From: Anaerovorax odorimutans
GTDB lineage: Bacteria > Bacillota > Clostridia > Peptostreptococcales > JAAYPU01
Direction of reading: 5' to 3'
DNA: 38,376 nt
Assembly: GCA_016841185.1 (NCBI GenBank)
Contig: JAENZQ010000031.1
Coordinates: 1 to 38,376 of the forward strand
Every line of letters starts with the position of its first letter. Positions within the stretch are counted from its first letter, which is position 1. The notes below the pieces were generated by a model. It was given only the letters and a program-made list of their open reading frames with translations, did not search any database and had not been told where the DNA came from. Shown here piece by piece: positions 1 through 38,376 of this stretch. A program made the position numbers and the translations under genes.

Positions 1-1305
1 AATCTGCTTGAGTTGGACTTCCAGTCCAGCTTTTTCTTTTTCCGCCTTTTCCAATTCACTCACCAGGGATGGCGAAGAGCAGCCTTGTCGTACTATACGG
101 ATTATATCAGCTATTTCTTTATTCAGTCGGCTGATCTGGCCATTCAGAGCACCTGCTTTAACGGTAATATCACTGTTCTGCTGCTGCATATATTTATTAA
201 ACTGTTTGGCCAATTGGGGCAGTCTTTTTTCATTAAATATTTTGGCCTCCAATTGACTCAATACATATGCTTCTATATACTCCCGTCTGATTTCCTTGTT
301 ATCGCAGGTGCGTGTTCTATATCGGTTGTTGCAGCGATAGGTTACATATAATTCCTTACTGCGGCCTGCTCGTCTGGAATTGCCAACCAGAGCCTGCCCA
401 CACTCGCCGCAGAAAATCAGACCTGACAGAAGATATATCTCTTTGGCCTTATATGCTCCAGCTCTGTGCCTGTTCTGCTCCATTTTGTCCTTAACCTTTT
501 GATATTCTGCTTCCGAGATTATAGCTGGCATACCTCCAGGGATTTTGATGATATCCTCTTCATTTTTGGATCGATGATTATTACGCTTGTTATTGGCATC
601 TTTAGATGTAGTTCTATTAAAGACATAGGTTCCCGAATATTTTTCGTTGGACAGAATATCGTGCATGCTGTTGACGGTAAAGGGTCGGCCAATCTTAGTG
701 CGATAACCTTGGGCATTAAGGCAATTTACTATTCGGGAATAACCATCACCGTTTAAATACATAGCAAAGATTGTCTTAACGATCTCAGCTTCATATTCAT
801 TTATCTCATATTGTTTTGTTTCGGGATTAACATCGTATCCTATAGGAGGTCTTCCTCCTAAATGCCTGCACTTATGGGCACATTCCTTCATATTCTTCAT
901 CACTTCTCGGGCCAGATTACGGCTGTAATATTCAGCCATTCCCTCCAGCACCGACTCCATCATAATGGATTCCGGGCTGTCATCCAGGCGTTCCAAAACA
1001 CTTATAAGCTTTAGTCCGCATTTTTTAATCTGATACTTATAGTGCGCGGAATCATACCGATTTCGCGCGAACCTGTCTAGTTTGTGCACTATTACCGCGT
1101 CAAAAAGGCCCATTTTGCAGTCGCTGATCATTCGCTGGAATTCAGGCCGTTTATCGGTTGTAGCCGATTTAGCGCGATCGATATAGGTTTTTACTACAGT
1201 TATTTGATTTCTGTTTGCATAATCGTGTATAGCGTTTAATTGAGCGTCTATAGACTGGTCATTTTGATTGTCACTGCTGTACCTGGCATATACTGCTGCA
1301 TTCAT
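1..1305 (-). CDS. Large serine recombinase (resolvase/invertase family), 3' end beyond the window
   Basis: The reverse strand is open without a stop from about 1305 to the left edge (435 visible residues). The N-terminus reads VYARYSSDNQ, the resolvase motif with the catalytic serine after A-R-Y (about residue 10). The segment HKLDRFARNR follows, then the recombinase domain with GGRPPIGYD. A zinc-ribbon segment comes next (FCGECGQALVG, then RCNNRYRTRTC), followed by a glutamine/glutamate-rich coiled-coil-like tail that is cut by the window edge. This architecture is that of large serine integrases, which integrate and excise phages, transposons and islands by a covalent serine-DNA intermediate. 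The start is set at the ATG two bases after the stop of the upstream small gene; an in-frame ATG three codons earlier lies too close to the AGGAG. It probably mobilises the island or its left neighbour. Confidence 0.93.
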   Translation of the reverse strand, partial: MNAAVYARYSSDNQNDQSIDAQLNAIHDYANRNQITVVKTYIDRAKSATTDKRPEFQRMISDCKMGLFDAVIVHKLDRFARNRYDSAHYKYQIKKCGLKLISVLERLDDSPESIMMESVLEGMAEYYSRNLAREVMKNMKECAHKCRHLGGRPPIGYDVNPETKQYEINEYEAEIVKTIFAMYLNGDGYSRIVNCLNAQGYRTKIGRPFTVNSMHDILSNEKYSGTYVFNRTTSKDANNKRNNHRSKNEEDIIKIPGGMPAIISEAEYQKVKDKMEQNRHRAGAYKAKEIYLLSGLIFCGECGQALVGNSRRAGRSKELYVTYRCNNRYRTRTCDNKEIRREYIEAYVLSQLEAKIFNEKRLPQLAKQFNKYMQQQNSDITVKAGALNGQISRLNKEIADIIRIVRQGCSSPSLVSELEKAEKEKAGLEVQLKQI

Positions 1306-1307
1306 AA

Positions 1308-1529
1308 TCAGCATTTCTCCTTTCTATTAGATTTTTGATCGGCAGCCTCCTGCAGATGGATCTTGTGCAGGGCTGCCAATAATCGCAAGGCTGGGAGAAG
1401 AAATCTTTCCTCCTCCTGCTCGTCCCGGAAATCTCTGCTTTCCAGAATGTTTACCTTGTTTGTGGAATAATTAGCTTCTGTCAGTTCAGTTCGGGAAACT
1501 GATGCTTCAAACTTAATTAGCTTGGCCAT
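1308..1529 (-). CDS. Small protein translationally coupled to the serine recombinase
   Basis: A 73-residue, highly charged protein (many E, K, R; a central D-E-Q-E-E-E run) with no recognised domain. A good ribosome site (GGAGGTGG) lies about 7 bases before its ATG. Its TGA stop is two bases before the recombinase start, and the recombinase AGGAG lies inside its last codons, so the two are probably translated together. It could be an accessory or directionality protein for the recombinase, but nothing in the sequence proves that. I do not recognise the family. Confidence 0.6.
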   Translation of the reverse strand: MAKLIKFEASVSRTELTEANYSTNKVNILESRDFRDEQEEERFLLPALRLLAALHKIHLQEAADQKSNRKEKC

Positions 1530-1590
1530 TTAGGCACCACCTCCATGCAAACCCCCCTTCTGTTTTTATAAGTCAGGCAATTTGAAGATA

Positions 1591-1665
1591 GTGAAAATGA
1601 AAAAAGTAAGTACTAACCCTTATAGCGGCAAGGGTTAACCGACTTACTTTTTACTTTCATTTCAC
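1591..1665. repeat. Imperfect inverted repeat upstream of the serine-recombinase operon
   Basis: AAAAAGTAAGT (1601-1611) and AACCCT (1615-1620) are matched by AGGGTT (1631-1636) and ACTTACTTTTT (1642-1652). The outer parts GTGAAAATGAAA and TTTCATTTCAC also match with small gaps. Each strand shows a stem followed by a T-rich run, so it can work as a bidirectional terminator. Its place about 60 bases upstream of the 73-residue gene also fits an operator or a recombinase binding site. Confidence 0.6.
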
Positions 1666-1932
1666 TTTTCTTTCACTAATAAGGTATTCAGTTTTAAGAA
1701 TGTAAGAAGATTATCGTTACGATCACATGAACTCCAGCTATTTTGTGTGTAAACTGCTCTCCTACTAAAAATAATGCCTGCTCTTATATTCTTTTGTACC
1801 AGATATTTCTAGCTCAAGTCAAGTATTACTGGGACAAATTGCAAAACTTAAGAATTTATACTTGATTCTTGTAAGTTTCTTTATTTACCATAGGTTCATC
1901 CCAGTTAGGATTTTAAAAAGACGATAAAGGTT

Positions 1933-2157
1933 TTACACACATTGCATTGTTGTTATGCCTGGAACTGGAGCGGTACATGGGATATTATGTTTAAGTAATT
2001 GTTCCGCACAAATCTCCCACAGAATTCCTAAAGATTTGCAGTTTTCCAGGCATCGATATTGGACCAAGTTAATTTTGGTCTCCGCACAATAGCTTCTTTC
2101 ATATTTTGGGGAGGAGTGCGTGCTAACATTGTACTCGCCTTGTGGGGGCTTGTATAT
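1933..2157 (-). pseudogene. Open frame without a start codon, possible gene remnant
   Basis: A reverse-strand frame stays open for 74 codons before a TAA, ending in HNIPCTAPVPGITTMQCV. It has no ATG/GTG/TTG with a ribosome site at its upstream end and no recognised family. It could be the C-terminal debris of a lost gene or chance. It is listed because the region has no other explanation. Confidence 0.22.
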
Positions 2158-2208
2158 TTACTGAAACTTGTATTGCCCCGATGATATTTTTTTTGCAGCC
2201 GTTTGTCA

Positions 2209-2248
2209 GGTCAGGATTAAAGGTGCCCCAGCGCCTTTAATCCTGACC
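2209..2248. repeat. Perfect 15-bp hairpin, REP-like
   Basis: Arm GGTCAGGATTAAAGG (2209-2223) is exactly complementary to CCTTTAATCCTGACC (2234-2248). Three further inner pairs (one a T-G wobble) leave a CCCA loop. There is no T-run after it, so it is not an obvious intrinsic terminator. Its right end, CCTGACCCC, is the same 9-mer as the end of the palindrome at 20195-20273, suggesting a family of dispersed palindromic repeats. Confidence 0.85.
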
Positions 2249-2275
2249 CCTTCGGCATGGGCATATATCTAGCAA

Positions 2276-2330
2276 GGCAAAGAGGAACTGCGCGGGTGTC
2301 GCTCAGACACACGCGCAGTTCCTCTTTGCC
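2276..2330. repeat. Perfect 19-bp hairpin with nested inner stem
   Basis: Arm GGCAAAGAGGAACTGCGCG (2276-2294) pairs exactly with 2312-2330. After one G/A mismatch, the inner GTGTC and GACAC also pair around the loop GCTCA, giving a stem of about 25 positions in 55 bases. No coding explanation and no T-run follow. It lies only 27 bases from the hairpin at 2209-2248. Confidence 0.88.
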
Positions 2331-2477
2331 GGCCAGAATAACCCTTCAACCTAATAATTATTGCTTTTTAAGGTAAAAACAGATATTCCTATTGCCATGG
2401 AACCACGGTTAGCAGCTATTCAGCAGAATATGAAAATCATTAAAATAGCCTAACACTATTTGAGGGGTATTAATTAG

Positions 2478-2741
2478 TATGGGTTAAATCAGGGTTCCAC
2501 TCATTTAGACATCCAGCTACCATCGGTATTTGGAGATAGTCTTTTCACTGGGAAAAAGGTTCCCCTCGCTTTCAAAAATATACTTGATTTATGGATTAAT
2601 CTTTTTATAGCCTATGGTCATATTGGGAACGGCCCGTTTTCATGGTTTTGCAATAAGATGTCAGCCCTAATTTGGCTCTGCCTTGTGACTCTGGAAGATG
2701 GCCGGATGGTTGCGATTGTTTCGGAACCTATGAGGTTTTGA
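2478..2741 (+). other. Open frame without a start codon before the tyrosine recombinase
   Basis: A forward frame is open for about 87 codons between a TAG at 2475 and a TGA at 2739. It encodes a hydrophobic stretch (LWINLFIAYGHIGNGPFSWF and following), but no start codon or ribosome site is seen near its beginning. Its end runs into the left arm of the hairpin at 2705-2757. It may be a remnant or chance. Confidence 0.2.
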
Positions 2742-2757
2742 AACAATCGCAACCATC
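2705..2757. repeat. 25-pair hairpin directly upstream of the tyrosine recombinase
   Basis: Arm GATGGTTGCGATTGTTTC (2705-2722) is exactly complementary to 2740-2757. Inside it, GG faces TT (wobble pairs in RNA) and AACCT pairs with AGGTT around the three-base loop ATG. The structure ends 23 bases before the ribosome site of the recombinase at 2794, so if transcribed it would sit in the leader. No T-run follows on the plus strand. It could be a recombinase binding site, a leader structure or a repeat-family copy. Confidence 0.88.
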
Positions 2758-2793
2758 ACCTGATACTAATAAACAATAAAAGGAGTGATGATA

Positions 2794-3702
2794 ATGTCAC
2801 GACATAATATCAAGTATCAGTTTAATAGTGCCATAGAAGGGGGGTTCAGGACCCAAATGGATAAGCATGCTCTGAAACATGCTGGTCAAACTAAAGGCAA
2901 AGTATTCAGCTTTCCAGAGAGAAAAAATCTCTGTAAACTATCACATCAAATGCACCAGTACCTTAAAACAGCGTATCCTGGCGTTCGTATGGCCGAGGAT
3001 ATTACCGCGGAACACTGGAATAAATTTCTTGAAGAAAAATCCAAAACCTCAAGCCGCTATACGTTGAATAACTATGTCAGCCGTATCGGCAAAATGGAGG
3101 ACCTGGTAAATCGGTATTTCAAGGTTACCGTGGAATGGCGGGGTAATGTAAAAGCTCCAGAATCAGAGAAAGCGAATGTATTGCAACGTGTGCAAAGCAT
3201 GGACCCGTCTGATTTCGAGAAAATACGGGAATACGGGCGTACTTCCAAATCCCGTGCTGTGGGCGCAGTTGAATTATCTGGCATATACGGGCATCGCGCC
3301 GCTGAATTATCGAGTTGCATAGTAGACGATATCGATACTGTTGCAATGAAAATACACATCAAAGGGAAGGGCGGTCGAGAGAGATGGGTGGATGTAAGGC
3401 CCGCAGATTTGCCTTTTCTGAAGAGCCTGATTGAAAGGGCTCGGGGCGATAAGGTCTTTGGAATCAAGGCTGATAGCATAAACCGCTATTTGCTTCGTGC
3501 TATGACCGCTGTAGGTATTAAAGATAAGTATCCGCTAACGTCCATTCATAGCGTTCGCAAAATGGCCGCGCAAAAGCATTGGGATGAACTAAGAGCCCAG
3601 GGTTTATCCAAGAAGGAAGCCGGGGAAGAAGTGAGCAAATGGCTTGGACATGGAAAAAACAGAAGCGATATAATTTCTGTTTATATAAAAGACAGAAAGT
3701 AA
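2794..3702 (+). CDS. Tyrosine recombinase (phage integrase family)
   Basis: A 302-residue site-specific recombinase of normal length. All catalytic positions are visible: R168 in GHRAAEL, K in KGKGGRERW (about 190-192), H252-x-x-R255 in IHSVRK, H286 in WLGHGKNR, and the C-terminal nucleophile Y297 in SVYIKDRK. The first 130 residues form the SAM-like core-binding region. ATG 2794 is chosen because AGGAG at 2781-2785 lies 8 bases upstream; the in-frame GTG 2785 and ATG 2788 overlap or abut that site. Such enzymes integrate or excise islands, or invert short segments. It is preceded by the large hairpin at 2705-2757 and followed by a zinc-ribbon gene 36 bp downstream that may share the transcript. 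Confidence 0.93.
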   Translation: MSRHNIKYQFNSAIEGGFRTQMDKHALKHAGQTKGKVFSFPERKNLCKLSHQMHQYLKTAYPGVRMAEDITAEHWNKFLEEKSKTSSRYTLNNYVSRIGKMEDLVNRYFKVTVEWRGNVKAPESEKANVLQRVQSMDPSDFEKIREYGRTSKSRAVGAVELSGIYGHRAAELSSCIVDDIDTVAMKIHIKGKGGRERWVDVRPADLPFLKSLIERARGDKVFGIKADSINRYLLRAMTAVGIKDKYPLTSIHSVRKMAAQKHWDELRAQGLSKKEAGEEVSKWLGHGKNRSDIISVYIKDRK

Positions 3703-3738
3703 CTTTATTAAAATCCAATATAAGGGGGAATAACTATT

Positions 3739-4218
3739 ATGCAAAACATTAAAAAAAGCCGTAAATTTGTGAAAATGGTAAATGGCGATATTGTTAATAT
3801 CCCGGAAACCATAAAAACCCGGTTTTCCTCGTATAAGTATAACGAGGAAAACCGGGAACTACGGGTTGAGTGTTTCAAATGCCATCAACAATTCGCGATT
3901 TATAAGTTATCAGCGGATAATGATTGGGAGGATATACACAGTGAGGTGGAATACCGATATGTTCGCAGCAAGGGGTACGGCACATATTGCGCTGAGTGCG
4001 AAGGGCAACAAACCAAACCAAACCAAACCAAAGTAGCTTGTGCCCTGGTCAACCGACGCAAGAGCTATGAACTGGAACCAGAAAACCAAAAGTATCTGGC
4101 TCACAGGGCTATCGATGAGGATATCTCGATAACCCAATTGTTAAACCACATAATTTCTAACGAAAGAAGGCTACAGCCTAGGGGCAAATTAATTGAAAAA
4201 CGATGTAGATCGAAGTGA
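3739..4218 (+). CDS. Small putative zinc-ribbon protein
   Basis: A 159-residue protein starting at an ATG after AGGGGG. It has two CxxC pairs (C45/C48 in ECFKCH and C84/C87 in YCAECEG), which could hold one zinc ion, and a basic C-terminus. No family is recognised. Two DNA oddities lie inside the coding region: a perfect 15-bp hairpin (3818-3856) and a pentanucleotide tandem repeat (4011-4030) encoding the KPNQTK segment. The gene follows the tyrosine recombinase closely, so a role as accessory DNA-binding protein is possible but is inference. Confidence 0.6.
   Translation: MQNIKKSRKFVKMVNGDIVNIPETIKTRFSSYKYNEENRELRVECFKCHQQFAIYKLSADNDWEDIHSEVEYRYVRSKGYGTYCAECEGQQTKPNQTKVACALVNRRKSYELEPENQKYLAHRAIDEDISITQLLNHIISNERRLQPRGKLIEKRCRSK
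3818..3856. repeat. Perfect 15-bp hairpin inside a coding region
   Basis: Arm CCCGGTTTTCCTCGT (3818-3832) pairs exactly with ACGAGGAAAACCGGG (3842-3856) around a 9-base loop, about 80 bases into the zinc-ribbon gene. A perfect palindrome of this size inside a gene is unlikely by chance and may affect translation or serve as a DNA site. Confidence 0.85.
4011..4030 (+). repeat. Pentanucleotide tandem repeat (AACCA)x4 in a gene
   Basis: Four exact copies of AACCA, plus a partial copy, occur within the zinc-ribbon gene. Because the unit is not a multiple of three, gain or loss of one unit would shift the reading frame of the last 60 residues. Confidence 0.8.
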
Positions 4219-4293
4219 AGGATAATAAGACGTTATACAATAATACTTCTGCAAGAGTCCGAGAAGTAGAGCACAAATTATAGATGCGATAGA

Positions 4294-4320
4294 GCCGCCT
4301 CCTCTTAATTGAGGAGCGGC
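4294..4320 (+). terminator. GC-rich hairpin, possible terminator
   Basis: GCCGCCTCCTC pairs with GAGGAGCGGC around TTAATT, with one bulged C. It follows the zinc-ribbon gene by about 75 bases and faces the end of the IS21 remnant, but lacks a clear T-run, so termination is only possible. Confidence 0.4.
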
Positions 4321-4321
4321 C

Positions 4322-4865
4322 CTACATAAGTGATATATTTGGCTAGGAATCGCATAATGGGGCACCAACTTCCCACGATTCCTTTATTATTAACTGCGTA
4401 AGGTGATTTGTCCAAAATTCATCTGCATTTGCAGCCCGGTAGATAATTCGTCAAGTGTTTCGTATTACCGTATGTATTTAACTTGGGGAATACCACACTC
4501 CTCTCTCACTCAATTAACGTAGTTTCTGACTGTTCTTCGCTAACGCCTTCATCTATCTTTCGTTCCCGCAACCAGTCCAAAACCTGAGCGCTGGTCATGT
4601 CCGGAAATCTGATTAACCAGGACCTGATTAGCTCATAATGTTTATCAAGTTTATTGCTCCTGGTCTTTCTTACTTCCAAGTAGCTGTTCCATTTCTTCAA
4701 GACTGAAGTTCGAGATAGATCAAGCCATCTGGATATCTAAATATATTCGTGTTTACTATCGGGCGGGCAGTTTTTGCCAGTCATCCTGGGGTAACCTACA
4801 TAATGCTATCTCCTTTGGGCTTAGACTTGGGAGGAACGATTTATCTTTAACAACCGTTAACATTT
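4322..4865 (-). pseudogene. IS21-type transposase (istA) 5' half, decayed
   Basis: Reading the reverse strand and joining frames gives pieces in the order of an IstA protein. An N-terminal segment (MLTVVKDKSFLPSLSPKEIA...) starts at ATG 4865. A helix-turn-helix (ISRWLDLSRTSVLKKW) is followed by KLDKHYELIRSWLIRFPDMTSA. Then come a segment with VREECGIPQVKYIR and YETLDELSTGLQMQMNFGQI, the region that normally carries the first catalytic aspartate of the DDE core. Stops and frameshifts break it in several places (for example TAG/TAA near 4756-4761, the stop at 4506, and a TAA after YIR). The C-terminal half is missing. Family assignment rests on the HTH plus the QMQMxFGQI-type motif. Confidence 0.7.
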
Positions 4866-5053
4866 TTGCCTTAACTTAATTCAAAAATTACTTGATTTTC
4901 TAATTTTTCTTTTATTAGTATACATATATTCGCTTAGTTTGTTTTTTTGTTTTGAAATGCCTTGAGGAGGTGAATAGTGATTAATATTTAATTTATTTAT
5001 GCATTAATACTGGATAAATCCAAATCAATTAAAATCAAAGGAGATGTCAGATT

Positions 5054-5722
5054 ATGAAAAATAATCAAGATTATATTTATTATTCCCAAAGACTAATTAC
5101 TCTTCTGAGAAAGTATGCGGAATCGTCCCAAGTGTCATATGTTCATGGGTATGAAAACTGCCAATTAAATAATAAAACTTTTGTAGACTTTAAACAGCCA
5201 TACACTCTATTCATTACAGATAAAGGTTACTTAAAAAGAAGCGGCCATGTCTCAGTAAATGAAGAAAAAGTAGATATTATTATGGGAGATAACGATGAAT
5301 ATTTGAATGAATACGATTCTATGACGGTAGGAGACTTAGAGTGGCTTGCCGACGAGTTTAAGCTTGAGCGGCCTGTAACCATATGGGAAAATATACGCGA
5401 TAAAGCTATTACGCAAATGGAAGAAGGATTCAATAAATGGGGAAACAGATATTATCCCGCAAAGGTCGTAACCCGTATACTCGAAGCATTCGGTGCACAT
5501 GGCGAACATCTTTGGGGTGGACCTGAGCCATTTGATTGCCAGTTTGCAAAATCGGATTGGAATATACCTAGATACAAATGTCTGCTTTACACAATATCCT
5601 GTGTTGTAATGAAAGACGGGAGTCGCGTAGTTTGGGAAAATGGAAAAAGCCTGATTATTAAAATTACCGTCTATAACTCGGATATAGCAGTAGTAGATAG
5701 ATTAGACGTGGTTTTCGAATAG
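5054..5722 (+). CDS. Unknown 222-residue soluble protein
   Basis: An intact gene with ribosome site AAAGGAGA about 8 bases before ATG 5054. The product is acidic and rich in Tyr and Trp, with no signal peptide, membrane segment or known motif. Aromatic-rich stretches include KWGNRYYP and HGEHLWGGPEPFDC. It sits between two IS21 remnants that read the other way, so it is probably cargo that arrived or survived there. A short hairpin (5737-5757) follows its stop. I do not recognise the family. Confidence 0.6.
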   Translation: MKNNQDYIYYSQRLITLLRKYAESSQVSYVHGYENCQLNNKTFVDFKQPYTLFITDKGYLKRSGHVSVNEEKVDIIMGDNDEYLNEYDSMTVGDLEWLADEFKLERPVTIWENIRDKAITQMEEGFNKWGNRYYPAKVVTRILEAFGAHGEHLWGGPEPFDCQFAKSDWNIPRYKCLLYTISCVVMKDGSRVVWENGKSLIIKITVYNSDIAVVDRLDVVFE

Positions 5723-5736
5723 GGCAAATAAGCTAG

Positions 5737-5757
5737 ATCCTACCTTTGAGGTAGGAT
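5737..5757 (+). terminator. 8-bp hairpin after the 222-residue gene
   Basis: ATCCTACC pairs with GGTAGGAT around TTTGA, 15 bases after the stop codon. It has no strong T-run, so it is a weak terminator candidate. Confidence 0.4.
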
Positions 5758-5764
5758 ACATATT

Positions 5765-6202
5765 ACATTTTATGATGTTGTAGCACCATTTGCAGTTCAG
5801 TAGCCAGACAAGACTTCTAGTATGAAATGGTAAGAGAGAAATATTTTTGGCACCTCTTTCCTTGCTTACATGCTTCCACCCCGATGGCGGTAGCCATATG
5901 GGTTTTACCGGTCCGTAAAGTATCAAATTTTCCTTTCTTTTCAGCAATGCGGCAGTTTTCAAAACATCTACCGAGATAGAAGCTGGTATTTCTATATGAT
6001 CAAGGCTATAGCCGTTAAAGGTTTTAATGACATCGAAGCTGGCTCTGTGCGATTTTTACGGTTTAACTCTCGTCTTTTCACTTCCGTTTCCAAAAGTTTA
6101 ACCAGAAACTTTTCATGGGTATCCGCTGTAATATCGGGATAGTTTTTTACTAGGGTTTCCCCAGCGCAATTGCTTGCAGTAGTCTTTAATCAGTTCTTTC
6201 AT
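5765..6202 (-). pseudogene. istB: IS21-type istB (transposition ATPase helper), truncated and frameshifted
   Basis: From ATG 6202, with a GGTGAG ribosome site, the reverse strand gives pieces typical of IstB: MKELIKDYCKQLR, EVKRRELNRKN, SFDVIKTFNGYSLDHIEI, and LLKRKENLILYGP followed in another frame by GKTHMATAIGVEACKQGKR. The Walker A region has lost bases (GP then GKTH), breaking the frame at the ATP site. At least three frameshifts are needed to read through. The gene ends near 5765 after LATELQMVLQHHK, well short of the usual 240-250 residues. It follows the istA 3' end in the normal IS21 order. Confidence 0.82.
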
Positions 6203-6208
6203 CTGTAC

Positions 6209-6630
6209 TCACCTGCTTTCAGGAAAAACATCATAGCAGGCCCTAGACCAGGTGTATATATTGCCGGTGTATTTCAAGGCATTGGGCCTTTGGCTAAGGT
6301 ACTAAGATAGGGCAGGCCAGTCCATTATTTTCTGTTCCTGACCATACAGTCGCTTGTGTCTTACTGATATTGCTCATTAACAATATCAACCTGATGTACC
6401 CCCAGTTTTATGTCTATCTCTTTACCAACTACCTGTGGAGAAGCTGAATAAAAATTGCCGTCATAACGGACTTTGCGTATTTATTGTACGACCCAATATC
6501 AAAAGGTTTGGTCGGTAGAGGGAGCATAGCGGCTTTATCTTCCAACAACAGCTCGGCTATTTCAGTTCCTTTAGGGTAATGCTTTCGTTGGGGTTTCAAT
6601 TGTATTGAACGGCGTCTCTTTTTTCAAAGA
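6209..6630 (-). pseudogene. istA: IS21-type transposase (istA) 3' end, decayed
   Basis: Frames on the reverse strand give IstA C-terminal pieces: QLKPQRKHYPKGTEIAELL, KAAMLPLPTKPFDIG, RYDGNFYSASPQVVGKEIDI, then RHKRLYGQEQKIMDW and QRPNALKYTG. Frameshifts or stops occur near 6470 and 6320. The last frame stops just before istB, as in intact IS21 elements. The 5' half is not adjacent; a different 5' half lies at 4322-4865 on the same strand. Confidence 0.78.
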
Positions 6631-6747
6631 CCTATGTTAAGCATTACAGGAATGCTCCCTATTGTAAAACAGAAAAATATGCAATACAGACACTTATTAA
6701 CCAGAATAGAGTAAAATATGACAAAATATTAACAAATAAGACAAATA

Positions 6748-6776
6748 TTGACATGGTTGAATTTAATAGGTATACT
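6748..6776 (+). promoter_or_regulatory. Sigma-A-like promoter for the HTH gene
   Basis: TTGACA at 6748-6753 and TATACT at 6771-6776 are separated by exactly 17 bases, 44 bases before the GTG start at 6821. This is close to the consensus for the housekeeping sigma factor. Confidence 0.8.
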
Positions 6777-6820
6777 CATAGAAGTAATTATGACGAGAAA
6801 GTAAGAATGGAGGGGAGAGT

Positions 6821-7228
6821 GTGCGCAGATATAAAGTGCAGGAATTAGCTAAGTATTTCGGGGTTTCAGAAAATACGATATTTCTGTGGATCTCCCAAGG
6901 GCGTTTTATGGACATCAAGATAATAACTCCTGTGGCGATAAGTATTGACGAGAATGTTATGTGGCGTGCTCAAACGGATGAACTTATTTCAGTAACGGAT
7001 GTCGTAAGGATGTGGTGCGAAGAACATGGCCAACATCAAAAAATAAACAGGGATGACGAATTAGATATTCTAAGTGATGAAATAGCGTTTTTTGAGAAAA
7101 AATACGGTGGCCCTTATAAAAAAACGTTGTATTTGAAAGAAAAATTGAATGAATTAGAGAAAAGGGACAACGATGAATGGAAATATTTGCTAAAAAGGCA
7201 TGGTGAAAATAAGTACAAACACTCATGA
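6821..7228 (+). CDS. Helix-turn-helix protein with charged C-terminus
   Basis: A 135-residue protein started by GTG 6821 with GGAGGGG 5 bases upstream. Residues about 3-30 (RRYKVQELAKYFGVSENTIFLWISQGRF) form a MerR/excisionase-type helix-turn-helix. The C-terminal half is rich in Glu and Lys and probably helical. A near-consensus promoter lies just upstream. It could be a transcription regulator for the following genes or an excisionase-like protein. It is not the WYL-type BrxR found upstream of many BREX operons. Confidence 0.7.
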   Translation: MRRYKVQELAKYFGVSENTIFLWISQGRFMDIKIITPVAISIDENVMWRAQTDELISVTDVVRMWCEEHGQHQKINRDDELDILSDEIAFFEKKYGGPYKKTLYLKEKLNELEKRDNDEWKYLLKRHGENKYKHS

Positions 7229-7333
7229 GATGAATTCATTTATATCGGGGAAACACTCCTTCACAGTTGCACAAATATTACGACCCGTTTAGATAGCTTA
7301 AACAAATTAAATAATGAAGGAGGTCTTTGTGCA

Positions 7334-7723
7334 TTGGCAAATGACTACACAAGAGCAGTAAAATTGGCCCAGGACTTGGTGGATGCTGGTGAAGATTTTA
7401 GATTATTTACCAGGGATGAGCTTAAAACCTTTTTTGAGATAGGCAGACTCACAGATGTTCGAGTCGACAAATTATGTTCAGCATGCACATATGCCGGCCT
7501 AATATTATTCCCAGCCCCCAAACAAGATGTTGGACTAACCCGAGTATACTTAGCGGACTCAATAATTGGGAGATTTGTTGATTCAATGATATCCCCAAGT
7601 ATAATCAGCGAGAACGAACGGGTGTTCGAAAAAGGGATTCATCGAGTCTATTCTGCAACACCGGGAGAAGTTTATAAAAAGATTAAGGATGTATTCGAAA
7701 AAGAAAACTGGGTACATAAATGA
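7334..7723 (+). CDS. Unknown 129-residue protein
   Basis: A small gene whose best start is TTG 7334, with AAGGAGG 10 bases upstream; no ATG fits. The product is soluble, with C48 and C51 in LCSAC and no recognised domain. It ends just before a good intrinsic terminator, so the unit from the promoter at 6748 to 7780 looks like a two-gene transcript with the HTH gene. Confidence 0.55.
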   Translation: MANDYTRAVKLAQDLVDAGEDFRLFTRDELKTFFEIGRLTDVRVDKLCSACTYAGLILFPAPKQDVGLTRVYLADSIIGRFVDSMISPSIISENERVFEKGIHRVYSATPGEVYKKIKDVFEKENWVHK

Positions 7724-7737
7724 GTTTATAACATAAT

Positions 7738-7780
7738 AAAAATAGCCAAGAGCATACTTATAGGCTCCTGGTTATTTTTT
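7738..7780 (+). terminator. Intrinsic terminator
   Basis: The left arm around AAAATAGCCAAGAGC pairs with GGCTCCTGGTTATT (one G-T wobble, one mismatch) and is followed by TTTTTTT. It lies 10 bases after the stop of the 129-residue gene. Confidence 0.8.
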
Positions 7781-8075
7781 TCAATTCTTTCTGTAGGTTA
7801 ATTAGAATATGAAACTATACAGCATATCTGCAGAATGGAAGAAATTTTCTCTGATAGTCAATTTATCATCTAATACAATGTATTACTGATATAAAATCTT
7901 TTTCATTTTTCTTACTGGAAAGATAACAATAATCTCGCAGATTCGGCAATATAGAGGAATTTGGTAAATAAAGAGAGAAAACATTATAATGTGGAAAATG
8001 GCATTATATAGTGTTAACCAGCTGTTCTGTAATATTTAGTACCTACAGATGGTTATTTACTAAGCATGGAATAGG
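7781..8075. other. AT-rich intergenic region before the CoiA-like gene
   Basis: No gene is seen here. The only recognisable signal is the promoter candidate at 7961-7990. Confidence 0.6.
7961..7990 (+). promoter_or_regulatory. Promoter candidate before the CoiA-like gene and BREX
   Basis: TTGGTA (7961-7966) and TATAAT (7985-7990) are separated by 18 bases. Transcription from here could run through the CoiA-like gene into brxA, which starts 67 bp after it. A second TATAAT at 9236-9241 before brxA lacks a good -35 box. Confidence 0.45.
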
Positions 8076-9218
8076 ATGAGTATTATGCTCACAGCATTAT
8101 TGAATGGAGAAAAAGTAATATCCACCGATAAACAGTGGGACAACCGCAAAGAAGAATTTAGAGACATGTGTAATGCAAAAGCTCTATGTCCAATTTGTAA
8201 GGAACCAATAATATGCAAGTTCGGTCCGGTAATGATCCATCATTTTGCACATAAGCACTATAGTAATTGTCCTGGGAATCATGAATCCGAAGAACATATG
8301 TTAGGCAAAAAAATGCTGTATGACTTCATGCAAACCAAGTATGGCGATAAATGGAGAGTAGAGATAGAATACCAACACACGCCCGGACTTATAACAGATG
8401 TGTTTCTTAGTTTTGATAAAGATGTCAATTGGGCAGTTAATTTCTATTGTGGATTAGAAAAGAAAAAGCAAATTCAAGACAAGATAGATTTTTATGAAGA
8501 AAACATTATTAAATCAAATTGGCTTATCTCAGCCGAACGATATAATGAACAGGACGGTTATTTAAAAGTAAACTTCCCAGATAATCTCCTCATACAAACA
8601 ACAGGCATAGATAAGTTCTATATAGGTGACTGGTATGAAAAAATTGTTAAGGGAAGACTTAGGCGTTCTCTGCCCACGGACTTGAGTTCACTGGGTTCCT
8701 TAATGTATTTGGATATAAATAATGAGCTTCTAAAAATAGTAAGGGCACTAACTAATAAAGCATCATGCACTACTCTGCACGATTACCGTGAAGTTGTATC
8801 CGGTAAATTACATGACGTAACATTTAACCTCACGAAGCATTTGGGGATAGTATGGTATTTTGAAGAAGAGAAAGTATTGGGAGAACAATACAGAGAGGCT
8901 AAGAGGGTTTTGAAAGTCCTTAATGATGATTTTGAGAGGCAGCAACAGATCATAAAACAAGAAGAAGAAAAAAGAAGGTCGGCTCAGAAAAAAAGTCATC
9001 CAGTTTCATTAACATATAAGCCTAAAAATAACAATACAGACAAGCAAAAAACTGACTCATATGAATCAAACAGCTGGGGAAACAGCTTCTCGAATCCTTT
9101 AAACGGGTTATTTGAATGCAAAATCTGTGGTCGAATGGTAGAAAGCAGTGAAATGCCCGTAATTGATAATCTAAATGTGCGAATAGGAACCTGTAAGAAC
9201 TGTTTGAGAAATGGCTGA
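8076..9218 (+). CDS. CoiA-like competence/nuclease-family protein
   Basis: A 380-residue protein. The N-terminus has the CoiA-type zinc and HFAH signature (CPIC at 38-41, then IHHFAHKH at 55-61). A nuclease-like core follows (WRVEIEYQ...LITDVFLSF). At the place where family members usually have a conserved Glu in an E-x-Q strand, this protein reads AVNFYCG, so the catalytic acid may be missing. The middle is a charged helical linker, and the C-terminus carries a CxxC...CxxC zinc knuckle (FECKICG and GTCKNC). Start: ATG 8076, or ATG 8085 after AGGATGAG. CoiA acts in DNA uptake and recombination; its role next to BREX is unknown. Confidence 0.75.
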   Translation: MSIMLTALLNGEKVISTDKQWDNRKEEFRDMCNAKALCPICKEPIICKFGPVMIHHFAHKHYSNCPGNHESEEHMLGKKMLYDFMQTKYGDKWRVEIEYQHTPGLITDVFLSFDKDVNWAVNFYCGLEKKKQIQDKIDFYEENIIKSNWLISAERYNEQDGYLKVNFPDNLLIQTTGIDKFYIGDWYEKIVKGRLRRSLPTDLSSLGSLMYLDINNELLKIVRALTNKASCTTLHDYREVVSGKLHDVTFNLTKHLGIVWYFEEEKVLGEQYREAKRVLKVLNDDFERQQQIIKQEEEKRRSAQKKSHPVSLTYKPKNNNTDKQKTDSYESNSWGNSFSNPLNGLFECKICGRMVESSEMPVIDNLNVRIGTCKNCLRNG

Positions 9219-9285
9219 TAGGCAAGAGAGTAAGCTATAATAAAAAGGGTGATTGACCATATAAAAATAATTCGGAGTGTGTGCG

Positions 9286-9888
9286 GTGAAAAAAACCTTG
9301 AAATACAATGCCTCCTTAACCGGAGAGCCTTTTCTGTTTTATGAAACCAGGCAGGTGGCAAGACTTAAATTGAACGGATTAAATGATAAAGAAATACTGG
9401 AAGAGGTAATAAATAATAATCTCTTCCAATATGCAACGGAAAAAAGTATACCCAAAAGGGTAAGAGCAGCACTGAAAAGGTTACAGGTACTAGATGAAAA
9501 CATGCTGCAGTACCTGCTGGAAAAACCTTCTGAAACTGCAAAAATTATTAACCTTTATGCCATTGTGAAGTCCAATCGACTTGTAATGGAATTCGTAAAC
9601 GAGGTTGTCGGAGAAAAATTTGCTGCCAATAACCTGGCCTTGGATAAAAAGGACATGAACGAGTTTTTCCTGGAAAAACGGGAGCAAAGCGAAGACGTTG
9701 CCCGCTGGCGAGACGATACTATCAAGAAATTAAAACAGGTATTGCTAAGAATGCTCACCGAAGCCGGCATACTGGATGATCGCGATGGTTGTACCCTGCA
9801 CAGACCTGGGCTTGATACTGATGTAATCCGGTATATAGAGGCAGCGGGGGAACTTGCTCTGCTAAAATCTCTGGGCATAACAATATAA
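9286..9888 (+). CDS. brxA: BREX protein BrxA (DUF1819 family)
   Basis: The 200-residue first gene of a type 1 BREX operon. The N-terminus (LKYNASLTGEPFLFYETRQVARL) and overall length match BrxA, a small helical DNA-binding protein whose exact role in phage exclusion is not settled. GTG 9286 is preferred because GGAG at 9274-9277 lies 8 bases before it; an in-frame GTG at 9277 overlaps that site. brxB follows after 18 bp. Identification rests on sequence similarity plus the exact gene order of the six-gene operon. Confidence 0.92.
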   Translation: MKKTLKYNASLTGEPFLFYETRQVARLKLNGLNDKEILEEVINNNLFQYATEKSIPKRVRAALKRLQVLDENMLQYLLEKPSETAKIINLYAIVKSNRLVMEFVNEVVGEKFAANNLALDKKDMNEFFLEKREQSEDVARWRDDTIKKLKQVLLRMLTEAGILDDRDGCTLHRPGLDTDVIRYIEAAGELALLKSLGITI

Positions 9889-9906
9889 TACTAGGAGATG
9901 TTGAAC

Positions 9907-10473
9907 ATGCCAAATATAAAAGAACGCCTGGATCAGATTATACCTAAAATTCAATCAGAGGCTTTTATTCAGAATAAAGGGCTGGGAAATGAAATCGGTT
10001 TTTACATATTTGATTATGATCCTGCCGAAGAACTCCTGGTCCGAGACTACGTGAAGCATATTAAAAAAGAGTTTAGCTTTGAAGCTTCCAACCGTAGGAT
10101 CATAGAATATGACCTGTTTGAAATCCTACTGGATATTGCACGAGATAAAAACATTATTGATCAGGTAGCTGAGATGGAGGCGAATAAAGGCAGGGACAGG
10201 CTTTTTGAGGCCCTGGCCAATATCGCCAGCCCTGATGCATATATTGCCAGAATGGAATATGACCAGAAACCCGGTGATGTAGTTTTTATAACCGGAGTAG
10301 GTAAAGTTTATCCATTTATGCGTTCGCATAATATACTAAATAATTTATTCCATGTATTGGACCGGGTACCCGTTATTATGTTTTTCCCGGGAACTTACGA
10401 TGGACAATCCTTAAGGCTGTTTAATCGTTTTAATGATGATAATTACTATCGTGCTTTTCAGTTAATAAAGTAG
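9907..10473 (+). CDS. brxB: BREX protein BrxB (DUF1788 family)
   Basis: 188 residues, the usual size of BrxB. The typical C-terminal segment is visible (VPVIMFFPGTYDGQSLRLFNRF). ATG 9907 is used because GGAG at 9894-9897 lies 9 bases upstream; ATG 9898 is too close to it. BrxB is required for BREX defence and is thought to join the BREX complex; its biochemical activity is not known. brxC begins 21 bp after its stop. Confidence 0.92.
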   Translation: MPNIKERLDQIIPKIQSEAFIQNKGLGNEIGFYIFDYDPAEELLVRDYVKHIKKEFSFEASNRRIIEYDLFEILLDIARDKNIIDQVAEMEANKGRDRLFEALANIASPDAYIARMEYDQKPGDVVFITGVGKVYPFMRSHNILNNLFHVLDRVPVIMFFPGTYDGQSLRLFNRFNDDNYYRAFQLIK

Positions 10474-10494
10474 ACGAGTTGTGGAGGGATGGCA

Positions 10495-13400
10495 ATGCTG
10501 GTTGGGGAAATGTTCAACAAAAGTATCACTAGGGAAATCAGAGGGGTTATAAAGGTAGCTCAGGATGATGAAGAAACTCGTTTTCAGGAATTAGAGGAAT
10601 ACGTAGTTACCCGGGAACTTTCAAAACGGCTTTCCCTATTTTATCAAAACTATCAAAAAGGTATAGACGGATTTACCGATGAAATGGGAGTGTGGATTTC
10701 CGGATTCTTTGGTTCAGGTAAATCGCACTTTCTCAAAATACTTTCATATCTGTTAGAGAATAAAGAAATAAAAGGCCGAAAGCCGATTGAATTATTTGAG
10801 GAAAAGGTAGCGGATTCCGTAGTCTATGCTGATATGCAGCGCACAGCCCGTTTACAATCTGAGACCATTTTATTTAACATCGATTCTAAAAGCCCCATGG
10901 GAATAAAAACAGATAAACATGCGATTTTAAAAGTGTTTGTCAAGGTGTTTTACGACCACCTGGGTTATTATGGTGACGACCTAAAAGTTGCAGAGTTAGA
11001 AAAATATCTGAGCAAGGAAGGGGTATTGGAAAAATACCAGGACTTTTTTGCCTCGGTAAAAGGAGAACCCTGGCTGGACCGTCGCAGCTGTTTTCTTTTT
11101 GATGAGGATGCTGTAGTTGAAGCCTTAATCAAAAGCACCGGGATGTCAGAACAAAGTGCCAGAAACTGGTTTAATCATAATAACGGTCCTAATATCAGCA
11201 TCGAACAATTTGCTAGAGATGTTAAAGATTATATAGATAGTAAGGGAAAGAATTTTCACCTGGTATTTTTGGTAGATGAAATCGGACAGTATATTGGGGA
11301 TGATACCGACCTGATGATCAATTTGCAGACAGTAGCCGAGGATCTGGGGACACACTGTAAAGGTAAAGCCTGGGTTATCGTTACCTCTCAGGAGGATATT
11401 GACTCGGTTACCCCTGTAAAAGGTAACGATTTCTCCAAGATACAGGGTCGTTTCAAAACCAGATTAAGTTTATCTTCCGCATCGGTAGATGAGGTTATAA
11501 AGAAAAGGATTTTAGAAAAAAACGACTTTGGTAAGGATAAACTGAGTCTCATTTACCATGAAAATTCAGCCGTATTAAAAAACCTGATTCATTTTTCCGA
11601 AGGAACCGTTCTGGATCTCCAGGGCTACAATAGTGAGGAAGAGTTCATAGCCACTTATCCCTTTGTACCTTATCAATTTCGACTCTTGCAGGAGGTCTTT
11701 AACCAGATACGGCGGCATGGAGCCAGCGGAAAACACTTATCTGAAGGGGAACGTTCCATGCTGTCTGCCTTCCAGGATGCCGCCAAGAAAGTGGCTGACT
11801 ATGAACCGGGAGTCCTGGTTCCTTTTCACTCTTTTTACGACTCCGTGCACGAATTTCTAGATGGAAGCATCCAGCGGGTTATTACTCGTTCAGCAGAGAG
11901 TGCCAGCCAGGGATACGGACTTGAACCTTATGATGTTGATGTATTGAAACTGCTCTTTTTAATACGATATATTGGCGATATTCCAGCTAATCTGGATAAC
12001 ATTGCCACCCTCATGCTTTCCAGTATAAATGACGATAAATTGATCCTCAAGACTGCCATCAAACAGTCCCTGAACCGGCTGATATCCCAGAATTATGTCC
12101 AGAAAAATGCGGATGAGTACCGCTTCTTAACTGATGATGAACAGGATGTCAATCGGGAAATAAAAAACACGCTGATTGATGTTTCTGCTGTTGTTGATGC
12201 TATTGGCAAATATATTTTTAATGATATCTATGATGACCAGAAGTATCAGTATAATAAACGTTATCCGATTCCTTTCAACCGGAAAATAGATGAAAGTAAC
12301 CTGGGCAACCAGACTGCTCGAATTGGACTGCGGCTGCTTACCCGGGCCTCTGATGACTATGACGCAGCTGAAGCTGAGCTCAAAATGGCTTCTGCGGGAA
12401 GCAACGATCTGATCATTCGTTTGGACGATTACAGTGATTATTTTGAAGAGATGCAGGAAGCTCTAAAGATTGAGCGTTTTGACAAAGTTAAAAAACAGGA
12501 GAATATGCCCGCCAGCCTGAAGAAAATAGTTATTGAGAAACAAGAGGAAGCCGCCCAACGCAGGAAAAGAGCGAAAAACATGTTGCAAGAGGCTATTATT
12601 AAGGGTACCTATTATGCCAGCGGCGAAAAAATAGAACCTTCCGGTTCGAACTCCAGAGAACGCATTAACAGCGGGTTTAAATTACTGGTTGAAAGCGTAT
12701 ATTTTAAACTTCCTTATATCACTGAGTTTCTGGATAGTGATAATGATATAAGGGAAATTCTTAACACGGAAATAGAGCAAATCACTCTGATGGGGCAGAG
12801 TTCAGATCCTAATCATTTGGCCTCAGAAGAAATTATGTCATATATAGATCTGCAGGATGCCAAGCATTTACAGATCACCATGAAAAACCTGCTGGATAAA
12901 TTTGAAACCGATCCCTATGGCTGGCGGGAAATCGATATAGCCGGATTAATAGCTCGACTTTTTAAGCAGCAAAAATTGCGACTGCTTTACCAGGGCAGCT
13001 ACCTGGAACCTGCGGATCAGAATATTCCAGCCTATCTGCGTAAAAAGACGGAAGTAGAAAAACTTATCATAAAAAAACGGATCAGTATAGATGAAAAACA
13101 GCTCAAGGTAGCGCGTGAACTAAGTAAAGAACTATTCAATGAAATAAACCTACCGGTGGATGAAGATGGACTGATAAACTACCTGTTGGACAAATTCAGG
13201 GAAAAGAGCCTGGAGCTGCATGAGAAATATCTTAGCCAGTATAAAGGGAAAGAATATCCGGGTGAAGCTTTGATCGAACAGGGTTTGTCTATATTTAAAG
13301 AAATAGAACACTGCAAAAATGATCATATAATTCTGCTGGGTAAACTTAAAGAATATCAGGATGACCTTCTGGATTGGGATGAAGATATGAGGTTGGTAGA

Positions 13401-14046
13401 GGGTTTCTTTGCCAATCAAAAGGATATATTTGATAAAGGTCTGGACATGATAAAGCGTATCAATACCAATCGGACCTATCTGCAGGAAGACGAATTTATC
13501 AGTAAAACTGCTGAACTCCAGGCTATTATTGATGATCCGGCACCATATAAGAAAATTATTCAAATTCCCGACCTGACTGCCTGGCTGGAGAAGCGTTTTG
13601 ATGAACTGCTGCAGGAAAAGAAAAATGCGAGCAGGGCTGCTGTTCAGCAGGACCATGATGTTTTAATAAGTGCAGCAGGTTCTTACGGTCTGAGTGAACA
13701 GCAACAGCAGCATTTCCGGGAGAAAATCGAAAAGTGGTATACGGAAAAATATCACTATATAGAGAATAGCCAGAATTTTGAGCGCCTGGATGCGGCCATA
13801 GTACAGAGCACGACTTATAGGGATCAGGTGCAGGCCGAAATCGATGAGGCTATCACCAGGAATAAGGAAAAAGATCATAGCGGTAAAACTGAAGTTAAAG
13901 AACCAGCCTTTCATGTACTGGAATATAAAGAACTGGCAGTACATCATAAGCTGGAAACCGAGCAGGATGTAGATAAGTATATTGATCAGCTAAGACAAAA
14001 GCTCAAGGCACTCATAAATGGAAACAAAATTATAAGATTCAAGTAG
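10495..14046 (+). CDS. brxC: BREX P-loop ATPase BrxC
   Basis: A 1183-residue large ATPase of typical BrxC length. Walker A is GFFGSGKS at residues 70-77, and Walker B is HLVFLVDEIGQYI at about 255-266. The C-terminal half is a series of charged helices with coiled-coil character. BrxC is the core ATPase of type 1 BREX, needed both for host methylation and for stopping phage DNA replication. GGAGG at 10483-10487 favours ATG 10495 over ATG 10489. The gene is uninterrupted and sits between brxB and pglX in the canonical order. Confidence 0.95.
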   Translation: MLVGEMFNKSITREIRGVIKVAQDDEETRFQELEEYVVTRELSKRLSLFYQNYQKGIDGFTDEMGVWISGFFGSGKSHFLKILSYLLENKEIKGRKPIELFEEKVADSVVYADMQRTARLQSETILFNIDSKSPMGIKTDKHAILKVFVKVFYDHLGYYGDDLKVAELEKYLSKEGVLEKYQDFFASVKGEPWLDRRSCFLFDEDAVVEALIKSTGMSEQSARNWFNHNNGPNISIEQFARDVKDYIDSKGKNFHLVFLVDEIGQYIGDDTDLMINLQTVAEDLGTHCKGKAWVIVTSQEDIDSVTPVKGNDFSKIQGRFKTRLSLSSASVDEVIKKRILEKNDFGKDKLSLIYHENSAVLKNLIHFSEGTVLDLQGYNSEEEFIATYPFVPYQFRLLQEVFNQIRRHGASGKHLSEGERSMLSAFQDAAKKVADYEPGVLVPFHSFYDSVHEFLDGSIQRVITRSAESASQGYGLEPYDVDVLKLLFLIRYIGDIPANLDNIATLMLSSINDDKLILKTAIKQSLNRLISQNYVQKNADEYRFLTDDEQDVNREIKNTLIDVSAVVDAIGKYIFNDIYDDQKYQYNKRYPIPFNRKIDESNLGNQTARIGLRLLTRASDDYDAAEAELKMASAGSNDLIIRLDDYSDYFEEMQEALKIERFDKVKKQENMPASLKKIVIEKQEEAAQRRKRAKNMLQEAIIKGTYYASGEKIEPSGSNSRERINSGFKLLVESVYFKLPYITEFLDSDNDIREILNTEIEQITLMGQSSDPNHLASEEIMSYIDLQDAKHLQITMKNLLDKFETDPYGWREIDIAGLIARLFKQQKLRLLYQGSYLEPADQNIPAYLRKKTEVEKLIIKKRISIDEKQLKVARELSKELFNEINLPVDEDGLINYLLDKFREKSLELHEKYLSQYKGKEYPGEALIEQGLSIFKEIEHCKNDHIILLGKLKEYQDDLLDWDEDMRLVEGFFANQKDIFDKGLDMIKRINTNRTYLQEDEFISKTAELQAIIDDPAPYKKIIQIPDLTAWLEKRFDELLQEKKNASRAAVQQDHDVLISAAGSYGLSEQQQQHFREKIEKWYTEKYHYIENSQNFERLDAAIVQSTTYRDQVQAEIDEAITRNKEKDHSGKTEVKEPAFHVLEYKELAVHHKLETEQDVDKYIDQLRQKLKALINGNKIIRFK

Positions 14047-14087
14047 CAGTATACATCATATATCCGGATTAGAAAGGTGATACGCAG

Positions 14088-17000
14088 ATGAATAAATCCA
14101 TCTTGAAGAATTTCGCGGTTAATGCCCGTAATGAACTTATAGAGAGAGTAAAGCAAAAAGCTTATGAGATCGGTATTACTGAGGACAAGGTAAAAGAAGC
14201 TCAGATCGAAGCCAGTGATGCCATATACATAAATGGGAAGCCCTTGAGTAATGTCCAGGTAAAACAGCGCAATAATCTGATCAAGCAGATACATACCAAA
14301 GGTTATTCACAAGTGATGGAAGAGGCCGCTTACACCTGGTTTAACCGCTTCTGCGCTTTGCGGTTTATGGAAATCAATAATTTCCTGCCCACCGGGGTAA
14401 GAGTATTATCTTCCACTTTGCCCGGCAGCGTTGAACCTGATATCTTACGGGAAGCTCTTAATGTTGATTTGGATATAGAGCGGGAGATAGTGTTTGATTT
14501 TAAAGAGAAAAATGACAACAATGAACTGTTTAAATATATGCTGATCAAGCAGTGCAACAGCCTGAATGAATGTTTTCCGTTTTTGTTTGAGAAAATTGAA
14601 GATCATTCAGAAATACTCTTTCCTGATAACCTGCTGAAAGAAGGTTCGTTTCTCCAAACCATGGTTAATACTGAATTTATACCGGAAGCAGACTGGAGGG
14701 ATGTAGAGATAATAGGCTGGCTTTATCAGTATTATATATCGGAAAAGAAAGACCAGGTCTTTGCTGATCTGAAGAAAAACGTAAAAATCAATAAAGAAAA
14801 CATCCCCGCCGCTACTCAGCTTTTTACTCCCCACTGGATAGTGCGCTACCTGGTGGAAAATTCCCTGGGACGGCTGTGGATGCTGAACCACCCCGAATCG
14901 AAGCTGATTGAAAAGATGGAGTATTACATAAAGCCGGAACAGGAAGAATTCGACTTTCTTAAAATTACATCACCTGAAGAAATTAAGATTTGTGATCCTG
15001 CCTGTGGTTCAGGTCATATGCTGGTTTACGCTTTTGACCTCTTATATGCTATCTATGAAGAAGAAGGTTATCTCCTTACTGAGGTACCGGGTCTGATTCT
15101 GGAGAAAAACCTCTATGGCATTGAAATTGATGAACGCGCCGGAGAGCTGGCTGCCTTTGCCCTGGTGATGAAAGCCCGCCAGAAATACCGTCGCTTTTTC
15201 CGCAAGCCGGTGCAGCCTAACATCTGTGTACTGGAAAATATACAGTTTGATAAGGATGAACTGAAAAACTATAAAGAAGAAATAGGTATTGACCTGTTTA
15301 CTGCAAGTCTATTCCCCACTCTCGGGCAGTTTGAAGAAGCCGATAATTTCGGCTCTTTGATTAGACCTGAGTTGAGTGATGTAAATGATATTCTGCAGTT
15401 GCTCGAATCCAAGAACGTAGCTGACAATCTGTTCTTGAACAAAACCCATCAGAAAGTGCTGCAGGCACTCAGACAGGTGGATTATCTCAGTCCCAAATAC
15501 CATGTGGTGATAGCCAATCCTCCTTATATGGGTAATAGGAGTATGAATGAAAGGATAAAAGTTTTTGCGCAGGATAACTATCCAGATGGCAAATCTGACT
15601 TATTTGCCATGTTTATTGAACGCAATTTAGATTTAGCAGTTAAACATGGATTAGAAGCGATGATTACAATGCAGAGTTGGATGTTTTTATCATCCTTTGA
15701 AAAACTGCGAGAAGAGATCTTGAATCGTAAAACTATTCTATCAATGGTTCACTTAGGTGCAAGGGCATTTGACAGTATAGGCGGAGAAGTGGTTTCTACT
15801 ACTGCTTTTGTGATAGAAAATGCTCAAAATGCAGAATATAAAGGAGCTTACTTACGTCTCGTAGCCGGTAACTGTGAAGCAGATAAAGAAGCGGAACTCA
15901 AAGCAAATCGTTTTAAGCCGTATAGAGTATCCGCCATCGATTTCAAAAAAATTCCTGGCTCGCCGATTGTGTATTGGGTGAGTGAGAGGCTTTTGGCTAG
16001 CTTTGAAAATGGTATTCCCCTGGGGGAATTTGCTGATGTTAAACGAGGAATGACTACATCTAATAACGAAAGATTTCTTAGGTTTTGGCCTGAGGTTAAT
16101 AATGAAAAAGTATTTAGAGGTGCAAAAAATGCTGATGAAGCGTTAGCTTCACATGCCAAATGGTTTCCGTATAGTAAAGGCGGAGGAAATAGAAAATGGT
16201 ATGGATTTATGGAGTTTTATATAAATTGGGAATATTCTGGGAGGGATGTTATTGAGTTTGCGAAGACCATAAACAAGTCCTATACAAGAACTATAGTTAA
16301 CATTGATTATTATTTTCTACCATCTGTTGGATTCTCATATATTACAAGTGGACCATTCAGTATGAGATGGTTACCAGAAGGTTGTTTATACGACTCCGGG
16401 GGACCAGGAGTTTTTAGCACTAGAGAAAAAAGAAAATATATTCTTGCATGTCTAAATTCGGCTCCATCAATGATTATATTAAAATTACTTAATCCAACCA
16501 TTAATCTTCAAATTGCTGATGTAATACGTTTACCAATTCCTTTATATGAAGTGCTAAGCAAGAATAGATTTTTCTATAAAGAAATAGACAATTTGATTTC
16601 TTTGGCAAAATCTGACTGGGATTCCTATGAGACATCCTGGGATTTTAGCATACTTCCATTATTAAAACCTGAATACCACCAATCAACTATACACGAAACC
16701 TACAATGATCTCCGGAATCACTGGCGAGAGATGACTCTGGAGATGCAACGGTTGGAGGAGGAGAACAACCGCATCTTCATCGAAGCCTATGGGCTGCAGG
16801 ATGAGCTGACTCCAGAAGTTCCGCTGTCAGAGATCACCCTTACTTGCAATCCTTATTACCGCTATGGGGGGGACAGGGCAGAGGAAGAACTGGAAGCCCT
16901 GCTTCTGCACGATACTATCAAGGAATACATATCCTATGGGGTCGGCTGTATGCTGGGACGTTATTCCCTGGATAAAGAGGGTCTGGTCTTTGCCGGGGGT

Positions 17001-17624
17001 GAATTTGACTCTGCTCAGTATAATACTTTTGCGGCTGACCGGGATAATGTGATCCCGGTGCTGGTTGAGGATTATTTCAAAGATGATATTGTTACCCGCT
17101 TTGTTGACTTCGTCCGGCTTACTTTTGGTACGGAAAAACTGGAAGAGAACCTTGATTTAATAGCTGATACCCTGGGACGTAAAGCCAGTGAAAGTGCCCG
17201 GGACAGCATTCGTCGTTATTTCGTAAATGACTTTTATAAGGATCATATCCAGACCTATAAAAAACGTCCTATCTACTGGATGTTTACCTCGGGAAAGGAA
17301 AAGGCTTTCAACTGCTTGATTTACCTGCACCGATATCAGCAGGATACCATTGCCACTGTCCGAACCGAGTATCTGCATCGTCTGCAGGAAGCCCTGGAAG
17401 TGGAGAAGCAGCACCTGCAGAGAATCATAGATGAAGAAGCTGGGAGTAAAGCCGCCCGTACTGCGATTAAAAACATAGCCAAACTGGACAAACAGATCTT
17501 GGAACTAAAAAAATATGAAGAAATTATTCACCATTATGCAGACATGCGTATTGATCTAGACCTGGATGACGGGGTTAAAGTCAATTATGCCAAATTTGAT
17601 GAACTGCTGGCTAAAATAAAGTAG
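14088..17624 (+). CDS. pglX: BREX adenine-N6 DNA methyltransferase PglX (BrxX)
   Basis: A 1178-residue class I methyltransferase. SAM-binding motif I is DPACGSGH (residues 303-310), and the catalytic NPPY is at 477-480 (VIANPPYMG). The following part, residues about 480-860, includes the target-recognition region, and the C-terminus is helical. PglX methylates a non-palindromic adenine site on host DNA, marking it as self. The start at ATG 14088 has AAAGGTGA upstream. The DNA for about 15540-16690 is clearly more AT-rich than both flanks, which suggests exchange of the specificity region. No frameshift or repeat tract is visible, so the gene looks active. Confidence 0.95.
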   Translation: MNKSILKNFAVNARNELIERVKQKAYEIGITEDKVKEAQIEASDAIYINGKPLSNVQVKQRNNLIKQIHTKGYSQVMEEAAYTWFNRFCALRFMEINNFLPTGVRVLSSTLPGSVEPDILREALNVDLDIEREIVFDFKEKNDNNELFKYMLIKQCNSLNECFPFLFEKIEDHSEILFPDNLLKEGSFLQTMVNTEFIPEADWRDVEIIGWLYQYYISEKKDQVFADLKKNVKINKENIPAATQLFTPHWIVRYLVENSLGRLWMLNHPESKLIEKMEYYIKPEQEEFDFLKITSPEEIKICDPACGSGHMLVYAFDLLYAIYEEEGYLLTEVPGLILEKNLYGIEIDERAGELAAFALVMKARQKYRRFFRKPVQPNICVLENIQFDKDELKNYKEEIGIDLFTASLFPTLGQFEEADNFGSLIRPELSDVNDILQLLESKNVADNLFLNKTHQKVLQALRQVDYLSPKYHVVIANPPYMGNRSMNERIKVFAQDNYPDGKSDLFAMFIERNLDLAVKHGLEAMITMQSWMFLSSFEKLREEILNRKTILSMVHLGARAFDSIGGEVVSTTAFVIENAQNAEYKGAYLRLVAGNCEADKEAELKANRFKPYRVSAIDFKKIPGSPIVYWVSERLLASFENGIPLGEFADVKRGMTTSNNERFLRFWPEVNNEKVFRGAKNADEALASHAKWFPYSKGGGNRKWYGFMEFYINWEYSGRDVIEFAKTINKSYTRTIVNIDYYFLPSVGFSYITSGPFSMRWLPEGCLYDSGGPGVFSTREKRKYILACLNSAPSMIILKLLNPTINLQIADVIRLPIPLYEVLSKNRFFYKEIDNLISLAKSDWDSYETSWDFSILPLLKPEYHQSTIHETYNDLRNHWREMTLEMQRLEEENNRIFIEAYGLQDELTPEVPLSEITLTCNPYYRYGGDRAEEELEALLLHDTIKEYISYGVGCMLGRYSLDKEGLVFAGGEFDSAQYNTFAADRDNVIPVLVEDYFKDDIVTRFVDFVRLTFGTEKLEENLDLIADTLGRKASESARDSIRRYFVNDFYKDHIQTYKKRPIYWMFTSGKEKAFNCLIYLHRYQQDTIATVRTEYLHRLQEALEVEKQHLQRIIDEEAGSKAARTAIKNIAKLDKQILELKKYEEIIHHYADMRIDLDLDDGVKVNYAKFDELLAKIK

Positions 17625-17638
17625 ACTGCGGAGGAATT

Positions 17639-20191
17639 ATGGAACTGGAACTTATAAAACAGAACCTGGAGAGCAAATTTTCAGCCAATCTGAAAGCCGG
17701 AGAAAAACGTAAAATAATCTTTTGGTATGATACTGAAGGTCAGTTTGCTGACCTGATTGACGAACTGCAGCTGGAAAATGCCAAGCTGCATCGTCTTACT
17801 GAGACTAACTATTTTTGTACTAAATATCTCCTGGAGACAGAGGATACTGAATCCAACTATCTGATTTATGCCAATAACCGACCAGCCAGGGATGAAGACA
17901 ACTGGTTGATCGATATAGTGTTATATTCCTACGAATTTTCTGCTGACCGGCTGGCCCTGCAGATGGAAGAACTGGGGATAAATAAGACCCTTAAACCCCT
18001 GGTTAAAGATTATCAGAAGTTCTTCAACAGCAATGAACGCCGTAAAAAGCTGGCTGGTTATGGAGTTAACGGCTATGATGAAGCTGGGTTGGAGTTGGCT
18101 ATGATGTCGATTTTATGTGGCTTGAAATATCCCGACCAGCTCCAGGTATTTAAAAAGGTCCTGGGAGGAAGTTTGGAAGAAGATAATAATCGCTATTTAT
18201 CTGAAATCAGCCGGCTTATGGATAGTCAGGTTTTTTGGAAGCATGTGAATAAATATTTCGGGTATACTCGGGAGGAGTCCTCCTTACATAAGTTGGCATC
18301 TCATATTCTAATTAACAGTCTCAGCCGGGTTTTGGATGACAGTCAGCTCAGCCCTCTTAAAGAATATCTGTCTGCCCAGGGAAAAGCTAACTGCATTTTC
18401 TTCGTTGATAGCTGGATGAACCACCAGGCCGATAAGAAAGCTTATGAACAGTTAGCAGCCAGCATAGATGCAGCCTTGAATATTGCTGAGCGGCTGGATT
18501 CGGTGAGTATAGAATCTTTAAGCGAGTGTGATATTTTCGAAGTCTTTGATAAAAAGGTTCTGCATTATATAGTGGAATCCATCCATAATGAAATCCAAAA
18601 TTATGAACAGTGCCTGGGTCTGATTGAAATCCGGCGCAGCAAACACTGGTATGAAAAGTATCAAAGTATTTATGAAGCAATTTATAATCTTATTAAAATA
18701 CAGCAGTATCACAAAAAGCATCCGGACATACCGGGGCTCAATATTCAGCAGCTGTGGGAAGGTTATGCCAGTGATTATTATAATATTGATTACTATTACC
18801 GCCAGTTTTACTGGTATTATGATCAGAACCCGGTAGAAGTACTAAAACTGCTTCGTACAAAGGTGGAGAACATATATAGCAATTGGTTCCTGGAAGGATT
18901 GGGAACCGCCTGGTCAGCAGCTATAAACAATTATACAGGCAGTGACCTAAAAATAGACGGTGTTACCAGCCAGCAGGGTTTTTACAAGCGGGAACTGGCT
19001 CCCTTTATGGAATCAGGTGAGCGCTGTTTTGTCATAATCTCCGATGCGCTGAGGTATGAATCAGCAGTAGATATAGCAGGCAGGCTCAATGCTGAAACTG
19101 CCGGTACGGCTAAAATGGATACCATGATGGGAGTTTTGCCTTCCGCTACTAAATATGGGATGGCAGCCCTTTTACCCCATCAGGAAATCAGCTTGGAGAA
19201 TGAGCGGGTTATGGCTGATGGCAATAGAACCGACAGTCTACAGGAGCGGGAAAAGATATTAAAACAATATGTGCCTGAGGCTGCTGCAGCCCATTACAAG
19301 AATATTATTGATATGAATAAAGAAGAACGCCGCGAACTGGTTAAAGGCAAAAAATTGATCTATATTTACCACGACAGCATTGATGCTATCGGCGATAAAG
19401 CAGCTACTGAAATCAAAGTTTTTGGTGCGGTGCAGCAGACTGAGAAAGAGATTTACCGTTTGATCCGCATTATTCGGGATGATTTGAGCGGGGTAAATAT
19501 ATATCTTACTGCTGACCATGGATTCCTATATAAACGGGACCCGCTGGTTGAAAGCGATAAAATCAAAAAAGAAACTCTGGGAGCAATTGAAGAAACCCGC
19601 CGTTATATGCTGAGTTATCAGGAAATGGAAAGTGATGCCTTAATGATGTTTAAACCTGAGTATCTAAAATCATCGGCCGGGCAGCCGGTGGTATACGTTC
19701 CCCGGGCGGCCATACGCTTCAAGGTACAGGGAGCAGGAGCCAATTTTGTTCACGGTGGTGCATCTCTACAGGAATTAGTAATTCCCTTGATTAAATATAA
19801 AGCAGAACGGGGATCAAACCTGAAGAAAAAAGAAGCCAGCAAGGTCAAAGTAAAACTGCTGAATGAGTCACGCAAGATCACCAACAATTTATTCAGCCTG
19901 GAGTTTTTCCAGACCGAAAGGGTAGATGACCGGAATATTCCTCGAACAGTTGTGATTTATATAGAAGATGATAATGGTAATGTTTTGAGCAGCCGAGAGA
20001 CCATAATTGCTGACAAAACTTCTGATAAAGCTGGAGATAGGACTTACAAAGTGCGGCTGACTTTGCAGACTGGAAAATATAATAAAAATAAGGATTATTT
20101 CTTGATAATAAAGGATGTTGAAACTGAACTGAATGAGGACAAAATACCTTTCCAGATAAATCTGGCGATTAGTTCTGATTTTGATTTTTAA
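17639..20191 (+). CDS. pglZ: BREX alkaline-phosphatase-like protein PglZ
   Basis: An 850-residue protein of normal PglZ length, started at ATG 17639 with GGAGG 6 bases upstream and only 14 bp after pglX. The PglZ/alkaline phosphatase core is visible: IISDALRYES with D469, and LTADHGFLYKRD with D626 and H627, which bind metal in the family. PglZ is essential in BREX and probably contacts PglX in the complex; its substrate is not certain. A palindromic repeat separates it from brxL. Confidence 0.95.
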   Translation: MELELIKQNLESKFSANLKAGEKRKIIFWYDTEGQFADLIDELQLENAKLHRLTETNYFCTKYLLETEDTESNYLIYANNRPARDEDNWLIDIVLYSYEFSADRLALQMEELGINKTLKPLVKDYQKFFNSNERRKKLAGYGVNGYDEAGLELAMMSILCGLKYPDQLQVFKKVLGGSLEEDNNRYLSEISRLMDSQVFWKHVNKYFGYTREESSLHKLASHILINSLSRVLDDSQLSPLKEYLSAQGKANCIFFVDSWMNHQADKKAYEQLAASIDAALNIAERLDSVSIESLSECDIFEVFDKKVLHYIVESIHNEIQNYEQCLGLIEIRRSKHWYEKYQSIYEAIYNLIKIQQYHKKHPDIPGLNIQQLWEGYASDYYNIDYYYRQFYWYYDQNPVEVLKLLRTKVENIYSNWFLEGLGTAWSAAINNYTGSDLKIDGVTSQQGFYKRELAPFMESGERCFVIISDALRYESAVDIAGRLNAETAGTAKMDTMMGVLPSATKYGMAALLPHQEISLENERVMADGNRTDSLQEREKILKQYVPEAAAAHYKNIIDMNKEERRELVKGKKLIYIYHDSIDAIGDKAATEIKVFGAVQQTEKEIYRLIRIIRDDLSGVNIYLTADHGFLYKRDPLVESDKIKKETLGAIEETRRYMLSYQEMESDALMMFKPEYLKSSAGQPVVYVPRAAIRFKVQGAGANFVHGGASLQELVIPLIKYKAERGSNLKKKEASKVKVKLLNESRKITNNLFSLEFFQTERVDDRNIPRTVVIYIEDDNGNVLSSRETIIADKTSDKAGDRTYKVRLTLQTGKYNKNKDYFLIIKDVETELNEDKIPFQINLAISSDFDF

Positions 20192-20194
20192 TAT

Positions 20195-20273
20195 GGGGTC
20201 TGGCCTGACATTGATACCTAATGTCAGTGTTGATATTTACCATTAAGTAAATGTTAATGTCAGGCCTGACCCC
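20195..20273. repeat. Palindromic repeat between pglZ and brxL
   Basis: GGGGTCTGGCCTGACATT (20195-20212) is matched by AATGTCAGGCCTGACCCC (20256-20273) with one mismatch in 18. Inside, CTGACATT at 20205-20212 can instead pair with AATGTCAG at 20220-20227, and ATTTAC can pair with GTAAAT (20235-20252), so two folds compete. It ends 23 bases before the brxL start. Confidence 0.85.
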
Positions 20274-20296
20274 TATGCACCGAAAGCGAGGCGGGA

Positions 20297-22336
20297 ATGA
20301 TGGATGAGATAAATCTGGATACGAAACTGAACCAGTATTTTGCAGGCCGGGTAGTACGCAAAGATCTGACCAATATGATAAAACAGGGGGCCAATGTACC
20401 TACCTACGTGCTCGAATATCTTCTCGGTATGTACTGTGCTACGGATGATGACGAAGCTATTCTTGAGGGAGTAGAACGAGTTAAGAAAATCCTGGCTGAT
20501 AATTTCGTCCGTCCAGATGAAGCTGAAAAAGTTAAGTCACATATTAAGGAACTAGGCCAGTATACAGTTATAGACAAGCTAACGGTCAAACTGAATGAAA
20601 AACGTGATATTTATGAAGCTGAATTCTCCAATCTGGGGCTAAAAGGAGTAGCGGTTAACCCTGATTATGTTAAAAAGTATGACAAGCTTCTGGCCGGTGG
20701 TATATGGGTCATACTAAAGATGGAATATTTTTATGATGAAGAGAATCGTAACAATAATCCCTTCCGCATTGAAAGCCTCAAACCTATTCAAATGCCTAAT
20801 ATGGACTTAGATGAGATCCTGGAGGGACGTAAAAATTTCACTAAAGATGAATGGATGGATGTGTTAATTCGTTCCACCGGATTGGAACCTACCCAGTTTG
20901 AACCTGAAGTTAAGTGGCACATAATCTTGCGGTTGGTACCGCTGGTGGAAAATAACTATAACCTATGTGAACTGGGCCCAAGGGGGACGGGAAAATCACA
21001 TATTTATAAAGAAATCTCGCCTAATTCTATCCTGGTATCAGGAGGGCAGACTACGGTTGCTAATCTATTCTACAATATGGCATCTCGATCCATCGGGCTG
21101 GTAGGACTTTGGGATTGTGTGGCATTTGATGAAGTTGCCGGTATCAAATTTAAAGATAAAGACGGTATTCAAATAATGAAGGATTATATGGCGTCAGGTT
21201 CCTTTGCCCGGGGCAAGGAAGAGAAAAACGCCAATGCTTCTATGGTTTTTGTAGGCAATATTAATGAAAGCCTGGATTTTCTCCTGAAGACTTCCCATCT
21301 CTTTGCACCATTTCCTGAAGAAATGGCTAATGACAGCGCCTTTTTTGATCGTATGCATTACTATCTGCCCGGATGGGAAATCCCGAAGATGCGCCCTGAG
21401 TTAATTACTAATAATTATGGATTTATAGTAGACTACCTGGCTGAGTATCTGCGGGAAATGCGTAAGCACAATTTTGCTGATGCAATTGACCGCTATTTTA
21501 AACTGGGTAATAACCTTAATCAGCGGGATGTTATTGCAGTGCGCAAGACCGTATCCGGCTTGATGAAACTGCTCTATCCGCATGGAGAGTTCACCCGGGA
21601 TGATGTTGCTGAAATACTGCAGTATGCACTTATTGGCCGGCGCAGGGTCAAGGAACAGCTCAAAAAAATAGGTGGCATGGAGTTCTATGATGTTCATTTC
21701 TCATATATCGACCGTGAAAGTTTGCAGGAAGAATTTGTAGCTGTACCTGAACAGGGCGGTGGAAAACTGATTCCCGAGGGATTAGGCAAACCCGGACATG
21801 TCTATGTGGTTGGAAAAGGAGACTCCGGGATGATCGGCGTTTTTAAGCTGGAGAATCAGGCCGTTTCAGGTACAGGTAAATTTGAGAGAACTGGACTGGG
21901 TTCACGTAAAGAGGTCAAGGAAGCCATTGATACCGCTTTCCGGTATTTTACCGCTAACTGTAAAAATGTTAGTGCAGGTATCAGTACCAAGACCAGAGAT
22001 TACTTAATGCATGCCTCAGACCTGCAGGGTATTGGAATGAGTTCCGAGCTGGCCCTGGCTGAATTCATTGGCCTCTGTTCCAGCGCCCTGGAAAGACCGG
22101 TTCAGGAGAGCCTGGTTATTTTAGGAAAAATTACTGTATCGGGAACAATAGAAAAAATCTCTGATTTCGCCAATGTCCTGCAGGTCTGCGTAGATGCCGG
22201 AGCTAAACGGGTACTGATTCCAGCCGTATCAGTAGCCGACCTCCAGACCGTACCACCCGAGCTGCTGATAAAAATCCAGCCGATATTTTATTCTGATCCA
22301 ATAGATTCCGTATTTAAAGCGCTTGGGGCGGTGTAA
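20297..22336 (+). CDS. brxL: BREX AAA+/Lon-like protein BrxL
   Basis: A 679-residue last core gene of the type 1 BREX operon. The AAA+ Walker A is GPRGTGKS at 227-234, and Walker B-like CVAFDEVAG follows. The C-terminus has a Lon-type fold with GMSSELAL (S582/S583) and GKITVSGTI (K611), in the places of the Lon serine-lysine pair. BrxL forms ring-shaped, DNA-binding AAA+ assemblies and is required for exclusion. The start may be ATG 20297 or the next codon, ATG 20300; the ribosome site (GAGGCGGG) is weak, and the palindrome just upstream may influence expression. No terminator is seen after the gene, so transcription may continue into the AbiGi-like gene. Confidence 0.95.
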   Translation: MMDEINLDTKLNQYFAGRVVRKDLTNMIKQGANVPTYVLEYLLGMYCATDDDEAILEGVERVKKILADNFVRPDEAEKVKSHIKELGQYTVIDKLTVKLNEKRDIYEAEFSNLGLKGVAVNPDYVKKYDKLLAGGIWVILKMEYFYDEENRNNNPFRIESLKPIQMPNMDLDEILEGRKNFTKDEWMDVLIRSTGLEPTQFEPEVKWHIILRLVPLVENNYNLCELGPRGTGKSHIYKEISPNSILVSGGQTTVANLFYNMASRSIGLVGLWDCVAFDEVAGIKFKDKDGIQIMKDYMASGSFARGKEEKNANASMVFVGNINESLDFLLKTSHLFAPFPEEMANDSAFFDRMHYYLPGWEIPKMRPELITNNYGFIVDYLAEYLREMRKHNFADAIDRYFKLGNNLNQRDVIAVRKTVSGLMKLLYPHGEFTRDDVAEILQYALIGRRRVKEQLKKIGGMEFYDVHFSYIDRESLQEEFVAVPEQGGGKLIPEGLGKPGHVYVVGKGDSGMIGVFKLENQAVSGTGKFERTGLGSRKEVKEAIDTAFRYFTANCKNVSAGISTKTRDYLMHASDLQGIGMSSELALAEFIGLCSSALERPVQESLVILGKITVSGTIEKISDFANVLQVCVDAGAKRVLIPAVSVADLQTVPPELLIKIQPIFYSDPIDSVFKALGAV

Positions 22337-22384
22337 GAAACGAAAAACGCTTAGGTACGATCTAATGAGATGGTAGGTGATAAT

Positions 22385-23188
22385 ATGGCCGTTAGTGCAA
22401 ACGCATTATTTCATTTTACGAGCAGTATAAATATTGTTAAGAGTATTTTAGAAAATGGGTTTTATCCCCGGTATTGCATGGAAAAAAGGGATTTCTTAAA
22501 TGTTTATCCCGCAAGTGAGCTTAGAAACTCGGCTAGTCCGATGGTATGTTTTTGTGATATTCCACTGAGTTTAATAAATCAACATGCTAATGAGTATGGT
22601 AGGTATGGAATAGGTATTAATAAGGAATTGGCTCAGAGATTAAATTTACAGCCAGTGACCTATGTTTCTTCAAAATCAAAAACAACAAAATATATAAATT
22701 ACAGCTATGCTGCCCTAAAAAAATATCACCCTCTTAATGAAAAACCAATCAAGGAATTGATGGATTTAGATTATTTGCACGGCGAGGCTTTGGATGCAAT
22801 TTTTTATCTAAAATCATATGAGGGAAAAAATTGGCGAAAAAAGAGCTTTGCTGGGAAAAAGATATGCTTTTATGATGAACGGGAATGGAGATTTGTACCA
22901 GAACAAGTTCCATTAATGTTTGCAGATGTACCTCGATTTCTATCAAGAGATTTATTTATTGATATAGAAGCCTTAAATGAATTAAATAAAAAACTTGAAA
23001 TATGCAAACTACCTATTAACGAAAAAATTATTCAATATATTATAGTTAGTCAAGATAGTGAAGTGCGGCAGATGGTAAATATCATTATGAATTTGGACGA
23101 AATGTGTGGATACCAATTATCAGTTGAGGATAAGGGTATGTTATGTACCAAAATTATTTCAATGGAGAGAATAGAATCGGATTTTTAA
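22385..23188 (+). CDS. AbiGi-like abortive-infection protein
   Basis: About 267 residues. The N-terminus ALFHFTSSINIVKSILENGFYPRYCMEK, then PMVCFCDIPLS and YGRYGIGINKE, is characteristic of the AbiGi family (abortive phage resistance), which shares features with ADP-ribosyltransferase-like proteins. ATG 22385 is preferred, with AGGTGA just upstream. It lies 49 bp after brxL and 20 bp before the SEFIR gene, so it may form a two-gene unit with the latter. Whether it is a toxin, antitoxin or modifier here cannot be told from sequence. The AT content is higher than in brxL. Confidence 0.72.
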   Translation: MAVSANALFHFTSSINIVKSILENGFYPRYCMEKRDFLNVYPASELRNSASPMVCFCDIPLSLINQHANEYGRYGIGINKELAQRLNLQPVTYVSSKSKTTKYINYSYAALKKYHPLNEKPIKELMDLDYLHGEALDAIFYLKSYEGKNWRKKSFAGKKICFYDEREWRFVPEQVPLMFADVPRFLSRDLFIDIEALNELNKKLEICKLPINEKIIQYIIVSQDSEVRQMVNIIMNLDEMCGYQLSVEDKGMLCTKIISMERIESDF

Positions 23189-23207
23189 ACGCAGGGGAGG
23201 GAGAGTT

Positions 23208-24182
23208 ATGAACAAAGTTCCCAGTGCCTTTGTCAGTTACAGCTGGGACAGTAAAGAACACCAGGAGTGGGTTCTCGGGCTAGTGAATTTACTTAGGGAA
23301 AACGGAGTAGATGCTACTGCAGATGCGTTTGAAACTCAAAAAGGTACAGTAAATCTTTACAATATGATGATAGATAAAATAAGGAGCACTGACTTCACGG
23401 TTATTGTCCTCACTCCAGAATATGCTGCAAAAGCTGATGAATTTCAGGGTGGAGTTGGCTTCGAAACTGCACTTTTAGTACCTTTTATCCAAGAAAACCT
23501 GCAAAAAATTATTCCCATTATGAAGTATACAGGTGGAAAAGACAACGCAATTCCTTTTTACCTTAAAGGGGTTCATTATATAGATTTTTCTAATAAGAGT
23601 GAATTTGATGAAAAATTTAATGAACTTTTACACCGGATACATAGAATTGATTTAATTGAAAAATCTCCCCTGGGAGAGAAACCTAACTTAATACCCAAAA
23701 AGATTGGGACAGCTAATAAACCAGCATTTAATCATTTCGATGGGCTAATACCTGATTTTCGGGAAATAACTGATATAGATAAAAATAGATTTATGAGGGA
23801 TAGTTTCATTCAAATCAGGGATGGGCTTTTAAATCTGTTAGAGCAAACAAAGATAAAGAATTCCAATTTTGAGTATGATTTCGAAAATGTAAACAGCAGA
23901 AAGGCAATATGTAAGATATATATCAATGGTCGCCAGCAATATGGTTTTAAGATATGGCTGGGGAATGGTTTCTATTCTAAAACGGATACCATAAATTTAG
24001 CCTATGGCAGCCACATCTCTGACAGTGATAATTCCACGAATGAGATTATTACTTGTAATGCTATAAAAGATAAATCACTTATTTTGGAAATGACCATGAA
24101 TATGTATGGGAATAATGAAGCGAATACTCCTGAAGCAATATTAAGGGAAATATGGACGAATATAATGCAGTGGCTAAATTAG
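23208..24182 (+). CDS. SEFIR/TIR-like domain protein
   Basis: A 324-residue protein with a good ribosome site (GGGAGGGAG) before ATG 23208. The first 140 residues match a SEFIR domain, a TIR relative: AFVSYSWDSKEHQEWVLGLVNLLRENGVD, then DFTVIVLTPEYA and a late KIIPIM strand. The remaining 180 residues form an unrecognised domain, possibly a sensor or effector. Bacterial TIR/SEFIR proteins act in phage defence, in several cases by depleting NAD or by signalling. The position between an AbiGi-like gene and a peptide cluster fits a defence role. Confidence 0.78.
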   Translation: MNKVPSAFVSYSWDSKEHQEWVLGLVNLLRENGVDATADAFETQKGTVNLYNMMIDKIRSTDFTVIVLTPEYAAKADEFQGGVGFETALLVPFIQENLQKIIPIMKYTGGKDNAIPFYLKGVHYIDFSNKSEFDEKFNELLHRIHRIDLIEKSPLGEKPNLIPKKIGTANKPAFNHFDGLIPDFREITDIDKNRFMRDSFIQIRDGLLNLLEQTKIKNSNFEYDFENVNSRKAICKIYINGRQQYGFKIWLGNGFYSKTDTINLAYGSHISDSDNSTNEIITCNAIKDKSLILEMTMNMYGNNEANTPEAILREIWTNIMQWLN

Positions 24183-24214
24183 GCTTGAATATCAGACACT
24201 TCGGAGGTTATTAA

Positions 24215-25228
24215 ATGTACGATGCTAAGGCTGTAGAAAACGAGTTTTATTTTCAATGGCACTTCGTTGTAAAGTGTAATTTGCGTTGTATCCATTGCTA
24301 CCAGAATCATTACAATACTAATGAACTGTCCAGGGAAAAAATGTTATTTATTGCAGAAACAATGGAAAATACTTTAAAAAAATGGAGAAAAATTGGAAGG
24401 ATTTCTCTGACGGGAGGAGAACCTTTTACTAGTAAGAGTAATTTAGTGGATTTAATCGAATTCTTTGACAATTCAGAATATTTCGGACGGATAGGAATAT
24501 TAACAAATGGAACGTTAATCGATGACAGTATAGCAATTAAACTTGCTCGCTTTGGCAAGCTAAGTGAAATACAGGTGTCCATTGATGGATCAAATGCACG
24601 CATTCATGACCAGATCAGGGGAACGGGAAGCTTTTTACAAGCTGTAAATGGTATTAAATTATTGAAGAGGTATGGATTTTATGTTTCCATAATGTTTACC
24701 CTGCATAAATTGAATCAAAATGATGTGTTGAATGTTATAGATCTAGCCAACGAACTGGGTGTTGATGCAATTACTATAGAACGGGTTACTCCCATGAGTG
24801 AGAATGATATAGAGAAGCTGTTTATATCACCAGAAAATTTACACGAAATATACAATAAAATTTATCATAAAAAAGAAAAAGTCGAAAAAAATTCAGATTT
24901 AAAAATTCGTGTATCTCGTCCCCTCTGGACGCTTATAAATGAAGATATAGGAGGCTTTTGCCCGGTAGGATTTACCAGTTTATGTATACTGCATGATGGC
25001 ACCATTCTTCCTTGTCGGCGATTGGAAATACCTTTAGGTAACATATTTTCAGATGGAATCTATAAGATTTGGTATACATCAGATGTACTTTGGCAAATAA
25101 GAAACAAAAAACTATTGACCGGAAAATGCAAAGAATGTACTTTGCTGCAGAATTGTGGAGGATGTCGAGCCATTGCTTATTCTGTTAACGGGAGCTATAT
25201 GGCTGAAGATCCCCAATGCTGGAAATAG
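24215..25228 (+). CDS. Radical SAM/SPASM peptide-modifying enzyme
   Basis: 337 residues, ATG with GGAGG 7 bases upstream. The radical SAM cluster motif is C21-NLR-C25-IH-C28 (CxxxCxxC). ISLTGGEP is the second typical motif. The C-terminus carries a SPASM domain for further iron-sulfur clusters: GFCPVG, SLC, LPCRR, then CKECTLLQNCGGCR and a last C near the end. Such enzymes install thioether or carbon-carbon links in ribosomally made peptides. The PqqD-like protein and the Cys-rich precursor follow directly, so the precursor is the likely substrate. The bond formed cannot be predicted. Confidence 0.88.
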   Translation: MYDAKAVENEFYFQWHFVVKCNLRCIHCYQNHYNTNELSREKMLFIAETMENTLKKWRKIGRISLTGGEPFTSKSNLVDLIEFFDNSEYFGRIGILTNGTLIDDSIAIKLARFGKLSEIQVSIDGSNARIHDQIRGTGSFLQAVNGIKLLKRYGFYVSIMFTLHKLNQNDVLNVIDLANELGVDAITIERVTPMSENDIEKLFISPENLHEIYNKIYHKKEKVEKNSDLKIRVSRPLWTLINEDIGGFCPVGFTSLCILHDGTILPCRRLEIPLGNIFSDGIYKIWYTSDVLWQIRNKKLLTGKCKECTLLQNCGGCRAIAYSVNGSYMAEDPQCWK

Positions 25229-25248
25229 GAATTGAGGTAAGTTGATTG

Positions 25249-25533
25249 ATGGAGAATAAGGTCTATGCTCTTAGCAGCAGTTATAGCTTGTTTAAAGGTG
25301 AATTTAATGATATAAAATATTATCTATTCAACATTGAAGATGGAAGCATCTACCGATTGAATGAGGTCAGCTATGATATGCTGGCGCTGTTTGATGGCAA
25401 AAGGGATGCCAATAAAGTATTTACATTGTTTAATGATATGTATCAAGGAGAGAAAGATACAATGATGATTGACTTTAAGAATTTGCTGCAAACATGGCTG
25501 GATAAAGAAATATTAATTACAGGGGGTGAATAG
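25249..25533 (+). CDS. PqqD-like peptide recognition protein (RRE)
   Basis: 94 residues. The pattern YYLFNIEDGSIYRLNEVSYDMLALFDGKRD, followed by a helical DFKNLLQTWLDKEILI, is that of a stand-alone PqqD-like winged-helix protein, the recognition element that binds RiPP leader peptides. ATG 25249 (ribosome site GAGGT) is preferred over TTG 25246. It ends one base before the precursor ATG, so it is transcribed with it. The match is by pattern, not by a profile search. Confidence 0.75.
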   Translation: MENKVYALSSSYSLFKGEFNDIKYYLFNIEDGSIYRLNEVSYDMLALFDGKRDANKVFTLFNDMYQGEKDTMMIDFKNLLQTWLDKEILITGGE

Positions 25534-25534
25534 C

Positions 25535-25669
25535 ATGGAAGGCAATAAAAAGGAATACCAAACGCCAGTGTTTGAGGAAGAACAGGAAATGAACTTTTCC
25601 AAGGAGATATGGGAAGAATTTGGTGATGGAAAATGGTGTTTTGGCTGTACTAACTGCAACTGTAACTAA
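25535..25669 (+). CDS. Cys-rich RiPP precursor peptide
   Basis: A 44-residue gene with strong ribosome site AGGGGGTGA. The first 33 residues are an acidic, leader-like segment (YQTPVFEEEQEMNFSKEIW). The C-terminal core WCFGCTNCNCN holds all four cysteines (35, 38, 41, 43) and ends in Asn. This is the classic form of a precursor for a radical SAM/SPASM enzyme, and it sits right after the PqqD-like gene. A hairpin follows its stop. It is too short for many gene finders. Its modification and activity are unknown; a thioether-containing or metal-binding product is an inference from the cysteine spacing. Confidence 0.85.
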   Translation: MEGNKKEYQTPVFEEEQEMNFSKEIWEEFGDGKWCFGCTNCNCN

Positions 25670-25693
25670 ACTATATTAAGATAATTATGTTTT

Positions 25694-25725
25694 ACTAGGA
25701 GGTCGATGCAAGTCGGGCTCCTAGT
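25694..25725 (+). terminator. Hairpin after the precursor gene
   Basis: ACTAGGAG pairs with CTCCTAGT around a 16-base loop, which itself has a 3-bp inner pairing (CGA/TCG). It is followed by TTTG only, so it may be a partial terminator that leaves more precursor message than downstream message, as is common in RiPP clusters. Confidence 0.5.
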
Positions 25726-25763
25726 TTGTCCAGGGGACTTATAGTGAAGGGAAGAGGTCTAAA

Positions 25764-27245
25764 ATGGATAAGGGGGAGAACACAGAAAAAAGAAGCTGCC
25801 AGATATTAAAACATACCAATATATGGGAAATAGTAATTATAATTTTAATATTTATGGGTATATTTTATTTCGGGTATTTTTTATGGTTTATATGGGGAGT
25901 TGGTAAAGAGTCAGTGAAAGAACGGATAATGACTTTTAATGTAGAAACTACTTTTAATAATTCAGATACTGGAAAAGTCTTTTTGAGTAAAGATCAGTAT
26001 GAAGAGATGCGGCAAACATTAGAGGAGATTCAAAAATATAACGATTATAACCACGAAAATAATTTGTCTGTTTCTACGTTAAATAACTTTTACGCTTCAT
26101 TATTTACTGCTATTGCGGTATTAATTGCTATTATTGCATTAATAGGCTGGCGAAGCTACCAGAAGCAATTTGAAGATTATAGTTCGCGTTTAGACGTTAT
26201 GAGGGAAGATATTGATAAATATTTTATCGAAATTCAAGAACAAGAGAGAAAAATGAAGGAAGATAATAACAACTATATTAACCAAATAAAGAAACAAAGG
26301 ACAGAAATGACGGAAGCAATTAGAAAATATTTGGACCTCGAATCGAAAGTAGACTTCTTACTGAAAAAGAAAAAACATGCTGAATGGGTTGAGAAGAAGT
26401 TTGAATCAAAAAAGACTAACTCTTCAAATATTTCGTTTAAGTTGAATTTAAATGATGATGAAGACCAAAAAACTCTTGAGAATATTACTGATTCAGTAAT
26501 TGCTGAACATGAAGAGACTGCATGGCTGGAAGTAATTATAGCTCATGAACTAGTTTCTGATCCAGACTCTATTGATGAAGAAAAATTAAAAGATGCTGAA
26601 AAGATATATCAATTTAACGAAAATAGAAATTTGTTTAAACCTAATTCGGCTATTGAACCATATCTATACCACTTTATGGGTGAATTATATCATACGAAAT
26701 TTGAAAAATATCAGCAAAAATATAATGAAGCACAATTGGTTGATATACTAGAAAAATCAAGAGAATACTACTATAAATCATTGAAACTAAGAGGAGAAAA
26801 CGATCAAATTCAGGCCCGAAGTAATCTGGCAGTTGTGTTGATTGATTTAGTTAAATTAAAGATAGGGCACTTGAATAATAATCAGGTGGATTTGAACCCT
26901 GAAAGCACAAAAAAGGAAATAGGAAACTTGCTAGACGAGGCAGAAAATCATCTATCTTTCGTAGAAGATAAGAACCCTGATTTCAATACTTATTGGGATC
27001 AAGCTCGTGCTACATATTATAAGAGTATGGCTAAAATTATGGACGAGCGTCAAAGTGAAGATATACAAACACTGCTAAAAAAATCTGTAAAAATGATTAC
27101 TTACAAAAAAGAAAAGGATATATTCCTTAACAGACTCAAGGAAGAGCTAAGTGAATTAGATGGGCGAGGTTTCCCTGGTAATATGGAACTTATTCAAGAA
27201 ATACAAGGCATGCTTGATGATAAGGCTTTGAGTGAGAGGGATTAA
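25764..27245 (+). CDS. Membrane protein with coiled coil and TPR-like C-terminus
   Basis: A 493-residue protein not recognised as a known family. Two membrane segments are seen: residues 21-45 (IWEIVIIILIFMGIFYFGYF...) and 108-128 (NFYASLFTAIAVLIAIIALIG). They enclose a short segment of about 60 residues that is probably extracytoplasmic, or the reverse. Residues about 135-205 form a Glu/Lys/Gln-rich coiled coil. The C-terminal 230 residues are helical and repeat-like (ARSNLAVVLIDLVKLKI, TYWDQARATYYKSMAKI), resembling TPR-type repeats. It could be an immunity, sensor or export partner for the peptide; this is inference. It overlaps nothing and is followed 3 bp later by the next gene. Confidence 0.65.
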   Translation: MDKGENTEKRSCQILKHTNIWEIVIIILIFMGIFYFGYFLWFIWGVGKESVKERIMTFNVETTFNNSDTGKVFLSKDQYEEMRQTLEEIQKYNDYNHENNLSVSTLNNFYASLFTAIAVLIAIIALIGWRSYQKQFEDYSSRLDVMREDIDKYFIEIQEQERKMKEDNNNYINQIKKQRTEMTEAIRKYLDLESKVDFLLKKKKHAEWVEKKFESKKTNSSNISFKLNLNDDEDQKTLENITDSVIAEHEETAWLEVIIAHELVSDPDSIDEEKLKDAEKIYQFNENRNLFKPNSAIEPYLYHFMGELYHTKFEKYQQKYNEAQLVDILEKSREYYYKSLKLRGENDQIQARSNLAVVLIDLVKLKIGHLNNNQVDLNPESTKKEIGNLLDEAENHLSFVEDKNPDFNTYWDQARATYYKSMAKIMDERQSEDIQTLLKKSVKMITYKKEKDIFLNRLKEELSELDGRGFPGNMELIQEIQGMLDDKALSERD

Positions 27246-27248
27246 CAT

Positions 27249-28472
27249 ATGATTTTTGATACTCATGTACACATAGGAAAAAAGAAATTCATGGTTAAAA
27301 TTAAAAATGAAAACAGGGATCTACCTGCTTACAATTCGATTATAGAAAATACCTGGGAAAAATATATTAAAATCGCTGTAAAAAATAACATTTATAAGGC
27401 ATTAATCTTTCCATTTCCTCTAGAAGAAGTGGATATTTATCAAGCCAACAATTATATACATACTGCCTACGAAATGAACCGTGAACTTTTTATTCCCTTT
27501 TATTTACTTGATGAACAGCTTGACCTTGATGAACTCGAACTAAATCAGGTGTTTGGTCTAAAAGAACATTTTTACATAAGCCGGAACGTTGATATTAGAG
27601 CATATTTTCCTGTTTATGAGTATCTGCAGGACAAAGGCAAGTTCCTGTATATACACCCTCATATGAGTGAACGGATAGAACGGATTCACCATATCAAAAA
27701 TGAATTTCCACATCTTAAAATAATTCTGGCTCATTCCGGTAGAAAATGGCCATTCACCGGAGAAGAAGTATTAGATCTAGTTGTTCCTGAATTCAAATCA
27801 TATGAAGATCTTTATTTTGATACCTCAACCATTTCGGATAGTAAGGTAATCAGCAAAATGACAAATATGCTGGGCGGGCACCGGGTATTGTTTGGTTCAG
27901 ACTATCCATTTTCCCAGCCATCAGTAGATATATACCAAGCAGAGACTGAAATGATAGATAAACTTGATGTGACCGATGAAGACCGGGAAAATATTTTGAG
28001 AAATAATTTCAAAAGACTATTTCTTGAAAAAGTTTGGATAAGAAGAGTAGCTAGAGAGGATCGTACGAAGCTGTTCGAAATTTTTACTGAGCTCAGTGCA
28101 CAGGATAGAAAATTTCTGGCTTTAGATCAGAAGCTAGACGTAATAAAAACTAATATAAGAGATGAACGCCATATTTATATTGCTGAGGACAACAACAATA
28201 ATATTGTTGGTTATATTCGAGAAGGTGGCAGATCCAACCAGGGGGCGATTATTGAGGAGATATTAATCCCACGAAAGTACCGTGGTAAAGGCTATGCGGA
28301 TTTATTAATCAGAACAGTTTATAATAAATTTAGCTATGTAGATGCCAAAACATTCATGGATAATACTGCTGTTCATGCTCTTAATATAAGACTCGGCTTT
28401 GATATTGTAAAACAATCAAAAAGCGGGAAAATACTATATTGGAGAAAAATAAATGATAAACGAATCAAATAA
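27249..28472 (+). CDS. Amidohydrolase-GNAT acetyltransferase fusion
   Basis: 407 residues with two domains. Residues 1-265 are an amidohydrolase/TIM-barrel metallohydrolase (Amidohydrolase_2 type): DTHVHIG with H6 and H8, IHPHMSER, ILAHSG and LFGSDYPF supply the expected His and Asp metal ligands. Residues 270-405 are a GNAT N-acetyltransferase with IVGYIREGG and the acetyl-CoA loop RKYRGKGYADLL. Hydrolase and transferase in one chain suggest deacylation and acylation of one substrate, perhaps the peptide or a small building block. The stop is 20 bp inside the next gene, so translation is coupled. Confidence 0.8.
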   Translation: MIFDTHVHIGKKKFMVKIKNENRDLPAYNSIIENTWEKYIKIAVKNNIYKALIFPFPLEEVDIYQANNYIHTAYEMNRELFIPFYLLDEQLDLDELELNQVFGLKEHFYISRNVDIRAYFPVYEYLQDKGKFLYIHPHMSERIERIHHIKNEFPHLKIILAHSGRKWPFTGEEVLDLVVPEFKSYEDLYFDTSTISDSKVISKMTNMLGGHRVLFGSDYPFSQPSVDIYQAETEMIDKLDVTDEDRENILRNNFKRLFLEKVWIRRVAREDRTKLFEIFTELSAQDRKFLALDQKLDVIKTNIRDERHIYIAEDNNNNIVGYIREGGRSNQGAIIEEILIPRKYRGKGYADLLIRTVYNKFSYVDAKTFMDNTAVHALNIRLGFDIVKQSKSGKILYWRKINDKRIK

Positions 28473-29610
28473 TACCTTAGACGGACGAGTCTCAGGGGTA
28501 AGAAACCTGGGTGGAATTATTTTTATTACACTATTATCCAACAATGAAGAAAACTCACTTGTTTGTAGTAAAGATTCGATTGATATTACTGTGTTTAATA
28601 AAGTAAAAAAAATAAGAAAAGGGGACTATTGTGAATTCCAAGTTAATTTGGCAGATAATGAATTTAGGATAATCCAGCTTCAGAATCATCTGCCAAAAAA
28701 AAGTGAATCCTTATGGGATGAGCAGCAATTAGATATTTTACAAGCATATTCCTATTTGCTTCATCTTTTAAGGCTTTATGCAAATAATAATGGATATATT
28801 GAAGTTAGAGTACCCTCAGTACACTATGGACAAAACAAAGATGAGACTTTCTTTCTTGACTTTTTTGGAAATCCAGCCCGGCTTTCCTCGAGCAACGCCC
28901 TTTATCTTAATCTTTATGCTGCCCAGTTATCAAAAGCTTATTGTTTACAGAAATGTTATAGAGCAGAGCCTTCCCATACTAACAGACATCTAGCAGAATT
29001 TGATATGTTGGAAATGGTTAAGGCTAATTGTGACATGAATCAATCTATGTTTGAACTAGAATGCCTAATAAAATTTGTCGTATCAGAATGGGCTATCAGC
29101 CCCTTTAGTTACCTGCTTAAAGTGGATTCAAGCCTTATTGAAAAATCAAATTTCCCTATAATAGACTATAAAAAACTTGAAGACCAGTACAGTTTATATA
29201 GTAAAGGTCTTGGTAAATTCGAGCGAGAAATTGCGGGAAATTTACCAACTTTTGTAGTTGAGTTCCCGAGAAAAATAGCATCATGGATTGCAAAACCTGT
29301 TGATAGTAATTATTCTCTTTCTTACAATCTATTGGTTCCAAAGGTTGGAGAAATAGCTGAAGGTAATGAAAAACAAAGTGATTTAAATATCTTGGAAAGC
29401 AAGTTTAGACTTGCTGGGGTAGAAAAACAACTCAGGTGGTATATAAATATGATACCGTATTCTGATATTTTGTTATCCGGATTTGGATTAGGAGTAGAGC
29501 GTCTTTTTATGTGGCTAACAGGCCTGCAAAACATAAGGAACATAAACCCCATATTTCGAGATACTCAATTTTCGGAAATAAAAATAAAGAGGGAGCAGAA
29601 TAATGCATAA
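28453..29610 (+). CDS. Asparaginyl-tRNA-synthetase-like protein
   Basis: 385 residues, shorter than a housekeeping AsnRS (about 430-460). An N-terminal OB-fold (about 1-80, LDGRVSGVRNLGGIIFITLL) is followed by a class II catalytic core. Motif 2 is YRAEPSHTNRHLAEFDMLE (169-187, with R170 and E172), LLVPKVGEIAEG is the region near the ATP site, and motif 3 is GFGLGVERLFMWLTGL (343-358, R350). All key class II residues look intact, so it can probably still form an aminoacyl adenylate. In a peptide-modification cluster it may add an amino acid to a peptide or make a free amide, rather than charge tRNA for translation. Confidence 0.85.
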   Translation: MINESNNTLDGRVSGVRNLGGIIFITLLSNNEENSLVCSKDSIDITVFNKVKKIRKGDYCEFQVNLADNEFRIIQLQNHLPKKSESLWDEQQLDILQAYSYLLHLLRLYANNNGYIEVRVPSVHYGQNKDETFFLDFFGNPARLSSSNALYLNLYAAQLSKAYCLQKCYRAEPSHTNRHLAEFDMLEMVKANCDMNQSMFELECLIKFVVSEWAISPFSYLLKVDSSLIEKSNFPIIDYKKLEDQYSLYSKGLGKFEREIAGNLPTFVVEFPRKIASWIAKPVDSNYSLSYNLLVPKVGEIAEGNEKQSDLNILESKFRLAGVEKQLRWYINMIPYSDILLSGFGLGVERLFMWLTGLQNIRNINPIFRDTQFSEIKIKREQNNA

Positions 29611-30418
29611 CTTAAAGTATTTAATAAAAACAGCGGCTTCTCTTCAAAATATGATAATTGAGATGAATGAAAAGGAAATTGAATTGAAAAGAATAAGCAA
29701 GACATCATCACTGTTAATGTTAAGTGGAATATCAAAGAATTCAATACCCACTAACATAATTGAAAGGTGTTTAGATAATCAAAATTCTGATGGGGGTTGG
29801 ATAAGTATAGTTGATACAATGTGGAATACATTTTTTTTAAAAAGCGTTGATGAAAATACATTTGAGCGGAACATAAATATGGGGATAGAATTCTTGAAGA
29901 TTCAAAGGAATTCAGAAGGTTTATGGGGGAGGTCATATCGGGATATTTACAGAATACCAGTAACTGGGGTTTTGTTCTATTTATTACCGGAACTTGCTGA
30001 CCAACATAGTTTATATTTGTTGGAGCAATTATGCCAAAAAGAAAAAAATACCTTAACCTATAAAGCAGCTTATACGTTATTAGCATTTAATAAAAATGAT
30101 TATTATCCTGATGATATAAATTTAATTACCGACTTGGTAGAGTGGTTAATCTCTAACCAGAGAAATGATGGAGGTTTTGCGCCCTGGTTAGAGCATCCTA
30201 TAGAGTCAGACATATATTGTACTAGCCTGGCTGTTCTGGGATTGTTACAATATTCTGAACTTGTGCCGGAACGAGTACTTGCAAGGGCATTTGAATGGAT
30301 AATAAGCAACCAATTAAATAATGGTATTTGGAAATACCATGAAATAGAAGATGGAGCTTCCTGGGGAATGTATGCGATGTCAGAAGTTATGAGGAGTGGG
30401 ATATTAGATTTTGGCTAA
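29603..30418 (+). CDS. Prenyltransferase/squalene-cyclase repeat protein
   Basis: 271 residues built of QW-type repeats: NQNSDGGW (59-66), IQRNSEGLWG (100-109), NQRNDGGFAPW (185-195) and NQLNNGIWKY (237-245). These form an alpha/alpha toroid as in squalene-hopene cyclases and protein prenyltransferases. The length is about half that of a full terpene cyclase, and no DxDD motif is seen, so it is unlikely to be an active class II cyclase. A binding or peptide-modifying scaffold role is possible. It overlaps the preceding gene by 8 bp. Confidence 0.75.
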   Translation: MHNLKYLIKTAASLQNMIIEMNEKEIELKRISKTSSLLMLSGISKNSIPTNIIERCLDNQNSDGGWISIVDTMWNTFFLKSVDENTFERNINMGIEFLKIQRNSEGLWGRSYRDIYRIPVTGVLFYLLPELADQHSLYLLEQLCQKEKNTLTYKAAYTLLAFNKNDYYPDDINLITDLVEWLISNQRNDGGFAPWLEHPIESDIYCTSLAVLGLLQYSELVPERVLARAFEWIISNQLNNGIWKYHEIEDGASWGMYAMSEVMRSGILDFG

Positions 30419-31721
30419 TATATTATTAATTTATCCGTCACCGGATAATCTTAAGGACTGGCGATTTGGGTTTTCTTTAAATTTATTATATTTAGCAACC
30501 ATTTTAAAACAGGTAGGGCATGCTGTAATATTAAAAGATTATTCAATTGAGAATTTTGAGCTGAACGAATTAGCTGAGCTTTTGAAAACAATCGATGTGG
30601 TCATTATTGAATTTGATAGTTTCCCGCTAAAAAGAGCACTAAATATTTATAACGGTGAAAATATAGCGGAATATATTAAACGAAATAATAGAAAAATACA
30701 AACTATTGCTGTTGGAAATGACTGCATCTTATTACCGCGGGCTATTCCAAATATTGATATTGTGATTAATCATGAAGCTGAACCCAGCATCGTTTACGTT
30801 ATTGATTGCTTATTGAATGATAAGCAAGTCGTAACTGATTTATTAAAAGATAGAGACAATAATTTAGATGATCTGCCTTTCCCAGATCGTAGCATCTTGT
30901 CTAGTTATGCTGAACATGGTGGTACTATTAAAAGAAAGCCTAATTTAGCAAAATCAACACTTATACAAACCAGCCGTGGATGCATGAATACTTGCAGGTT
31001 TTGCCAGAGAAAAGGATGGTTAGGTCAATATCGGGAACATTCGATAGAATATGTTATTAAAGAATTTAAGGAAATTGCAGCAAATAAATATACTAATATT
31101 TGGATTTGTGATGATAATTTTACCTTTAACCTTAAGAGAGCAAAGAATATATTACATAGCCTTAAAACTGAAAGAATTTCTGAAGGAATGAAATTAGCAC
31201 TTAGCAGCTGGGCTAATATAGATTTCGACTTTATAGATATTGCCAAGAAGGCAAACGTATCAGTAATAAGTATGGGAATTGAGTCAGTAAATCATGATAT
31301 TCTTCACTTTTATAGAAAAAAAATAGATCCAGCAAGAGCTGCGGAATTAATCCAATATGCTGATGAAATAGGGATATATACGGTGGGGAATTTTATATTG
31401 GGAGCTCCCATGGAAACAGAGAGGACTATCAATGAGTGCTTCGAGTATGCAATAAAGGTGCCTTTTGATCAAGTCAACATAAAAATATTGGACTATATGA
31501 TAGGTGCAGACCTATATGATGAACTGCCTGAAAAACTAAAGACAGCAGAAAGGCATGTTTTTGCTTGTAAGGAAACAGGACTAAACGACTTACCTCTGAG
31601 TTACTTAAAAGAGATAATATTCCATTTCCGGAAGGAGTTTGATATTAATAGAAGGCAGCATCTTTTCGAGAAAATTAAATCATATGATTATCCTTATAAA
31701 ATGGAGTTATTCAATGATTAA
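30411..31721 (+). CDS. Radical SAM enzyme with B12-binding-like N-terminal domain
   Basis: 436 residues. The first 150 residues (ILLIYPSPDN, LYLATILKQVGHAVILKDYS, VVIIEFDS) have the Rossmann-like fold found in B12-binding radical SAM proteins, but no DxHxxG cobalamin-ligand motif is seen. The CxxxCxxC motif is C191-MNT-C195-RF-C198 in TSRGCMNTCRFC. IWICDDNFTF and the later GIESVN and FILGAP fit the radical SAM core. The start is a TTG overlapping the end of the previous gene, with GAGGAG upstream. It may methylate, cyclise or otherwise alter the peptide or a cofactor. It is the last gene of the cluster, before an IS66 scar. Confidence 0.83.
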   Translation: MANILLIYPSPDNLKDWRFGFSLNLLYLATILKQVGHAVILKDYSIENFELNELAELLKTIDVVIIEFDSFPLKRALNIYNGENIAEYIKRNNRKIQTIAVGNDCILLPRAIPNIDIVINHEAEPSIVYVIDCLLNDKQVVTDLLKDRDNNLDDLPFPDRSILSSYAEHGGTIKRKPNLAKSTLIQTSRGCMNTCRFCQRKGWLGQYREHSIEYVIKEFKEIAANKYTNIWICDDNFTFNLKRAKNILHSLKTERISEGMKLALSSWANIDFDFIDIAKKANVSVISMGIESVNHDILHFYRKKIDPARAAELIQYADEIGIYTVGNFILGAPMETERTINECFEYAIKVPFDQVNIKILDYMIGADLYDELPEKLKTAERHVFACKETGLNDLPLSYLKEIIFHFRKEFDINRRQHLFEKIKSYDYPYKMELFND

Positions 31722-31751
31722 AGTTCAAACTCATTATTGAAACTGGACCTT

Positions 31752-31832
31752 TTAACGCCCAATAACAAAGGGCTTGATTGAGCGCTCGACATAATTATTA
31801 TCTAAGCTGGCTAGGGGCATCTTTAATATGTT
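31752..31832 (-). pseudogene. IS66-type transposase remnant (C-terminal scar)
   Basis: The reverse strand reads LASLDNNYVERSIKPFVIGR and then stops. This matches the conserved C-terminal IS66 TnpC segment around the last catalytic Glu (xNNxxERxIKPFVxGR). Only about 27 codons remain. It marks a lost insertion between the peptide cluster and the Gabija-type genes. Confidence 0.75.
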
Positions 31833-31938
31833 AAATGGCGGCTTGTTTTATTTTTCTAAATCTTTTACGGAATTTGCAGGAATTATACAAATAATTTCAG
31901 AATACTTGGAAATAAGTAGCAATTTCTAGGAGAGCAAA

Positions 31939-33906
31939 ATGTATATTCGGGCATTAAAAATCAATAATTTTAGAAGTTTATATGAATTATGGTTTTTACC
32001 CAATCAAGAAGTAAATGTTTTGGTGGGTCCCAATAATAGTGGTAAAACAACTATTTTAACTGCTATTAAGTTGTTGTTTGATCCAACCATTCGGCTGCAG
32101 CGGGACGATGCAATATCAGTTTTTGATTTTCATAATGGAAACATAAACGAACCAATAGAAATTACAGCTTGGGTGCATTTAGGAGAAAATCCAAACAATG
32201 ATATTATCCTTAGATTTGCAGATAAAGTATCTTGTTGGAAGCATAAGGGAGAAATTATTGAAACCGTAATAATTGAACCCGGGGAAGATCCACCTGATAA
32301 AACCGAAGAGTTGTTGGCAGTAAAACTTATAGCTGATTGGAATCAGGAATTAGAAATTGCTGAGACTGAAGTAATTATAATAGATGAAATGATCAACAAA
32401 AAAGGCGTTTTTACATATCAGGATAGAGAGGCAATTAACTTTCGTTACTATGGAACGAATCGCAACCCCGCTTTTGAACTATCGTTAGCTAGGCAGAGTC
32501 TTTTTTCTAAGGCATTGAAAGAAAAAGAAGTAATAAGAGAACTTAGAAACTTAATGGGCATTTTAGAAACGAATAAATCAAGCTTAGTCGAATTGGATAG
32601 CGTTAAAAATGCTTTAAATAATCTAGAGGGGTTCATGTCTCCTGAATTAGTTGGGGGATTTGATAGTTTTACCTTGACTTTCCTTGATGCCAACATAGCA
32701 CGCTTTAAAACCGCCACATCAGTAGGATTGAAAAAAAAGTCCGAAACCCAAGAAAATATAATTCCCTTTTCTTTACTGGGAGATGGAGCACAAAATTTGA
32801 TGCTCCTTACCCAAATTTCAGCTGCTTTAAGCGAAGAAGATTCCTCCCTAATCGTTGCCATAGAAGAACCAGAGCAAAACCTTGAACCTTCCCTGGCTAA
32901 ATGGTTTTTTAATGAGATAACCACTAAAAATGCTAAAAGAACGGGTCAGGTGTTCATTACCACTCATTCTCCTGCTTTCATTGGAGAACTTCATGGCGCA
33001 AATCCGATATGTAGGGTATCACGAAATACCAGCCGTTCACGACAATCAACACAAGTTAGAGTAGGTTCGACTTTAGAACCAGTTTATAGAAAAGCTCTAG
33101 AACAATATCGTGACCTTTACGCTGGCGCTTTATTAGCTCAACATGCACTTATTGTGGAGGGGGCAAGTGAAGAAGGCTTTTTACCTATAGTATTCAATGC
33201 TTTGGGTAAAAAACCGGTTAATAATCCATTTTTCTTGGGTCTTACTATTGTTAATGCGGGTGGCAATGAAAAAGTTTGGAGGCATGCACGTAATCTTAGG
33301 GCTTTAGGGATTACTACACTTGCTTTACTTGATTATGATGTCCCCAAAAAAGAGGTGGAAGACCCTGACGCACATAAGAAAGTTGATCTATATGAATTAT
33401 CAAAAAAATCCGCTGAGCATGTTATTTGTATGCCAAAGAAATCTCTATTATCCTTCTGTACAGGATGTGATATGGAGGTAATGCTTTTATATTATGTGCC
33501 TGTAGATATCCTATATCAAGCGATAATTAGATGTTACCAAGATGCTGGTCATGAGTTAAACAATGATAGTTGGAAAGACTTTGTTAAGAAAAACATAGAA
33601 AAGCCCTTTCAAGAGCTACTTCCCGTAAACTTTCCTTCAAATCTTGCTGAATTTTCACTTGGTGATATAAAATGCCAAGATAACTCAATATGCCAGGAAG
33701 ATCTTCAAAAAGCCTTTTTATATGCTGCTTTACATCAACCACATTCTTGTAAAAGCCAAAAGGATATGAGAATAATCGCTGAAACTATGGTTCAGAACAA
33801 GGTTTTTCCCGCACCAATAACAAGCCTTTATAATAGAATTGTTAAGGTGATGACTGGTCAGGTAACCCCAGGAGGGGATATATTTGAACTTACCGACAAA
33901 GATTAA
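31939..33906 (+). CDS. gajA: Gabija-type OLD-family nuclease, GajA
   Basis: 655 residues, ATG with TAGGAGAG upstream. The N-terminal ABC-type ATPase has Walker A GPNNSGKT (30-37), a signature-like LLGDGAQN and Walker B SLIVAIEEPEQNLEP. A TOPRIM domain follows, with LIVEGASEE (E407) and LALLDYDVP (D465, D467). OLD-type ATPase plus TOPRIM next to a UvrD-like helicase is the Gabija phage-defence pair, where GajA nicks DNA and is controlled by nucleotide levels. It is longer than the roughly 580-residue B. cereus GajA. The next gene starts 22 bp before its stop, so translation is coupled. Confidence 0.87.
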   Translation: MYIRALKINNFRSLYELWFLPNQEVNVLVGPNNSGKTTILTAIKLLFDPTIRLQRDDAISVFDFHNGNINEPIEITAWVHLGENPNNDIILRFADKVSCWKHKGEIIETVIIEPGEDPPDKTEELLAVKLIADWNQELEIAETEVIIIDEMINKKGVFTYQDREAINFRYYGTNRNPAFELSLARQSLFSKALKEKEVIRELRNLMGILETNKSSLVELDSVKNALNNLEGFMSPELVGGFDSFTLTFLDANIARFKTATSVGLKKKSETQENIIPFSLLGDGAQNLMLLTQISAALSEEDSSLIVAIEEPEQNLEPSLAKWFFNEITTKNAKRTGQVFITTHSPAFIGELHGANPICRVSRNTSRSRQSTQVRVGSTLEPVYRKALEQYRDLYAGALLAQHALIVEGASEEGFLPIVFNALGKKPVNNPFFLGLTIVNAGGNEKVWRHARNLRALGITTLALLDYDVPKKEVEDPDAHKKVDLYELSKKSAEHVICMPKKSLLSFCTGCDMEVMLLYYVPVDILYQAIIRCYQDAGHELNNDSWKDFVKKNIEKPFQELLPVNFPSNLAEFSLGDIKCQDNSICQEDLQKAFLYAALHQPHSCKSQKDMRIIAETMVQNKVFPAPITSLYNRIVKVMTGQVTPGGDIFELTDKD

Positions 33907-35722
33907 AGCAGTTCCTGTAGATGACGGTCAGCGAAAAGTTGGCGACATGCTGGAGCTTTACCCTCGAATTATGGTTGAAGCAGCCCCTGGAACAGGGAAG
34001 ACATTCACTGGTGTATATTTAGCTTTGAGGGCACACCGTTCTGGGCTTGTTTCAAAAACCACTCCGGCCCTATTTTTAACGTTTTCAAAAAATGCGCGGG
34101 TACAAATTGAAAATGAAATTCGAAATTATGTTCGACAAGGATGGATGACTAAAGATCAGGTCGCTGCGATTGAAGTCCAAAATTATCATGCTTTTTTCTT
34201 TGAGCTTCTCAATAAGCGGGGGGGAGTATGGGGCATTCCCACACCTGCTACACCATGCTCAATAAATGAACGAAAGCAAGCAACGAAGCTAGCAAAAATA
34301 AAAAAAGCAGACGTTGAGAGAATGTGCGAGCCATTGTGTGGGTCAAATGACACTGTTTCATTGGAAATACGCAACAAGTATAGGAAAATGGCTATAAAAA
34401 GCATGCGCAAAGGCAGACCTCATTACGGGGATTTTGCGCCACTAGCTCGCCATCTGCTTTCCTTCTCAAGTTATACAATTAAATGGCTAAAGACTAAATA
34501 CCCCTTAGTAATTCTTGATGAATTTCAAGATTCTGACTGCTGTCAGTGGGATTTTCTGCAAAAGTGGAGTCCTGAACGTGTTGTAGTTTTTTATGATCGA
34601 TATCAGACTATTCACACTTGGAGAAATGCTGATATGAAAAGAGCAGAGGAAGTAGCTGAAAAATGGAGTATACCAGCATTAGCTAGGACAACATTATCTA
34701 CTCCGCATCGTTCGCAGACAGGTATGGCAGCTTTTTTTATAGATCTTCGGAAGGATAGTTTAAAAGGAGGAGCACTTAAACCAGGAAAAAAACAGCCATT
34801 TATAAACTTCGTTACTCTGGATGAAGGAAGGTATGAAGGAGATCTGGGGCCAATTCGTGATAAATTGCGTTGGGAAGTAATTAAAGAACAGGAAGGGACA
34901 ATTGCCGTAATTTGCCAATATAATACGCTTTCTTCATTTCTTAAGTCTAGTCTTTGCAAGAAGCCATCAAATGGAAGAGGAAAATATTTTTCTTGTAAAG
35001 CCATTAGTTCCGATGGTCCGGAAGAAATATTAAGGAATTACATATATGATCTGTATATGTGTGAGGATGGCGATGGAATAAGGCAGTGGATTGCTGGAGT
35101 AATGAATGATCTATTATTACCGGGTGGCTACCCGAACCATGACATCAATGCTGAATTTGGTAAAAAGACAATAAAAAGAAACCGCGAACCTAACGGACCA
35201 TGGTCAAGGGTATCGGATTTATTAAAGCCTTTTTGGGGAAAGTTGGAGGTTAATTGTCCAGAAAGTTTTACTATGACATTGACACTCCTTCCAGACGTTG
35301 CCAAACTCCTGGCCGCCGGAAATTCTCATCCAGATTATGAAACTATATTTTATATACGGTCTATTGCAAAAACAGCACAAGCATATGGAGCTAATGTTAT
35401 TAGTGATTTGGTTACTCCCATGGAGAACTCATTGTTGCAATCAGGTTATTTATATATAAAAAAACCACCTAGAGGACTATTTATACTCAACGCTTTTCAA
35501 GCTAAAGGGCGTGAGTTCGATCATGTGATTATACCCCTTTTATCAGGAAATGGAGAGCCAATTCATGAGGGAAAAAACAGCAAATGCGTGCCGTATAATT
35601 TTGAAGAGGAGGAGGACAGGCGGCTTCTTTACGTTGCAATGACTCGTGCAAAAAAGAAAATTACTATCATGTACCCGAAAGGAGATCCCTCGTTGTTTCT
35701 CCAGAAATGGGGTCTTCTATGA
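33884..35722 (+). CDS. gajB: Gabija-type UvrD-like helicase, GajB
   Basis: 612 residues started by TTG 33884, 6 bases after GGAGGGG. Superfamily 1 helicase motifs are in order: Walker A AAPGTGKT (33-40), LFLTFSKNA, motif II VILDEFQDSD (209-218, DEFQ), QTIHTW, TPHRSQTG, AFQAKGREFDHVI and motif VI YVAMTRAKK (583-591). It overlaps gajA by 22 bp. In Gabija, GajB hydrolyses nucleotides and assists the GajA complex. It is larger than the roughly 500-residue reference GajB; the extra length lies in the middle (about residues 300-480). Confidence 0.87.
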   Translation: MNLPTKIKAVPVDDGQRKVGDMLELYPRIMVEAAPGTGKTFTGVYLALRAHRSGLVSKTTPALFLTFSKNARVQIENEIRNYVRQGWMTKDQVAAIEVQNYHAFFFELLNKRGGVWGIPTPATPCSINERKQATKLAKIKKADVERMCEPLCGSNDTVSLEIRNKYRKMAIKSMRKGRPHYGDFAPLARHLLSFSSYTIKWLKTKYPLVILDEFQDSDCCQWDFLQKWSPERVVVFYDRYQTIHTWRNADMKRAEEVAEKWSIPALARTTLSTPHRSQTGMAAFFIDLRKDSLKGGALKPGKKQPFINFVTLDEGRYEGDLGPIRDKLRWEVIKEQEGTIAVICQYNTLSSFLKSSLCKKPSNGRGKYFSCKAISSDGPEEILRNYIYDLYMCEDGDGIRQWIAGVMNDLLLPGGYPNHDINAEFGKKTIKRNREPNGPWSRVSDLLKPFWGKLEVNCPESFTMTLTLLPDVAKLLAAGNSHPDYETIFYIRSIAKTAQAYGANVISDLVTPMENSLLQSGYLYIKKPPRGLFILNAFQAKGREFDHVIIPLLSGNGEPIHEGKNSKCVPYNFEEEEDRRLLYVAMTRAKKKITIMYPKGDPSLFLQKWGLL

Positions 35723-35774
35723 AAGGAACTTCTAGTGGTTATATAGTAGATTATATTTTTTGGAGGGGGAAGGT

Positions 35775-36194
35775 TTGCCCAAAAACTACACTCAAGATTT
35801 CTTGAATTCCTTACCATTTTCACTTCGTGAGGAGATTAACGGTTATGGCCAATCTATCTATGCAGTAGCTAATGACATAATTAAGGAAGCGGGAGTAAGA
35901 TTTACTGATGAATTACGTGATCAGCTAGTGTTTTTAGCATGTGTACGAAAACTTTGGGCTAAAAGCAAAACGCAGTTTTGGATTTTGGATAATTCACTTT
36001 CTCTTTGTAGACAAAACAATATTTCTCATATTAAGATGGGAGGCCATTTGTATGGATGTGATTCAGAAGAATACAATGAAATTAGAACATTTCTGAGACA
36101 CTTTGAAGAATTACTCCGCAATTTAGAAATCTATGAAATAATCGAACTTTATTCATTGCAGGAAATAGTATTATTTTTGGTAGGTAGAGACTAA
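35775..36194 (+). CDS. Unknown 139-residue protein downstream of gajB
   Basis: The best start is TTG 35775 with GGAGGGGG 5 bases upstream; an earlier in-frame TTG at 35760 lies before that site. The product is soluble and mostly helical, with a short cysteine/histidine-containing stretch (MGGHLYGCDSEEYNEI). It has no recognised domain. Its stop overlaps the next start (TAATG), so the two are coupled. They lie about 50 bp after gajB and may be part of the same defence unit. Confidence 0.6.
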   Translation: MPKNYTQDFLNSLPFSLREEINGYGQSIYAVANDIIKEAGVRFTDELRDQLVFLACVRKLWAKSKTQFWILDNSLSLCRQNNISHIKMGGHLYGCDSEEYNEIRTFLRHFEELLRNLEIYEIIELYSLQEIVLFLVGRD

Positions 36195-36889
36195 TGGATA
36201 TTAATGCTATCACGCAGAGGTTAAAGCGCTTTATTAAACACTACCATGTTCAGTTTGAACAAATATCCAAAAGAGAAACCCAGCTACTTGAGCTGGCGGC
36301 TGTTGTTGGGACCGCTGAACATTATAAATCTAAAGGATATACGCTTACACCACATAATTTACAGGGCAGATATTTTAAGGTTAAAACATCGGCAAACGGA
36401 CGCCCTTGGAATTTTTCTTGGTTTGAAGCAAGTAAAGGAAATATAAATATAGAAATTCACTGCAACCTACCTGTCTTCAGTAGTTATACATTTGATTATG
36501 GCGTTTATGTCGTAGATGTGGCTGTAATTAAAAATGGCGCATTGCCAGAGAAAGATAAGAGGAAAGAATGGAAAGCGGTAAACAATCAAAGCTTAATTAC
36601 ATTTGTTGAAGTAAAAAAGCTTGTTATTTATCCAATGTTGCTTGCCCAATTTGTGGGAATTGTCCATGAGATAAAACCTAACTTTTTAGGTGGAAGAAGA
36701 CCGAAGAATTTCGTAAAGAATGGCCATTTTAATCCCGCGCTATTATCAATTTCATACATGACTAAGGGTTCTCGGCCCATAAAGGAAGGGTATAAGGAAA
36801 GACGCTTTAAGCTAACTATTATTGAAAATTTTGATGTTGCCTTTGCCCTCCGTAGATCGGGGCAATATGAATCCCCCTTAGAGGAATAG
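36194..36889 (+). CDS. Putative PD-(D/E)xK nuclease-like protein
   Basis: 231 residues, start coupled to the previous stop by TAATG. The segment DYGVYVVDVAVI (101-112) followed by ITFVEVKKL (135-143, E139-V-K141) and then a helix LLAQFVGIVHEI has the strand-D...ExK-helix pattern of the PD-(D/E)xK nuclease fold. No named family is recognised. It may be a nuclease accessory of the Gabija-type unit, or a separate two-gene module with its neighbour. The nuclease call is an inference from motif pattern only. Confidence 0.5.
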   Translation: MDINAITQRLKRFIKHYHVQFEQISKRETQLLELAAVVGTAEHYKSKGYTLTPHNLQGRYFKVKTSANGRPWNFSWFEASKGNINIEIHCNLPVFSSYTFDYGVYVVDVAVIKNGALPEKDKRKEWKAVNNQSLITFVEVKKLVIYPMLLAQFVGIVHEIKPNFLGGRRPKNFVKNGHFNPALLSISYMTKGSRPIKEGYKERRFKLTIIENFDVAFALRRSGQYESPLEE

Positions 36890-37084
36890 TGATAGGAATG
36901 ATTCATATTTACACTATATGACCAAAAAGATAATAAGACCGGGGCAGTATTTTGAAAATCCTGACTCATCTGCATCCAGGATGTTTAGCAACTTCGAGGT
37001 TAGTATCGTTCTGTAGTGATTGATCAGTGACAGCTATCAATTCGGCTTACAATAACAACAGTCAAAATAGAAGGGAGATATGCT

Positions 37085-37339
37085 ATGCCCACTATTAAGC
37101 CAATCTCTGATTTAAGGAAATATAACGAAGTTTTACGCAACATAGAGGTGGGTTCACCCGTGTTTTTAACAATAAACGGGCGTAGTCGCTATGTAGTTAT
37201 GGATATACAGGAATATGAAAGAACGCAGGCAACCTTAAAATTGCTTGCTGAACTTGCCAGAGGTAAGAAGGAAGGGCGCGAACATGGATGGCTAAGCATT
37301 GATGAACTGGAGGCAGACCTGGGGGTAAAGAATGGCTAG
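37085..37339 (+). CDS. Phd/YefM-family antitoxin
   Basis: 84 residues with ribosome site AAGGGAG. ISDLRKYNEVLRNIEVGSPVFLTINGRSRYVVMDIQEYE is the typical Phd/YefM fold, the DNA-binding antitoxin of a type II toxin-antitoxin pair that normally represses its own operon. The toxin frame starts inside its last codons (37332) but is broken, so the antitoxin is probably orphaned. Confidence 0.88.
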   Translation: MPTIKPISDLRKYNEVLRNIEVGSPVFLTINGRSRYVVMDIQEYERTQATLKLLAELARGKKEGREHGWLSIDELEADLGVKNG

Positions 37340-37385
37340 TCTTAAAATTTCACCCAAAGCCACAAAAGGATGCTGGAGATGTTGA
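37332..37385 (+). pseudogene. Broken RelE/ParE-type toxin, 5' fragment
   Basis: ATG 37332 overlaps the antitoxin stop and reads MASLKISPKATKGC, a RelE/ParE-like start (the SPKATKD type), but hits a TGA after 17 codons. A one-base shift opens a further frame (MLEMLKSKKKKFDYQDF) up to about 37470, so a frameshift or deletion destroyed the toxin. Confidence 0.6.
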
Positions 37386-37422
37386 AGAGTAAGAAGAAGA
37401 AATTTGATTACCAGGACTTTAA

Positions 37423-37446
37423 AAAGGGAGGCTGCGGCCTCCCTTT
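37423..37446 (+). terminator. Perfect 10-bp GC-rich hairpin
   Basis: AAAGGGAGGC and GCCTCCCTTT pair around the loop TGCG, and the stem ends in TTT. It is a likely terminator of the toxin-antitoxin operon. Confidence 0.65.
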
Positions 37447-37568
37447 CCATCAACCAAAAAGCTCATAGAGATCCCGTCTATCCGCGATTGATTCCATATG
37501 ATAGGCTCCGCCTCCACCAGCTTTTAACGAAAGGCCTATTTATCGAACATTTCTTCATATTAGATATA

Positions 37569-37610
37569 AGACGGTATTCGATTAGGTTTTTCGGATACCG
37601 TCTTTTCTTT
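37569..37610 (+). terminator. Intrinsic terminator
   Basis: AGACGGTATTCGA (37569-37581) pairs with TCGGATACCGTCT (37591-37603, one T-G wobble) and is followed by a T-rich run (TTTCTTT). It closes the unit before the regulator gene. Confidence 0.85.
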
Positions 37611-37901
37611 GTCATCCATTAAGACTTTTTTATAAGTTGAGCTAGTTAAAATCAGTAATAGAGGCACTTTCATTTGCCTCTAACATTGAAAATTTAGTTA
37701 GCCCAATTATGTAAATTTATTCTAAATTGTAATATATTACGCAGGTGAATGCCTGCTGAATGTGGAACAAGATAATTTAAATGAATTATAGGCGACTTTA
37801 TTAGTAGGGCAAAGGTTTCATGAGATAAAATTACTTATCAAATATTCAAATTAATAAATCCTGTTACCTTTGTTGCGTATTGGATAAGGGTGGTAAAACC
37901 A

Positions 37902-38376
37902 ATGGCCATATTAAAAAATTACGATACCAGTTTGATACGAACCAAGTATAGTATGCCAAAAGCTAACCAGTACCTGGTTTCAAGACGGCGCCTCCATCAG
38001 AAACTGAATAGCTGTCTGAATCGTAAGCTCACCCTGGTTACAGCACCCGCAGGCTACGGTAAAACCACGGCGCTTGTTGAATGGCTGGAAGACTCCAATC
38101 TTCCCGCTGCATGGTTGTTCATTGACACTGAAGATAACAATCCCATGTTATTCTGGCGTTATGCATGTGCTGCTCTGGATAAAATGGCGGAGGGCATCAA
38201 TATAGATGTGGAATATGTTTTTACATCACAGGAACTGTTGAAAGCAGATATACAGATAAACATCCTTATTGACAGACTTGCCATTGTAGAGCAGGACTTC
38301 TTATTCATTATTGATGACATTCATTTGATTACCAACCCGTTAATTTTACGGGGCCTGTCTTATTTGATCAAATATC
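37902..38376 (+). CDS. MalT/LuxR-type ATP-dependent regulator, 5' part
   Basis: 158 visible residues, cut by the right edge. LVTAPAGYGKTTALVEW (residues 45-61, Walker A) and FLFIIDDIHLI (Walker B) follow an N-terminal segment (MPKANQYLVSRRRLHQKL) typical of the large STAND-ATPase regulators with a C-terminal LuxR-type helix-turn-helix (MalT family, about 850-900 residues). The start ATG 37902 has AAGGGTGG upstream. It is probably outside the defence island. The inducer cannot be told. Confidence 0.88.
   Translation, partial: MAILKNYDTSLIRTKYSMPKANQYLVSRRRLHQKLNSCLNRKLTLVTAPAGYGKTTALVEWLEDSNLPAAWLFIDTEDNNPMLFWRYACAALDKMAEGINIDVEYVFTSQELLKADIQINILIDRLAIVEQDFLFIIDDIHLITNPLILRGLSYLIKY

Follow-up and report, generated by a model that had tools for sequence, protein, structure and literature searches.

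Lasso peptide clusters combine a PqqD-like protein with a transglutaminase-like protease and an AsnB-like cyclase, and sactipeptide and ranthipeptide maturases (SkfB, CteB and PapB type) combine radical SAM and SPASM domains with cysteine-rich substrates. The eight-gene cassette described here, found in a stretch of DNA of 38,376 nucleotides (the window), resembles both in part. It shares the domains and the cysteine-rich candidate substrate of the maturases, but differs from those systems in having a stand-alone PqqD protein, extra QW-repeat, amidohydrolase and ligase genes, and a precursor without an NCBIfam match. Its type II relatives (see below) likewise combine PqqD with an AsnB-like enzyme as lasso peptide clusters do; unlike these clusters, the family has a radical SAM enzyme, a cysteine-rich core and some AsnB-like proteins lacking the glutaminase domain. 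In the window, the PqqD-like protein is present, with neither an AsnB-like gene nor the protease recognised among the eight genes; no transglutaminase-like protease was recognised among any of the genes given to Pfam.

The closest curated family to the first enzyme, rSAM1, is ACGX (TIGR04340), its top NCBIfam match at 170.5 bits. Length and domain order are alike, but the curated cut-off of 400 bits is not reached, and the ACGX-type enzymes, five of which were included in the tree, form a separate clade on a long branch.

Organisation of the locus

All eight open reading frames lie on the plus strand at the limits originally predicted for them, and where Pfam assigns a domain it agrees with the module then named. 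Spacings from rSAM1 to rSAM2 are, in gene order, 20, 1, 94, 3, −20, −8 and −8 nt; the genes are thus tightly spaced, as proposed, the one exception being the gap of 94 nt that follows the precursor. This gap (25670..25763, plus strand) contains a hairpin with its main stem at 25695-25724 and a folding energy of −26.7 kcal/mol (z −2.38; 5 of 200 shuffled sequences fold equally well), which might be a partial terminator or a processing site.

The cassette sits in a defence island, as had been proposed. Upstream are BREX genes brxA to brxL, followed by AbiGi and bSEFIR genes (22370..24182, plus strand; PADLOC E-values 6.6e-53 and 8.5e-54), on the same strand as rSAM1 with gaps of 19 and 32 nt; rSAM1 starts 32 nt 3' of the bSEFIR gene. 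A GajA/GajB-like pair (31939..35722, plus strand; PADLOC E-values 1.4e-51 and 5.6e-43) begins 217 nt downstream. Both pairs are treated as neighbours and not counted as part of the cassette.

The putative maturase, leader-binding protein and precursor

rSAM1 (24215..25228, plus strand, 337 residues; PF04055 and PF13186) is a radical SAM/SPASM peptide maturase with the motif CNLRCIHC and seven SPASM cysteines. The three cluster cysteines and Cys249, Cys267, Cys305, Cys308, Cys314, Cys317 and Cys335 are invariant in all 27 aligned sequences, giving the CxxxCxxC motif and seven SPASM cysteines expected of such maturases. The closest solved structure to its profile is SkfB (6efn; E 1.2e-26), with PqqE and the mycofactocin maturases as distant relatives.

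The PqqD-like leader-binding protein (RRE; 25249..25533, plus strand, 94 residues) matches PF05402 at E 9e-7, over the Pfam cut-off, and provides the leader-binding domain expected of a RiPP system; an in-frame TTG is located 3 nt upstream of its ORF start. A homologue, 44% identical, occupies the equivalent position in genome G343. The PqqD cluster is present in 18 of the 27 loci, with a weaker match in L074 and none assigned in the other eight (L069, L070, L071, L077, L078, L080, L082 and the truncated locus L067).

The cysteine-rich precursor peptide (25535..25669, plus strand, 44 residues) consists of a leader, YQTPVF...MNFSKEIWEEF, and a core, WCFGCTNCNCN. Its homologue in G343 is 76% identical, and homologues hold the equivalent position in other genomes, making the short reading frame more than a chance one. 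A profile built from eight of the positive loci detects a precursor adjoining rSAM1 in 25 of the 27 loci with an essentially complete rSAM1 (window counted); the two negative contigs stop 141 and 315 nt after rSAM1. A gene-encoded leader and core therefore lie beside the modifying enzyme, as expected of a RiPP system. The core of the window's clade (type I), WCFGC[T/S]NCNCN, is maintained despite codon drift: it is identical in the window, L056 and L059, which differ per pair by 4-6 synonymous and 0 non-synonymous codon changes. Asparagine is the last core residue in all but one of six type I precursors, and no core contains aspartate or glutamate, counted from the first cysteine onward.

No Pfam or NCBIfam match above cut-off covers the precursors tested, and the precursor profile finds nothing at E < 0.01 in 17 ACGX-type loci, so named by low identity to rSAM1 and not by individual TIGR04340 scores. 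Nor did we find a description of this RiPP family in the literature searched, which mostly excluded subscription journals and bioRxiv and leaves its absence unproven. To this extent, the proposal of an undescribed class is supported.

The downstream genes

The two-TM coiled-coil protein (25764..27245, plus strand, 493 residues) has hydrophobic stretches at residues 14-48 and 105-133, no Pfam family and no solved relative below E 0.8. Its gene is present in three of six type I loci (window, L056 and L059); of the remaining three contigs, one is too short to judge. The protein appears optional and is possibly a sensor or effector.

The amidohydrolase-GNAT fusion (27249..28472, plus strand, 407 residues; PF04909, Amidohydro_2, and PF00583) has 3ij6 as its closest solved structure, followed by 3cjp and ACMSD decarboxylases. 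A search of 297 genomes at E ≤ 1e-15 returned only the window; homologues occur in L056, L061 and L062. The last gene, rSAM2 (30411..31721, plus strand, 436 residues, TTG start), matches PF04055 and, weakly and below cut-off at its N-terminus, the B12-binding PF02310 (E 0.025). Its nearest relatives are HpnJ and B12-dependent radical SAM proteins, and its homologues are in L056 (55% identical), L061 and L062. Both genes are thus present in all four type I loci whose sequence extends far enough.

The AsnRS-like adenylate-forming enzyme (28453..29610, plus strand, 385 residues; PF00152) has the class II tRNA-synthetase core and shares the motif 2 and 3 regions with AsnRS and the AsnRS-derived asparagine synthetase A, retaining YRAE (169), HLAEF (179) and GLGVER (345). 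The closest solved relative is the AsnRS 3m4p, from which it differs in having EGNEK at the site equivalent to GGSMR. It scores 143.7 bits against the asnS cut-off of 342.6, and its N-terminal OB-fold match (E 0.01) is below cut-off, so it lacks both the score and the recognisable anticodon-binding domain of a true asparaginyl-tRNA synthetase. The gene is present in two of four type I loci; outside the window, the only homologue among the loci compared is in L062 (Bacilli), where it likewise lies between the amidohydrolase and QW genes and encodes 288 residues without the N-terminal domain. In L056 a methyltransferase-like gene replaces it, and L061 has neither.

The QW-repeat, squalene-cyclase-like protein (29603..30418, plus strand, 271 residues; PF13243) is the commonest partner, encoded in 18 of the 21 loci for which the sequence suffices and absent from L071, L077 and L080. 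Residues Arg30, Arg113-Asp114, Tyr153-Lys154 and His246 are invariant in an alignment of 18 sequences. A search with its profile finds squalene-hopene cyclase (E 1.2e-18), but these cyclases have 631 residues against about 270, the best match spans profile positions 174-247 only, and no lipid genes were recognised in the cassette.

The original prediction was staked on the downstream genes co-occurring with the precursor and rSAM1 and on a conserved precursor. Both were found, the codon changes in the core being mostly synonymous. Its suggestion of a single pathway is supported for the QW gene, rSAM2 and the amidohydrolase; the AsnRS-like gene and the two-TM gene vary in presence between loci.

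Distribution of the family

Searches covered 398 whole genomes and a one-genome-per-species collection. rSAM1 served as a useful probe; the AsnRS-like protein was dropped because it mainly returned housekeeping AsnRS, and genome G622 was rejected as a further carrier, its match (E 5e-34, 33% identity) resembling the housekeeping enzyme. rSAM1 (E ≤ 1e-45) is found in three of the 398 genomes, and the family is widespread among very different bacteria and archaea. In the tree, type I comprises six loci (support 100/98) nested inside the wider family. The remaining members, type II, occur in bacteria and archaea, mostly have cores of the CxxCxxCHxC type, and have loci carrying a glycosyltransferase-like gene besides one for an AsnB-like ligase. 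In an alignment of ten AsnB-like proteins, those of L068, L073 and L082 have no glutaminase domain and those of L077 and L080 lack Cys2; all five keep the ATP motif SGGxDS intact, a pattern that suits a ligase better than an enzyme making asparagine.

Of five window proteins searched for in plasmids, QW had no match, and the other four had only distant ones, below 60% identity, among the matches listed, which come from 20 of 43, 3 of 3, 20 of 35 and 20 of 380 plasmid records; a type II rSAM1 found nothing in plasmids at E ≤ 1e-50. Viral scans with four single cassette proteins confirmed no relative. The rSAM1 profile matched 42 viral loci (best E 2e-21, at 28% identity), and by identity these are not members of the family: all lie at 21-40% except for a single match of 27 residues at 56%.

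Association with defence genes

Strong, individually identified PADLOC matches occur in the flanks of 8 of the 26 other loci, and BREX, Gabija or Hma are neighbours of the cassette, either in the window or at loci L067, L068, L074, L078 and L083. None of the six window cassette proteins scanned specifically matched a known anti-phage system: four had no PADLOC match, and those of both radical SAM proteins were to general radical SAM models only; c6 of L068 gave nothing at E ≤ 1e-5. Flanks gave 116 PADLOC models on 89 ORFs against 14 on 88 at related loci, a difference inflated by one helicase that matches many models. Among the nearest genes, at least 9 of 68 ORFs have PADLOC matches against at most 9 of 48 at ACGX loci (9 models), showing no clear difference, and strong defence enrichment was dropped as a result. 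HmaB is found in 27 of 199 genomes and is thus far commoner than rSAM1, indicating that Hma does not need the cassette. A role of the cassette in defence is, in our view, possible but on the unlikely side.

Proposed pathway and alternatives

We consider it probable that the cassette encodes one conserved radical-SAM RiPP pathway in which rSAM1 acts on the WCFGCTNCNCN core; its chemistry, step order and the location and function of its product we infer from the observed genes, conservation, co-occurrence, motifs and neighbours. The PqqD-like protein would grip the leader (YQTPVF...) and offer the C-terminal core to rSAM1, which probably forms radical cross-links (thioether or C-C) in it. The later steps in type I would fall to the QW protein, the amidohydrolase(-GNAT) and rSAM2, in folding or cyclisation, trimming or acylation, and perhaps C-methylation. 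An optional carboxylate-activating enzyme, AsnRS-like in the window and AsnB-like in type II, probably targets the C-terminal carboxylate, since the cores have no acidic side chains from the first cysteine. As neither a transporter nor a leader peptidase was recognised among the eight genes, the predicted product is probably intracellular. It may act as an effector, a signal or a cofactor, which the antiviral module around the cassette plausibly uses. An extended version is a peptide-based antiviral module, in which the strongly conserved cysteine peptide common to bacteria and archaea, radical-SAM-modified and ligase-capped, would act inside the cell as the effector, or as the signal that activates exchangeable partners (MBL-fold c6, c10, two-TM and propeller-like proteins, near the precursor and BREX, Hma or Gabija); this is speculative and unlikely.

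It is possible, if on the unlikely side, that the product is a secreted bacteriocin or signal RiPP that only rides along on mobile defence islands, where the genes for the peptide and for defence would be unlinked cargo. PMC12715929 reports that clusters for lanthipeptides and other RiPPs occur near defence systems, and names un-linked but mutually beneficial traits as the likeliest reason; PMC11118758 reports RiPP families, one of them rSAM, co-expressed with nearby defence systems. The serine-recombinase-like ORF of the window also fits unlinked cargo, as does the lack of a clear difference in the nearest-gene counts. That no exporter, leader peptidase or immunity gene was recognised in the window's cassette argues against it, as do the spread over archaea and bacteria and the strong conservation of the cores across phyla, which the cores of many bacteriocins do not show.

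Restricting the RiPP unit to rSAM1, PqqD and the precursor (with QW and rSAM2), the AsnRS-like and two-TM genes being unrelated neighbours, would explain their patchy presence (two of four and three of six type I loci) and the gap with its hairpin after the precursor. We regard this as fairly unlikely, given the overlapping reading frames and the matching slot of the AsnRS-like gene in L062.

Quite unlikely, in our assessment, is a ribosomal redox cofactor or metal-binding peptide comparable to PQQ or mycofactocin, neither defence nor attack molecule. The PqqD and SPASM architecture, the distant kinship of rSAM1 with PqqE and mycofactocin maturases, the strongly conserved cysteine core (CxxCxxCHxC in most type II members) and the window cassette without an exporter favour such a role; sporadic occurrence (three of 398 genomes) in a mobile setting speaks against it, and the annotated gene clusters, a subset of the whole, showed no recognisable oxidoreductase partner. 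Highly improbable is an inhibitor like microcin C, with a core-final asparagine, the AsnRS-like protein serving as a resistant copy of the target and the GNAT domain providing self-immunity: these elements are present, the asparagine in five of six type I cores, but the L062 protein is short and lacks the N-terminal domain, L056 and L061 have no AsnRS-like gene in the cassette, and there is no MccB-like adenylyltransferase among the eight genes.

The single radical-SAM RiPP pathway would add to the RiPPs a family that archaea share with seven or more bacterial phyla. Its core is strongly conserved, its recurrent partner resembles squalene cyclases, and comparable cassettes contain adenylating enzymes of two unrelated kinds, AsnRS-like and AsnB-like. 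Were the defence link true, microbial immunity would use small modified peptides as agents alongside nucleotides and proteins, and the compact eight-gene unit makes this link directly testable.

Host and additional genes

A Syntrophomonas genome, which belongs to a different class, also contains the whole window at 99.992% identity, making the host of the sequence uncertain. Integration of the island at the tmRNA of G000 was tested and unsupported. By inspection, the window contains the serine-recombinase-like ORF mentioned above. In other loci, a MATE-like transporter gene lies upstream (L064 and L084; one sequence inspected, plus clustering) and an ABC ATPase gene downstream (L072), each of which would fit export there.

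Organisation and setting of the cassette

The eight plus-strand genes at 24215–31721 encode a radical SAM/SPASM enzyme (rSAM1), a PqqD-like protein, a 44-residue precursor, a two-TM protein, an amidohydrolase-GNAT fusion, an AsnRS-like protein, a squalene-cyclase-like repeat protein (QW) and a second radical SAM enzyme (rSAM2), and constitute a type I member of a new putative radical SAM RiPP cassette family. Sequence and family searches recovered all eight open reading frames (ORFs) as originally predicted, and the proposed defence-island setting was borne out: BREX (brxA to brxL, 9277–22336), AbiGi (start 22370) and bSEFIR (start 23208, stop 32 nt before rSAM1) lie upstream on the same strand, and a GajA/GajB-like pair is located 217 nt downstream. 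The G+C content is about 39–43% across BREX, versus 32–35% across the cassette. Successive cassette genes are separated by 20, 1, 94, 3, −20, −8 and −8 nt. The sole sizeable gap (25670–25763), directly 3′ of the precursor, can form a hairpin with a stable fold (z −2.38). Partial terminators in RiPP operons raise the precursor dose; the hairpin is reminiscent of these and may be a candidate of this kind.

Origin of the DNA

The window, the entire contig C43 of its source genome G000, aligns over 38,376/38,376 bases with C1:24492–62867 of G625 (Syntrophomonas sp. isolate BL5_bin.17; C1 is JAENZE010000014.1), with 99.992% identity, three mismatches and no gap. By its label, G625 shares only the phylum with G000; genomes nearer to G000 have a class, order or family label. 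The start of the element in G625 is near the tmRNA 3′ end, where a serine-recombinase-like ORF, named by inspection (window 1–1314, minus strand, together with C1:62867–63409), forms one boundary. The tmRNA gene of G000 is internal to a different contig and is followed by different sequence, and C1:1–20000 of G625 was not found in G000, except for a contig-end repeat and one 61-base match. The near-identity fits a recent transfer of the island, and it also fits contamination of one of the two assemblies.

A family with two precursor types

At E ≤ 1e-45, rSAM1 is present in three of 398 genomes of the phylum: G000, G625 and G343. The G343 locus (L056) has the same gene order, with identities of 62% (rSAM1), 44% (PqqD), 76% (precursor, core identical), 25% (two-TM), 28% (amidohydrolase), 58% (QW) and 55% (rSAM2); it additionally encodes a propeller-like and one more radical SAM protein, and a methyltransferase-like gene fills the AsnRS-like slot (propeller and methyltransferase by inspection). 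An RtcR-type regulator (L056:330–2069; CARF-AAA-HTH model) is encoded near this cassette.

A wider genome scan gave 47 loci, a lower bound because only two short peptide patterns were used. Thirty have rSAM1 identities of at least 37%, including the window's own sequence in BL5_bin.17 (L058), and 17, labelled ACGX-type, have 26–31%. An essentially complete rSAM1 is present in 27 loci, window and L056 included; in four further loci (L083, L084, L085 and L103) it is cut by contig ends. A tree was built from the 27 family enzymes plus five of the ACGX type. All six type I sequences fall into one clade (support 100/98), which, within the family, groups with five sequences of type II (92/99); the ACGX-type enzymes occupy a separate long branch. 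Hosts include Bacillota, Aminicenantes, Hydrogenedentota, Thermodesulfobacteriota, Myxococcota, Actinomycetota, Chloroflexota, Nitrospirota and Bacteroidota among the bacteria, and Thermoplasmatota and Methanobacteriota among the archaea, labels to be treated with caution since nearly all are metagenome-assembled genomes, going by their titles. The Thermoplasmatota assembly JAUWBM01 holds two type II cassettes (L068 and L073), with close rSAM1 enzymes and different partners (c6 in one, c10 in the other).

The precursor, whose conservation the original prediction depended on, was found by a sequence profile in 25 of the 27 loci (E < 0.01); in the two exceptions, L067 and L075, the contigs stop 141 and 315 nt past rSAM1. 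The profile had been made from eight of these precursors, which leaves 17 independent finds. The weakest match, in L071 (E 0.002), begins 22 nt past rSAM1. The type I core, WCFGC[T/S]NCNCN, occurs in the window, L056, L059, L060 and L062, with a variant in L061; these five standard cores differ pairwise by 2–6 synonymous and 0–1 non-synonymous codons. The type II core, C[RK]QCS[SG]CH[GS]CR, is present in 13/19, with variants in the remaining six. Library searches gave no meaningful match for the window precursor (Pfam, NCBIfam) or for four type II precursors (NCBIfam).

Partner genes

The expected co-occurrence of the gene set held for some partners and not for others. Of the 21 loci whose contigs extend far enough downstream, 18 have QW (the exceptions are L071, L077 and L080; six loci with too short contigs were left out). 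rSAM2 and the amidohydrolase are present in 4/4 type I loci with enough sequence (L056, window, L061, L062), but the AsnRS-like gene is in only two of these four (window, L062) and the two-TM gene in three of six type I loci, the L060 contig stopping too early to tell. PqqD was assigned in 19/27 loci, once weakly. The GNAT fusion was identified by Pfam in the window and judged by length and similarity in L061 and L062, the latter having only a weak acetyltransferase match.

Type II loci encode AsnB-like (16/17 with enough sequence) and glycosyltransferase-like proteins (15/16), each named by Pfam from one member (L076) and otherwise clustered by similarity. The MBL-fold cluster c6 occurs in 11 type II loci and cluster c10 in four; c6 was named from L068 and L069 (above the Pfam cut-off) and L076 (below), the others being clustered by similarity, and its HxHxDH motif plus H716, D744 and H800 are kept in 9/9 aligned proteins. 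Between precursor and c6, L063 (10402–11142) and L064 (4527–5240; family search on L064) have a DNA N6/N4-methylase-like gene. L077 and L080 have an additional radical SAM-like gene between precursor and rSAM1, upstream of rSAM1, and AsnB-like proteins without the glutaminase Cys.

Defence-gene neighbours

PADLOC defence-gene models were run on ORFs of at least 300 residues around the 26 other loci. Strong matches (E ≤ 1e-30), individually identified, flank eight: L063 (DrmD-like helicase), L067 (BREX), L068 (HmaC), L074 (DUF499/DUF1156/PLD-helicase), L075 (type IIG), L077 (type I), L078 (HmaB) and L083 (HmaB-like). The L056 RtcR-type regulator is also among the PADLOC-listed models, and L073 is flanked by a generic AAA protein (6.5e-24). 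The 89 test ORFs match 116 models, versus 14 models for 88 ORFs around 14 ACGX-type control loci, a difference that is overstated because one helicase alone matches many models. When the count is restricted to the closest ORFs, at most two on each side, at least 9 of 68 test ORFs match (L056 RtcR, L063, L067 twice, L068, L074 twice, L075 and L078), versus nine models, hence at most 9 of 48 ORFs, in the control; there is no clear difference between these sets. Most control loci come from gut or rumen genomes, and their matching to the test loci is imperfect.

HmaB, found in 27/199 genomes of the window's phylum, is near 3/26 loci, against a rough chance expectation of about 0.02–0.03/26 (20 kb in 3 Mb, uniform placing). 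The pattern suggests that defence islands are where the cassette tends to be located; it is not suggestive of the cassette working in defence. A candidate defence role would, if true, be its exciting aspect. Two publications (PMC12715929, PMC11118758) report other kinds of RiPP clusters near defence systems.

Proposed working of the cassette

PqqD and rSAM1 would form the RiPP engine. An intracellular product is favoured, because among the eight genes no transporter or membrane segment was found apart from the two TM stretches of the optional two-TM protein. Asp and Glu are absent from every precursor from the first core Cys onward, which would make the peptide C-terminus the simplest target for a carboxylate-activating enzyme. 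Of ten aligned AsnB-like proteins, three miss the glutaminase domain and two more its Cys, yet these retain SGGxDS, which fits a putative role as ligases. In the AsnRS-like protein, motifs 2 (YRAE...HLAEF) and 3 (GLGVER) are retained, but EGNEK stands at the position of GGSMR in AsnRS 3m4p. We infer that the AsnB-like and AsnRS-like enzymes, both absent from the type I locus L061, may carry out the same step.
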